A DNA stretch of 47,847 nt, taken from NCBI RefSeq assembly GCF_002000365.1, contig NZ_MVBK01000048.1:2309-50155 (forward strand), written 5' to 3'. Position numbers and translations under genes: made by a program. The notes beneath the pieces were generated by a model. That model was given only the letters and a program-made list of their open reading frames with translations, did not search any database and was not told the DNA's origin. Positions 1 through 47,847 of this stretch are shown in pieces; the first letter of the stretch is position 1, and each line of letters opens with the position of its first letter. The DNA comes from Thioalkalivibrio denitrificans. Its GTDB lineage: Bacteria; Pseudomonadota; Gammaproteobacteria; Ectothiorhodospirales; Ectothiorhodospiraceae.

Positions 1-151
1 CAAGGCGGCCGGCGGCTTTGTGTGACTATCTGAACGCGTGCCATAAATTGGCGCATCTGGTCATAAAGCCACGGTAGCAGTATGTACATCGCCGCCGGCC
101 GCCTTGGTGCAATGTCCGGGCTGTGGACCCGTGCTCAGTCCACCCCAGCGT

Positions 152-784
152 TCATTGCACGACCCTCGGCTGCCACTCTTCGGCCAGTCGCCGGGCTTCC
201 GCGATCTGCTCGGACGTCATGTGCACCGCAACAGCGTCGCGATACCGTATGGCCGCGTCGCGCCGTTCCGACGCCCGTTCAACCGCCCCGTTGGCGCGTG
301 TCATGTGGGCGGCCGCAAGGTCGGACCACTTGTGCGCAAGGACATAGTCCTTCGACACGCCCTTCCCCGTGGCGTACAGGACGCTCATGCCAAGCTGCGA
401 AGGGCCGAAACCCTGTTCCGCCGCCAGGCGATGCCAGTGGGCCGCGCGCTGATAGTCGCGGGGAACACCGAGGCCGTGATAGTACATGTGGCCGAGGTCA
501 TGCTGTGCCAACACGCCGCCCCGGCGCGCGGCCCTGCCGCTCCATAGCAGCGCCTTCTCATAGTCCCGTGGCACACCCGTGCCGTGAAGGTACAGGTTCC
601 CCAGCAGCGCCTGGTCATGCACCGAGCCCTGGTCCGCCGCCTGCTGCAATGCGTCGAGCCGAGCGTCTTGGCCGGGACCGTAGTCCGCGGAGGCCGGAAC
701 CATCAGGAGAAGGGGCGCGACCAACAGCGCGCCAAGAAGGATGCGGGGCAAGGAAACCCCGGTATTGCGGACTTGATTGCCCAT
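152..784 (-). CDS. Exported Sel1-repeat (SLR) protein
   Basis: Protein of about 210 residues. An N-terminal hydrophobic stretch (LLGALLVAPLLLMV, ending PASA) looks like a cleavable signal peptide, so it is probably periplasmic. The body holds three tandem Sel1-like repeats with the G-x-G-V-x-x-D-Y signature (GTGVPRDY, GLGVPRDY, GKGVSKDY). SLR solenoids usually act as protein-protein adaptors; no catalytic domain is visible. The ATG at 784 is preferred over the upstream start at 886 because GGGAG lies about 8 nt before it and the signal peptide then begins normally. It is transcribed away from the CMD-Rieske gene. The family call is firm, the specific role unknown. Confidence 0.75.
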   Translation of the reverse strand: MGNQVRNTGVSLPRILLGALLVAPLLLMVPASADYGPGQDARLDALQQAADQGSVHDQALLGNLYLHGTGVPRDYEKALLWSGRAARRGGVLAQHDLGHMYYHGLGVPRDYQRAAHWHRLAAEQGFGPSQLGMSVLYATGKGVSKDYVLAHKWSDLAAAHMTRANGAVERASERRDAAIRYRDAVAVHMTSEQIAEARRLAEEWQPRVVQ

Positions 785-1165
785 TGCGCGAACTCCCGGC
801 GGCCTTGCCGCCGCGCAAGGTTTGTGGGCATGCCGCGAGCACGCCTGGCCGACCGCCTGACGGCCGCGACGCAGGGAGAGGCGCACATTCCGCCTCTGTC
901 AGGAGTCTAGTCCGAATATCGCGATCCCGCGTGGCGGGAGGTCTTTCCATCCAACCTGTGTATTGCAAAAATAATCCAGGCTTATGACCGCATGGACGGC
1001 AAGGGTGTGGGTGAGCCGACGCCAAAGTACGGTATCCTTACGCTCGCATCCGGCAGGCTGCGGTCATGTATGTCAAGCTGGCGGCTTACGACCCGCCGCA
1101 CGGGCGGCGTGCCGGCAGGGTTCCGCAGCCCCGGCCAAAGTCCAACACACGTTCAGGAGCTTCCA
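785..1165. other. Intergenic region between divergent genes
   Basis: This 380-bp gap separates two divergently transcribed genes and should contain both promoters. I see no convincing -35/-10 pair and no RNA gene. Open frames across it are GC-rich shadows. Confidence 0.3.
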
Positions 1166-1792
1166 ATGAGTGATGCCCTCAAGTACCTGGTCCAGGCCCG
1201 CCCCGAGGCCATGACCGGCTACTTCACCTTTCTCAAGAAAGCCGGTGAGAACCTGGATACCCGCACCCGCGACCTGATCTCGGTGATCACCAAGGTGGCG
1301 GTGCAGACCGAACCCGGCTTCCGCCAATACCTCACCCGCGCACTGCGCAACGGCGCCAAGCCCAACGAGATCATCGATGCGCTGCTGATGGCCTTTCCCG
1401 TGCTGGGCCTCGCCAAGATCGTGTGGGCGGCGGAGATCCTGCTGGACATGGACCTGCCCGAGTTCCGGCCGGAAAACCTGAACGCCGAGCCCGGCTGGCA
1501 CGACCTGGCACCCATGGAGGACATTCCCGAGAAAGAGGTCACGTATCTCGACTGCGACGGCCGCAACCTGTTCGTCTACCGAACCGGCCACGACATCCGC
1601 GTCTACGACAGCCGCTGCCCCCACCAGGTCACCAACATCCCGCACCTGGCACTCGAAGGCAACCGCCTCACCTGCCCCAAGCACCACTGGGCCTTTGATA
1701 TCGAGAGCGGCGAGTGCGTCGAGATCGGCGACCGCCCGCTGCGCCGTTTCGAACACAAAGTGGAACAGGATCGGTTGATGGCCTACTGGTAA
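1166..1792 (+). CDS. CMD-like / Rieske [2Fe-2S] fusion protein
   Basis: 208-residue fusion. Residues ~1-95 resemble the carboxymuconolactone decarboxylase/AhpD fold but lack the CxxC-x-x-H redox motif, so AhpD-type peroxidase activity is unlikely. Residues ~115-208 form a Rieske ferredoxin of the small soluble type: the ligand pairs are visible as C-P-H (RCPHQVT) and C-P-K-H (TCPKHHWAF). By family knowledge it would bind a [2Fe-2S] cluster and pass electrons, perhaps to an oxygenase; no oxygenase is nearby. Start chosen at 1166 because CAGGAG lies 6 nt upstream and the CMD domain starts there. A strong terminator follows about 70 bp downstream, so it is probably monocistronic. Confidence 0.8.
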   Translation: MSDALKYLVQARPEAMTGYFTFLKKAGENLDTRTRDLISVITKVAVQTEPGFRQYLTRALRNGAKPNEIIDALLMAFPVLGLAKIVWAAEILLDMDLPEFRPENLNAEPGWHDLAPMEDIPEKEVTYLDCDGRNLFVYRTGHDIRVYDSRCPHQVTNIPHLALEGNRLTCPKHHWAFDIESGECVEIGDRPLRRFEHKVEQDRLMAYW

Positions 1793-1863
1793 CAGTGAAG
1801 CATGTCGGGCTGGAGCCCGGCACGCTGCGATGCGGACAACCGTATCGACAAATCTGAAGCCGG

Positions 1864-1903
1864 AAAAAAGACACAACCCGCCTTGGCGGGTTGTGTCTTT
1901 TTC
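1864..1903. terminator. Bidirectional rho-independent terminator
   Basis: Perfect hairpin: ACACAACCCGCC and GGCGGGTTGTGT pair around a very short loop, flanked by an A-run on the left and a T-run on the right. It would terminate transcription from either side; on the + strand it ends the CMD-Rieske gene. Confidence 0.9.
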
Positions 1904-1907
1904 CAAG

Positions 1908-2046
1908 ACCTTCCGCGGACCGTATCCGCGTTTCTCAATAACCGCCTGTCGCTAGACCGATGCCGGGAGGCCGCTCGGCAACGGTTCGTCGTAGAACACC
2001 TGGCGACTGTTGCGGCATAGTCATTAACGCCGAAATACCCAGAGCG
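1908..2046 (+). repeat. ~140-bp intergenic repeat, copy 1
   Basis: This segment aligns by eye along its length with 5234-5377 and more weakly with 4373-4510. Shared blocks include CGTTTCTC, TAACC, CCGGGAGGCCGC, CGTCGTAGAACACCTGGC and GCCGAAAT or ACCGAAAC. No convincing hairpin or open frame explains it. Its identity is unknown. Confidence 0.6.
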
Positions 2047-2112
2047 TAAAGCGCGTCAATAAGTGAACAGGTACCCTGTTCTCCGTTACCAGAAGAGCGT
2101 GTCGCAAGATGT

Positions 2113-2466
2113 CTATGAAGTGCCACCGATGTCGTTGCGGAGTCGCTTGAGGGATTTCATCAGCGCCGGAATGTCGTCACGAATGATACTCCAGACGGTG
2201 TCATCATCGATTCCCAGATAAGCGTGAATCAGCCGGTTGCGCGTGGCGATGATCATCCGCCACGGAATATCGGCATACTTTGCGCGAACGTCATCCGGAA
2301 CATGCGTCGCGGCCTCCCCGATCAGCTCCAGATTGCGCAACGTGGCGTCATAGTTGAGCGGCGTGGACATAAAGTCGTCCTGATCCATCCCCTCGGTGTA
2401 CGACAGGACATTGCCCGCAAACCGGATCATGTCATCGATATAGAAGCGCCACTCGCGCTCAGACAC
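2113..2466 (-). CDS. hepT: HepT-like HEPN ribonuclease toxin
   Basis: 117 residues. The HEPN active-site signature R-x4-H-x-Y is visible as RNRLIHAY near residue 82, within the DUF86 layout (EREWRFYIDDMI at the N-terminus, IPWRMI before the motif). HepT toxins cleave RNA and are neutralised by the paired nucleotidyltransferase MntA, which AMPylates the tyrosine of this motif. The GTG start at 2466 overlaps the mntA stop (GTGTCTGA), the classical operon arrangement, and gives the family-typical N-terminus. The toxin is therefore translated after and coupled to its antitoxin. Confidence 0.85.
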   Translation of the reverse strand: MSEREWRFYIDDMIRFAGNVLSYTEGMDQDDFMSTPLNYDATLRNLELIGEAATHVPDDVRAKYADIPWRMIIATRNRLIHAYLGIDDDTVWSIIRDDIPALMKSLKRLRNDIGGTS

Positions 2467-2992
2467 TGATCGCCTCACGCTCGATGTACGGGCGCAACTC
2501 GGGCCGGAGGGCCTTGCCCGATACCAGATCCACCGGACGACCCAACTCATCCTCCAGTCGGAACTGCACGCCAAAATAGCGCTCAGAGGTCGCAGGCCCA
2601 TCGAAATCGACCACGACATCCACATCACTGTCGGGCCCGGCCTCACCGCGCACGGTCGAGCCAAACAGGGCCAGACGCGTCACGCCGTACTTCGCTGCCA
2701 GTTCCGGCTTGAGGCGGGACAACACCCTCAAGGCCGCGTCCCGGTTCAGAACCAGGCGAGCCTGCTGACCACGTTCAACGTGTTCAGGACTGTAGTAGCG
2801 ACATCCGCGACCCCGCCCCTGGCTCACCAGCCGACCCTGATCAACGAGCAGGGCCAATCGCCGCTGAAGGGTGCGCCTGGGCATATCGGTCTCGAGCACC
2901 CCGGCGATCTCCTCCAACGACGCGCCTGCGGGAAAACCGCCGACGGATCGGCGAATGGCATCGAGTTCAGACTGGGAGACAGTTCGGGGCAT
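2459..2992 (-). CDS. mntA: MntA-like nucleotidyltransferase antitoxin with N-terminal winged helix
   Basis: 177 residues. The C-terminal half is a minimal nucleotidyltransferase: G-S-x10-D-x-D is exact (GSTVRGEAGPDSDVD), followed by VVVDF. The N-terminal ~75 residues read as a winged helix-turn-helix (LEEIAGVLETDMPRRTLQRRL, then GRLVSQGRGRGCRYY as the wing). MntA AMPylates HepT to silence it; the added DNA-binding domain suggests it also autoregulates the operon. The internal ATG at 2992 is preferred because residues upstream of it are not domain-like, although its ribosome site is weak. The gene overlaps hepT by 8 nt. Confidence 0.8.
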   Translation of the reverse strand: MPRTVSQSELDAIRRSVGGFPAGASLEEIAGVLETDMPRRTLQRRLALLVDQGRLVSQGRGRGCRYYSPEHVERGQQARLVLNRDAALRVLSRLKPELAAKYGVTRLALFGSTVRGEAGPDSDVDVVVDFDGPATSERYFGVQFRLEDELGRPVDLVSGKALRPELRPYIEREAISV

Positions 2993-3293
2993 CGGACATC
3001 CGGGGAGAACAATGCGATGTGACCGAGCATAGCGGGCAAAGTGGCGCAATTCAATAATCGCGCCACGTCCCCACGGACGGGGATCCTGAGTCATATTAGG
3101 CCCAGCCCCCAACACCACGTACGCCACTGAGCACGGCCTCCCCGCCTGGAACGGCCATTTCTTCGGGGTTCGAATTAGGCTGCCAAGGCCCTAATGGTTG
3201 AAGAATCTGCGCTCTTTTTCCAAATAATCATTGGGATAGCGTGGTCCAACTCGTCATTCTCATTCCGTGTACCGGTGGACGCCATCGCCTGCA

Positions 3294-3340
3294 TCTGGAC
3301 AATATACATATATGTATAGAATATACGTATATTGTCCAGA
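3294..3340. promoter_or_regulatory. Nested palindromic operator upstream of the XRE gene
   Basis: A perfect inverted repeat (TCTGGACAATATAC at 3294-3307, GTATATTGTCCAGA at 3327-3340) encloses two smaller palindromes: TATACATATATGTATA (3303-3318) and AATATACGTATATT (3320-3333). The block ends 13 bp before the XRE start codon and is strikingly AT-rich. It is most simply a double operator for autoregulation. The rest of 2993-3293 shows no gene. Confidence 0.8.
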
Positions 3341-3353
3341 CCGGGAGGACAAG

Positions 3354-4313
3354 ATGAGAACTCGATCGACGCTGAAGAAGAAACGACTGGAGGCGGGAAT
3401 GACACAGGCTCAAGTGGCCAAAGCGATGGGCATGAGTCAACCCAACTATCAACGCTGGGAAGCCGGATCTGCACCTATTCCAAAGTCCAAGTTGAAGAAA
3501 CTAGCTCGGGTACTGAAAACATCGGCTGAGGAGATCTTGGGAAAGAAACGCGCCTTTGACCTGTTCGGTACTGACGACACTGTGGGCGATGACCGGAAAT
3601 ACTTTGGGGAGGTTGCGGTCCATTTTGCCGCGGGAGGGCCGCTGCTCCTGCCGATCTCTGAAGCGGAGCGATCAAGTCTGTATCGCCAGATCCAAGGTGG
3701 AAGTGCGTTCATAATCGCCGAATCATTGGACAATCGACTCGTCTACATTCGCCGCGAAGCCGTCTCGGACGTCTACTTCTCCAGCGAAGCGTACGACACC
3801 TATGGACCAGAGGAGTACACAGGCCATCTGGGTGTGCTGCCAGACGATGATTTCTGGCAGATCGTCGAGCATATGGATTTCCCTGACAGTCTGGATGGAG
3901 AAGTAGATGAGGAAAGAATCGATGCAGTTCTGCGCCAAGTCCGCCTTACCGATGAGGATTTGGACCAGCTCGTTGCTTCAAGAGAGGTTGCTGCGGAAGA
4001 CCGCGACGACGTGAAGAAGGAAGCGGCGCAGACAACGCGGGAGTTATTCGACCGTGCTACGCAGATCCTTTGGCAGTTATCTTCGGGCAAGTTGCGGTTC
4101 GAGTGCGTGGGAGAAAGCCGCGTTGTCTTTGAGGCATTATCAGCCATCGAAATCGACCCAGATGATATGGACGACGTGATCTACCTTCCGATCGAGGACT
4201 ATCACCGAACCGTGATGATCAGAAAACCTGAGATCCATTACATCTCGATTCCCAAGCACATATACAAGCAAGGTTGGATAGAGTACGCGGAAGAGGAATT
4301 GGACACGGCCTAG
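3354..4313 (+). CDS. XRE-family transcriptional regulator with large C-terminal domain
   Basis: 319 residues. Residues ~3-60 are an XRE helix-turn-helix (RLEAGMTQAQVAKAMGMSQ, YQRWEAG). The remaining ~250 residues are acidic and unassigned. The ATG at 3354 has an ideal GGGAGG 5-6 nt upstream; the longer frame from 3267 would read through the operator and is rejected. The adjacent palindromes imply negative autoregulation. The long C-terminus could sense a ligand or protein partner. No obvious partner gene is in the operon, and about 410 bp without a strong gene follows. Confidence 0.8.
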   Translation: MRTRSTLKKKRLEAGMTQAQVAKAMGMSQPNYQRWEAGSAPIPKSKLKKLARVLKTSAEEILGKKRAFDLFGTDDTVGDDRKYFGEVAVHFAAGGPLLLPISEAERSSLYRQIQGGSAFIIAESLDNRLVYIRREAVSDVYFSSEAYDTYGPEEYTGHLGVLPDDDFWQIVEHMDFPDSLDGEVDEERIDAVLRQVRLTDEDLDQLVASREVAAEDRDDVKKEAAQTTRELFDRATQILWQLSSGKLRFECVGESRVVFEALSAIEIDPDDMDDVIYLPIEDYHRTVMIRKPEIHYISIPKHIYKQGWIEYAEEELDTA

Positions 4314-4372
4314 CTATGATCTCCTGCCAAGTTGATCACACGGAAGGCGGATGCAGCGGCATTCCGGCTATG

Positions 4373-4510
4373 TGGCTTCCCGGAGACAGTGCACACATTA
4401 CTCTAACCCCCTGTTGATACACCCATACCGGGAGACTATGCAGTGACAGCGCCTTGGGAGGACACCCGGCAAGTGTCGGAGGACAATTGCTGGCGCCGAA
4501 ATGCCTCAGT
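4373..4510 (+). repeat. ~140-bp intergenic repeat, divergent copy 2
   Basis: This aligns with copies at 1908-2046 and 5234-5377 through CTCTAACC, TACCGGGAG, GACACCCGGCAA and GGCGCCGAAAT. It is the most diverged of the three. With copy 3 it brackets the MarR-like gene and the integrase fragment. Confidence 0.45.
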
Positions 4511-4724
4511 GTTATGGCTCATCTATAAGTGAAATCGGTATACCGCCCTCGATACACCTGCAAGGTAACCGATTGGCATTAGTCCCACTAGGAAAACGTC
4601 TCACCAATGAATACACTCGCACTTCGGGAAATGCTCCACACGAAGAATGTCCCATAGGGTGACCTCCCACTTTCCTCCCGACACCTTGCACGGACGTCTC
4701 AATAACGATAACTGGGGAATGGAT

Positions 4725-5060
4725 ATGAAACGCACGAGTATCGAGAAACTGACAGGTACCCGCAATGTGCTGCGCCGCTTCCGAGCCCTCGACTCGGACG
4801 CACCCTCGCAGGTGCTCGAGGCCTTCCTGATCGTGTGCCTGAGCGAGGGCATCACGGTTGGGGAGGTCGGCCAAAAGCTGGGGTGTTCCAAAGCTTCAGC
4901 ATCACGGGTCATTCAAGCCCTCTCCAAGTGGAACCGTTTCGGCAAGGCGGGAATGGACTTGGTCGAGGCGACCGAGGACATGGCCGACCGTCGCACCAAG
5001 ACCGTGAAGCTTACCAACAAGGGGCATGCGCTCAGGGACGAGCTTGCGGACCTAATGTGA
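4725..5060 (+). CDS. MarR-like winged-helix DNA-binding protein
   Basis: 111 residues with a recognisable winged helix: ITVGEVGQKLGCSKASASRVIQ as helix-turn-helix (about residues 43-64), then a wing (RRTKTVKLTNKG) as in MarR proteins. The start at 4725 is favoured over the ATG at 4719 because GGGGA (4714-4718) sits 6 nt before it but directly abuts 4719. A small gene with an integrase-like N-terminus begins 19 nt after the stop, so the pair looks like the control end of a lost phage or integrative element. Confidence 0.7.
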   Translation: MKRTSIEKLTGTRNVLRRFRALDSDAPSQVLEAFLIVCLSEGITVGEVGQKLGCSKASASRVIQALSKWNRFGKAGMDLVEATEDMADRRTKTVKLTNKGHALRDELADLM

Positions 5061-5078
5061 CTCCGAGAAGGACCAACC

Positions 5079-5219
5079 ATGGCCATCAGACCAAGTAGTA
5101 CGTGGCAGTTGGACGTGAAGGTGAGCGCCAAGCGAGAGTGGATCACCGCGTCGACGCGGGAGGACGCCATCCTACTGGAGGCTGAGGTCAAGGTTACCCT
5201 GATCAAGGGTATGGACTAG
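5079..5219 (+). pseudogene. N-terminal stub of a tyrosine-recombinase (phage integrase)
   Basis: A 46-codon frame with a good ribosome site (AGAAGGA, 6 nt spacing). It starts MAIRPSSTWQLDVKV and ends in an EAEVKVTLIKG segment. This resembles the N-terminal arm-binding domain of phage integrases (a W-x-V strand pair, then an A-x-x-x-E-A-E-V helix). The frame ends at TAG with no core-binding or catalytic domain. Repeat copy 3 begins about 15 bp later. I infer an integrase truncated at its first domain; it could instead be a stand-alone small DNA-binding protein. Confidence 0.5.
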
Positions 5220-5233
5220 AGGGACGCCAAGCG

Positions 5234-5377
5234 TGAGCTATCCGGCGACCGTATACCCGTTTCTCTATAACCTCGTGTCGATAGGCCCGTACCGGGAGGC
5301 CGCCCGGCGACGGCTGCGTCGTAGAACACCTGGCAACTGTAACGGGACAGTCCCAGGCACCGAAACACCCCGAACGC
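5234..5377 (+). repeat. ~140-bp intergenic repeat, copy 3
   Basis: Closest relative of copy 1: both contain CGTCGTAGAACACCTGGC and CCGGGAGGCCGC in the same order and spacing. It directly follows the truncated integrase stub. Confidence 0.6.
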
Positions 5378-5400
5378 AACCCTTGCCTACGAAAAGAATG

Positions 5401-5443
5401 GGCCCCTGATTTTTCCAGGCATGAAAAATTCAAGATCGGGGCC
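5401..5443 (-). terminator. Imperfect hairpin downstream of the NERD helicase
   Basis: GGCCCC (5401-5406) pairs with GGGGCC (5438-5443), with an inner TTTTTC/GAAAAA helix. It lies about 40 bp beyond the helicase stop. There is no clear U-tract, so its terminator role is tentative. Confidence 0.35.
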
Positions 5444-5480
5444 TGTTCCTGAGTGAGACTTTGTGGTCCGTCCCCGTGCT

Positions 5481-7349
5481 TCATTCGTCCGAACCGGACC
5501 GATCCTGAGAAAGGAGTGTCACGAAGTCTGACTCCTCGCTGGCCGTGAGCAGGAGCTTGTCTGTGGAACGGGTCATCGCCACGTACAGCAGCCTGGCGTC
5601 CGACTCCGGATCATCGTACTGGCCTGGCAACCCGCCGACACCCGGAATCACCACAACGGGGAACTCCAGACCCTTGCTGCTGTGCATGGTCATCACCTTC
5701 ACCGTGTCCTTCGCCGGGTCAAAAGCCTTCTTCTCCACGGATTCCACCAGGCTGTCCACCGGCACATCCGACTCGCTCAAGCCCGCGGTGACCCGTCTGG
5801 CCAGCGCTTTGGAATGGCAGGTGATTGCCATGTCGCGCCATGGGATCCCCTCCCGGTTGAGCCTCGAAAGGGTGTGGGTGATATAGCGGATCTCCTCATC
5901 CAGCGATGAACAGAGCTTCAGGTAAGGGGGTGGACCGTGGCGGCCCCCAGCCTCGGGCTCCACCAGCGGGACGTGGTCCTCGTCGGACTCTGTCGTGTTC
6001 AGGTAGTGCTTGGCGAAACGGTAGGCGAAATCCAGGATCTCATGGGTGTTGCGATAATTGAGCCTCAGGATCGTCGTGCGGCCGCGCGCCTGGATGCCCA
6101 CGCTGGAGAGGTTGAAATCCAGTGCCCTGTTCCTCTTATAAATGGACTGCGCGTCGTCGTAGAGCAGCAGCAGGGAGCCCTCATCAGGATCAACCATCTG
6201 GACAATCAGCCGGAGCCAGTCCGCCTCGAAATCATGGCCTTCATCGATCATCAGGGCACCGTACTGAGCCCTTGGAATCTCGCCCTTTTCGACGGCCTCG
6301 ATCACCCTGGGCACCAGCTCATCCAGGTAGTGTTTGCCCGGTGTGGGGCGCGGCACGTGATAGCGCTTGAGCTGCTCGCCGCACCAGTCGTGAAAGTGAT
6401 ACACATGCACCCGGTCATGGATGCCCTGCTCTTCCATCATGCCGCGCAGGCGCGCGGCCAGCGTGATGTTGAAGCAGATCACGAGTATGGGTTTGTGCAG
6501 GAGGCGGGCAAGATACAGGCAGCGATACCCCAGGATCAGCGTCTTGCCCGAGCCGGCCACACCGTGGATGACCCGGTGCCCCTGGCCGAGACTCCGCGCC
6601 AGCTGTTCCTGCTGCATGTCCATCACCTTGATGATGTCCGGAATCATCTCATCCGGTGACTTTGCATCACTGTCGTTCGACTCGCCGTCAGGGGCTTCCT
6701 CGAACAACCCGGCCTGCCCGTTCCCGATCCGTATTTCCGGAAAGACATGCCAGCGCACCCGGTCGATCTGCGGCAGTGTCATCTGGCGGTTGAAAGTCAC
6801 ATTGAACATATCCCAGAGGTGCTTCTGGAAAGCCTCCGGATCGGTGGATTCCACCATCTCGTCACGGCAGATCACCTGGTGCCCGGGCATCACCTCGGAC
6901 ATGCCGCTGCTGTTGAACTGTTCACGGGTGATCCTGGTGAGCACCACGCCATAGCCGTAAGGGAAGCAGAGCCTCCCCTGGTAACGGCCAGAGGGGTCCA
7001 CCAGCTGCGGATCGCCCTGGAGCCGGTCCACCAACTGGTAGGCGCACTGACGCACCTGTTCCAGTGGATTGCTGACTGTCTTGAGGCCGTTGGGCGTCAG
7101 CAGCGAGACGCTGGCTCTGTCGAGGTGCTGGATAGTCTCCAGCTTCCAATCCTTGACCTCGAGCAGAAGCAAGCCGCGCGCGGGGTGCAGGATGATGAAA
7201 TCCGAATACCGCTGCCGCCGCCCCACGGGCATTTCGTACCAGCAGAGATAATCATCTTCCAGATGGCTTTCCAGCCGGCGCGCAAAGCGCTTCTCTCCGG
7301 ACTGCATCCGGCTCAGGCAACTGTTGAGTGATGGAATCAATGTTGCCAT
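5481..7349 (-). CDS. NERD-domain UvrD/Rep-like superfamily 1 helicase
   Basis: 622 residues. The N-terminal ~120 residues form a NERD (nuclease-related) domain; the D-x(n)-E-V-K core is visible (DFIILHP, LLEVKDW at ~50-67). From ~250 comes an SF1 helicase: Walker A GVAGSGKT (~265), Walker B LMIDEGHDF (~360), motif III-like LLYDDAQSIY, motif IV LRLNYRN, motif V TMHSSKGLEFPVV and motif VI YVAMTRS near the C-terminus. All helicase motifs look intact. Such proteins are found in DNA repair and in defence loci (for example Gabija-like or Nhi-like helicase/nuclease combinations), but this gene stands alone. The start at 7349 is the first ATG and gives a natural N-terminus. Confidence 0.85.
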   Translation of the reverse strand: MATLIPSLNSCLSRMQSGEKRFARRLESHLEDDYLCWYEMPVGRRQRYSDFIILHPARGLLLLEVKDWKLETIQHLDRASVSLLTPNGLKTVSNPLEQVRQCAYQLVDRLQGDPQLVDPSGRYQGRLCFPYGYGVVLTRITREQFNSSGMSEVMPGHQVICRDEMVESTDPEAFQKHLWDMFNVTFNRQMTLPQIDRVRWHVFPEIRIGNGQAGLFEEAPDGESNDSDAKSPDEMIPDIIKVMDMQQEQLARSLGQGHRVIHGVAGSGKTLILGYRCLYLARLLHKPILVICFNITLAARLRGMMEEQGIHDRVHVYHFHDWCGEQLKRYHVPRPTPGKHYLDELVPRVIEAVEKGEIPRAQYGALMIDEGHDFEADWLRLIVQMVDPDEGSLLLLYDDAQSIYKRNRALDFNLSSVGIQARGRTTILRLNYRNTHEILDFAYRFAKHYLNTTESDEDHVPLVEPEAGGRHGPPPYLKLCSSLDEEIRYITHTLSRLNREGIPWRDMAITCHSKALARRVTAGLSESDVPVDSLVESVEKKAFDPAKDTVKVMTMHSSKGLEFPVVVIPGVGGLPGQYDDPESDARLLYVAMTRSTDKLLLTASEESDFVTLLSQDRSGSDE

Positions 7350-7432
7350 GGATGCTCACCACACACGCTCATGATTATTTTCTTGCGCACCCCTGGCCGT
7401 AGGCAGATGGCGCCTCCCATCGACCAGGTTTC

Positions 7433-7522
7433 TCAGATCCCCTGCAGGCGTTGACACGACCTGCACTTCTCAGACACATGTGCTCGCAAGCATTTATGGC
7501 ACACATGCAGAAGCTTACCCAT
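7433..7522 (-). CDS. Possible 29-residue zinc-ribbon micro-ORF
   Basis: MGKLLHVCHKC begins a short frame with two C-x-x-C pairs (CHKC, CRSC) spaced like a zinc knuckle, 20 nt after the hipA stop. There is no clear Shine-Dalgarno sequence. Only the cysteine pattern supports it and it may be chance. The rest of 7350-7541 shows nothing recognisable. Confidence 0.2.
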   Translation of the reverse strand: MGKLLHVCHKCLRAHVSEKCRSCQRLQGI

Positions 7523-7541
7523 GGCCGCCGGCCCGGAAGCC

Positions 7542-8846
7542 TCATTGTCCATTGGCGCGCATCTGTGCCGCGAGCCCGGCCAGATGAGCGGCGTCTCCAT
7601 CCAGATCATCGAAGGCATAGGGATTGAGAAACTGGCGCCCCCACAGCAAGGAGCGGTCGGTAGCCGTGAGTTGCGCGGCCTCGCACACTTCGTCCCAGTA
7701 TTTGCCCAGGGCGAGCAACTGCGTCTCGATCAGGGCCAACGCCTCCTGACGCGAGAGCAGGAAATGATGGGCGCCTTCCAGGCAGGCCGAGAGGCGACTA
7801 TGGCGTTCCTGGCCGTGAATCAACATGGCCTGGGTGGCCTCGTTGCCTGTACGTGCCTGGGGGCAGATGTCATAGGCAGGTGTCAGGGTCAGCATCTGGC
7901 CGTCCCAAAAGGCGGCATGGTTGCGGGCGTGATCGTCGGTATTGCCGCAGAGAATATTGAACACCAGGCGGCCGAACAGTTCGCGCAACGTGGCTGCAGG
8001 GCGGGTGAAGCGGTGGCGCACGATCTCCGCCAGATCCTCGTAGCTGGCATAGCGCGCCATCATCTCGTCCAGGCCGAACAGGGTCAGGGCAGACACTATC
8101 GCCCGGCGCTGCCAGCCAGCCCCTGTGAACACGCGGTCGAAGCGCTCGATGAGCAGCACCTCCTTGCCTGCCACCCAGGCCAGGGAGACCGGCGCCACGT
8201 TCAGGCCCGCCTTCTCAGCCAGGCACATGGCGACAAACTCCGCCTTGACCACGCTGTAGAGATCGGTAGTGGAGGAAAACTTGGCGATGTATTTGTGCTG
8301 GTCGCTTTCGACCTGCGCCTTGGGGCGGGCGCCGCCGATGGAGCTTCCGTGGAACAGGGCCTGATCCAGCTCCGGCGTCAGTGGAATGCCCTTTTCCACC
8401 CGCTCAGCCGAGGCCAGCAGCTCGGCCAGCGTCGCGCCGGGCGCGCCACGAGGGACGTATTCGGTGGGTGAGTGCTGGAAATCCAGCGCGCCGATCCGAT
8501 CTGAGCCAGACTCCAGCAGGTAGGTCAACTCGTGGAGTTGAGCGCTGTCCGCCTTGAGCCCCTTCACACCCAGCAAGCGGTTGATCACCACCCGCCGTCC
8601 CCAAGCGTCCGGGGCTGCGTCGCGCAGGCAGCTGGGCATGCTCAAGCCCGGCAGCAGCGGCAAGGCGCCGGGCTGTAACGGCAGCTCCGGCGCGTACAGG
8701 GCCATGGCATCTGCGCGGGCCAGATAGCTCTTGCCATAGTTGAAGATCAGCTGTCCGTCGCTGGCGGCCAGCCTGCCCGCCACCACGGGCTCGGTGGCGC
8801 CGGGCAGCCAGACCCAGACGTAGGCCTCACGGTGATCAGAAGTCAT
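7542..8846 (-). CDS. hipA: HipA-family serine/threonine kinase toxin
   Basis: 434 residues, the usual HipA length (~440). Recognisable parts: the N-terminal subdomain (LPLQPGALPLLPGL), the G-rich loop SIGGARPKAQV (~210), the ATP-binding lysine in KYIAKFSS, the catalytic loop CGNTDDHARNHA (~325), and the metal-binding AYDICP. By family knowledge HipA phosphorylates an aminoacyl-tRNA synthetase (GltX in E. coli), causing growth arrest; all key residues are present. The start at 8846 is the second of two adjacent ATGs overlapping the hipB stop, so translation is coupled. Confidence 0.92.
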   Translation of the reverse strand: MTSDHREAYVWVWLPGATEPVVAGRLAASDGQLIFNYGKSYLARADAMALYAPELPLQPGALPLLPGLSMPSCLRDAAPDAWGRRVVINRLLGVKGLKADSAQLHELTYLLESGSDRIGALDFQHSPTEYVPRGAPGATLAELLASAERVEKGIPLTPELDQALFHGSSIGGARPKAQVESDQHKYIAKFSSTTDLYSVVKAEFVAMCLAEKAGLNVAPVSLAWVAGKEVLLIERFDRVFTGAGWQRRAIVSALTLFGLDEMMARYASYEDLAEIVRHRFTRPAATLRELFGRLVFNILCGNTDDHARNHAAFWDGQMLTLTPAYDICPQARTGNEATQAMLIHGQERHSRLSACLEGAHHFLLSRQEALALIETQLLALGKYWDEVCEAAQLTATDRSLLWGRQFLNPYAFDDLDGDAAHLAGLAAQMRANGQ

Positions 8847-9168
8847 CATCGACCGCCGTGGCTGCCGGACGCACCGCCTTGGGCAGCAAAGCCAGCTTGT
8901 CGTCCAGCCGCTCGTGCTGGCGGGGCAGCCCCGCCATATCCGCCTCGAACAGCGGCACCCCCACCAGCGCGGCCACCTCGAACACCAGCCCGATGGCGCA
9001 ACCCGGGTCGCCCTTTTCAATCTTCTGCAAGGTGGCACGGGCGATACCTGCCCGCTCCGCCAGCGCGTGCTCGCTCCATCGGCGCTGCTTACGCCCCATA
9101 CGGATCTGCTTGCCCAGCAGGGACAGCGCCTCGCGGCTGTACTTGGAATAGGTTCTGGCTGCAGTCAT
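8836..9168 (-). CDS. hipB: HipB-family XRE antitoxin
   Basis: 110 residues with a Cro/C1 helix-turn-helix (LGKQIRMGRKQ, HALAERAGIARATLQKIEKG). It precedes and overlaps hipA, as in all hipBA operons. HipB neutralises HipA and represses the operon. The internal ATG at 9168 is chosen because the alternative ATG at 9210 lies inside the operator palindromes. The C-terminal tail (PAATAVDDDF) is disordered-looking, typical of HipB. Confidence 0.88.
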   Translation of the reverse strand: MTAARTYSKYSREALSLLGKQIRMGRKQRRWSEHALAERAGIARATLQKIEKGDPGCAIGLVFEVAALVGVPLFEADMAGLPRQHERLDDKLALLPKAVRPAATAVDDDF

Positions 9169-9175
9169 TCCGGTC

Positions 9176-9220
9176 GGCCATCTAATGTGGATGGCCACCA
9201 AGTTGGCCATTTGGTTACCA
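9176..9220. promoter_or_regulatory. hipBA operator with alternating GGCCAT half-sites
   Basis: GGCCATC (9176-9182) pairs with GATGGCC (9190-9196); ATGGCCA (9191-9197) pairs with TGGCCAT (9204-9210); TGGTTACCA (9212-9220) is a further palindrome. The half-sites overlap immediately upstream of the hipB start, the expected location for HipB binding. Confidence 0.75.
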
Positions 9221-9381
9221 TGTGGCTATTTTTATAGGCAATCTACCGACGACAGTCAATTAATAATGACTGCACCGACAGGCAAGAAAGCCTTTTATGG
9301 ATATTATTATGGTCATATCTTGGATTGAGGGATCGCGTGGTTCGACCGGTTACCCCCGTTATCCGTGGAGCAGCGCTAGAT

Positions 9382-9439
9382 TGGGTGTAAATAGGCGTTT
9401 TAATGGATGTAGATCGAAAATGGGTGTAATTGGGTGTAA
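9382..9439 (+). promoter_or_regulatory. Three TGGGTGTAA iterons upstream of fic
   Basis: TGGGTGTAA occurs at 9382-9390, 9421-9429 and 9431-9439, the last two directly repeated. The final copy ends 9 nt before the fic ATG, which has no Shine-Dalgarno sequence. The iterons are probably binding sites for the C-terminal winged helix of the Fic protein or another regulator. Confidence 0.6.
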
Positions 9440-9448
9440 CATTGGTTC

Positions 9449-10498
9449 ATGCTGCGAACCGACACCATCCAGATCACTCCCGAGATCCTGAGTCTCATCG
9501 CCAGGATCGACGAGTTCAAAGGCGCTTGGCGTGCCCTGGGCACACTCGCGCCCGACCGACTGTCGGCCCTGCGCCGCGTAGCCACCATCGAGAGCATCGG
9601 CTCCTCTACCCGCATCGAGGGTAGCAAGCTGTCCGACCGGGAGGTGGAGCAACTGCTGGCGAACCTGGAGATCAAGTCCCTCGCCACCCGCGACGAGCAG
9701 GAAGTGGCCGGCTACGCCGAGTTGATGGATTTGGTGTTCTCTTCTTGGCAGGACATCCCGTTCACCGAGAATCACATCAAGCAGTTACATCAGATCCTTC
9801 TGCGCTACAGCGAGAAGGACACCTGGCATCGAGGCCACTACAAGACCCACTCGAACAGCGTCACCGCCTTCGACGAAACCGGCGCACAGATCGGCGTCGT
9901 ATTTCAGACCACGTCACCCTTCGACACGCCCCGCCTGATGACGGAGCTGGTGGCCTGGGTGAACCAAGAGCGCGACGCGGCCCGATTGCACCCGCTGCTG
10001 AGCATCGCCCTGTGCGTCGTCGTGTTTCTGGAGATCCACCCCTTCCAGGACGGAAACGGTCGACTCTCCCGCGTGCTGACCACGCTCCTGCTTCTGCAGG
10101 CTGGTTATGCCTATGTGCCGTACAGCTCGCTGGAAAGTGTGATCGAACAGAGCAAGGAAGCCTACTACCTGGCGCTGCGGCAGACACAGGGAACGATCCG
10201 CACGGAATCGCCGAACTGGCAGCCGTGGTTGACGTACTTCCTGCGCTCCTTGGCCGAGCAGGTCCGACGCCTCGAGAAGAAGGTCGAGCGCGAAAAGATT
10301 GTGCTGGCAGCCATGCCCGAACTTCAGCTACAGATCGTCGAGTTCGCCCGCGAGCACGGTCGCGTCACCATGGGTGAGATCATCAAACTGACTGGGGCCA
10401 GCCGCAACACGCTCAAGCAGCATTTCCGGGCATTGGTCGAACGCGGCACGCTTGAGCAGCATGGCAGTGGCCGAGGAGTCTGGTACGACCTGCGCTGA
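9449..10498 (+). CDS. Fic-domain protein (AMP transferase) with C-terminal winged helix
   Basis: 349 residues. The canonical Fic motif HPFQDGNGR is intact near residue 196. An N-terminal inhibitory helix motif [S/T]-x3-E-G is visible as STRIEG (~residue 55), so this is a class II, self-inhibited Fic enzyme. The C-terminal ~70 residues form a winged helix (VTMGEIIKLTGASRNTLKQHF). Fic enzymes transfer AMP, or other NTP-derived groups, onto target hydroxyls; the target is unknown. Upstream iterons plus the DNA-binding domain suggest autoregulation. The ATG at 9449 lacks a clear ribosome site. Confidence 0.88.
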   Translation: MLRTDTIQITPEILSLIARIDEFKGAWRALGTLAPDRLSALRRVATIESIGSSTRIEGSKLSDREVEQLLANLEIKSLATRDEQEVAGYAELMDLVFSSWQDIPFTENHIKQLHQILLRYSEKDTWHRGHYKTHSNSVTAFDETGAQIGVVFQTTSPFDTPRLMTELVAWVNQERDAARLHPLLSIALCVVVFLEIHPFQDGNGRLSRVLTTLLLLQAGYAYVPYSSLESVIEQSKEAYYLALRQTQGTIRTESPNWQPWLTYFLRSLAEQVRRLEKKVEREKIVLAAMPELQLQIVEFAREHGRVTMGEIIKLTGASRNTLKQHFRALVERGTLEQHGSGRGVWYDLR

Positions 10499-10774
10499 AC
10501 GACTGCAACTGAACGACATAACACCGGTCGAGTACCGCCAGATCCACCCCCGGAAACCTCCAGTATTGCGTGGACCTGCACAGGGGGAGCTGACAATTCG
10601 CGACGAATCTCCCGCACCTGAATTCTCGATCGGGCAAAACGGACCGCCTGTCCCGGAAGTCACCCCTCCCCCATGACCTCTCTTGATATGTTGAACCGCA
10701 CACGCGGTCCGGCATGGTTCTGTTACGAGTGACGCCGCGCCTCCAGGGGCTGTCGATTCATATTCCGGTGAAAG

Positions 10775-11278
10775 ATGCCTGGTACGCATATCGATATCGA
10801 TGGACTCGCCGCCGAAGCGCTGGCTGCCTTCCCGCCACAGGGCGGAAACCGGGAGGCCGCGCTTCACTGCGCCCAGCGCAGGCTCTCGTCGCTGTTGGCC
10901 CGGGGGCGTCACGCCGGCGGTCCGTCAGGCGCAGACTCTGAGCAGGCGCTGCGGGAGCGGCTGAGCCGGGCCGTCGAGAACGCCCCTGCGCCCCCGAAAG
11001 CCGTGACTTCACGGGGGCCATCCCCATCGGCCCCCGGGCCCGTGGCGCCGTTATTCGGGGAGGAATACCTTAGAACCCTCGTGGGTGCGGCCTTCGCCGC
11101 CCCCATGGATGGCGGACGCGTGCGCTGGCGGGTCCTGGCGGACCGGGCGCGTCTGCGGCTGGAGCGGGCGGCGCGGGAGGCCGGCCTGGGCTGGTGGGCC
11201 CGGTTTCGGTTGCGCCGCAAGGTGGAAGTGCTGATCAGGGAGCAGCGCGACGCACTTGGGTATGGGGATAGGCATTGA
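10775..11278 (+). CDS. Hypothetical protein, first gene of a four-gene operon
   Basis: 167 residues with no recognised domain. A proline/alanine-rich linker (~70-90) separates two helical parts; the second is Arg/Leu-rich with a WWARFRLRRK amphipathic segment. Very high GC. Its stop overlaps the next gene by 4 nt (TTGA), so the two are translationally coupled. There is no signal peptide, so it is cytoplasmic or membrane-peripheral. Codon pattern and coupling support a real gene, but no function can be named. Confidence 0.6.
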   Translation: MPGTHIDIDGLAAEALAAFPPQGGNREAALHCAQRRLSSLLARGRHAGGPSGADSEQALRERLSRAVENAPAPPKAVTSRGPSPSAPGPVAPLFGEEYLRTLVGAAFAAPMDGGRVRWRVLADRARLRLERAAREAGLGWWARFRLRRKVEVLIREQRDALGYGDRH

Positions 11279-12096
11279 ATCCGTGGCTGACCGGGGTCCT
11301 GTGGGTGGCCCTGACCGCACCGGTGACCCAGCCTTGCCAGGACGTGGTGGCGCGTGCCGACGCGGCCGGAGATCCGCATGCCGCCGAACGGATCCTGGGC
11401 CACTGCCTTGCCGCGCCCGGCACCGCGGCGGATCGACTGCACGCCGTGCTGGCGCTGATCCGTCTGTCCGCGGACCGCGGAGATATGGCCAATGCCTGCC
11501 AACAGACGGCGAGGCTCCAGTTGATGCTGGAGGAACCCATCCCGGGGATCGAGGCGCAAGCGCGCTCCGCATTCGATCACGCGGTACGCCAGCATGGCTG
11601 TCGTTGCGACCGGGCATGGACCCTCGGGCACGTGGCGCACCCATGGCAGGCACCAGCGGATGGGACGCGCACCGTCGCACCTTCGTGGTTCGACGAAGGG
11701 ATCGATCAGCGCCTGATTCATATCTCGCGTGGCATGGTGGCCGGTGAATCCATCGAGGTCCTGGTCAACACCCGCCGGGGCATGGATCACCTGTGTGTAT
11801 TCAGGGACGGGACACCGGCGTTTGCGGAGTCCCGGGGCGCGGTGTCATCAGGTTTCGAGAGCGTGGAGACCTTTCACCGGCAGCCGGGGCCCGGCACCAT
11901 GGCGGTCATCCGGTGGCGAGCCGGGGCCCACGGGGAGGCCCTGCAGATCGTCGACCTCGGCGCCGGCGCTGCAGTGCTGGAGAGGCGCAGCAGCTGGCCG
12001 GTTGCATACACCATCTCGGACGGCCGTGTGGACTATGTGATTCACACCGAGCGGGACGGGCAGGGCGGGTTCCAGGCGATCGAGGGGCGATACTGA
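11275..12096 (+). CDS. Hypothetical, probably exported protein
   Basis: 273 residues starting at TTG, overlapping the preceding stop. The N-terminus (NPWLTGVLWVALTAPVTQ) is a plausible signal peptide, followed by several cysteines, suggesting a periplasmic disulfide protein. The second half contains beta-rich segments (ESIEVLVNTRRG, TMAVIRWRAG). No family recognised. The next gene, a lipoprotein, starts 3 nt after the stop. Confidence 0.6.
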   Translation: MNPWLTGVLWVALTAPVTQPCQDVVARADAAGDPHAAERILGHCLAAPGTAADRLHAVLALIRLSADRGDMANACQQTARLQLMLEEPIPGIEAQARSAFDHAVRQHGCRCDRAWTLGHVAHPWQAPADGTRTVAPSWFDEGIDQRLIHISRGMVAGESIEVLVNTRRGMDHLCVFRDGTPAFAESRGAVSSGFESVETFHRQPGPGTMAVIRWRAGAHGEALQIVDLGAGAAVLERRSSWPVAYTISDGRVDYVIHTERDGQGGFQAIEGRY

Positions 12097-12098
12097 CC

Positions 12099-12773
12099 AT
12101 GGCGGCGTCGGGCACCCATGGCTTGCGGTTCGCCCTGGCGCTGTTGTGTCTCCTGTGGCTGAGCGGGTGCGTGCCGGTCAGGGAGACGGTGGTGGTCATG
12201 CCCGCGATCGAGGGCGGCGTCGTGGACGAGTCCGGCGTCCCGGTCTCCCGCGCGCAGGTGGGGGTGGTTGGAGGCATGGCCTCGGGTGCGCCGCTGCCGG
12301 ATCTGGTGATGACAGAACCCGGTGGCCGCTTCACCTTCGGGCGGGTGGAGCAGATCCGTACCCGCGTGAAGCCCCCCATGGTGGGCGGGACGTATCGCAC
12401 CGCCATCCGCCTGCGGGCCAGGCATGGAGATTATGCGGACGGGTTTGCGGTGGTCGGATACGTGTTCCCGGGCCAGACCCAGGCGGGTGGTGTGCCGATC
12501 ATCCTTTTTCGGGAATGGGCGCCCCTGCCGGAGGAGCTCAAGACCTGTGAGCTGTACCCGGAGGAGCATTACGCCTACACCCTGGCCACGCGCCTGGAGG
12601 CATTGGTGGCGGCCCCGTGGTTTGTTGACTACGTCCGGGCTGACGACAACCGCCTCGGCGTGCTCCACGAGACCGTGTCGCTTACGCTGGAGCGGGCCGC
12701 CCGGCGTTGCGGTCATCCGCACGCCCTGACCCAGCCCTATGAGCGGGTGCTGGAACCCTTGTGGCGTCCCTGA
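12099..12773 (+). CDS. Lipoprotein with carboxypeptidase-regulatory-like N-terminal region
   Basis: 224 residues. The signal peptide ends in a good lipobox, LWLSGC, so a lipid-anchored envelope protein is expected. After it, EGGVVDESGVPVSRAQVGV through GGRFTFG reads like the beta-sandwich (CarboxypepD_reg/Kunitz-like plug) used in adhesins and receptors. The C-terminal half is unassigned. The start at 12099 has GAGGGG 11 nt upstream; the longer frame from 11793 overlaps the previous gene and is rejected. Third gene of the operon. Confidence 0.7.
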   Translation: MAASGTHGLRFALALLCLLWLSGCVPVRETVVVMPAIEGGVVDESGVPVSRAQVGVVGGMASGAPLPDLVMTEPGGRFTFGRVEQIRTRVKPPMVGGTYRTAIRLRARHGDYADGFAVVGYVFPGQTQAGGVPIILFREWAPLPEELKTCELYPEEHYAYTLATRLEALVAAPWFVDYVRADDNRLGVLHETVSLTLERAARRCGHPHALTQPYERVLEPLWRP

Positions 12774-12842
12774 TCTCTCGCGCGCGGCGGAGAATCCCGC
12801 CGCTGTCACTACCACGAAAACGAACACCGGAGTGCTGTAAAG

Positions 12843-14441
12843 ATGCCGATCACCATGCCGTTATTCGCCGAGCACAAGCGTGTGAGACCCCTGTTGCGCG
12901 TCTCGGCAAGGTTGCTTGGCTGTCTGTTGCCCGCCATCGCGGCGATGGCTCCGGCAACGGCGTCGCAATTGGCGATCTCCGAGGCCATTGCCGTGGCCCG
13001 CACGGTCAGCGAGCGCTTTGTTGAAGTGTGTCGTGACCACACGCCTGCGCAGTCGCGACGCCACGTGCTCGCCGATGATCGTTTTGCACCCTACGGGGAT
13101 CCCCAGGCGACGGCCCCGGGGGACGAACTGCACAGGATCGACAGCGCCTCCCTGTCGGCGTGGAATCTGAACCTGACCGTGAGGGTCAGCGAGCATCGGT
13201 GCCAGCTCGCGGTCTGGCCGAACGCGGATCGCGTGTATATGTTCCTGATTCCTCCCGTCAGCGCCTGGCCCGGCGTGCGCCTCAATCATGAGGGTGTTCC
13301 GGAGGGCGGGAGCATGAGTGACCTGCGGCAATACCGCTCCGACCCATGGGAGGCGGATGATCATTACCGGGTCGTGGAGATCATGCGGTTCGCCGGTGAC
13401 TCGGCGGTCATTGGAAAGTATCGGCGCGACCGGGCCCGGACGCAGGATCTCGTGAATAACCCGGGCGCCCGCTGGGAGGTGATCCGCGATGACGAGAGGA
13501 CCGCCGCCCAACAGCGCCTTCATGATCACCGGCTCCTGTTGATTCCCGCGCGCGACGGTGGGAGTGCGCCGGTGTTCCTGGAGTTTCACCCCAGGTTCTA
13601 CCTCTACAAGCATCGGGGCGAGGAGTCCCATCCGCTCTATTACGCCCATCAGATGGATGTGCTGATAGACGGGCAGGCGATCCCCGCCTTCGAGGCCTGT
13701 ACGGCGCGAACCGGCAACTGCGCCAGGAATGCGCAGCGTTTCCGCCTGACGCTCGATCGGGACTCGGCGGAGCGGATCATGAGCGGTCGCACGCTCACGC
13801 TGTATGCCAGAACCACCTTGGGGGAGGAGTTCGAGTTTCAGTTTGCCATGCAGGGGGCACGCGAGGCCCTCGGGCAGGCGAGAGTTCAGGTGATAGAGCG
13901 GTTTACCGAGCTGCTTGCCGCAGTCCGCCCGCCGCGCGCGACGCCGCCGCGACCCCGAGTCCCTGCCAATGCCTTCTCGGCGGACGATGCACGTTTCTGC
14001 GCGCGCGAGGCGCGGGCCACGGAGCGGGCGGCCGGTGCGCTCAGGGAGACCGAAGCGGGGCTCGAACACGAGCGCGCCCGGATCGAGACCGAGCGCAGCG
14101 CATTGAACCTCCTGGCGTCCCGTGCGCAAAGCGCGCAGCTGCGGGCGTCGTCGTGCCGGAACATGGGCGCCATGCAGGGGGGCGGCTGTTTCACCCAGCA
14201 GCAGCAGTACGAGCAGTTGCGTGGTGAATATGCAGACCGTGCACGGCGCCTGGACATGTCGGTGACCGACTTCAGTCGCCGGGTTCGTGCTGCGAACCGG
14301 GAAGAGGAGCGACTGAGTGCGCGTCTGGAGAGCTTTGATCGCCGCTGCATGTCCCGGGGACTGACCGAAGACCTCTATCGGCAGGTCTGCGTGGACGGGC
14401 CTGACGCCGGGTCGCGGTGGTGCGCCGGGTTTGATTTCTGA
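12843..14441 (+). CDS. Large exported protein with C-terminal coiled coil, unknown function
   Basis: 532 residues. A hydrophobic N-terminal region (LLGCLLPAIAAMAPATASQ) suggests a signal peptide. The central ~300 residues are unassigned mixed alpha/beta, followed by a proline-rich linker (PPRATPPRPRVP) and a coiled coil rich in Glu/Arg/Ala (~385-500) that contains cysteines (SSCRNMG, GGGCF) and a QQQQ run. It ends with a Cys-containing tail. It could organise a complex with the preceding lipoprotein. No homologue recognised. Last gene of the operon. Confidence 0.65.
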   Translation: MPITMPLFAEHKRVRPLLRVSARLLGCLLPAIAAMAPATASQLAISEAIAVARTVSERFVEVCRDHTPAQSRRHVLADDRFAPYGDPQATAPGDELHRIDSASLSAWNLNLTVRVSEHRCQLAVWPNADRVYMFLIPPVSAWPGVRLNHEGVPEGGSMSDLRQYRSDPWEADDHYRVVEIMRFAGDSAVIGKYRRDRARTQDLVNNPGARWEVIRDDERTAAQQRLHDHRLLLIPARDGGSAPVFLEFHPRFYLYKHRGEESHPLYYAHQMDVLIDGQAIPAFEACTARTGNCARNAQRFRLTLDRDSAERIMSGRTLTLYARTTLGEEFEFQFAMQGAREALGQARVQVIERFTELLAAVRPPRATPPRPRVPANAFSADDARFCAREARATERAAGALRETEAGLEHERARIETERSALNLLASRAQSAQLRASSCRNMGAMQGGGCFTQQQQYEQLRGEYADRARRLDMSVTDFSRRVRAANREEERLSARLESFDRRCMSRGLTEDLYRQVCVDGPDAGSRWCAGFDF

Positions 14442-14573
14442 GCCGTTCGGGCGGACCGCGGAAACGGGGGACAGACCACCGTTTTCCCGTTGAGGGGGAA
14501 GGCATGCCTCGGGAAAGGGACCGCGGCCGCTGCCACAGCACACGAAGCAACTGTGACCATTGTGTACCCCACG

Positions 14574-14594
14574 AAAAACCCGGCATGTGCCGGG
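14574..14594 (-). terminator. Terminator of the interrupted host tRNA-Lys
   Basis: On the minus strand CCCGGCA/TGCCGGG forms a short hairpin followed by TTTTT. It lies 22 nt past the 3' end of the tRNA-Lys fragment and in its orientation, so it was probably the native tRNA terminator. An outer ACGAA/TTCGT pair extends the stem. Confidence 0.75.
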
Positions 14595-14615
14595 CTTCGT
14601 AAGCGCTTGATTAAA

Positions 14616-14641
14616 TGGTGGGTCGTGTAGGACTCGAACCT
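14616..14641 (-). other. 3' fragment of host tRNA-Lys (left island junction)
   Basis: Read on the minus strand this is AGGTTCGAGTCC then TACACGACCCACCA: the T-loop, the 3' strand of the T-stem, the acceptor strand ACGACCC and an encoded CCA. The missing first 56 nt are at 47652-47707, where the acceptor starts GGGTCGT, its exact complement. Bases 14636-14641 (GAACCT) are the core shared with the right junction. Confidence 0.9.
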
Positions 14642-14718
14642 TTATCTTTACACGAAGTACCCGCGTTACACTGCGAAATCCAGTTAACCTAATGAATATA
14701 GCGAATAATTTAGCCATA

Positions 14719-14749
14719 TTGCCATATGCACATGTTGTGCGTATGGCAA
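14719..14749. repeat. Inverted repeat near the left island end
   Basis: TTGCCATATGCACA (14719-14732) and TGTGCGTATGGCAA (14736-14749) are inverted with one mismatch and a 3-nt spacer. It is about 80 bp inside the left junction and could be an accessory recombinase or excisionase site, or an operator. Otherwise 14642-15028 shows no supported gene. Confidence 0.55.
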
Positions 14750-15028
14750 AGATGAATGATGAAGAGGAACCTGTCTGAGGCTCGATGCTGAGAACATGGT
14801 TCTACCCTGGTCGGCAATTACGGGTACGTGGGGCCGCACGGGACCCTTCGCTCGGCGCGCTGCGCCCCGTCACTGGAAGCTGAGTCTGTCAGTAGGTGCC
14901 CCGAAGAACCAAGAATTTAGGACTAGTAAGGATCGTCGCGCAGAACGAGTCGCTCGAACGGGCGGCGGGTCCATAATACTTGGCGCAGTCAGGGTGCGTT
15001 TGTGCATCTTGATCCGTCACCCTTGGGG

Positions 15029-15352
15029 TCAATCACTCGTCTTTGCCAATGCCGATCTAGCCTTCGCGCGAGCCCTGAGGGATGCGCGCGAATAGGCAAG
15101 TACCAACTCAGCCAGTTCATCATCGTCCGCATAGAGGTACATTACCGGCACGTCGAGTACCGACGCTAGTCGCTGAGCCGTTCCATAGTCTGGTACGTGC
15201 GTGTGCCGCTCATATTGATTGATTCTTGCGCTCGCGCTAGACATGTCGATGCCTGCGCTAACCCCAAGTTCCTTTTGGGACAACCCCTTCGCAAGCCGAG
15301 CGTCTCGCAGTCTCTTGCCTACTGGCCCCTTAGAGTGACGTTCTAAGCCCAC
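15029..15352 (-). CDS. XRE-family helix-turn-helix regulator
   Basis: 107 residues. A Cro/C1-type helix-turn-helix (RLRDARLAKGLSQKELGV, INQYERHTHVPDYGTAQRLA) is followed by a short basic tail. The GTG start at 15352 has GGAG 7 nt upstream. It is divergent from the zinc-ribbon gene at 15485, and the intergenic region holds two perfect palindromes, so it probably represses itself and that gene. The pairing resembles defence loci guarded by a repressor, but that is inference. Confidence 0.8.
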   Translation of the reverse strand: MGLERHSKGPVGKRLRDARLAKGLSQKELGVSAGIDMSSASARINQYERHTHVPDYGTAQRLASVLDVPVMYLYADDDELAELVLAYSRASLRARAKARSALAKTSD

Positions 15353-15383
15353 AGCAAATCTCCGATCAATCGGTTGACTGTGG

Positions 15384-15438
15384 ACTCAGAGAGTCTGAGT
15401 TATCGGCTTGCTTGGATACTAAGGATTCCTTAGTATCC
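15384..15438. promoter_or_regulatory. Two perfect palindromes between divergent XRE and zinc-ribbon genes
   Basis: ACTCAGA (15384-15390) and TCTGAGT (15394-15400) pair across 3 nt. GGATACTAAGGA (15414-15425) and TCCTTAGTATCC (15427-15438) pair across one base. Both are perfect and lie in the 132-bp control region, so they are probable operators for the XRE protein. Confidence 0.75.
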
Positions 15439-15484
15439 ATCGGGCCGCACCCATGCTCGGGCGGCACTCGCTTGGCTTCAGACG

Positions 15485-16657
15485 ATGACGACTAGCCACC
15501 TAACCGAGGACCAACTGAACGAGCTGATTCTCCGCTACTACGCGGGAGAGAAGGTCGCGGACCTGATCGCGGCGTACGACCTCCGTGTAGCGCCGAACCG
15601 GATACCCTCGCTTTTTCCCCCGTTCGTATTGGAGGAACTGCCCTGTCCATACTGTGGGCGCCCCCTGCTTCAAAACGCACCAACACGGACTGCATATCAA
15701 AGCGGCCATGGTGTTGCTCCACCATTCTGTCCCGCCTGTGGCCACCAGGCTCACGAAAGATGCGGATGCAATGGCTGCCACCTGAAGCAACTAGAGAAAC
15801 AGCGAGAGGCTGATCGGATCAACCGTCTCATCATTGAGCGGTTGCGGCGCCGCCCGCGCCATGAGCCTATCAAGGTTGATGACATATCATTTCGAGATGC
15901 TGTGCACCTTGTCGCTCTGGCTCGTGTGGGCTTGTTGGAAGATTCAGACGAAATACAAGCTCTTCGCGAACACTCCCACGCACTTCGATGTACTCAAGAG
16001 TCAGGACTAAGTATTGTCCGTGAACTATATGAGCGTGAGTTGGTAGATCTATCGTTTGCCAATGCACCAGGCCAGATAACCACTGATGCGGAAGGGCGGC
16101 TGGACTCTGACTGGGCCGAGGTACGCCTTCAACTTCAGCTCGGCCGCGATGCAGAAGAAAGCATCACCGTACTTCGCAATATGGAGGCCCGCCTAGGACG
16201 GCGTTCCGCGTGGCCTGATCATTGGAAACACGAAGCGTTGCCCCTTTGGTATGAACTCGCCCTCGACGAAGTCTTGCCATACTTGGCTATGCGGCTGAGA
16301 GACCATCACTACGAACCCCGATTCGGCGAAAAGACCATCCATGTGTTTCGCAGCCTACTTGAACGTCACTCCGTCTATGAGATTTTTAACTTCATATGGG
16401 GTGGCGTCCGCGACGCCGCCTCATATCAAGTGCGTCACAGTGTCTCGAGGCGGCAGGCCGCGAATGCCGTCCTTGGGAACTGTCAGCGGCGCGCAGAACG
16501 AGCAATTGCAGAAGGTTGGATTGTGAAGCATTTTCGCCGTGATCCCAAGGTTCCACAATCAGAATGCACAAGCTTCTATGCCAATTTCGTGATGAGGTTA
16601 GGCGAACGATTCTTCTCCCAGTCTCCGAGCGAACATCACTGCAATTTGCCGTCATAG
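15485..16657 (+). CDS. Zinc-ribbon protein of unknown function
   Basis: 390 residues. Residues ~53-100 contain C-x-x-C pairs (CPYC, CPAC, then CGCNGC), a zinc-ribbon arrangement. A helical region rich in Arg/Glu follows, and two helix-turn-helix-like stretches can be imagined (FRDAVHLVALARVGLL; SVSRRQAANAVL) but not assigned. There is no enzyme motif. It is divergent from an XRE regulator across palindromic operators and is the first cargo gene inside the left island end. Nucleic-acid binding is likely from the ribbon. A defence role is only suggested by location. No clear Shine-Dalgarno sequence precedes the ATG. Confidence 0.65.
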   Translation: MTTSHLTEDQLNELILRYYAGEKVADLIAAYDLRVAPNRIPSLFPPFVLEELPCPYCGRPLLQNAPTRTAYQSGHGVAPPFCPACGHQAHERCGCNGCHLKQLEKQREADRINRLIIERLRRRPRHEPIKVDDISFRDAVHLVALARVGLLEDSDEIQALREHSHALRCTQESGLSIVRELYERELVDLSFANAPGQITTDAEGRLDSDWAEVRLQLQLGRDAEESITVLRNMEARLGRRSAWPDHWKHEALPLWYELALDEVLPYLAMRLRDHHYEPRFGEKTIHVFRSLLERHSVYEIFNFIWGGVRDAASYQVRHSVSRRQAANAVLGNCQRRAERAIAEGWIVKHFRRDPKVPQSECTSFYANFVMRLGERFFSQSPSEHHCNLPS

Positions 16658-16910
16658 GTGCTCCCCCGTTCCTACCTCAATGGACCAACCGGGTGCCACC
16701 ATGCGAGGGGATAAACTTGATACACAGCTGAAGGACGCCTCGTTCGCGTCTTTCTACTGGTTCTCGCGATTTGAGTTCGCACTCAATTAAAAGAACTTTC
16801 TGAGGAGCTCCCTCTCCGCCATATAGATGCAAGCTCTTGCTTTCCGGGCTCTTTTTAATGGCGCACCAGGATTGAGTGTGAATGTCGCCTGTCCTGCCCT
16901 GGGAGGTCTG

Positions 16911-17600
16911 TCACTGCGCAGCCCTTTGCGCGGCAGCGGGAATGGGGATATCTTCGACTGACGCCCAAGGGAAAGGCCCGCCATGACGGCAACCGCACAG
17001 GCCGGTGATCACCCCTCGGCCCGTATCGAACGGGCTCAGCACCCCCATCCCGCCGCGATTCAGCACATGGGTATAGATCATCGTCGTGGAGACGCCGGCA
17101 TGCCCCAGGAACCCCGGGACCGTGCGGATGTCCTGCCCGCGCTCAAGCAGATAGGTGGCGAAGCTGTGGCGCAGGGTGTGGCAGCCGACGCGCTTTTGGA
17201 TATAGCAGGCGGCCGCCGCCGCCCGCCTTATCGCCCTCTGCAAGGCGCTTTCGTGGAGATGGCGGCGGCGGATGGCGCCGCACACCATCGACACGGTACG
17301 CCGGCGCTGGGCCCGCACGAAACCCTCCGGCTCGCCCAGCCTCTTTCCAAGAACCTGCTCATAAAGAAAGACCAGGGCTCAGAGCGTCTGATTCCGCGTG
17401 CCGGCGCTGACCCGCTTTTTCACTGCGAGGTGCTCGAGAAACGCCCGCACCTGCGCCGCCGCAGTCTCCTCCGGCAGGCCGTTCGAACAGAACAGCAGAA
17501 AACGGCAGATCCACTGCTCGTAGTTCTGCTCGGTGCGGTAGGCATAACCGCGCCTGCGGATCTCGGAAGTGAGAGGTGCTAGGCATGTGACATCTGCTTA
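16911..17600 (-). pseudogene. intI: Decayed integron integrase (intI)
   Basis: Reading the minus strand gives an N-terminal core-binding region (IRRRGYAYRTEQNYEQWICRF; NGLPEETAAAQVRAFLEHL), then a TGA stop at 17379-17381 where the family reads on into [11 protein letters not shown]. After RAQRRRTV the frame jumps to [17 protein letters not shown], so roughly 130 central residues, including the first catalytic Arg, are deleted. The C-terminus is intact: [31 protein letters not shown] and NRGG, the integron-integrase hallmark. Nonsense and deletion together make it inactive. It points away from the cassettes, as intI genes do. Confidence 0.85.
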
Positions 17601-17639
17601 TCGAGATCACGGGCGTCCTGCCCGAAGAAGCTGGAATGC

Positions 17640-17730
17640 GCGGTTATGCTAAGACGCAGCACTGTTTATTACAGTACGACGCAGCGGTACTATCGCCATT
17701 ACGACCGCCGTCGCCGAAATCACTCTTAGA
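17640..17730 (+). other. attI-like recombination region
   Basis: Adjacent to the 5' end of the intI remnant. It has two direct repeats GACGCAGC (17653-17660, 17678-17685), as attI sites have integrase-binding direct repeats, and ends near a degenerate core CTTAGAGC. The 26-nt block starting GCCATTACGACC (17695 on) recurs with three changes at 23304-23329. No attI has been verified; the position is the main argument. Confidence 0.45.
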
Positions 17731-17836
17731 GCGCGGACCAGTCGAGTTTATCGGCTCAGGGTTTTTCCCCGGTTTCACGGACCTCCCGGCACTGGGCGAA
17801 ACTGAGCCAGTACTGCTTCATCCGATTGAGGCATAG

Positions 17837-18553
17837 ATGAACGACAAGACCGAACCCCAAGATTCAGCCGAAGCCGAAGCAAATGCGCATGCCTCTCTAG
17901 AGTTCGAGAGGACGAAATACGAGGCGATCCAAGAGAAGGAAGATCGCGAATATCAACTGCGCCTTCGCGAACTTGAGCTACGAGAACGCGAAGCAAATCG
18001 GTCTCAATTGAAGAATCCACTCGTGTTAGCGATCGTCGCGGCCACACTAGCAGCAATAGGCAACGGCGTAGTTGCGTGGGTCAATGCGGATAATCAGAGA
18101 AAAGTCGAGGAGAATAGAGAATCGCTTAGCAAGGAGCTCGAATCGAGGCGAGTCGAATCCTTGGCGATGCTTGAAGTACTAAAATCAGAAGCGCCATGTG
18201 ATGGTGTTAGTAAGCTTCAAGTTGCATTAGATATTGGCTTGGTATCCGACTCAAACCGCCAAGCGGAATTACGGCAATTTCTTTCGGCTTCGTCAGATTC
18301 CAATCAGTGTCCGCAGGCCACAGTAGATTCGAAGCCAATTGTCGCGCCCGTCGAGCCGATCACAGTAAGTCTGAGCACCGGCTGGCTCGGTGGTGGCCAC
18401 AATCAACTACAGCAATGTCGAATCTTACGGAGTGCGGTTGAGTCGGAATATCCCGACAGAACGATTCTCTTGGTAGGGTCATCAGAGGAAAGCAAAAAGG
18501 ACTTCTTAGGGCGGGTGGAGTACAAGTATTTCTGCACATTCGAGGTGCAATGA
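17837..18553 (+). CDS. Coiled-coil membrane protein in first integron cassette
   Basis: 238 residues. An N-terminal charged coiled coil (EKEDREYQLRLRELELRERE, ~30-55) leads into one hydrophobic segment (NPLVLAIVAATLAAIGNGVVAW, ~60-81), then a second helical stretch and a C-terminal domain with CRILRSAVESEYP. Single-pass inner-membrane topology is likely. No family recognised. It lies between the attI-like region and a clear attC, so it is the first cassette gene. Codon and base composition are more AT-rich than the upstream chromosome. Confidence 0.65.
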   Translation: MNDKTEPQDSAEAEANAHASLEFERTKYEAIQEKEDREYQLRLRELELREREANRSQLKNPLVLAIVAATLAAIGNGVVAWVNADNQRKVEENRESLSKELESRRVESLAMLEVLKSEAPCDGVSKLQVALDIGLVSDSNRQAELRQFLSASSDSNQCPQATVDSKPIVAPVEPITVSLSTGWLGGGHNQLQQCRILRSAVESEYPDRTILLVGSSEESKKDFLGRVEYKYFCTFEVQ

Positions 18554-18613
18554 GTGATCCGCCTTTTATTGCAAACAGCTATTAAGGCAGATTGCGGGCT
18601 TGCTCGCAGCGGG

Positions 18614-18691
18614 CTCTAACAATCGCATGTAATCGGACGCATCGCTGCTCGCTTCGCTCACCACGGCGCGCCGCTGATGCGAGACGTTAGC
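18614..18691 (+). other. attC site of the first cassette, interrupted by a group II intron
   Basis: R''-like CTCTAAC (18614-18620) then TCGCATG; on the right ATGCGAGAC and GTTA (18686-18689). TCTAAC..TCGCAT folds back on ATGCGA..GTTA, the imperfect hairpin typical of attC. Joining across the intron restores GTTAGGC, a perfect R' box. Confidence 0.8.
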
Positions 18692-19364
18692 GCGCCCCGC
18701 AAAGCGTGGCGCATCTGGTCGGGTGAGAGTCCCGACATGGTAAGGGTTAACCACCCACCATTACCGAGTGTTGCGCCTCTGGCGGAACGGTGCCTTGGTC
18801 GTGAAGATTGGGGCGTGCGTGAACAAGAGAGGTGAAGCGAACATAGGGTATGTTGCAGGCGGTTTGGAGACCTAGCTCCTTAGATGGAATCGCTTCGAAA
18901 TGAACAGTCCCGGTTGGCCAGCGTTGTAACTTGCGTGAAGCCCATACGAAGCAAGCGCATTGGTTAGCCTGTAGCGAGCCGGCGGAGTTCTCAATCTGCG
19001 GCACGTAACAAGAGATGCGTGATGAACGCGGGAGGCTCCGTGGGCTCCAAGGGAAGGGTAAAGCACATGCGGACCGCTACAAACGGGATGAAGGCCGATG
19101 GGGAGTCGGATCATCTCATAGTACTCGGAGACGGTAGGGCCGATCACATGGGGACGGGGATGACGGTCATGCGTAACTTGCAAAGACAACTCGCGCCGGA
19201 CAATGTAGGGCCGGAGCTCGACGAGCCAACCTCCTCGCAGGGGCTATCTATGAGCAGTATTGCTGCTTCTACGAATGTGAGCATGATTGAGGAGCCCGGT
19301 GCGGGAAAACTGCACGCCGGGATCTGTGCAGGGGGCGCCGGCTAACCGGCGTCCCTACTGCGAC
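18690..19364 (+). ncRNA. ORF-less group II intron (class C-attC-like)
   Basis: Domain V is recognisable at 19292-19324: it starts GAGCCCGGTGC, has a GAAA-type loop and returns as GCACGCCGGGATC, with the AGC triad and a 2-nt bulge. Domain VI follows: GCAGGGGGCGCCGG, loop CTAA, CCGGCGTCCCTACTGC with a bulged A. The 5' end GCGCG differs by one base from the GUGYG consensus. The ends are set by the R' box: GTTA before and GGCC after give GTTAGGC. At 675 nt there is no room for a reverse transcriptase, and no such frame exists. Class C-attC introns are known to target attC sites. It depends on a protein in trans or is dead. Confidence 0.75.
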
Positions 19365-19416
19365 GGCCATATGCCGCAGGCACAATCAATAGAAGCAAGA
19401 AGTAGGGGTTGTGGAT

Positions 19417-20286
19417 ATGTCCGCAAGACAACTGCCGATTGAACACGCGCTGGTCCGATCGACGGTCCGATTGCTTGCTGGGCCAGCGTCCGGTGACCCC
19501 ACTTCGGTGGGAACTGGATTCTTCTACAAGGTCGTCCACCCGCAGAAGGATATCGCCAAGATCCTTATTGTCACGAACAAGCATGTTGTTCGCGGCGCCG
19601 ATGTTGTTCACTTTGTTCTTTCGTCTGCACTATCCGTCCGCGCACTTGATGAACAGCACCAGCCAAGGGGACACAAGGACCAGAAGTTCATGCTGCCACT
19701 GAACGGAAACACATACCTGCATCCTAATCCAAACATCGACCTCTGTGCAATTGACGTCACGATCCCTGTTGGCCAGGTTCTTCAGACGGGCGCCCAGCTC
19801 CGCTCAATGTTCATCGACTCCAGTTGGCTACCAGAACCTGAGGCTAGGCCGATCATTCGCGACGTGGAGCAGGTGCTTGTAGTCGGGTATCCAAGAGGGC
19901 TGTGGGACAGCCACAACAACATGCCCATTGCTCGGCTAGGTATTACCGCAACTCATCCGCTCGCCCACTACCAAAACAAGCGTGAGTTTCTCGTCGATGT
20001 CGCGGCTTTTCCGGGATCTAGCGGCTCGCCGGTCTTCACCTATGAGGCTCCGATGTTTCGGCAGGGGGATGGCGCATATACGCCTGGCACTAAGGTTCAG
20101 TTCGTTGGGGTCGTGTGGGGCGTGGTCGAATGGAACGTAGAGGGAGAGCTAAAGGTGGTGGAGATTCCGTCCGCCCTTAAACAGGTGCCTGTGGTCAGCT
20201 CGTCGCTTAGCCTTGCCATCGCGCTGCATGCCGATGCAACTTTGGAACTAGACGCGCAATTCTTCCCGGACCGCCGGGACGTGTAG
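19417..20286 (+). CDS. Trypsin-like serine protease in integron cassette
   Basis: 289 residues. The trypsin-fold triad can be read: His in VTNKHVV (~55), Asp in NIDLCAIDV (~110), Ser in FPGSSGSPVF (~200, G-S-S-G-S). VGTGFFY before the His motif is typical of the fold. There is no signal peptide, so a cytoplasmic protease is likely, as in several defence-associated trypsin-like proteases. ATG 19417 is preferred over GTG 19411 because AGGGG lies 8 nt upstream. The gene directly follows the intron-interrupted attC, a normal cassette position. Confidence 0.8.
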   Translation: MSARQLPIEHALVRSTVRLLAGPASGDPTSVGTGFFYKVVHPQKDIAKILIVTNKHVVRGADVVHFVLSSALSVRALDEQHQPRGHKDQKFMLPLNGNTYLHPNPNIDLCAIDVTIPVGQVLQTGAQLRSMFIDSSWLPEPEARPIIRDVEQVLVVGYPRGLWDSHNNMPIARLGITATHPLAHYQNKREFLVDVAAFPGSSGSPVFTYEAPMFRQGDGAYTPGTKVQFVGVVWGVVEWNVEGELKVVEIPSALKQVPVVSSSLSLAIALHADATLELDAQFFPDRRDV

Positions 20287-20327
20287 AAATTCGGCTATGG
20301 CTGAGGCCGAGCCCTTGAGAGGGGATA

Positions 20328-20346
20328 GGATAACCTGACGTTATGC
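20328..20346 (+). other. Possible collapsed attC
   Basis: GGATAAC, 5 nt, GTTATGC: R''- and R'-like boxes nearly abut, as if the variable middle was lost. It separates two cassette-like genes. Confidence 0.3.
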
Positions 20347-20366
20347 TGCGCGACTGAGAGGAGTCG

Positions 20367-20825
20367 ATGAGTTATTTGCCTAAAGCTCTTCCGTTGTTAT
20401 TAGGTGCTGTTTTTCCGTGCTTTGCTGACGGGCGATTGACGCAGCACGTACAGCCATTTTCAGCTACGTGCGAGGAAGCCTCAGCTCGAACCTTTATTGA
20501 ATCGACGGATTTCGAGGGAGCTCATACCCCGGGGGGGTGGAGTCACGAGGGCACGGCCGGAGGTGAATGGCACTTCAAGTATGGAGGCGGTGGTCAACTA
20601 GCTGTTGATGGTAAAAATGTTCAGATAGTCGCGTCGCACGATGGGGTTCTCCTGGCGGCTACGTATGGCTCAACCGGAATTGGCACAAACGGATGGCTAT
20701 ACGCTGTACATCGTGGATTAAACAAAATCGTCGCTACTACCGCTGGCGGCTACGGTGGCTACGATGCGCTCGGTTCTGGTGTCGTGATCCGCTCTGTGGA
20801 GCTTCGTTGTACCTTCAGTGAATGA
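20367..20825 (+). CDS. Small exported protein in integron cassette
   Basis: 152 residues with a signal peptide (LPKALPLLLGAVFPCFADG), two cysteines that could pair (ATCEEA and LRCTFSE) and a glycine-rich beta-like body (GGWSHEGTAGGEWHFKYGGGG). It is likely periplasmic or secreted. A strong ribosome site (GAGAGGAG) precedes the ATG. It ends 10 bp before an attC, the canonical cassette layout. No family recognised. Confidence 0.65.
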   Translation: MSYLPKALPLLLGAVFPCFADGRLTQHVQPFSATCEEASARTFIESTDFEGAHTPGGWSHEGTAGGEWHFKYGGGGQLAVDGKNVQIVASHDGVLLAATYGSTGIGTNGWLYAVHRGLNKIVATTAGGYGGYDALGSGVVIRSVELRCTFSE

Positions 20826-20835
20826 AATGTCACGT

Positions 20836-20894
20836 CATAACCGCGCCATGCAACCAACGCGCATACCTCGCGTAGTAGATTGCAGGCGTTATGT
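20836..20894 (+). other. attC site
   Basis: CATAAC (20837-20842) followed by ATGCAA, and ATTGCAGGC leading to GTTATGT (20888-20894). The two ends fold together as CATAAC..TGCAA with TTGCA..GTTATG. At about 59 bp it matches a short attC. Confidence 0.7.
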
Positions 20895-20917
20895 TTCTCT
20901 GACTGAGGAATCGTTCC

Positions 20918-21439
20918 ATGAGTAAACCAGTGTGGTTCCTCCTGATCGAGCAGTGGAAAGTCAAGGGGATGGGTGCGACAGGTATCACGCTCCCTTTCTT
21001 GGTCGGTGCTTTAGCGCGTATCCAAGGAATGAGGCCGTCTACTAAAACCATCCGGGACGTGTTGCAGGAGATTGTTGCAAATCCATTTCAGGGTTACGTC
21101 ACTGAAGTTCGTTGGTGTGCGAATGTCGATGCACCAGTTATTTCTGTATCAAAGCGGAATGTCGGTACTATGCCTTTCATGAGTCACTTTGCCAGCCCAA
21201 GAGGCGAGATCTCGTTGGGCTTCAGTCAGGATGTTCAGTCGATGTTCGGGTTGAACTGTGGCGGTTCAAGCGACTGTTTGGAAAAGTTGGTGGCGCACGC
21301 CGCTGGTCCTGTCGAGTTAGCAACTTATTCTCGAGTTCGCAATGTCGAAACCGGGAAATGGGAGTTTGCGGATTTCCTGCCGAAGGAAGTACGTTACATC
21401 CGGGAGGTCGCGGCCATTGCGGCGAGTGCAGAGTCATAA
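20918..21439 (+). CDS. Hypothetical cassette protein
   Basis: 173 residues with no recognised motif. The N-terminus (MSKPVWFLLIEQWKVKG) is not a clear signal peptide. Predicted mixed alpha/beta, with a cysteine pair in NCGGSSDC. GAGG lies about 10 nt before the ATG, and the start is 24 bp after the preceding attC R' box, as expected for a cassette. It shares its cassette with the next two genes, since no attC separates them. Confidence 0.55.
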   Translation: MSKPVWFLLIEQWKVKGMGATGITLPFLVGALARIQGMRPSTKTIRDVLQEIVANPFQGYVTEVRWCANVDAPVISVSKRNVGTMPFMSHFASPRGEISLGFSQDVQSMFGLNCGGSSDCLEKLVAHAAGPVELATYSRVRNVETGKWEFADFLPKEVRYIREVAAIAASAES

Positions 21440-21490
21440 GCTACTGTTGTGTTTTCGAAATGATTGGAGATTCAATGAAGGAGGTGCGCC

Positions 21491-21769
21491 ATGCCATGGA
21501 GTACTGAGTATGACAGGTTCTTGTCTGGTAGTGCTTGGATGGGGGCGCTCATATATTCCGTTCCAGCAATAGTCTTGATTGTGGCGTTGCAGTATTTCGA
21601 CTTGACCAGGGAATATGTCGTTCCTGCTTTGATTATTTACCTTATTGGTGCATTGGCTCATATGGTCACATATGCTGCACAGGCGATATGTATTCAAATT
21701 AAAGCGTGTACGGATTACGCACTGGAGGACAATTCACGAATAACAAGAGCAATGGAGTCCGACTCGTGA
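21491..21769 (+). CDS. Small two-helix membrane protein
   Basis: 92 residues with two hydrophobic segments (GALIYSVPAIVLIVALQYF, ~18-36; VVPALIIYLIGALAHMVTYA, ~43-62). The ribosome site is near perfect (AAGGAGGTG, 21479-21487). It lies between two unassigned genes of one cassette. Small membrane proteins of this type often act as holin-like or effector partners, but nothing here proves it. Confidence 0.6.
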   Translation: MPWSTEYDRFLSGSAWMGALIYSVPAIVLIVALQYFDLTREYVVPALIIYLIGALAHMVTYAAQAICIQIKACTDYALEDNSRITRAMESDS

Positions 21770-21797
21770 CTGCTTCCGCCCTTCGCTACCGCTCCGG

Positions 21798-22475
21798 TTG
21801 GTCACCGTCAAGCGCGGCTCATTGCCAACATGCTGTACGGATGAGTCCGTGGTAGACCAAACAGACAGAGGCAGACTAGAGCGCATCAGCGCATCCGTTA
21901 GCGAGTTACTGGCAGAGATCCAGACGATAGCGGGCAGACAGAACGTCACGGAAGCGCGATTCAGATTCCCACGGGGATACATTCGAACCACAAAAGAGAC
22001 CCGGGTGCGAGTTTCCCTCTCGTATGGCCTTCTTGACGAGACCAAGATCCGGAACATCTGCTATTCGCTACAAATGGCGGACCTGTTGCGCTGGCTAGCG
22101 ATCCGCACAGACTTGAATGGAATGCTGCTTTCACAGGTTGTCAAGGAGTACATCTGCATTCATGGGCACGCTGCCGATTATTTGTCGGACGCCACGTGCA
22201 GAGAGCTGGGCTTGGTCGCAGAGGGCAAACCAAAGCCGTTTAAGAAGAGAAGCTCCCTTCTTGTCGCTGGTCAACACATCCAGCCGGAGACGAAGCGGGA
22301 AATCGATTGGATCTGGGATATTCGGCGCCGTGAGCACCCCGACAGACTCGACGAATTGGAAACCAATCAGTACGGCCGGGAAGATGCGATTAGGGCGCGG
22401 AAGGGTTTTGAAGTGTTCACAGAGCAGGCGGGCCACGCGATCATCGCAAGTCAGTTTGATTCTTTGGACAAGTAG
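21798..22475 (+). CDS. Hypothetical cassette protein
   Basis: Up to 225 residues; translation may start later (a GTG at VVDQTDRG), because the first ~18 residues look non-coding. It is helical and charged, with segments such as NICYSLQMADLLRWLAIRTDL. There is no transmembrane segment or enzyme motif. It is followed by a GCTAAC box that is cut by an IS remnant. No function assigned. Confidence 0.5.
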   Translation: MVTVKRGSLPTCCTDESVVDQTDRGRLERISASVSELLAEIQTIAGRQNVTEARFRFPRGYIRTTKETRVRVSLSYGLLDETKIRNICYSLQMADLLRWLAIRTDLNGMLLSQVVKEYICIHGHAADYLSDATCRELGLVAEGKPKPFKKRSSLLVAGQHIQPETKREIDWIWDIRRREHPDRLDELETNQYGREDAIRARKGFEVFTEQAGHAIIASQFDSLDK

Positions 22476-22511
22476 CGCATGTATGGGACGCGCCGTGCGC
22501 CACTGAGCTAA

Positions 22512-23299
22512 CAGGCCGTTGAAAATGTCATGGATTCGTCCTGCCCATCATCCTTCGAACCCAGATTCAGGCGGGTCGGCTGCTATGGAGCCCGAAAAGC
22601 GCTCGTTCGATGCATGGATTTCGGTGCTTCAAGGCTTCGAAATGCTGCTTTGGCGCATTCCAGGCACACCGACCCTGCGTACTCATGGCACAGCCCCCGC
22701 CAGATTGCGCATCCGCACCAGGTTGTGTGCGGCATAGGTGAGCAGACACAGATGGATGACCTTCTTCACTCCACGAAGCTTGACTTGTCTCAGGGGGCCG
22801 ACCATCGTGCCCCACCCGAAGATCTCCTCGATGCGCTTGCGGACGCGCTGACTGACCGTGTACCCAGGGTGGCGCGTGGTGCGCCTATAGATCGCCGAGC
22901 GCCGGTTGCGGGTGTTCTGCGCCACATGCGGGATGGCCTCCAGACAGCGCAGGTGTGCAACGAGCTCTGCCGTGTCATAGCCCTTGTCGGCGCCGACCCC
23001 GACTCGATGCCGGCCCGCCAGGCGCGAGACCATCGCCGCCGCGGCATCGCGCTCCGCGGTGCCGCTGGCCTGGGTCAGTTCATGATCGACGATCAGGCCG
23101 TTGCGGTTCTCCATCAGAAGATGACTCTGGTAGCACAGTATCGCCGGATGCGCGTTGCCCTTGCGGTAGCTGCGCGCCTCGGGCGAGACGTAGCTGAACA
23201 TCGATTCCTGCTGTCGGCGATCACCTCGCATCGTGCTTGTGCTCCCTATCGAACGATTCCGCGTATGATCAACTTTGGCGGGAGTTTTTCAACGGCCTG
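22512..23299. mobile_element. IS5-like insertion sequence remnant
   Basis: Perfect 14-bp terminal inverted repeats CAGGCCGTTGAAAA (22512-22525) and TTTTCAACGGCCTG (23286-23299) bound 788 bp containing a truncated transposase. No target duplication is evident. It sits in what appears to be the attC of the preceding cassette, just after GCTAA. Confidence 0.8.
22683..23231 (-). pseudogene. C-terminal part of an IS5-family DDE transposase
   Basis: 182 residues. VDHELTQASGTAERDAA and VGADKGYDTAELVAHL carry the second catalytic region (D in ADKGYD), and RKRIEEIFGWGTM carries the third acidic residue (the Y-R-E-like motif with E). The N-terminal half with the first Asp is missing, because only about 55 bp separate the frame from the right inverted repeat. 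The IS is therefore internally deleted and non-autonomous. Confidence 0.8.
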
Positions 23300-23341
23300 G
23301 TATTGCCATTACGACCACCGTCACCCAAATGAATGTTATAC
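23300..23341 (+). other. attI/attC right half before the SEFIR cassette
   Basis: GCCATTACGACCACCGTCAC and following bases match the attI-like block at 17695 with few changes; it ends at GTTATAC (23335-23341), a good R' box. The SEFIR start codon lies 19 nt further on. Confidence 0.5.
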
Positions 23342-23359
23342 CCATATAGGAATCTCATA

Positions 23360-24796
23360 GTGGCCGCCCCTAAACTCTTCATCTCATATAGCTGGTCAAG
23401 CTCAGAACATGAGCAATGGGTTATCGAGCTCGCAACTAATCTTCGAGAGTCCGGAATTGACGTAATTCTGGATAAATGGGATTTGAAAGAAGGCCATGAT
23501 GCCTACGCGTTTATGGAGCAGATGGTTAGTGATCCCGCCATAGGCAAAGTGGCGATTATTAGCGACAAAACCTACTCGGAAAAAGCCGATGGAAGATCAG
23601 GTGGTGTTGGGACAGAGACGCAGATCATCTCTAAAGAAGTTTACGAGAATCAAAAACAAGACAAGTTTGTCCTGGTTGTTTGTGAGAAAGACACGCACGG
23701 GAAGCCCTACCTCCCCACCTATTACAAGTCACGTATTTACATTGACTTGAGCGAGCCCGACTCATACGCGGAGAACTTCGAAAAGCTGTTGCGATGGGTT
23801 TTTGACAAACCACTGTACCTAAAGCCAGAGATAGGAAAACCTCCTACGTTCTTGACTGATGCCAATTCCATTTCACTTGGCACCACTCCAAGCTTTAAAA
23901 GAGCTATGGATGCAATCAAAAACAATAAAAGACATGCATCTGGAGCAATGGATGAATATTTTGAGACATTTTCACGAAATCTCGAGCGCTTCCGTATTGA
24001 AAGAACCGACAACGCACATGACGAGCTAATCGTAAAAAGTATTGAAGAGTTTCTGCCCTATCGAAATGAAGCAGTGCAACTTTTTATGGCGTTAGCTCAA
24101 TACGCACCGACCGAAGAGAACATTGTAAAGCTTCATAGGTTTCTCGAAGGTTTAATACCGTATATGAGTAGACCGCCAGAAGTTACCCATTATAACGATT
24201 GGGATTTCGATAACTTCAAATTCATTGTTCACGAACTATTTCTTTATGCCTTTTCGATTCTTGTCCGATACGAACGTATCGAGCAAGCAAACTATCTAAT
24301 GCATAACCAATACTACGTCGTTGGAAATAGCTATTATGGTAACGATGTTATGGTGCGCTTTCCGGTTTTTAGAGAATATATTCGTTCTCTTGAGGCGCGT
24401 AACCAACGGCTTAAGTTGCGCCGGCTCTCATTAAGGGCGGATATGCTGGAAGAAAGAAGCAAAAACTCTGGGCTAGAGTTCAGGTACTTAATGCAGGGGG
24501 ATTTTATTTTGTTTATGCGAGCAGAAATTGAAGACGAAGACGGCTATTCCACTTGGTGGCCCGAAACCCTACTTTACCTGTTTAGGTTCCCTTCCAGCTT
24601 CGAGATCTTCGCAAGGGCTGTGTCCGGGAAATATTTTGAAAAGGTTAAGTGCCTTCTAGCTATAGACAAAAAAGAAGATCTTGTCGATTTGCTCTCTAGT
24701 TATAAAGGCGGCAGGCGTCGATTGCCTAGGTGGGAAGGTCGCTCGATCAACCCGCATGACCTTCTTGGCTTCGATCAGATAGCAACTAAACCATAA
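23360..24796 (+). CDS. SEFIR/TIR-like domain protein in integron cassette
   Basis: 478 residues from a GTG with AGGA 9 nt upstream. The N-terminal ~150 residues match SEFIR domains: KLFISYSWSSSEHEQWV, LRESGIDVILDKWDLKEGHD, MVSDPAIGKVAIISDKTY and a late YIDLS strand. The C-terminal ~320 residues are helical and unassigned. SEFIR/TIR-family domains in bacteria often act in antiviral signalling or NAD depletion. Here the gene is the sole occupant of a cassette bounded by R' boxes GTTATAC on both sides. It is clearly more AT-rich than flanking genes, indicating separate origin. Confidence 0.75.
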   Translation: MAAPKLFISYSWSSSEHEQWVIELATNLRESGIDVILDKWDLKEGHDAYAFMEQMVSDPAIGKVAIISDKTYSEKADGRSGGVGTETQIISKEVYENQKQDKFVLVVCEKDTHGKPYLPTYYKSRIYIDLSEPDSYAENFEKLLRWVFDKPLYLKPEIGKPPTFLTDANSISLGTTPSFKRAMDAIKNNKRHASGAMDEYFETFSRNLERFRIERTDNAHDELIVKSIEEFLPYRNEAVQLFMALAQYAPTEENIVKLHRFLEGLIPYMSRPPEVTHYNDWDFDNFKFIVHELFLYAFSILVRYERIEQANYLMHNQYYVVGNSYYGNDVMVRFPVFREYIRSLEARNQRLKLRRLSLRADMLEERSKNSGLEFRYLMQGDFILFMRAEIEDEDGYSTWWPETLLYLFRFPSSFEIFARAVSGKYFEKVKCLLAIDKKEDLVDLLSSYKGGRRRLPRWEGRSINPHDLLGFDQIATKP

Positions 24797-24801
24797 CAAC
24801 G

Positions 24802-24888
24802 GTATAACACTCGCATGCACTCGGCCATCGAAACGCGCCTCTCATACTTCGCTCTGCTTTTTCCGGACGGTGATGCGAAGCGTTATAC
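24802..24888 (+). other. attC site of the SEFIR cassette
   Basis: R'' GTATAAC (24802-24808) and R' GTTATAC (24882-24888) are exact complements. Inner boxes CTCGCATGC and GATGCGAAG pair with an extrahelical base. This is the cleanest attC in the window, 87 bp. Confidence 0.85.
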
Positions 24889-24904
24889 ATGGGGAGAAGG
24901 CTAA

Positions 24905-25045
24905 ATGCAGAAACTCATAACAAACGACAATCGGAATACTGGAAAGGAAAATCGTAAGTCCTGGCGGATTAAAGTTCGCGTGGGGATGTTCCGGAATTGC
25001 TTAGGGCGAGTGACCGTTCTTACGGCGGCGTCGTTGCCGCCCTGA
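24905..25045 (+). CDS. 46-residue hypothetical ORF
   Basis: It starts MQKLITNDNRNTGKEN after a good ribosome site (GGAGAAGG). The second half overlaps, out of frame, the Fic-like fragment. It may be a chance frame at the start of a decayed cassette. Confidence 0.25.
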   Translation: MQKLITNDNRNTGKENRKSWRIKVRVGMFRNCLGRVTVLTAASLPP

Positions 25046-25125
25046 TTGAACTAGGTGTCGTCGTGCCGGAGAGCACGCGTGCACCGCTACGCCTCGCCTT
25101 TCCGGCCAAGCTGGTGTCACAATGA
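24973..25125 (+). pseudogene. C-terminal fragment of a Fic-family protein
   Basis: A 50-codon open stretch without a start codon reads RGDVPELLRASDRSYGGVV, then ALIELGVVVPESTRAPLRLA and FPAKLVSQ. From memory this matches the C-terminal winged helix of one group of Fic proteins (ELLGxSDRxARR, STRAPLRLAFP). It is preceded by an in-frame stop and lacks the Fic motif. It looks like the residue of a lost gene between the last attC and qatA. Confidence 0.5.
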
Positions 25126-25179
25126 ATGCCGGCGCTATTCTCGGAGCAACACTAGATAAGGACTATGCAAAGGCACGCC

Positions 25180-27120
25180 ATGCTGATTCCAGACCACGAA
25201 ACCGCCGTTGATTTCCTGAACTACGAAGCAATCGCTGGAACTGCTGTCGAGTTGCTCAACGGTAACCGCCAGCGAGCAATCTCGATCGGCATTCACGGCG
25301 ACTGGGGGGCCGGAAAGTCTAGTGTGCTGAAGATGATTGAGGAGGGTCTGTCCCGAGAAAAGGACGTCGCCTGCCTTTGGTTCAACGGCTGGGCCTTCCA
25401 GGGATTTGATGATGCCAAGACCGTCCTGATCGAGGCGATCATCAGTGAACTTGCACGGCAGCGCTCCTCATGCGGCAAGGTCAAGGATATGGCATCCGAC
25501 CTGCTCAAGAGGGTTGATTGGCTCAAGCTCGCCAAACGCGGAAGCTCCTTGGCATTCGCCGCGGCAACTGGCATCCCCTCACCTGATTTGCTTAATTCTG
25601 TGCTCCAGACCCTTCGGTCAACGGTTGAACAAGCAAAGGATCTGTCTCCGGACGTGATCGAAGCACAACTTGCTGATGCGGCGTCATATCTAAAGGACGC
25701 CGAGGTCAGCAGCGTTCCGGATCAGGTCCACCAGTTCCGCGAAGACTTCAGCAAGCTTCTGGAGGAAGCGAAGATCGAGCAACTGGTTGTGTTGATCGAC
25801 GACCTGGACCGCTGCCTCCCGGCGACTGCCATAGACACGCTTGAGGCTATACGACTATTCCTGTTCGTGCCCAAGACCGCGTTCGTCATTGGGGCGGACG
25901 AAGCCATGATCGAGTACGCGGTACGGCAACATTTCCCGGATCTTCCCGTCGCATCCGGGCCGATGCCTTATGCGCGCAACTACCTTGAGAAGCTCATCCA
26001 AGTGCCGTTTCGGATACCGGCCCTGGGAACGCATGAGACACGTGCCTACGTGACCCTACTTCTCGTTGAAAGTCTTGTCGGAGACGACCATGGCGGGTTC
26101 CGGCAGCTCTTGCAGAAGGCGAAGGATGATCTGAATCAGCCATGGCTCGGTAATGGGATTAATCAGGCGGAAGTTGCCGACGTGGACTCCACTCGCAAGG
26201 ATGAACTGATCGGAACGTTTGTGTTGGCGCAGCAGATTGGTCCTATCCTGGCCGAGGGAACAAAAGGGAATCCACGCCAGATCAAGAGGTTCCTCAACGC
26301 CCTCCTGGTTCGTCAGGCCATTGCGCGTGCTCGTGGATTTGCAGATCGAGTCGGTCAGACCGCCTTGGCGAAACTGATGCTCGCCGAACGATTCCAGCCG
26401 GACTTCTATGAAGATATCGTCAGGATGGCGATGATCGCAGAAGAAGGCAAAGTCACCGAGCTTCATCTGTTCGAAGAACGGATGCGAGGCGAGGGAGAAA
26501 AGAAGAAGTCCGCGAAGAAGCCCGAGGCAGAGGCGGAGGAGACGACTGAAGAACGAACGAGAGAAATTATTGACAAATGGTTTGAGCGGGACTGGCTGAA
26601 GTCATGGGCCAGTATTGAGCCGGCTCTGGGTAACGTTGATTTGCGGCCATACGCATTCGTTGCCCGTGACAAAAAGATTCTTTCTGTAGCATCGGACATT
26701 GGCGGGCTTGACGGCCTCGTCGACAAGTTGTCCGGAACCGGCGACCTTGCCATTCGTAGTGTCGAGACCGAAATCAAGGCACTGCAACCCGCCGAAGCAC
26801 GACAAGTCTTCGACATGTTGCGGGAACGGGTGCTCCGCCAAGGCAACTACCAGACCGAGCCTGCCGGTTTTAGAGGTCTGAGCATCATCGCCAAGCACCA
26901 CCTTCCCTTCCAGTCCGAGTTAGTTTCCCTGATTGGCAGCATCGATCCGTCATCGTTGGGAGTATGGATCGTGAAGGGATGGAACGAGATATTGACCCGG
27001 CCAGAAGCCAAACAACAGTTTGGGTCGGTGCTGACACATTGGAGCGGCCAGGATGCTAATAAACCGCTGAAACGGGCGGCCGAGAAGGCTCTGCCCGGCT
27101 GGAACAAGGGAGGGAGATAA
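25180..27120 (+). CDS. qatA: QatA, KAP-family P-loop ATPase of the Qat defence system
   Basis: 646 residues (651 if the ATG at 25165 is used; 25180 has AAAGG 7 nt upstream). The KAP NTPase is clear: Walker A GDWGAGKSS (~35-43), WFNGWAFQGFDD, Walker B LVVLIDDLDRCLP (~205), an FLFVPKTAFVIGAD sensor region and KGNPRQIKRFLNAL (~370). KAP ATPases couple ATP hydrolysis to assembly of defence or membrane complexes. The next three genes are QatB, QueC-like QatC and TatD-like QatD with overlapping junctions, which fixes the assignment. Qat protects against phages; the mechanism is not fully settled. Confidence 0.88.
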   Translation: MLIPDHETAVDFLNYEAIAGTAVELLNGNRQRAISIGIHGDWGAGKSSVLKMIEEGLSREKDVACLWFNGWAFQGFDDAKTVLIEAIISELARQRSSCGKVKDMASDLLKRVDWLKLAKRGSSLAFAAATGIPSPDLLNSVLQTLRSTVEQAKDLSPDVIEAQLADAASYLKDAEVSSVPDQVHQFREDFSKLLEEAKIEQLVVLIDDLDRCLPATAIDTLEAIRLFLFVPKTAFVIGADEAMIEYAVRQHFPDLPVASGPMPYARNYLEKLIQVPFRIPALGTHETRAYVTLLLVESLVGDDHGGFRQLLQKAKDDLNQPWLGNGINQAEVADVDSTRKDELIGTFVLAQQIGPILAEGTKGNPRQIKRFLNALLVRQAIARARGFADRVGQTALAKLMLAERFQPDFYEDIVRMAMIAEEGKVTELHLFEERMRGEGEKKKSAKKPEAEAEETTEERTREIIDKWFERDWLKSWASIEPALGNVDLRPYAFVARDKKILSVASDIGGLDGLVDKLSGTGDLAIRSVETEIKALQPAEARQVFDMLRERVLRQGNYQTEPAGFRGLSIIAKHHLPFQSELVSLIGSIDPSSLGVWIVKGWNEILTRPEAKQQFGSVLTHWSGQDANKPLKRAAEKALPGWNKGGR

Positions 27121-28001
27121 TGGGCACGTCAGGATCATCGCGTGGACCCGGTTCCGGAACGCCACTGGTACCGACTTGGCTCGACGAGCCAACCACCAAT
27201 CCTGTATCGGGAAACGATGACGTATCACAAGATCAGGTAGACGGAGATGACACTGATGGTTCGAATGCCGGACCGGACAGCAAACCAGAACCACGTCCTC
27301 CCATCCAGCTACCGCCAGAGCCAAGTCGATTTCAATCGGCAAGGACAAACTTCACGCGCTTTGCGCGATCTGGGGGCAGCGATACCGGTGCCCTGAGACG
27401 AGGCATCAGGGACTATGTCCGCAGCGGGACACGGGGCGCGCGAAGCGCCACGCAACGCATGGGCTCCGCACGCACGACGGCAAGCGGAGCGCTTGGAGTG
27501 TTCCGGGGTCTCCTGCGTGACGGCGTAGAAACCACGCTACGCCGTCTTGATCTCAATAACCTTGTCGGGCGGTCCGCAGAGGATCTTCTCGTCGGCCTGA
27601 CGGACACGATCTGTCACGATGGCGGGTCCATAGACGAAGCGATCGGTCGCGATGCATGGCTGGAGACCGTAGCGGAACTGGATCAGTTCGGAATAGATGA
27701 CCTGGATTCACTCACGACGGCGCAGGTCAGCGCGATATTCATGGCCTATGTATCTCACGCGATAGAGGCCCGCCTGTTCCAGGACATCGGGATCAACGGA
27801 TTTCATGTCTCCGCCAGCGTCTCCGAGACCGAAAGTTTCGAACGTCAGCTCAGGGACTACATTCGCCGTTCCGTCAGGGATTCCTTTTCATCGGACCTGA
27901 GCAGTCTGCCCAACCTTCGAGACAAGGAAATCAACGACATCGTTGACGGCACTTATACGGATGCATGGAGTTTGCTGGAAGCCTGGGGAGATATGGAATG
28001 A
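27120..28001 (+). CDS. qatB: QatB, Qat defence system
   Basis: 293 residues. The glycine/serine-rich start MGTSGSSRGPGSGTPLVPTW is characteristic of QatB. A long acidic/proline-rich linker (~25-70) and a helical C-terminal domain follow. The ATG overlaps the qatA stop (TAATG) and the stop overlaps the qatC start (ATGA), so all are coupled. No enzymatic motif; in the Qat system QatB is a partner that QatC is thought to act on. Confidence 0.85.
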   Translation: MGTSGSSRGPGSGTPLVPTWLDEPTTNPVSGNDDVSQDQVDGDDTDGSNAGPDSKPEPRPPIQLPPEPSRFQSARTNFTRFARSGGSDTGALRRGIRDYVRSGTRGARSATQRMGSARTTASGALGVFRGLLRDGVETTLRRLDLNNLVGRSAEDLLVGLTDTICHDGGSIDEAIGRDAWLETVAELDQFGIDDLDSLTTAQVSAIFMAYVSHAIEARLFQDIGINGFHVSASVSETESFERQLRDYIRRSVRDSFSSDLSSLPNLRDKEINDIVDGTYTDAWSLLEAWGDME

Positions 28002-29365
28002 TCAGACGACATAGCATTCTGGCAAGACTTGGCCCTGCCGACACAAGCAAGGTCACGATCCATGAACCACGATCCGCCACCACAGAGATACGCTTCATAG
28101 ATGGCGAAAAGCGGCTCGGCTATGGTCTGGGACAGATAATCGACCAGCTCGCCAGACGCGGGCTTTATCCCACGGAGGATGCCGCCGACCTCGCCATCCT
28201 TGCCGGCACGGTCACCGCTGCTGATACGAGGATAAATCGAGGGAGCGAATCGCAGGATAGCTGGACCAGGGAGATCGATATCTACGTACCGGTAAGGGCT
28301 CCAGACCGTTGGAACGCGATTGCTCCGCTGACTGAAAGGATGCTGCATTTTCTCACCGGTGACAGGTGGCGGTTGTTCTTCCGAAGTCGCCACAAAGTCT
28401 ATAAGACTCTTATCGAGACCCCGCCGATTGCGGTCGGATCACCCTTTTCCAGCGTGTGCCTTTTTTCCGGCGGACTCGACAGCTTCACAGGCGCGGTTGA
28501 CCTTCTCGAAGGAGGTGAGAATCCGATATTCGTCAGCCACTATTGGGACGCCAGTACGCGCTCACAGCTACCCTGTGCAACTGTCCTTGGAAAGGAGTAC
28601 GGGGACCTGTACTCTCGCCATGTCCGTGCGCGCGTCGGCTTTCCAGCGGACTTGGTCAGCGGGTCCGCTCCAGAGAACTCGCTTCGCGCACGCTCGTTTC
28701 TGTTCTTCAGTCTGGCCGCGCTTACAGCAAGTTGCCTGAGCGGAAAAAGTACGATCTATGTGCCGGAGAACGGGCTCATCTCACTAAACGTTCCGCTCGA
28801 CGTGCTCCGCCTTGGCGCCTGGAGCACGAGGACCACACACCCCTTCTACATGGCCAGATGGCAGGAACTCTTCGACACATTGGGATTTCCATTCACCATG
28901 GAGAACCCATATCGCTTCAAGACCAAGGGGGAGATGCTTAGCCAGTGCAAGAACAAGATCTTCCTCGAAAAACACGGGCATGAAACGATCTCCTGCTCGT
29001 CATACATGAAATCACGACACAAGAAACTGCCTCACGGACATTGCGGCTATTGCGTCCCATGCCTCATTCGCCGCGCATCGATCAAAGCCGCGTTTGGCCA
29101 TGATCGAACGGACTATGTAATCATCCCCGACCTGATGTCCCGCACATTGGACGCCTCAAGAGCAGAGGGCGAAGACGTTCGATCGTTTCAGATGACGGCG
29201 TCACGCTTGAAACGGAAACCTGACCTTGCCAGGTTACTGGTTCACAAGCCAGGACCGCTCTCCGATTACACAGACGGCGAAATTGCCGCATATGCCGATG
29301 TTTTCCGCCGAGGCATTGCCGAGGTCGGAAAGCTCGTCGAAAACGTGAAAGTCAGACCGCTATGA
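27998..29365 (+). CDS. qatC: QatC, QueC-like enzyme of the Qat defence system
   Basis: 455 residues. A QueC-type N-type ATP pyrophosphatase domain begins at ~150 with the PP-loop FSGGLDSFTGAVDLL. A zinc-binding C-x-x-C region (HGHCGYCVPC) lies near ~350. QueC makes preQ0 from CDG; QatC is a diverged homologue thought to modify a protein partner. The ATG at 27998 overlaps the qatB TGA; the longer frame from 27965 lies inside qatB. All PP-loop residues are present. Confidence 0.88.
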   Translation: MIRRHSILARLGPADTSKVTIHEPRSATTEIRFIDGEKRLGYGLGQIIDQLARRGLYPTEDAADLAILAGTVTAADTRINRGSESQDSWTREIDIYVPVRAPDRWNAIAPLTERMLHFLTGDRWRLFFRSRHKVYKTLIETPPIAVGSPFSSVCLFSGGLDSFTGAVDLLEGGENPIFVSHYWDASTRSQLPCATVLGKEYGDLYSRHVRARVGFPADLVSGSAPENSLRARSFLFFSLAALTASCLSGKSTIYVPENGLISLNVPLDVLRLGAWSTRTTHPFYMARWQELFDTLGFPFTMENPYRFKTKGEMLSQCKNKIFLEKHGHETISCSSYMKSRHKKLPHGHCGYCVPCLIRRASIKAAFGHDRTDYVIIPDLMSRTLDASRAEGEDVRSFQMTASRLKRKPDLARLLVHKPGPLSDYTDGEIAAYADVFRRGIAEVGKLVENVKVRPL

Positions 29366-30135
29366 CCTCCAAGTCCGCGCCTCAAGGCTATGATTTCCAC
29401 TGTCACATTGACCTCTATCCGGATCCGCCGGCGATGATTGCTGCTTGTGAGCGTGACAGGATACTGACCCTGGCCGTGACTACGACACCGAAGGCGTGGC
29501 CGCAGAACCGGAAATGGACGGCTTCAAGTAACTTCGTCCATGCAGCAGTAGGACTTCACCCGGAGCTCGTTGGCGAGCGCCATGAAGAAATCGATTTGCT
29601 CGAACAATATGTCGCAGAGTCATCCTTGATTGGCGAAATCGGACTCGATGGAAGTCCTCAGTATCGGGACAGTTGGGAGAATCAGAAGGATGTCTTTTCA
29701 CGGGTGTTGCGGAAGGCCCAGGCCCATGGTGGTCGTGTTGTCAGCATCCATAGCCGCCGTGCGACCACGGAAGTCGTGGAGATAATACAAGAACTCACGA
29801 CTCCTGACCATGTTATATGCATCTTACACTGGTTTTCCGGACCGAAGTCTGTTGCCATGCAAGCGGCGTCGGCGGGATGCTATTTCTCCATCAACAGCCA
29901 GATGTTCCAATCCAAACAGGGAACGGATATTGTCAAAACCTTGCCAATCGACAGACTGTTAACCGAAACGGACGGTCCGTTCACGAAGCTAGCCAACCGG
30001 CACAGCGTCCCGTGTGATGTATTGTCTTTACCAGAGCGCATAGCGGAACTGCGTAGTGCAAGTCGCCAGCAGATAAATGATGCGATCTCCCGAAACGCCC
30101 GATACGTATTGGAAAAGGCCGATATCCGTTTCTGA
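29362..30135 (+). CDS. qatD: QatD, TatD-like metal-dependent DNase of the Qat system
   Basis: 257 residues. TatD metal ligands are visible: H-x-H in DFHCHIDLY (~12-14), Glu in GEIGLDG (~95), His in SIHSRRA (~130), His in LHWFSG (~155) and Asp in TETDGPF (~205). TatD proteins are TIM-barrel nucleases. It overlaps qatC by 4 nt (ATGA) and closes the qatABCD operon. The active site looks complete, so the system is probably functional. Confidence 0.88.
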   Translation: MTSKSAPQGYDFHCHIDLYPDPPAMIAACERDRILTLAVTTTPKAWPQNRKWTASSNFVHAAVGLHPELVGERHEEIDLLEQYVAESSLIGEIGLDGSPQYRDSWENQKDVFSRVLRKAQAHGGRVVSIHSRRATTEVVEIIQELTTPDHVICILHWFSGPKSVAMQAASAGCYFSINSQMFQSKQGTDIVKTLPIDRLLTETDGPFTKLANRHSVPCDVLSLPERIAELRSASRQQINDAISRNARYVLEKADIRF

Positions 30136-30230
30136 CAAGCTACTGCGGAGTCCGGATCGCAATACGGCATCCACGATAAAGCCGCGAGAGGGATCATCAC
30201 CGAATGGCGGAGACGGGAACACCTGACTCC

Positions 30231-30276
30231 GGGCGCGCAGGGCTTAGAGCCCGGTCCGGTGCCACCGGACGCGCCC
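30231..30276. other. Perfect three-way-junction sequence
   Basis: GGGCGCG (30231-30237) pairs with CGCGCCC (30270-30276). Inside are two hairpins, GGGCT-TAG-AGCCC (30240-30252) and TCCGGT-GCC-ACCGGA (30255-30269). All three helices are perfect and use nearly every base. No T-tract follows, so it is not a simple terminator. It lies about 95 bp after qatD. Confidence 0.6.
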
Positions 30277-30381
30277 CAAGAGGGGAACTACAATTGACCA
30301 GTGAGACGATACGCCCCGTGCGGCCGTACAATGGTTACGTGCTGCTTCGCTCGCGTAAGGGCGATCCTGGAGATTCACCCT

Positions 30382-30897
30382 ATGACCGGCACTCAGTCGT
30401 CGAGGCCCACTAGCAACCGTATGCGCGCTTCTCGTGTGGATAAGTGTCGGGATCGGAAAGAATTGCGCGAGAGCCCGGCAATGAGGGCCTATGGCATTCT
30501 AACGAACAGGCGGTCTGATACTGGTGCCACCATCGAGTCAATAACCGAACATATCAAGAAGGGCCTTAATGTCATGGCGGTCCAGCACCTTGGAAGGTGT
30601 CTGGGTCTCTCTGTGAATGATGTCCTCGGGGTCATCAGGATGTCGCCGAGGGCATATGCCAGACGGCGGCATTCAGGTGCCTCTCTTGGACTTCTGTACT
30701 CTGATCGGGCCTATCGTATCGCGAGAGTTATCGTGCTTGCGGAGGAGGTATTTGGTAGCGGAGACATCGCCCACGACTGGCTCGTCTCGTACAATAGAGC
30801 GCTAGGCGCGAAGCCTTATGAACTGCTCGACACAGAAGTCGGTGTCGAGCGAGTAAGGACCGTACTTGGTCGGATAGAATTCGGCGTTTATAGCTAA
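30382..30897 (+). CDS. MbcA/ParS/Xre-type antitoxin (DUF2384)
   Basis: 171 residues. The C-terminal ~110 match the Xre/MbcA/ParS antitoxin layout: an N-terminal helix-turn-helix (LGLSVNDVLGVIRMSPRAYARRR), YSDRAYRIARVIVLAEEVFG in the middle and the C-terminal DUF2384 end (HDWLVSYNRALGAKPYELLDTEVGVERVRTVLGRI, split by helices). Such antitoxins normally precede a RES-domain NAD-consuming toxin; the next frame is not recognisably RES. The ATG at 30382 has GGAG 9 nt upstream; a shorter start at 30481 is possible. Confidence 0.8.
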   Translation: MTGTQSSRPTSNRMRASRVDKCRDRKELRESPAMRAYGILTNRRSDTGATIESITEHIKKGLNVMAVQHLGRCLGLSVNDVLGVIRMSPRAYARRRHSGASLGLLYSDRAYRIARVIVLAEEVFGSGDIAHDWLVSYNRALGAKPYELLDTEVGVERVRTVLGRIEFGVYS

Positions 30898-31048
30898 AAG
30901 GATTGGATTGGTTGCCGTTGACACTGGCATGGGAAGGCTTTGGCAGAGCGCTAGGGTCTCCCTGCCCAAAGCGGTGACGTACCGCTCTGAGGCATGGTGC
31001 CGCATGGGTTCTTGCCGCTGTCTCAACGACGCATCGCATGGTAGAAGA

Positions 31049-31402
31049 GTGGAGACAATTTACGAACAACACGAAAGGATGTTTCTGGAGGCGTGGAAGC
31101 ACGGTGTGCGCCTCGCTGGCCCGGAGTATTTTAACGTTTTAGTCCCTGACGTAGACGCAGCGACCGACAAGAACCAGCGTCGTCCCAACAGAGAGGCTAT
31201 CGAGGCCGTTATCGATGCTCTAGGTAGTGGGGAGAGTGTTTTCCTGGACAGCATGTACTCTTTCTACAATTCGGAAGTGAGGCATATGCTCCTAGAGAGC
31301 CTCGACCGGAAAATGGTGAATATCTGTGACATAGCAGCGGCATTGGACGGCGAGCGCAAAGAGGTCATTGGGGATTTACTGCGGTACTACCCGGGCTGGT
31401 AG
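31049..31402 (+). CDS. Hypothetical protein downstream of orphan antitoxin
   Basis: About 117 residues from GTG, or 164 from an upstream GTG at 30908. Acidic and helical; segments include HERMFLEAWKHGVRLAGPEYF and GSGESVFLDSMYSFYNSE. No RES motif. Position after the antitoxin suggests it could be a partner, but a 150-bp gap argues against tight coupling. The following 31403-31622 shows nothing. Confidence 0.4.
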   Translation: METIYEQHERMFLEAWKHGVRLAGPEYFNVLVPDVDAATDKNQRRPNREAIEAVIDALGSGESVFLDSMYSFYNSEVRHMLLESLDRKMVNICDIAAALDGERKEVIGDLLRYYPGW

Positions 31403-31622
31403 GGTTCAGGATCTCCAGCTTCGCTAGGAGTACCGCATGCTGCGATGCGATATCTCCGCTCGATGGACAGCCGTATGAGATGCCAACGGATGACGCGTAG
31501 TGAAGGCTCGCGGCCCTAAGTCTTATACAGTGGTCGCCAGTTGCGGAGGACCTGCGGCCCGCCTCCATGCCCTCGGATCCCGTAAGCCTTGAGCAGTCCC
31601 GCGAGCACGCGGTTCTTGCCAA

Positions 31623-32417
31623 TTAGTCGAGCGGACAGCCCAAGCGTTCCATGAGATCGCCATGATTGAACCTGACGATCACATCAGGGGCGGCATCAAG
31701 ACCATGAAAGAATCGAAGGCTCGTGCGCGATTCAATGTCTGACAATTGAGCCGACTTGGTGCAATGAGTGGCGTTTCGGGGTGTGCCCTGATCCATTACA
31801 AAGCCAGCCGCGAGAAGTTGACCATCACCAGCAATCGCGACAATCTTCCAGTAAGCGCTTGGGATCATGTGAGCCTTGTCCGTAGTCGGCAGCGAAGGCA
31901 TGGCCCGTTCATAAAGCGGCCCGGTCATGACGTAGACAGCCCCTGATTCATGGGAAAGAGCCCGCACCGCCGCTTCCAACCTTGCCCATGCGCCCTGGTT
32001 CAATGCGGCCGACTGCGGGGTTATGTTGGATAGCAGGTTCGTATCGGGCCAATAGCTTGTTCCTGAGAAACTCGCCAGTGGGGCTTGGTGGCCACGATCA
32101 GTCCCTAGTACGCGGTTCGCATCGCGGTAATCTTCCGGCGCCAGTGTTTCATGGTCCGCGAGGATAGGATCCTTTCGCCAGTTTCTGGCCTGGCTCCGCC
32201 CGATTGAGTCAGGCGTAACCCGATAGGCGACCCAATCAGAGAACTTCGTCAGATCATTGGAACTGAGAATATGCGTGGGGCGGATTATCAGGTCATTCCC
32301 TGAGGGAGACCCCGCGGGGCACCCATAGAGGCAGTGGGCAGGACTGTGAATTTCGAGGGCGAGCGCACCGGACAGGCCACAGAAAAGCAAGAGAATCGTC
32401 GACATGATCCTAGACAT
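31623..32417 (-). CDS. Exported DNA/RNA non-specific endonuclease (NUC1 family)
   Basis: 264 residues with a signal peptide (ILLLFCGLSGALALE). The NUC1 beta-beta-alpha-metal motif is visible as DRGHQAPLASF (~108-118), and the metal-binding Asn region as LLSNITPQSAALNQGAW (~130). By family it is a Mg-dependent nuclease of the Serratia type, secreted or periplasmic. It starts 3 nt after the csrA stop, so the two are probably co-transcribed. The start could also be the ATG four codons in. Confidence 0.88.
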   Translation of the reverse strand: MSRIMSTILLLFCGLSGALALEIHSPAHCLYGCPAGSPSGNDLIIRPTHILSSNDLTKFSDWVAYRVTPDSIGRSQARNWRKDPILADHETLAPEDYRDANRVLGTDRGHQAPLASFSGTSYWPDTNLLSNITPQSAALNQGAWARLEAAVRALSHESGAVYVMTGPLYERAMPSLPTTDKAHMIPSAYWKIVAIAGDGQLLAAGFVMDQGTPRNATHCTKSAQLSDIESRTSLRFFHGLDAAPDVIVRFNHGDLMERLGCPLD

Positions 32418-32420
32418 ACA

Positions 32421-32618
32421 TCATGCCCGCGGCCATATGTCTTTCTCGCTCTCGGTGGCGTCGTCTTGACGCTCAAGCAACTCACCCCGAAGAATCGTTA
32501 TGTGATCCGGGGCTTTGACCCCGACCTTCACCTGGCGCCCTTCAACATTTATCAGCGTGATTTCGATATCATCACCGATCAGGAGTGACTCACCTGGTCT
32601 GCGTGTCAGGATAAGCAT
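32421..32618 (-). CDS. csrA: CsrA/RsmA-family RNA-binding regulator on the island
   Basis: 65 residues. It reads as a near-standard CsrA: MLILTRRPGESLLIGDDIEI at the start, VKVGVKAP in the centre and ILRGELLER at the end; the conserved RNA-binding LTRR and late Arg are present. CsrA binds GGA motifs in leaders to block translation. ATG 32618 has GGAGG 8 nt upstream, itself a CsrA-like target. It lies upstream of and nearly adjacent to the nuclease gene. It is probably an accessory paralogue, as found on other integrative elements. Confidence 0.9.
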   Translation of the reverse strand: MLILTRRPGESLLIGDDIEITLINVEGRQVKVGVKAPDHITILRGELLERQDDATESEKDIWPRA

Positions 32619-32821
32619 AGACCGAACCTCCATGTCCGTAAGAGAAAAGGTTTGCGTCCCATGGCGGGACAAGACATCGTAACGTATGGCGTGCTGGAGT
32701 CAATATCGCTGGCCCAATTACCCAGGTTCGCGTTCCTCATCCTTGGGCGGGCTTCGCTTGAGGGCCGCAAGGGGGGATAATCGTTAGGGTGGCTCCCCAC
32801 CGGTCGATTCCGGGAGGAAAA

Positions 32822-33109
32822 ATGCGCACTAGGAACAAGCGGATCGTAGTTCATGTGACCAAGACCGAGCACGCCCGGATCACCAAGGGCGCGGAGCAGG
32901 CCGGCTTGTCTATCAGCGCATTCATGCGCCGCGCTGCCTTCGAGGCTCAGATCAAGGACGATGAATTGGCCCTGCTAGCGCTGATTGATGCCGTCATGGA
33001 GGGAACCGAACGGGCGGAGCGAGCCATAGACGATACCCTGGAACATGTTGCTCTTTCGAATCAGCGTATAAGTCGGATGGAGGCACGCGCTAGGCATCAC
33101 AGAGGCTGA
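32822..33109 (+). CDS. NikA/MobC-like ribbon-helix-helix mobilisation protein
   Basis: 95 residues. RNKRIVVHVTKTEHARITKG then AEQAGLSISAFMRRAAF is the NikA/MobC/TraJ-type pattern of relaxosome accessory proteins that bind oriT. A strong ribosome site (GGGAGG) precedes the ATG. No relaxase is in the window, so it would have to work with a relaxase in trans or is a relic. No definite oriT was found in the 200 bp on either side. Confidence 0.7.
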   Translation: MRTRNKRIVVHVTKTEHARITKGAEQAGLSISAFMRRAAFEAQIKDDELALLALIDAVMEGTERAERAIDDTLEHVALSNQRISRMEARARHHRG

Positions 33110-33229
33110 TATACGCTTGGCCCACTGGCTGTTAAGTGCTGTTGGCATGAATGCTCCGGACAGGCAAGGCTCAGGCGGACTCTAGTCAGACGTATCGCTT
33201 GGCGGGCGTGTGGCGCGAGGACAGCCGAG

Positions 33230-33364
33230 TCACATTTGGGTCTTCTCGTGTTCACCGATGAACCCGGAGGCAGTCGATCCGGCCCATCGGACACGTAACA
33301 CGACTCCCGGCCCTCGACACTCGAGTAGCTTCAGCGCACCCGGGGCAAGAGGTCGGACTTTCAT
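33230..33364 (-). pseudogene. Decayed ParE-like toxin
   Basis: A 44-codon frame begins 8 nt after the parD stop, where parE normally starts. MKVRPLAPGALKLLE resembles the first helix of RelE/ParE toxins (V-x-x-L-A-x-x-A-x-x-D-L); the remainder does not fit and ends early. I read this as a frameshifted or truncated parE. Confidence 0.4.
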
Positions 33365-33372
33365 CTCAAGCC

Positions 33373-33624
33373 TCAGGGCTCGCGTTTTGCCTTCGTGGCT
33401 TGGCGAACGTGTTCGCGTAGGCTAGAGAAATACGCTCTCCCAGCGGGTTTCGCCGGCGCCGACGCTGCGCCGGCAAGCAGCTGGTCGCGCAACCTCTGCC
33501 GGTCCTGGTCGCGCCCGATGAGCGCACAAACATACTCATTGTGTGTGTCATAGCCACGCCGTCGGACCTGTTGGTCGACGAAGGCCGCGAGGCCGCTGGG
33601 TACGGGAATACGCAGTTTTCTCAT
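33373..33624 (-). CDS. ParD-like ribbon-helix-helix antitoxin
   Basis: 83 residues. An N-terminal ribbon-helix-helix (MRKLRIPVPSGLAAFVDQQV, RGYDTHNEYVCALI) is followed by a flexible toxin-binding tail (RQRLRDQLLAG, SLREHVRQATK), the ParD layout. ParD neutralises ParE, a gyrase inhibitor. The downstream toxin appears broken, so it is probably an orphan antitoxin. Confidence 0.7.
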   Translation of the reverse strand: MRKLRIPVPSGLAAFVDQQVRRRGYDTHNEYVCALIGRDQDRQRLRDQLLAGAASAPAKPAGRAYFSSLREHVRQATKAKREP

Positions 33625-33648
33625 AGCCGGAAGCTAGATGCTAAAGCA

Positions 33649-33878
33649 GGAGTTGGCAAGACCGAGATGATCAGCCGGCGAGGACCTTGGCGCAACATTG
33701 ATGCGGTCGAGTACGCCACCCTTGAATGGCTGGAATGGTTCAACCACCGCCGGCTGCTGGAGCCTATCGGCAACATCCCGTCGGCAGGGTTGGAAGCGGC
33801 GTATTATCGCCAACAGGAAGAGTCGGCCATGGGGCATGACACAAACAAACTGGTCTCCGGAAAACCCGGGGCGGTTCA
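33649..33878 (+). mobile_element. IS3-family insertion sequence remnant (3' end)
   Basis: The frame reads KTEMISRRGPWRNIDAVEYA then WLEWFNHRRLLEPIGNIP and YYRQQEESAM, the C-terminus of IS3-family OrfB with its last catalytic-core residues. The right end GGTCTCCGGAAAACCCGGGG (33852-33871) continuing to CGGTTCA at 33878 is a typical IS3 terminal inverted repeat. The 5' part of the element is missing. Confidence 0.8.
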
Positions 33879-33919
33879 GAGTGCCACGAGAACCCCAGGT
33901 GAGGAATCGGTGGTAGAGA

Positions 33920-34087
33920 TCATCGTTCTGGCTTGTGACTGAGTGAATCTAGATAGTTGTCACGGAAATCTTCCCCATCGTCTTTCTTCTTTACCTTAGA
34001 AGGCGCTGCCGACCAACGAGCCGAGTGCTTGGTGCTCGTAAGGAAGAGCCCCTTTATACGCTTGCTACGCTTCTTCTTCCTGCCCAT
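33920..34087 (-). CDS. Small basic protein downstream of hsdR
   Basis: 55 residues with a very basic N-terminus (MGRKKKRSKRIKGLF) and a charged tail. It begins 14 nt after the hsdR stop, in the same orientation, with an AGG-type ribosome site. It could be the last gene of the restriction operon, perhaps nucleic-acid binding, or a chance frame. Confidence 0.35.
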   Translation of the reverse strand: MGRKKKRSKRIKGLFLTSTKHSARWSAAPSKVKKKDDGEDFRDNYLDSLSHKPER

Positions 34088-34101
34088 TTGAGAACCTGGC
34101 C

Positions 34102-37100
34102 TTAGCCTACCGCCCAATCTGCCGACAGGACCTCCGCCTGCTGCAAAACCGTCTGAACAGCCGCCTCCTGAAGATCAGGTGGATACCCGTATTTGCGCAA
34201 GATCCGCTTAACCAGCACACGCAGGCGTGCGCGAGCGGACTCACGATGTGCCCAATCCACTGATACATTCTCCCGTAAGCTCATCAGAAGCTCGTGGGCG
34301 ATGACACGCAGTTGTTCGTCGCCCATGACTTCGACTGCGGATTGGTTCTCCGCCAGGGCATCGTAGAAGGCGACTTCCTCTTCCGACAGCCCCTGCTCTT
34401 CGCCTCTATGCCGCGCGGCCTTGATGTCCTGGGCAAGTTGGATCAGTTCCTGGATAACTTCTGCGGTAGTAACGGCGTTGGCATGGTAGCGTGCTATAGC
34501 ATCTTCCAGGCGGTCCGTGAAAGCGCGGGTCTCCACCACGTTACTGCGGCTCCGTGAGCGGATACTGTCATTGAGCAGCTTGCGCAGGGCCTCCAAGGCC
34601 AGATTCTTCTTCTCCATCTCCTGCACTTCGACCAGGAACTCATCGGACAGGATGGAGATATCCGGCGTCTGAATCCCGGCAGCTCCCAGGATGTCCACGA
34701 TCTCGGTGGAAACCACGGCCCGGCTGATGATCTGTTGCACGGCCAGTTCCCGATCCTGGCGCGATGCCCCAGCGGCGGCAGACGATTTCACGAGCGCGGC
34801 GCGCACAGCCTGGAAGAATCCAACTTCGTCACGAATGGCGCGGGCCTCATCGGAGCTGGAGGCCAGCGCAAACGCACGAGACAACGCGAGCACCGCATCT
34901 GCAAAGCGACGGTGTGCCCGTTTCTTGCCCTCTGGTGTGGCCTCTGCGGCCGCCCACTCCTGCTGCTTGGTCAGAATCCACTCAATAGCACCTGCCATCG
35001 TGGCAAGACGATGTTGTGGCGTTCCGCCCAGTGCTGACAGATAGTCATACCCGTGGAACATGGCGCGCACGATATCGTACTTCTCCAGAAGAACGGCCAC
35101 TGCCTCGGCTTCATCGATCCCGGTCTTGTCCTGGTCGGGCTTGGAATACTGTGCCAGTGCAGACTTGAGATTCTGGGCGATACCGATGTAATCGACTACC
35201 AGACCGGCCGGTTTGTCTCGGAATACACGGTTCACGCGAGCGATCGCCTGCATGAGTCCATGACCCCGCATTGGCTTATCGATATACATGGTGTGCATGG
35301 AGGGTGCATCGAAGCCGGTCAACCACATGTCCCGCACGATCACGAGCCTGAGCGGGTCCCCAGGATCTTTGGCACGCTTCGCCAGGAGATCGCGTCGCGC
35401 TTTGTTGCCGATGTGCGGCTGCCACTCTGCCGGGTCGCTGGCTGACCCTGTCATCACGATCTTGACGCTACCCGCATTGTCATCGTCGCTATGCCAGTCT
35501 GGGCGCAGTCTGATGATCTCAACGTACAAGGCCACGCAGATACGTCGGCTCATGCACACAACCATAGCCTTGCCATCCAACGCTGCCACACGATCCTCGA
35601 AATGCTGAACTAGGTCGGCGGCAACCAAGGCCAAGCGCTTCTTGCTGCCTACCAAGGCCTCGACCGTCGACCATTTCTGCTTGGCGCGCTCGGCGCTGGG
35701 CTCGTCCTCATCTTCCAGCAGGGCTTCGATTTCTGCGTCGATGTTCGGCTTCTCGTCCTCATCCAGTTCGATCCGAGCCAGTCGGGATTCGTAGTAGATG
35801 GGCACGGTGGCGCCGTCTTCCACCGCCCGGCTGATGTCGTAGATGTCGATGTAATGACCGAAAACCGCCGGGGTGTTGACGTCCGTGGCCTCGATGGGGG
35901 TGCCAGTAAATCCGATAAAGGAGGCGTTGGGTAGTGCGTCACGTAGATACTTGGCGAAACCGTAGGAGACTTCACCCGTCTTGGCATCCACCTTGGCACG
36001 AAAGCCGTATTGGCTGCGGTGGGCCTCATCCGCGATCACCACCACATTGGCGCGGGTGGTCAGTGGTTCGTCGACCTCTCCGAACTTCTGCAAGGTCGTG
36101 AAGATCACACCGCCAGAAGCTCGGTTGAGCAGCTCCCGCAGGTGCTCGCGGCCCTCGGCCTGCACCGGCGTCTGGCGGATCAGGTCGCGGCAAGCCGAAA
36201 AGGTAGTAAACAACTGATCGTCCAAATCATTGCGGTCAGTGAGCACCACAAGGGTCGGATTCTCCATGCGGGGCTCGAAGACCAGCATGCCCGCATAGAA
36301 GGCCATCAACAGGCTCTTGCCTGAACCCTGGGTATGCCAGATCACGCCCGCCTTGCGGTCCCCCAAAGGCTGGCTGCCCAAGTCATATTCGGCGGGTAGC
36401 TCGGCTGCCCCCTGGACGCTGGCCCGAAGCGTGGAGATGACCGCTTTTCTCACCGCGTGGAACTGGTGATAGCCGGCGATGATCTTGATGAGCCCGTCAG
36501 GCCGCTCGCTGAACACCGTGAAGTGACGCAGAAGTTCCAGAAAGCGCCCCTTCTCAAATACCCCCTCGACCAACGTACCCAACTCCGGCGTGCCCTTTGG
36601 CTCGATACGCTTGCCGTCCGTGGTTCGCCAAGGCATGAAGCGCTCAAGATCGGCGGAAAGGGAGCCCACACGTGCAGACAGCCCATCAGAAGTCAACAAG
36701 AGCGCATTGCTGCGAAACAGAGCCGGAATCTGTTGCTTGTAAGTCTGAAGCTGGTTGAAGGCGCCGGTCAGTGTTGCGGTCTCTCCACCAGGCGCTTTCA
36801 ACTCGATGACCGCCAGAGGCAGACCGTTGACGAACACCACCACGTCCGGGCGGCGCTTGTAATGTCCGGCCACCACAGTGAACTGTTGCACTGCCAGCCA
36901 GTCATTGCGCTCTGGCTGATCGAAGTCGACCAATTGGACCTTGCCGGCGGTGAGCACCCCGTCCTCGGCGTAATACTCGACATCCGCCCCATCGGTCAGC
37001 AGCACGTGAACTCGGCGGTTCTCTTCCAATAGGTTGGGCAGTTCGGATTGGGTCAGTCGGCGCGCTACATCTGCAAGGGCATCGGGTGGAAGCGTTGGGT

Positions 37101-37275
37101 TCAGTCGAGCCAGGGCGGCTTCCAGCCGCGCCTTCAACACCACCTCATCGTAGGCCTCGCGTTCTGGCTGCTTTCCATCAGGCCCGATGATCTCGTCGGA
37201 GGTGCAGGCGTAGCCCAGTTCGGCGAGCTGATCCAGCAGCGCAGCTTCAAGTTGGGCCTCAGAAAGGAAGGCCAT
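34102..37275 (-). CDS. hsdR: Type I restriction endonuclease, HsdR subunit
   Basis: 1057 residues, full length. The N-terminal nuclease domain contains the E-L-K element ([10 protein letters not shown], ~175). The SF2 translocase has Walker [12 protein letters not shown] (~325), the DEAH box [10 protein letters not shown] (~415), GFTGTP and a late [18 protein letters not shown] motif. HsdR cuts DNA after ATP-driven translocation when the HsdMS complex meets unmethylated sites. The ATG overlaps the hsdS stop by one base. Nothing looks broken. Confidence 0.95.
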
Positions 37276-38685
37276 CAGACAACTTCCTTGACGTTCATGT
37301 CTGCGCGCTTAAGGAGTTTCTCGGCATCCCTAATGCGTAGCTCGCCGGAGATCAATTTGGGTAGCAGGGTGTCTCGGACTTTGGCTAAGTCAATATTCTC
37401 ATTATTTGCCACCTTTCCCATTATGGGTTCGACAAATGCTACGAAGGCATTCAATACATCTTCGCCGGGAACCAACACGCTCTCAGCTTCCAAAAAATGG
37501 GCCGTCTGAAAATTGGAGATTCCGGTGCTCTGATTCTGGTACTCCCAAGTGCCACCTTCGCGATACAAGTTGGTCATATGGCACGCAGCTAGAATACCAA
37601 GGCTGGCGCTTTTGGGCCGAAACCTGCGACAGAAGCTGGCGCATACGACCGGGTGCGGAAATCGGTCGAGCATCGAGTTCGATACTCGTAACGATCTGCC
37701 GGTCGGTTGTGTTGAGCTTCCACCAGATACTTCGACAACTATATCCCCATCCTGAAGCATTCGAGATATAAGTTTCTTCTTTGTTGTGAAGCGTGTAGGT
37801 ACTTTGCCAGTGGACCCCGAAGCCAAGTCCGGAATATCAGTTCCTCTGATAATGCAAATTGCCTGGTCATGGCCATCTTCGGGTTGTTCTTTTCCCCAAT
37901 CACCGCCGATGGTTCCTTCGATCAATCTTCCAAATGACAGGAACTCCCATCCTTCCGGCTTCCCCGCCTCGTCGAGCCGTTCGGGGAAGAGCTGCCAGAG
38001 GTCGGCGGGCAGGTAGGGTTTGCGGCCTTCCATCTTGGCGCGGACGGGGCCGATGTCGACGAACCAGTCCTTAAACAGGGCGCGGACCATGGCCTCCAGG
38101 GTCTGATTGCGGCGGCGGTTGAGTTCGATCTTGTCGTCCAGCGTGCCGAGGATGTGGGCGATGGCGCGTTGTTCATCTATGTCCGGGGGGTGCGGGACAA
38201 TCACGCTACTAAGGAGCGAAGTATTAAGCGAAGGCATCGTCGCGCCGACCGCTATCGCGCGGATATGGTCTCTGAATGCGGGAAGCCCGAAGAAGTAGGA
38301 GAGGTAGGAAGAATCGATCTTTGCAGGGTCTGGGCGTACTCGTAAGCATCGGCCAGAGAACATCCAGCCATTCTCTTCACCTCGCACCAAGGCGCGGCGA
38401 TCAACAGAGCCCACACGACTGAAGACAATGTCCCCCTCCCGAAGTAGGTAGCGCGATAGCCGGTCTCGGTCAGCGTCGGAAACCATAGGCAGTTCGCTAT
38501 GCAGGATCCGATTCTCGCCAAGATGTTCGACAGTGATAATCGGTGTACCTTTCGGAACGTAGTCCTTTTGATGCAACTGGCTTCCGAATGGGCCGGTCTG
38601 GATTCCCGCAACCGAATCACAAAGGTTGGCGAGTTGATCCACTACAAAATCAGCGGCAAATGCCCCGTAAGGCGTCTCGCGGAAC

Positions 38686-38696
<11 letters not shown>
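37275..38696 (-). CDS. hsdS: Type I restriction-modification specificity subunit HsdS
   Basis: 473 residues with two target-recognition domains. TRD1 is at ~20-180. The central conserved helical spacer contains [29 protein letters not shown], read in two parts. TRD2 follows at ~250-400, then a C-terminal helix ([17 protein letters not shown]). It sets the DNA sequence recognised by the complex. ATG 38696 has GGGAG upstream and overlaps the end of hsdM by 11 nt. The recognition sequence cannot be read from the protein. Confidence 0.92.
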
Positions 38697-40248
<1,552 letters not shown>

Positions 40249-40392
40249 CAGATTGTCCCCGGCGTCACGGCAGGGCAAACCCGCCCCCTGGGCGCCCCCC
40301 TTTGCAAGCCTGGAGGCCCGCCCGAGGAAGGCCCCCGAGCCTCCACACCTGCCGTTTCAGCAAAATTATTCTAATAATCAGTCCGTTGAGAT

Positions 40393-40408
40393 AGGACACA
40401 TGTGTCCT
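40393..40408. promoter_or_regulatory. 16-bp perfect palindrome upstream of hsdMSR
   Basis: AGGACACATGTGTCCT is self-complementary; TTGAG on the left and TCAAC on the right extend its symmetry imperfectly. It lies 145 bp before hsdM, next to an AT-rich stretch (40365-40380) that could hold the promoter. Likely a repressor site. Confidence 0.55.
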
Positions 40409-40576
40409 CAACGCGCCCTCACTATACCGAAGCGTCGCACCCGATTGCAGCCCCACGTACTCACCCCATGGGCGCGGGTGCGACGATCCGCAAAACCGCC
40501 GCGTCGCTCCCCTCTGCCATCGCCGCATGCCCGACCCGAGGCGCAAGGCCCCCCGCCGACCCGTCGCGCACTTTAT

Positions 40577-41302
40577 CTAGTGGAAATCCACCCCTTCCAG
40601 GAAATGCCCGCCGTCGATGGTGAGCACATTGGTATAGATCTCGGTGCTGTCGATGGACTTGTGCCCGAGCAGCTGGCTGACGTACTTGAGCGGCCGCCCG
40701 TGCAGCAGCAGGTGGATGGCAAAGGAGTGGCGAAAGGTGTGGCTGCTGATCGAAAACGGCGCCCCCCCGACCCGCTCGACCAGGGCCCCGATATGCCGAT
40801 TGACCGTCTGGCGGGTCATCGGGAAGAGCCGCTGGCACTTTCTGAACCGCCCCGCGTACAGATAACTCTGGACGCGGTCCTGGAGCAGGCGATCGACGAT
40901 CGGCACGTAGCGCCGGGGCGAGCGTTGCAGCGCGGCCCTGCTGGGGCGCCCCGGGCGCTGCTTCAACGTCTTTAGGATCACCCCGAAATCGTAGCCGTCG
41001 TGGATAAAGCTTGCGGGCGTGAGCGCGAGCACCTCCGAGATGCGTGCCCCGGTGGTCCACATCAGATCGAGGATCAGGCGGTAGGTGGGGTGTTTCTCGG
41101 CATCGAGCAGGCCCAGGACCTCGGGCTTTAACAGGTAGACCGGCATGGCATCGATGGTCTCGAGCACGGTGGGGCGTTTGGCGATCAGCCGTGCCCAGTC
41201 GATGCGCACCGACTGGATCGGGAAGGCGGCCAGGGGCTCCTCGCGCGGGTGAAAGAGCCGTTGTGGCCTGGGGCGGGGAAATTGGGCGTCGGGCAGCGGC
41301 AT
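40577..41302 (-). CDS. Tyrosine recombinase (phage-integrase family)
   Basis: 241 residues. Catalytic residues are present: Arg in TTGARISEVLAL (~85), a Lys-bearing VILKTLKQRPG strand, H-x-x-R in SSHTFRHSFAIHLL (~200), His in LLGHKSIDSTEIYTNV and the Tyr nucleophile within it. The N-terminal core-binding domain is short, so it may be a resolvase or plasmid-type recombinase rather than a full integrase. It lies apart from the recombinase trio but in the same direction. The start at 41302 is chosen over 41311 because AGGGA is too close to the latter. Confidence 0.85.
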   Translation of the reverse strand: MPLPDAQFPRPRPQRLFHPREEPLAAFPIQSVRIDWARLIAKRPTVLETIDAMPVYLLKPEVLGLLDAEKHPTYRLILDLMWTTGARISEVLALTPASFIHDGYDFGVILKTLKQRPGRPSRAALQRSPRRYVPIVDRLLQDRVQSYLYAGRFRKCQRLFPMTRQTVNRHIGALVERVGGAPFSISSHTFRHSFAIHLLLHGRPLKYVSQLLGHKSIDSTEIYTNVLTIDGGHFLEGVDFH

Positions 41303-41311
41303 ATGCACCAT

Positions 41312-41808
41312 TTCCCTAAGTCACCTTGGTACACCCCGCGACGGATTTTTCCACCCCGGGATCGCGCCGTTTAGGCGGATTATAGCCCGAAAAACGGTCC
41401 CCAAGAGCTTGCACCACAATACCCGTAAAGGGTGCAAGTCTCGAGAAAATACCCCCGACCTCGATGATGGTGCGCACGTGCGCCAGCGCAGGCTCCCGGG
41501 AGAAAGGCCTCACCGACAGATCCCGTGGACCCCGAAGGCGCAATAACCCCTCACCAGCCCTTGCGATCGGCACGGCGGGATACGCTTGGCCTTGGCAAGG
41601 AGACGCTCAGGGCTCGCGCCACCCCCACCATAGCGGCCATGGCGCGCCACTAGGGATCCGGTATTGGGTGATGGCTGCGTGTTCTGAGCGCACAGCGATC
41701 CCGCTTCGAGCACAAACGCGCCGAAGCTTTGGTGGGCAAGCTCACTCAAGGGGCGGGCTCTGAGAAAATGGCCCGTGGGAAAAATGCGCTTTGCCCCCCC
41801 CGGCCTAC
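41312..41808. other. Intergenic region without a recognised feature
   Basis: About 500 bp between the small gene after gmtX and the tyrosine recombinase. Open frames here look like GC shadows. I see no tRNA, attC or clear terminator. It may hold the recombinase promoter or its binding site. Confidence 0.3.
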
Positions 41809-42057
41809 TCAGTATTTAAGGTGGGGCACACTAGCTTCCATCATTTTCAAGTGACGAAGGCCTCCTTTCCCTTCACTGGCCTCGGTGCCTCTGCACAAGC
41901 TGGGGGTTAGTCGCAACCTTTCTTTTCTTAAACCGCACGCTCGCAACACTGCCGACATGTTTGGCGCGCCGTCCGCGTTCACAGGCACAGGTTCACGTTT
42001 GTTTTCTTCGATCTTGAATACCGCCTTGATCTCATCCGCGCCCTTCTGTTCAGTCAT
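41809..42057 (-). CDS. Small hypothetical protein coupled to gmtX
   Basis: 82 residues, starting MTEQKGADEIKAVFKIEENK, basic in the second half. The ATG overlaps the gmtX stop by 8 nt (ATGACTGA), so it is translated with the trio. No family recognised. It could be an accessory or directionality protein of the integration module. Confidence 0.5.
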   Translation of the reverse strand: MTEQKGADEIKAVFKIEENKREPVPVNADGAPNMSAVLRACGLRKERLRLTPSLCRGTEASEGKGGLRHLKMMEASVPHLKY

Positions 42058-42649
42058 TACTGAATAAGTCCTGGCGAGAACCCCACGTTGGGTGGCTACG
42101 CAGCCATCTCGCGAATCGCCCAATGGCCTCCCCAGAAGCGACGATCGGATCGCGGCCACGCTCCGGGAATCTATCCTCAATCCAGGCTCTTCTCTCGTTT
42201 ACTCGAACGGAACCGTGAGATCGCAGCATGATCTGTACAAGAACATGGTAAAGCTCCATGATCATTGACTCCCCTGCTCCGATGGGTGCCAGCGCCTTCG
42301 ACTCGCGCTCCCTCCCTCGGAGATTACGCTTCAACTCAGCGTTTTCCGCTCTAAGCAACGCGAGCTTGGTACGGAGTATGAACTCGTCCGCGACGTCGTC
42401 CGGCACCTGTGTTGGATCGATTGCCTGTGATCCGAAAAACTTGACGACGCGGTGATATGCTTCCGCATTACGATAGGGGCGTAACGTCGATCGGGATACG
42501 CCGGAGAATACCGACACACTCCTCAGAAGCTCCGCGAGCGTGTTGTAGCTACGGCCACTCGACTGAATCTTTCGGAGCGTCTCTTCGACCGCCTGTACTG
42601 TCTGGTTACGAACCCTATCGTAATTCGGATTGGCCGCCTTACCGGGCAT
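42050..42649 (-). CDS. gmtX: GmtX-like protein of the recombinase trio
   Basis: 199 residues. A winged-helix-like N-terminus (VEETLRKIQSSGRSYNTLAE, GVSRSTLRPYRNAEAYHRVV) is followed by a coiled coil (LALLRAENAELKRNLRGRERE), the layout of the small third proteins of Tn554-like and gamma-mobile-trio modules (TnpC/DUF6262-like). It starts 6 nt after the gmtZ stop. It probably binds DNA or the recombinases at the element ends. The name rests on synteny and size rather than on a verified family match. Confidence 0.65.
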   Translation of the reverse strand: MPGKAANPNYDRVRNQTVQAVEETLRKIQSSGRSYNTLAELLRSVSVFSGVSRSTLRPYRNAEAYHRVVKFFGSQAIDPTQVPDDVADEFILRTKLALLRAENAELKRNLRGRERESKALAPIGAGESMIMELYHVLVQIMLRSHGSVRVNERRAWIEDRFPERGRDPIVASGEAIGRFARWLRSHPTWGSRQDLFSND

Positions 42650-42655
42650 TTGCTG

Positions 42656-45600
42656 TCATTCCTCGTCTTTGCGCACGAGCTGCTTGAAGGCATCCGGCCC
42701 CGCGAAGGATCGCGCCGTAAGCGATTCCCTATGCTGATCGAGCTGCCGGATAAGCTCCGTAGTCGAGATCCCCTGAGCGTCCATACGCGTTGCCAGGTGG
42801 GAGCACAGCTCGGCGACCGGATCCGCTTCTCCCTCGAAAACCGGCTCCTCTGCGCCAAGCATAATCCGCTTCAGCCGCGCGGCAATTTGACGCACCTCTT
42901 CATCCTGCATCGATGGATACGCGTTGCATTCGCTGATGCGCTGAAGAATCCGAGCAGACTCCGACTTTGGAAGCGTGGCCCTGACTAGGTGACGCTTCAG
43001 CATTTCGGGCTGATCCACGTGATACTCGCTGACCCGAATCGATCCGCTGCGCAGCTTAAGGAGCTTTTGCTCGAGTACCGTTTCCGCAAGGTGCCAGCCG
43101 AGGGCCTCGGTCGCGTCCATATCGGCCGCATCGAAAAAACGCTGCGCTTCATCATGCGAACCGCCACGGAAGATCTGCTCCGCACGCTTGCTAGCCGCGC
43201 GGGCCCGGGATTCCAGGGACCGAATCTTCGCCCTGATGGCAGGAAGCTGATCTACCGATTTCACTGCGTAACGGCAGAGGCCGCAGCGATGCGGCTCTTT
43301 CAACTCGTCTACCACGTCCTTGGGACAATGACCAGCAAGCGGGCACAAGTGCGTGTCGAAATACGCAATGGATGCATCGCTCGCTATCCGCAGGGCCGTG
43401 AGACCGTCGTTCTTCGGTCTACTTTCGTCGTCACCAAAAGTAACCGTCGTGAAGCCGAAGACCATCTCTGCGTCTTTGCGGTCTTTGTCAAGGGCACGGC
43501 GGAGCGCAGAATTCGGGAGCGCCGACTGAATATACGCGGGGTCATCTCGGCTGAACCCAAAACGCGCCACAGGCTCCATCGGCAATTGGTTTAGAAGCCG
43601 ATGCAGCTCTTCTTCATCGACTTGGTGATAGTAGGCAGTAGTCTCTTCGTTGCGGTGCCCTGCCAGAAGACCGACCAGCCGGATGGGCAATACACTCATA
43701 CGCTCGCTGATCACAGTCGAGCGTATGGAGTGCGGTGTATATATCGATTCGGTCTGTTCTGTCGCGTACCTACGCGAACCCGCGAGGATCTCGCTCATAT
43801 CCTCACCGTCCCTGGGCGTAACGAGCTCTACCTCCTCCCCCGTCTGTTCTCTGAGCCATTCGCCGAACAAGGCAAGTATCACACGGAAGAGTTTCCTGTA
43901 GCTGCTATCTGGCAAGACCCCAAAGTTTCGCCGGGTCGAAGAGGACGCATAAAACAGCGTATCAACAGGGTCGAAACGGCTATGCTTCCGCCCCATATAG
44001 AGAACGGGTTCAGGGGTGCCCCCAGCAAGAATGCGGGTGACGACCGCGAGCTGGCGTCCCAAGATGGAGTAAGCCTCATCCGAGACAGGCAAGGGGAACC
44101 CCGACCCCGCTTTATCGGTGTTCACATAGATGCGTTTACATAGGGTTGGGCGCTTCTCATCCTGATATGAGAGCGACTCTCGTCCGAGCCAGCGTATGTG
44201 GGCCCCTCGCAGACCCGTCTCCATCATAAGACACAAGAGTCTTAGACTGCTGAGATTTGGCCACCGGGCATCGATCTGGAAGTTAACGACGAAGTCAGCC
44301 GTATGAAGGTTGTAGGCTGCCGGCACATCTTCGATCGGGAGCACCCTGCCGTGGCGGAACACGACCGGTATATAGCCGTATGCCTCGGCTTCGAGCGTTG
44401 TTGGAATCGGTCGGAGAGGCAAGGAATGCGAGTCGCCTCCCAAGAAATCACACTCCAGCTTGGTGAAGAAAGCCTCAATCCCAAGCAGGTAGTCACAGAG
44501 CAGCTCCGCGTGTCGCTTCCCCAGCCTGATCCGCGCATGACGGCGCCTATTAGCGCCTTTGTAATGAAAATCCTTAGCGCGAATGGGATTCTGGAATCCT
44601 TCTTCAAACAAATCTGCCTGCAACGCGGTGCCCTTGTGCTCCTCGATTACCCAGTCGAACAAGTCCATCGCCGCGTGCATTGCGCCCGCTCTGGCTATCG
44701 GCGCGGATGGAAAGCGCTTCAAGAGAAACTCTTGGAACGTCAGAGGGTGCTCACCCGTCTTCGGGATGGCCCCCTTTTTTATGTGTATGTAGCGTTGAAC
44801 TTGCCCCGGCCGTTGGGGAAACTCATGATCTCTCGCCTCATACCTATGGCACCACCAATTGAGGTAAAGAAAAAGATAATCGCTGAACGCACGCAGGTTC
44901 CTATACTTGCCGTCGCTTTCGTAGTGCGTTTGCCAGTCTTCAAGAAAGCCGTCGAACAGGCCAGTCCATACCAGACCGCATTCACGTACTGGGAGGTCTT
45001 CCCAGCCGGGGCGGACTGACACGGCACCAGGCCATCTGGCTTGCGTTTGGTCCGCTTCCCGTGCATGGACCAAATGAGCGAACAGGACGTCTTCACGCCG
45101 ACTCTTGCTAGCAGGAATGTACATTTCCGCGAATTCGTCCGGAAAGCGGGGGCTAGCAGAATCCGTTGGCGCTCTGGATAGTGCGAGCACCATGTTCAGC
45201 GTTTGTGGGTAGTTTTCTACATCCTCCTTTGCGATTGAGACCTTCGCCGCGAGACCGGCGGTGAGTTCATGCAGCAGGATGCGAAAAGGTATCGGCGGAA
45301 TCGGGTAGTCGTTCTTCCCATTCCTCGCTAGGAGCTTGGACTTGCGCCAATGGGCATGAACTGCTGCCAGTTCGGTAAGGTTGAACCGGTCCCACTTTGT
45401 CCAGTCTGTGGCCCAGAACAGTCGCTTGGTATGTTGATTCACGTTCTCACGTTCAGAGTCTAAATAATTGCCCGCTTCCACCACCTGCCTAAAATCCCGC
45501 ACTGTCTCTGGTTCGTACCGATGTAGTTCCTCGACTTTCAGGTTCGGCGCGATATAAGGGTTCAATATCACATGCCCATGCCGCCACAGATAAAGCAGTA

Positions 45601-45961
45601 CTGCGGCAAATCCCCGAAAGAGACCTGAGTACTGAGTGGGCGGAACACCAAGGCGCGGGTCGACTCCTAGGGCACTTGTTATGGATGCTGCTGACCGCTG
45701 CTGCGGATTCATCAGCAGCGCATCCATAAGTCCTTGTAGTGCGCGGGACGGATGTTCGGGACCAACACTGTCCTTAAGACATCGTTCGAACATCCGAAGG
45801 AAGCCGCACTGGGAACTCCTATTCTGCTGAGGAGAGTTCACATAGCGGCCATGCAGCTGCTCATGTAGATTCTTCGCATCGAGGACGGCATTACGGATCG
45901 CCGCCCGGAGTTGGCTCTCCTCTTCTGTCAGGATGAGAATGTTTCGACTGAGATTGATCAT
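42656..45961 (-). CDS. gmtZ: GmtZ-like large tyrosine recombinase
   Basis: 1101 residues, far longer than usual integrases. A C-terminal-half tyrosine-recombinase domain is visible: Arg in METGLRGAHIRWLG, H-x-x-R in YTPHSIRSTVISERM, and G-H then Y in LLAGHRNEETTAYYHQV. A Cys-rich segment (HLCPLAGHCPKD, HRCGLCRYAV) and a long coiled coil follow the catalytic part. In the gamma-mobile-trio, GmtZ works with GmtY and GmtX. The ATG at 45961 is preferred; a GTG at 46000 overlapping gmtY is possible. Confidence 0.75.
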   Translation of the reverse strand: MINLSRNILILTEEESQLRAAIRNAVLDAKNLHEQLHGRYVNSPQQNRSSQCGFLRMFERCLKDSVGPEHPSRALQGLMDALLMNPQQRSAASITSALGVDPRLGVPPTQYSGLFRGFAAVLLYLWRHGHVILNPYIAPNLKVEELHRYEPETVRDFRQVVEAGNYLDSERENVNQHTKRLFWATDWTKWDRFNLTELAAVHAHWRKSKLLARNGKNDYPIPPIPFRILLHELTAGLAAKVSIAKEDVENYPQTLNMVLALSRAPTDSASPRFPDEFAEMYIPASKSRREDVLFAHLVHAREADQTQARWPGAVSVRPGWEDLPVRECGLVWTGLFDGFLEDWQTHYESDGKYRNLRAFSDYLFLYLNWWCHRYEARDHEFPQRPGQVQRYIHIKKGAIPKTGEHPLTFQEFLLKRFPSAPIARAGAMHAAMDLFDWVIEEHKGTALQADLFEEGFQNPIRAKDFHYKGANRRRHARIRLGKRHAELLCDYLLGIEAFFTKLECDFLGGDSHSLPLRPIPTTLEAEAYGYIPVVFRHGRVLPIEDVPAAYNLHTADFVVNFQIDARWPNLSSLRLLCLMMETGLRGAHIRWLGRESLSYQDEKRPTLCKRIYVNTDKAGSGFPLPVSDEAYSILGRQLAVVTRILAGGTPEPVLYMGRKHSRFDPVDTLFYASSSTRRNFGVLPDSSYRKLFRVILALFGEWLREQTGEEVELVTPRDGEDMSEILAGSRRYATEQTESIYTPHSIRSTVISERMSVLPIRLVGLLAGHRNEETTAYYHQVDEEELHRLLNQLPMEPVARFGFSRDDPAYIQSALPNSALRRALDKDRKDAEMVFGFTTVTFGDDESRPKNDGLTALRIASDASIAYFDTHLCPLAGHCPKDVVDELKEPHRCGLCRYAVKSVDQLPAIRAKIRSLESRARAASKRAEQIFRGGSHDEAQRFFDAADMDATEALGWHLAETVLEQKLLKLRSGSIRVSEYHVDQPEMLKRHLVRATLPKSESARILQRISECNAYPSMQDEEVRQIAARLKRIMLGAEEPVFEGEADPVAELCSHLATRMDAQGISTTELIRQLDQHRESLTARSFAGPDAFKQLVRKDEE

Positions 45962-45986
45962 CTCGATTCTTTCTGGCCTACGCCAT

Positions 45987-47372
45987 CTAAGAAGCGTCAC
46001 TCAGCAGACGTTTGGCTTCGCGGATGTGGCCTTCGGCGAGGGCCTCTCGAAACGTCCGCGGATCGAGCCCAGCGCGCCCGTAGAGGCGGCGCCCCGCATT
46101 CAGGACCGCGTCGATCTTATGCTTCTCATGCCGTGCATAGTGCATCGTCGTCGACAATTGTGCGTGTCCCATTAAGCGCTGGACTACGGCCAAGTCCAAA
46201 CCAACTCCTCCGTCTTCGCGTGGGCAGTGATTCACCATATAGACCCCATAGGAATGGCGCAGCGCGTGAAGACCATAGCCGCGACCGTTTACCAACGGGA
46301 TCCCAGCTCGCCGTTGCGCCCGCTTAAACGAGTGATCACGAGCCTTATCCGTTGCGGTAAACAGAGGCTGCCCACGAGCTGCGTCTGCTTTTAGCTTAAC
46401 GAAGAGGTAGCTATGTGGGTCCTGCACCAAGTGCCGTCGCTCTGTCTCGAGATAGCGCACGACATAGTGAAAAAAGAGGCGTTCGTAACCTGGCCAGAAG
46501 TAGACATAGCGTGCGGATCGACCCTTGCGGCGAAGCTCACCGCGCGTAGGAGTCACCCCGTAAATGAAGTCGTGCAGATCGACTTGTTGAATGTCGAAGT
46601 TAAGCGCTGAAATCCTGAGCTGGAGTGCTTCGTGCGTACGGAGTCCTCCGCAGGCGAGAAGTGTATACAGCGCTTTGTCACGGTAGGATTGGGCAGCCTC
46701 GATAACCAAGCCCAACCGATCAAGGGGGAATTCATGGTGACCATCATCCCAAGGCTCCACGCGTTGTTTAACCAACCAGCGACGCCGTTTCTTTAGCATT
46801 TGGGCTGCATTGCGAATGACTCCGCCGAGCATGCTGTTCTGGCGGATACACGCAATCTCACGGGGATGTCGTACCGGCAGCCTGGACAGGCTCCCAAGGA
46901 GGGCGTCGTAAGGATTCCGGTGTACCGAAACACCTTGATTTGTCAGCGCCTCGAGTACCTCCTCGTAAAGATCCTCACATTCCTCGAGAAAGTTGGTGAT
47001 TGCGGTGAGCTTGAGGTTCGCGGACCTAGGAAGCACTGGAAGTTTGTGAGGCAGGCTCTCTCCTATCTCCCGCAGCCATTGGGATCGGACGTGTCGCCCT
47101 CGTTCAAGAAGGGACTTATAGCCCTCGAGTAGCTCACGAGCCCGTTTTGAGGTAGTGGTGACCTCTTCGAAGGCCCGGGCTTCATACAAATAGTCAATGA
47201 ACTGTGCAACTGCGGTGGAGTAGGCGCGTCTGGACTCGTAACACAACCGGTCTCTTAGCCCATCCTGCCAATAACCAAACGCCGAAACCTGACCTTGAGG
47301 CCCCGTTAGGACCCATTGGATCTTGCCATTTGCCCCAGACTCTTGGGCAAGTACGCAATGCTTCAGCGCCAT
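45987..47372 (-). CDS. gmtY: GmtY-like tyrosine recombinase
   Basis: 461 residues. The catalytic pattern is complete: Arg in ACGGLRTHEALQLRI, H-x-x-R in LHALRHSYGVYMV, His in LMGHAQLSTTMHYARH and the Tyr within it. First gene of the trio; the next gene begins about 25 bp after its stop or overlaps it. ATG 47372 has AGGA 8 nt upstream. The gene starts 151 nt after the island tRNA-Lys in the same direction with no clear terminator between, so read-through from the tRNA promoter is plausible. Confidence 0.78.
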   Translation of the reverse strand: MALKHCVLAQESGANGKIQWVLTGPQGQVSAFGYWQDGLRDRLCYESRRAYSTAVAQFIDYLYEARAFEEVTTTSKRARELLEGYKSLLERGRHVRSQWLREIGESLPHKLPVLPRSANLKLTAITNFLEECEDLYEEVLEALTNQGVSVHRNPYDALLGSLSRLPVRHPREIACIRQNSMLGGVIRNAAQMLKKRRRWLVKQRVEPWDDGHHEFPLDRLGLVIEAAQSYRDKALYTLLACGGLRTHEALQLRISALNFDIQQVDLHDFIYGVTPTRGELRRKGRSARYVYFWPGYERLFFHYVVRYLETERRHLVQDPHSYLFVKLKADAARGQPLFTATDKARDHSFKRAQRRAGIPLVNGRGYGLHALRHSYGVYMVNHCPREDGGVGLDLAVVQRLMGHAQLSTTMHYARHEKHKIDAVLNAGRRLYGRAGLDPRTFREALAEGHIREAKRLLSDAS

Positions 47373-47523
47373 TACCCCTTTCCTCACACGCACCACGCGC
47401 ACAAGGGCAGGAGTATAGAACGGGAATCAGGACACGCAACCCACGGGAGTAGCGTGTGCACCGAAGAAAAAGCGCATCCATCCGGGGCAATTATCAGGCA
47501 ACTACTTGTTTTATTTAGAAATG

Positions 47524-47596
47524 TGGGCCGTGTAGGACTCGAACCTACGACCAAGAGATTAAAAGTCTCCTGCTCTACCAACTGAGCTAACGGCCC
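47524..47596 (-). tRNA. tRNA-Lys (anticodon UUU), island-borne replacement
   Basis: 73-nt cloverleaf on the minus strand. Acceptor GGGCCGT pairs with ACGGCCC; the anticodon stem GGAGA/TCTCT carries loop CTTTTAA with anticodon UUU; T-stem GTAGG/CCTAC closes TTCGAGT. The genomic 3' sequence is ACATTT, not CCA, so CCA must be added enzymatically, whereas the interrupted host copy encodes CCA. It lies inside the island, between its recombinase genes and the right junction. Confidence 0.95.
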
Positions 47597-47651
47597 ATAG
47601 CAAACCTATTTTACCGCCACTTCATGCGCACACACATACGACTACAGATAA

Positions 47652-47707
47652 GAACCTACGACCAAGAGATTAAAAGTCTCCTGCTCTACCAACTGAGCTA
47701 ACGACCC
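47652..47707 (-). pseudogene. 5' fragment of host tRNA-Lys (right island junction)
   Basis: The first 56 nt of a tRNA-Lys(UUU): acceptor GGGTCGT, D-arm, the same anticodon arm, variable loop and T-stem up to GTAGGTTC. Then island sequence begins. The acceptor cannot pair locally; its partner ACGACCC is at the left junction. Together the two pieces total 76 nt. Confidence 0.92.
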
Positions 47708-47750
47708 GGGAGAACGTCCGGCAGGGGCGGGGCTGCGCCGAAAGGCGGTT

Positions 47751-47778
47751 ATCTTACTATCCTGCCCTCAAATGACAA
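47751..47778 (-). promoter_or_regulatory. Promoter of the host tRNA-Lys
   Basis: On the minus strand -35 TTGTCA (47773-47778) and -10 TAAGAT (47751-47756) are spaced 16 bp and followed by a GC-rich discriminator, as in stable-RNA promoters. After integration it drives the truncated 5' half and then the island tRNA. Confidence 0.7.
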
Positions 47779-47847
47779 GCCCGCGGGGGCACGGGCTAGA
47801 TGTGATCTCTCAATACGTTGTTCATCCGGGCTGAGCTGCTGGCAGGC

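Follow-up and report, generated by a model that had tools for sequence, protein, structure and literature searches.

Introns of the classical IIC-attC type occupy the bottom strand of attC, at TTGT/T, and lie opposite to the cassettes (PMC7923331). One top-strand attC intron is cited in the same paper, in E. cloacae, with no mention of an ORF-less lineage. As for bacterial introns without an ORF, these are rare and mostly found beside a relative that bears a reverse transcriptase (RT); they are thought to be uncommon and short-lived, and RT-based surveys can miss them (PMC4424553). In Thermosynechococcus elongatus, 17 ORF-less introns derive from one deletion and are mobilised in trans (PMC2882425). 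One survey lists 281 introns without an RT out of 2,381, and the term “attC” is absent from its text (PMC8919778).

Here we describe an intron found in a 47,847-nt stretch of DNA from Thioalkalivibrio denitrificans (contig NZ_MVBK01000048.1), called the window below. It is a group II intron, most likely of class IIC, that has lost its ORF and very probably belongs to a non-autonomous lineage which inserts top-strand in the R' box of attC. Our search of the literature outside Quiroga and Centron 2009, Leon and Roy 2009 and the E. cloacae paper found no description of this lineage.

Intron structure and boundaries

The intron is 675 nt long, has no ORF and occupies 18690-19364 of the plus strand, wedged between GTTA (18686-18689) and GGC (19365-19367). 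The junctions read ...GACGTTA(18689)|GCGCGCC...CTGCGAC(19364)|GGCC, and once 18690-19364 is removed the R' box of an attC is obtained, GTTAGGC. The first-pass annotation, which had seen a group II intron without ORF within this very box, was right in both the coordinates and the restored core. The attC belongs to the upstream cassette and extends on the plus strand from 18612 to the GTTA of R' at 18689. It is readable directly, with the top-strand attC motif, through the box pairs TAAC/GTTA and TCGCAT/ATGCGA, where R'' ends in CTAAC, the second pair is L''/L' and the 5' exon with IBS1 is (AC)GTTA. The GGC at the other side is the rest of the R' box and begins the 3' exon, with IBS3 = G.

In terms of ribozyme domains, RF02005 matches the core of domains I-IV at 18726-18997 (+) with 85.4 bits (E=1.5e-22), and RF00029 matches domains V-VI at 19290-19364 (+) with 42.3 bits (E=4.4e-5). 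Both Infernal scores are above the Rfam gathering scores, so that domains V and VI, already called recognisable from the letters, are also detected by covariance model. Domains I-III, supported by the RF02005 match and the consensus fold, are at 18690-19014, domain IV is at 19015-19289 and domains V and VI are at 19290-19364, all on the plus strand. The order is the standard one, which rules out a circularly permuted intron. The EBS1 loop, UUGUAACUUGCG, lies at 18924-18935 (+), and its UAAC pairs with the GUUA of IBS1. The intron starts with GCGCG, which is GUGYG-like, and finishes with GCGAC, where the final GAC is AY-like. The deviation from GUGYG at position 2 is the same in all gammaproteobacterial relatives, and the start and end bases are identical to theirs.

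Support for the boundaries also comes from outside the window. A search of relatives for an empty site with the window's own flanks gave matches solely in the attI region, and paralogous attCs were used in their place. Copies of one attC type, 86-96% identical to an occupied one, are empty in relatives, and two of them read GTTA|GGC. One empty copy runs on into a near-copy of the 3' exon of an occupied site in the same genome (GGCGAAAAA...). Furthermore, a second genome of the same genus (G002) has an ORF-less copy, broken by an insertion, in a RAYT-like transposase gene (L023, 2963-4967, minus strand), and joining the flanks at the same boundaries, by exact removal of the intron, restores the reading frame.

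Integron context

On the minus strand, upstream of the intron, there is an intI pseudogene (17025-17579) whose match to TIGR02249 is limited to residues 3-101 and 227-313; it has an in-frame TGA, and an internal deletion has removed approximately residues 102-226. No other match in the genome reaches the integron-integrase cut-off. The pseudogene is adjoined by an attI-side region (17601-17729, +) that is conserved upstream of the integron arrays of G002. A cassette ORF of 238 aa without family match (17837-18553, +) precedes the attC, and the next cassette ORF, of 291 aa and with a trypsin-like peptidase domain (PF13365), is at 19411-20286 (+). Cassette ORFs are on the plus strand at both sides and the broken intI, upstream, is on the other strand; the intron therefore has the sense of the cassettes.

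When the window was scanned with a strict attC pattern, no site was obtained. The relaxed scan returned mostly noise, with probable attCs at 20835-20894 and 24802-24888. Part of the attI-side region, 38 nt at 17691-17728, recurs (82%) at 23301-23338, about 5.6 kb downstream, where it adjoins an ORF (23333-24796) and the second of these probable attCs. Beside an intact tRNA at 47524-47596 there is a partial tRNA copy (33 bits) at 47643-47701 on the minus strand, of the kind that integration of a mobile element into a tRNA gene can leave behind.

The crossover base of G^TTRRRY and the GTTAG are intact 5' of the intron, the R' box now being GTTAGCG versus GTTAGGC. Rather than being blocked by the intron, as the first-pass annotation had expected, cassette recombination could move it together with the downstream cassette.

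Loss of the reverse transcriptase

The absence of an RT from the 675 nt is borne out by tblastn with a related RT, which finds solely an N-terminal remnant. The stretch 19070-19258, in domain IV, aligns at 58.7% identity with the RT from an Ectothiorhodospira relative, over residues 33-95 of the latter. These residues precede the actual RT domain (168-392 of that protein according to Pfam), and the deletion junction is at about 19265. An in-frame ORF of 108 aa in domain IV (19019-19345) was considered as a gene and rejected: indels of 1 and 8 nt in G002 shift its start region, and it corresponds to the RT remnant. A maturase elsewhere in the genome had been proposed as something to look for, and the PF00078 profile has no match anywhere in this 167-contig draft, from which an RT could be missing. 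The intron itself is present there in a single copy.

A scan of 84,980 named genomes with the 5' end yielded 36 loci. Where both intron ends could be read, ORF-less forms are approximately as common as RT-bearing ones. The RT-bearing members measure 1.94-2.1 kb and encode a group II RT/maturase (TIGR04416, above cut-off), in which no endonuclease domain was found. ORF-less members measure 683 nt in Methylomonas, 714 in Desulfosudis (L055), 761 in a deltaproteobacterial MAG and about 663 in an Escarpia endosymbiont, plus two degenerate ones. A cognate RT gene was found in G002 and in Ectothiorhodospira, and none in the Methylomonas and Desulfosudis genomes, which are MAGs. Matches from a plasmid search were limited to domain V-VI or to the 5' end of other introns.

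The same 28-nt stretch spans the deletion in the window, G002, Methylomonas (L047), the Escarpia endosymbiont (L058) and a further gammaproteobacterium (G244, L111), at the place where full-length relatives hold about 1.3 kb of RT. One deletion junction is common to these five gammaproteobacterial genomes and, being shared across genera, it points to a single deletion as the founder of a non-autonomous intron lineage. In the ribozyme tree, the ORF-less copies are not all grouped to the exclusion of the Ectothiorhodospira full-length introns, so that copies with and without an RT may have recombined.

At least two other deletion junctions are found at deltaproteobacterial loci. There, L055, L062, L044, L140 and L141 are ORF-less members of their own, some of them strongly shortened (about 270 and 460 nt).

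Multiple copies are found in G002, which has three identical 684-nt ORF-less introns at three different attCs, 92% identical to the window intron. One of the three lies immediately next to a further family member. Such a tandem would be understandable, since the intron begins with G and GTTA|G would be recreated at the 5' junction. At L021 (4380-8496), an ORF-less intron abuts a second intron that resembles an IS-mediated chimera, made of an ORF-less 5' part, a transposase gene and then a 5'-truncated RT-bearing intron. The only cognate RT found in G002 is in the truncated, IS-associated part of this second intron. Two of the arrays holding ORF-less copies are divergent from integrases above the family cut-off, one intact and one with a stop. 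The third array, oriented by its attI-side region, has the same polarity, with the intron in cassette sense.

We consider it improbable that the window copy is a full-length RT intron that lost its ORF in place, with no non-autonomous lineage behind it. Independent truncations do occur in the family, as seen at L043, which was tried as a lineage member and is instead an L048-like RT intron with a deletion of its own, and at L056, whose junction is unlike that of L055. However, the five genomes above agree in length and have homologous sequence across the deletion, and three identical copies at different attCs of G002 cannot be separate local deletions. By this comparison of sequences, independent local ORF loss appears largely refuted by the shared junction.

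Target choice and class

The 5' exon ends in GTTR at 39 of the 46 distinct flanks, and in gammaproteobacterial copies the 3' exon almost always begins with G. The EBS1 loop is UAACG(C/U) in most of the family, with (C)GTTA as 5' exon. EBS1-IBS1 pairing is UAACGC-GCGUUA in relatives and UAAC-GUUA, 4 bp, in the window. At L044 both partners have changed together (UAGCGG with CCGCTA), a compensatory change.

Of the 46 distinct flanks, 20 contain the top-strand attC motif and none the bottom-strand one; among 400 background GTTA sites, the top-strand motif is present at 23. This strand-specific motif was used instead of helix folding because folding discriminated poorly, with the closing YAAC-GTTR helix obtained at 9/46 flanks versus 35/400 background sites. 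Since no attC can be recognised at some of the insertion sites, the true requirement is probably a hairpin plus GTTR|G.

The short IBS1, the hairpin target, the size and an RT without endonuclease domain make class IIC the most likely assignment for the lineage. The label of class C-attC given in the earlier annotation is an interpretation; given the top strand, the cassette sense and the target GTTA/G, the intron is not of the classical IIC-attC type.

Constraint on the ribozyme and decay of the window copy

Between genera, the ribozyme of domains I-III has diverged by 6-12%, versus 21-25% for domain IV, and the RNA has therefore been constrained despite the loss of the protein. The consensus fold, built on 9 relatives, contains 13 compensated pairs. 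A contrasting picture is seen for the window copy, with 17 derived changes in the ribozyme where G002 has 2 (p=7e-4), six disrupted helix pairs versus one, and an EBS1 without the two bases that extend the pairing elsewhere in the family. With these changes, no RT found and the local intI broken, the window copy looks like a fossil, dead or decaying.

Every domain is still recognisable and the intron is in cassette sense, which would also suit a domesticated element, i.e. an ORF-less intron that still works, splicing itself out unaided by protein and so shaping the cassette transcripts. There is a precedent in the ORF-less C.te.I1 of Clostridium tetani, which self-splices with no RT in the genome (PMC4424553). 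We judge this reading unlikely in view of the accelerated change, the six disrupted pairs and the weakened EBS1. The insertion is, moreover, not common to the relatives searched, and no promoter-like site was found near the intron.

Mobility of the lineage

The preferred reading is that of a trans-mobilised lineage, whose splicing and mobility we infer. The excised intron RNA would recognise the attC hairpin and GTTA|G and reverse-splice there, while a full-length relative would supply the RT in trans and this RT would copy the intron into DNA. G002 has the features by which trans-mobilisation is recognised, since it shares the deletion and its several copies sit at good EBS/IBS sites. The window copy, in whose genome no RT and no intact local integrase were found, would then be left to decay into a fossil. 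It is most improbable that integrase-mediated recombination, and not retrohoming, spread the copies along with cassettes: by established integron chemistry an intron 3' of the G^TT crossover would travel as leader of the downstream cassette, yet the downstream sequence is different at every G002 copy and one copy is in a non-integron gene.

A broader reading has, in our estimate, even chances. The RT-less lineage may be long-lived, specialised on the top-strand R' box of attC and spreading horizontally through Gammaproteobacteria, where it would parasitise RT-bearing introns in the manner of a SINE, and parallel ORF-less lineages would exist in Desulfobacterota. If this is true, the integron is a landing pad for a two-tier retroelement community. 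In any case, the ORF-less form has lasted without an RT gene, is found in several genera and has multiplied in one of these, and both the attC strand and the core box that it uses differ from those of the textbook IIC-attC introns. This raises the question of how a ribozyme without its own protein gets mobilised at DNA hairpins, and what effect an intron in the R' box has on cassette recombination and on read-through transcripts of the array.

Comparison with known systems

The IIC-attC introns (S.ma.I2 and relatives) resemble this lineage in the insertion at attC after a hairpin, in the short IBS1 and in an RT without endonuclease domain, seen here in the relatives. They differ in that they bear an RT and use TTGT/T in R'' of the bottom strand, against the cassettes (PMC7923331), whereas the window lineage uses GTTA/G in R' of the top strand, in cassette sense, with the RT deleted. 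The E. cloacae intron is also in the attC top strand and in cassette orientation; as described by the paper that cites it, it is a single case and is called not IIC-attC.

As for ORF-less introns, C.te.I1 of C. tetani is likewise without an ORF in a genome without related RT (PMC4424553), but it splices alternatively in a surface-layer gene and self-splices, while the window intron is degraded and lies in an integron. The TeI3 introns of T. elongatus have one ancestral ORF deletion, ORF remnants and many copies, and are driven in trans by the RT of another intron (PMC2882425), as would be the case for the window lineage. They have non-attC targets in a single genome, in contrast to several genera and an integron site here. 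Trans-mobilised ORF-less introns were already known from T. elongatus, and what appears to be new, judging from the sequences compared, is the combination of the ORF-less state and trans-mobilisable-type features at attC.

Follow-up and report, generated by a model that had tools for sequence, protein, structure and literature searches.

The DNA analysed here, referred to as the window, is a stretch of 47,847 nt from Thioalkalivibrio denitrificans (NZ_MVBK01000048.1:2309-50155). Close to its right end, four open reading frames, termed Y, Z, X and ORF4, follow each other on the minus strand (Table 1). There are 25 nt between Y and Z and 6 nt between Z and X, while X and ORF4 overlap by 8 nt (ATGACTGA); ribosome-binding-like sequences are found upstream of Y, Z and X. 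The arrangement is in agreement with the first-pass annotation of the window, which had described one operon made up of a recombinase trio and a coupled fourth gene of 82 residues, overlapping X by 8 nt. For Z, an in-frame GTG further upstream, at 46000, would extend the protein to 1114 aa. The codon usage of ORF4 is best in its own frame, with a small margin over one reverse frame.

Table 1. Features of the window, with positions counted from its first nucleotide.
Feature	Position	Strand	Basis or remark
Host tRNA-Lys(UUU), 3' half, ending in the attachment core	14618..14641	-	rejoins to a perfect tRNA-Lys
Core GAACCT, left copy, 6 bp	14636..14641	.	
Whole integrated element, 33,010 bp	14642..47651	.	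ends, 6-bp cores, flanks colinear with the G748 empty site
Left terminal repeat TTATCTTTACACG	14642..14654	+	10/13 against the reverse complement of the right end
bSEFIR defence protein	23333..24796	+	PADLOC, 5e-125
QatABCD defence system	25165..30135	+	PADLOC
Type I restriction-modification, HsdR, HsdS, HsdM	34102..40278	-	PADLOC
ORF4, 82 aa	42057-41809	-	position occupied by VPA1267-family genes in GMT islands
X, small helical protein at the GmtX/TnpC position, 199 aa	42649-42050	-	
Z, large tyrosine recombinase, 1101 aa	45961-42656, ATG start	-	catalytic boxes
Y, tyrosine recombinase, 461 aa	47372-45987	-	Pfam Phage_integrase, 1.8e-17
Carried complete tRNA-Lys(UUU)	47523..47596	-	acceptor pair 4:69 C-G, without encoded CCA
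Right terminal repeat CGACTACAGATAA	47639..47651	+	10/13 against the left end
Core GAACCT, right copy, 6 bp	47652..47657	.	
Host tRNA-Lys(UUU), 5' half	47652..47707	-	rejoins to a perfect tRNA-Lys
Promoter-like site TTGTCA-16-TAAGAT, sigma-70-like	47751..47778	-	upstream of half-tRNA, carried tRNA and operon

Y and Z each contain the complete set of tyrosine-recombinase motifs (R..HxxR..GH..Y). The catalytic boxes of Z read LRGAH, PHSIR and GHRNEETTAYY, with the HxxR box starting at 741 and the GH..YY box at 765, and C-terminal to them lies a cysteine stretch, C873-x5-C-x13-C-x2-C (residues 873-896). The expectation of two tyrosine recombinases of very different size, one of them with a Cys-rich C-terminal region, is thereby borne out. 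X had been described as a winged-helix/coiled-coil protein. A structure model calculated from the single sequence, with no alignment, is mostly helical, but at a pLDDT of 44, a very low confidence, it is too poor to be used, and the winged-helix fold stays a candidate assignment. A third tyrosine recombinase of 244 aa, XerC/D-like and with a short N-terminus, is encoded outside the operon, between the latter and the type I restriction-modification genes (40577-41311); it could function in hsdS switching or be a relic.

The operon occupies one end of an element that reaches well past the interval of 41809-47372 considered initially. Read inward, the right end (47651-47639) is TTATCTGTAGTCG, which agrees with the left end at 10 of 13 positions; the terminal inverted repeats are thus imperfect, and 1.8e-4 of random pairs are equally good. 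Both ends are bordered by the 6-bp core GAACCT, identical on the two sides. Accordingly, the attachment site proposed beside the operon was located there, and the circular junction predicted in the first-pass annotation, CGACTACAGATAA-GAACCT-TTATC, fits both ends. The element has a G+C content of 56%, compared with 62% in the left flank. The contig stops just right of the insertion site, within a repeat family: the last positions (47792-47847) are taken up by a repeat of ~56 bp with ~20 copies elsewhere in the genome, perhaps the terminus of an insertion sequence.

The sequence TGTAGGACTCGAACCT, the 3' part of a tRNA-Lys, is present twice, within an intact tRNA gene (47531-47546) and directly at the left end (14626-14641). 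If the element and one core are removed, the flanks join to GGGTCG...ACGACCCACCA, a perfect tRNA-Lys(UUU) including the CCA. The rejoined gene is identical to the one at the uninterrupted, colinear site of the congener G748, and the joined flanks can be aligned with this empty site from end to end, with 86% identity over both flanks. Based on this match, the host tRNA-Lys gene is split in its T-arm, the core corresponding to AGGTTC on the tRNA strand. Of the promoter-like site upstream of the 5' half, the -10 region and the stretch downstream of it are conserved in the G748 empty site. No other tRNA-Lys gene interrupted at this position was detected by a pattern scan. In a further congener, G747, a tRNA-Lys(UUU) on contig C77 (locus L128, 1501-1549) is cut at about position 28 and its 5' part is replaced by foreign sequence, possibly by a different integrated element or at an assembly edge.

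A complete tRNA-Lys(UUU) lies between Y and the right end of the element, in the same orientation as the broken gene. Only two differences separate it from the host gene: the acceptor pair 4:69 is C-G and not U-A, and the CCA is absent. The paired change indicates a coherent, separate gene and not a patched copy or a repair product. Lacking an encoded CCA, the carried tRNA, which is presumed to be functional, needs CCA addition, while CCA ends are encoded by 36 of the 39 different tRNAs recorded in this genome, a point against its role as a replacement. A scan of the draft assembly (167 contigs) with the tRNA family model and ARAGORN revealed no intact tRNA-Lys(UUU) besides the carried copy, and one tRNA-Lys(CUU). 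As the draft lacks several expected tRNAs, for instance those for Ile and Tyr, a second tRNA-Lys(UUU) may lie in a gap; the split gene was probably the only one the cell had for this lysine tRNA. One near-identical copy (99-100%) of the host tRNA-Lys is present in each of the congeners G748, G749 and G750. G748 additionally contains at least 14 tRNA genes arrayed on another contig, C2, among them a diverged 74-nt tRNA-Lys(UUU).

A tRNA gene as target together with a tRNA fragment is what most tRNA-inserted islands present (PMC8371274, PMC4383910), and the same picture could result from a standard integration, in which the attachment site of the element repaired the gene and a displaced fragment was left behind, so that the intact tRNA would be the host's own. 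In that case, however, the host 5' half would be followed by a restored 3' part, while it actually joins the end sequence of the element. Moreover, each end has one of two complementary fragments, to which the intact tRNA is added as a third, separate gene, distinguished by its acceptor pair. The position of the half-genes and the empty site in G748 effectively rule out a tRNA-restoring integration, which we regard as extremely improbable. Islands in tRNA genes normally bring along the end of the gene and so make it whole again, whereas the present element leaves the gene disrupted and provides an entire tRNA.

Taken together, we consider it likely that the window contains a site-specific integrative element of 33 kb, with a recombination module of the Tn554/GMT type, which splits the tRNA-Lys(UUU) gene and brings a replacement. 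Its ends, cores and gene order, the split gene, the empty site and the carried tRNA, the only intact copy found, can all be read directly from the DNA; the recombinase genes, distantly similar to those of gamma-mobile-trio (GMT) islands and Tn554, presumably moved the element. The cargo is in line with a defence island, comprising a PDC-S45 protein (PADLOC) in addition to the systems given in Table 1. A NikA-like mobilization protein (32789-33109, Pfam 1.2e-12) is also encoded, hinting at transfer in trans. Furthermore, group II intron RNA matches lie inside the element at 18726-18997 and 19290-19364 (RF02005, RF00029).

The operon had initially been considered to fit the GMT islands, and a search with the Gmt models had been suggested as a check. 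Its outcome went against membership: Y reached 49.1 bits with the GmtY model NF040693 (cut-off 340) and Z 23.4 bits with the GmtZ model NF047926 (cut-off 600), and X gave no match to the GmtX model NF040692 at E<=1, while real GmtZ and GmtX proteins passed their NCBIfam models in a scan of this kind. For comparison, eleven true GMT loci were considered, one from the genome G112 of the same class and ten from plasmids. They show the order gmtY-Z-gmtX that is also seen here, with one annotated member missing in two of the ten plasmid loci. In several, a VPA1267-family gene (NF040697) comes fourth, and in Marinobacter pMAQU02 this gene overlaps gmtX by 8 nt, just as ORF4 overlaps X. The 82-residue gene, noted as previously unnoticed, thus has precedents in its position; it gives no match to NF040697, and its profile similarity is weak.

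Profiles that we built from GMT proteins were compared as well. The similarity of Y is significant, but only by way of the general recombinase domain, and XerA scores higher. For Z, similarity is confined to the surroundings of the catalytic box, where none of 40 shuffled sequences reached the score. A likeness between the Cys regions of Z and GmtZ, suggestive by eye, was discarded, as 8 of 200 shuffles reached its score and chance was not clearly beaten. X resembles GmtX at a borderline level (2-3 of 200 shuffles), and ORF4 shows a weak similarity to VPA1267, reached by 1 of 200 shuffles with hhalign and 7 of 200 with HMMER, which makes this resemblance only suggestive. These borderline profiles, the common gene order and sizes, the translational overlap, the same catalytic boxes in Z and the defence cargo would also be expected of a true gamma-mobile-trio island, in which Y, Z and X are diverged forms of GmtY, GmtZ and GmtX and ORF4 is a VPA1267 protein. 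We find this reading conceivable but rather doubtful, given the distance to the curated cut-offs, the generic nature of the similarity of Y and the result for the Cys region of Z. Since the GmtY and GmtZ models stay far below their cut-offs and GmtX does not match, the operon is, as far as sequence comparison can tell, a remote GMT/Tn554-type module and not a GMT member. What remains of the original interpretation is a module of two recombinases and a small protein, which lies at one end of a defence-carrying island, next to an attachment site, and has the gene order of GMT islands.

Single-protein searches with Y, Z and X retrieved no relatives of Z or X from 369 genomes of the class, 398 of the phylum and 47 of the order, nor from PLSDB plasmids, phages and viral contigs, and a scan of genome contigs with Z peptides gave no relative either; module and ends are thus seen together in this one element. 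A single weak match of X, located inside parB, was dismissed as a chance hit. The lack of relatives in these searches, together with the finding of no second copy of the element in the genome, would be compatible with a dead element, whose operon is a relic and whose carried tRNA does no more than keep the cell alive. Nevertheless, all four frames are open and lie close together or overlap, Y and Z are catalytically complete by their motifs, and the ends and cores are intact, with the same core on both sides; a dead element thus seems unlikely to us.

For an active element, the following course of events can be proposed. Y and Z would exchange strands across the 6-bp spacer GAACCT in the conserved T-arm of tRNA-Lys(UUU), their catalytic role being deduced from the motifs. 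By analogy with Tn554, the strand-biased circularizing integrative elements (SEs) and the GInts, the circular junction and the T-arm would receive staggered cuts 6 nt apart. X probably, and ORF4 perhaps, assist Y and Z; as the counterpart of TnpC and Srap, X would be required, and ORF4 may be a directionality factor, as suggested in the first-pass annotation. Integration would leave the 5' half of the tRNA gene on the right and the 3' half on the left, and the function of the cell would be preserved because a whole replacement tRNA-Lys(UUU) is carried inside the right end. Since the replacement and the broken gene have the same orientation, the host promoter points through the 5' half and the replacement tRNA towards the operon, and read-through from this promoter into the carried tRNA and the operon may take place. 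Nearly all tRNAs have the motif GGTTC in their T-arm. The 6 bp taken along from the last target would therefore match the next one, so that excision could restore the gene, and the carried tRNA, which has the same T-arm, is predicted to be a possible new target itself. Movement could occur by cut-and-paste or by an SE-like copy-out, both of which are compatible with the two identical cores.

The element may furthermore represent an undescribed lineage of the GMT/Tn554 type, which uses the T-arm of a single-copy essential tRNA as its exchange site, carries the replacement and has both the replacement tRNA and the operon driven by the host promoter. The island would then own an essential tRNA, could be lost only by precise excision, and would carry a fresh target at which copies could stack. 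We regard this as a real possibility that falls just short of being probable. Tying a defence island to an essential tRNA would stabilise it in its host. The word tRNA does not occur in the SE and GInt papers according to a text search, and our limited literature search, a weak kind of evidence, yielded no description of a whole replacement tRNA in an element of the Tn554, SE or GMT type.

Tn554, SEs and GInts are known to have imperfect terminal repeats and a 6-bp spacer (PMC10214605, PMC5385486). With Tn554 (tnpA-tnpB-tnpC), whose two recombinases and small protein are required for transposition, the present element shares a pair of tyrosine recombinases accompanied by a third, small protein, as well as site specificity, a short footprint and imperfect terminal repeats, while the fourth gene, the 1101-aa Z, the 33 kb with defence cargo and the tRNA target are different. 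In common with the SEs (intA-tfp-intB-srap) it has an ordinary and a large recombinase, the replacement of the target gene, as for bcp in SE-6283 (PMC9345347), and the 6-bp spacer next to the terminal repeats, GAACCT standing at both ends; in contrast to them, no tfp separates the recombinase genes. The GInts (ginABCD) resemble it in the multi-recombinase operon at one end, the small helical protein, the 6-nt staggered exchange and the large cargo, but their operon encodes three integrase-type proteins instead of two, and their known targets include an ABC transporter gene, compared with a tRNA gene here. The comparisons with Tn554 and GInts are based on published descriptions. RITs consist of three tyrosine recombinases of about 315-410 aa (PMC10214605), to which the Y-Z-X-ORF4 operon does not correspond. 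The GMT islands have the same gene order and sizes, an ordinary and a large, Cys-bearing tyrosine recombinase, a coupled fourth gene and defence cargo, whereas the proteins described here fail the Gmt models and the end sequences differ.

The GMT island of G112 splits greB, with the halves at 115079-115414 and 134173-134322 on its contig C9, and carries an intact greB directly behind gmtX; in the GMT island of Halomonas pTHAF12_a, greB also follows gmtX. In our element, by contrast, a tRNA gene is targeted and its replacement precedes Y. Elements of the SE-6283 type split and carry bcp (PMC9345347), and Tn552-II, a relative of Tn554, carries a gene resembling its target gene, for which a rescue role has been proposed (PMC12486829). 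The element presented here fits the same habit, with an RNA gene. These four cases suggest a rule, according to which elements with paired large and small tyrosine recombinases disrupt conserved genes and compensate for this by supplying an extra copy. Such a rule would provide a computable signature for the ends and targets of these islands, which are otherwise hard to delimit.
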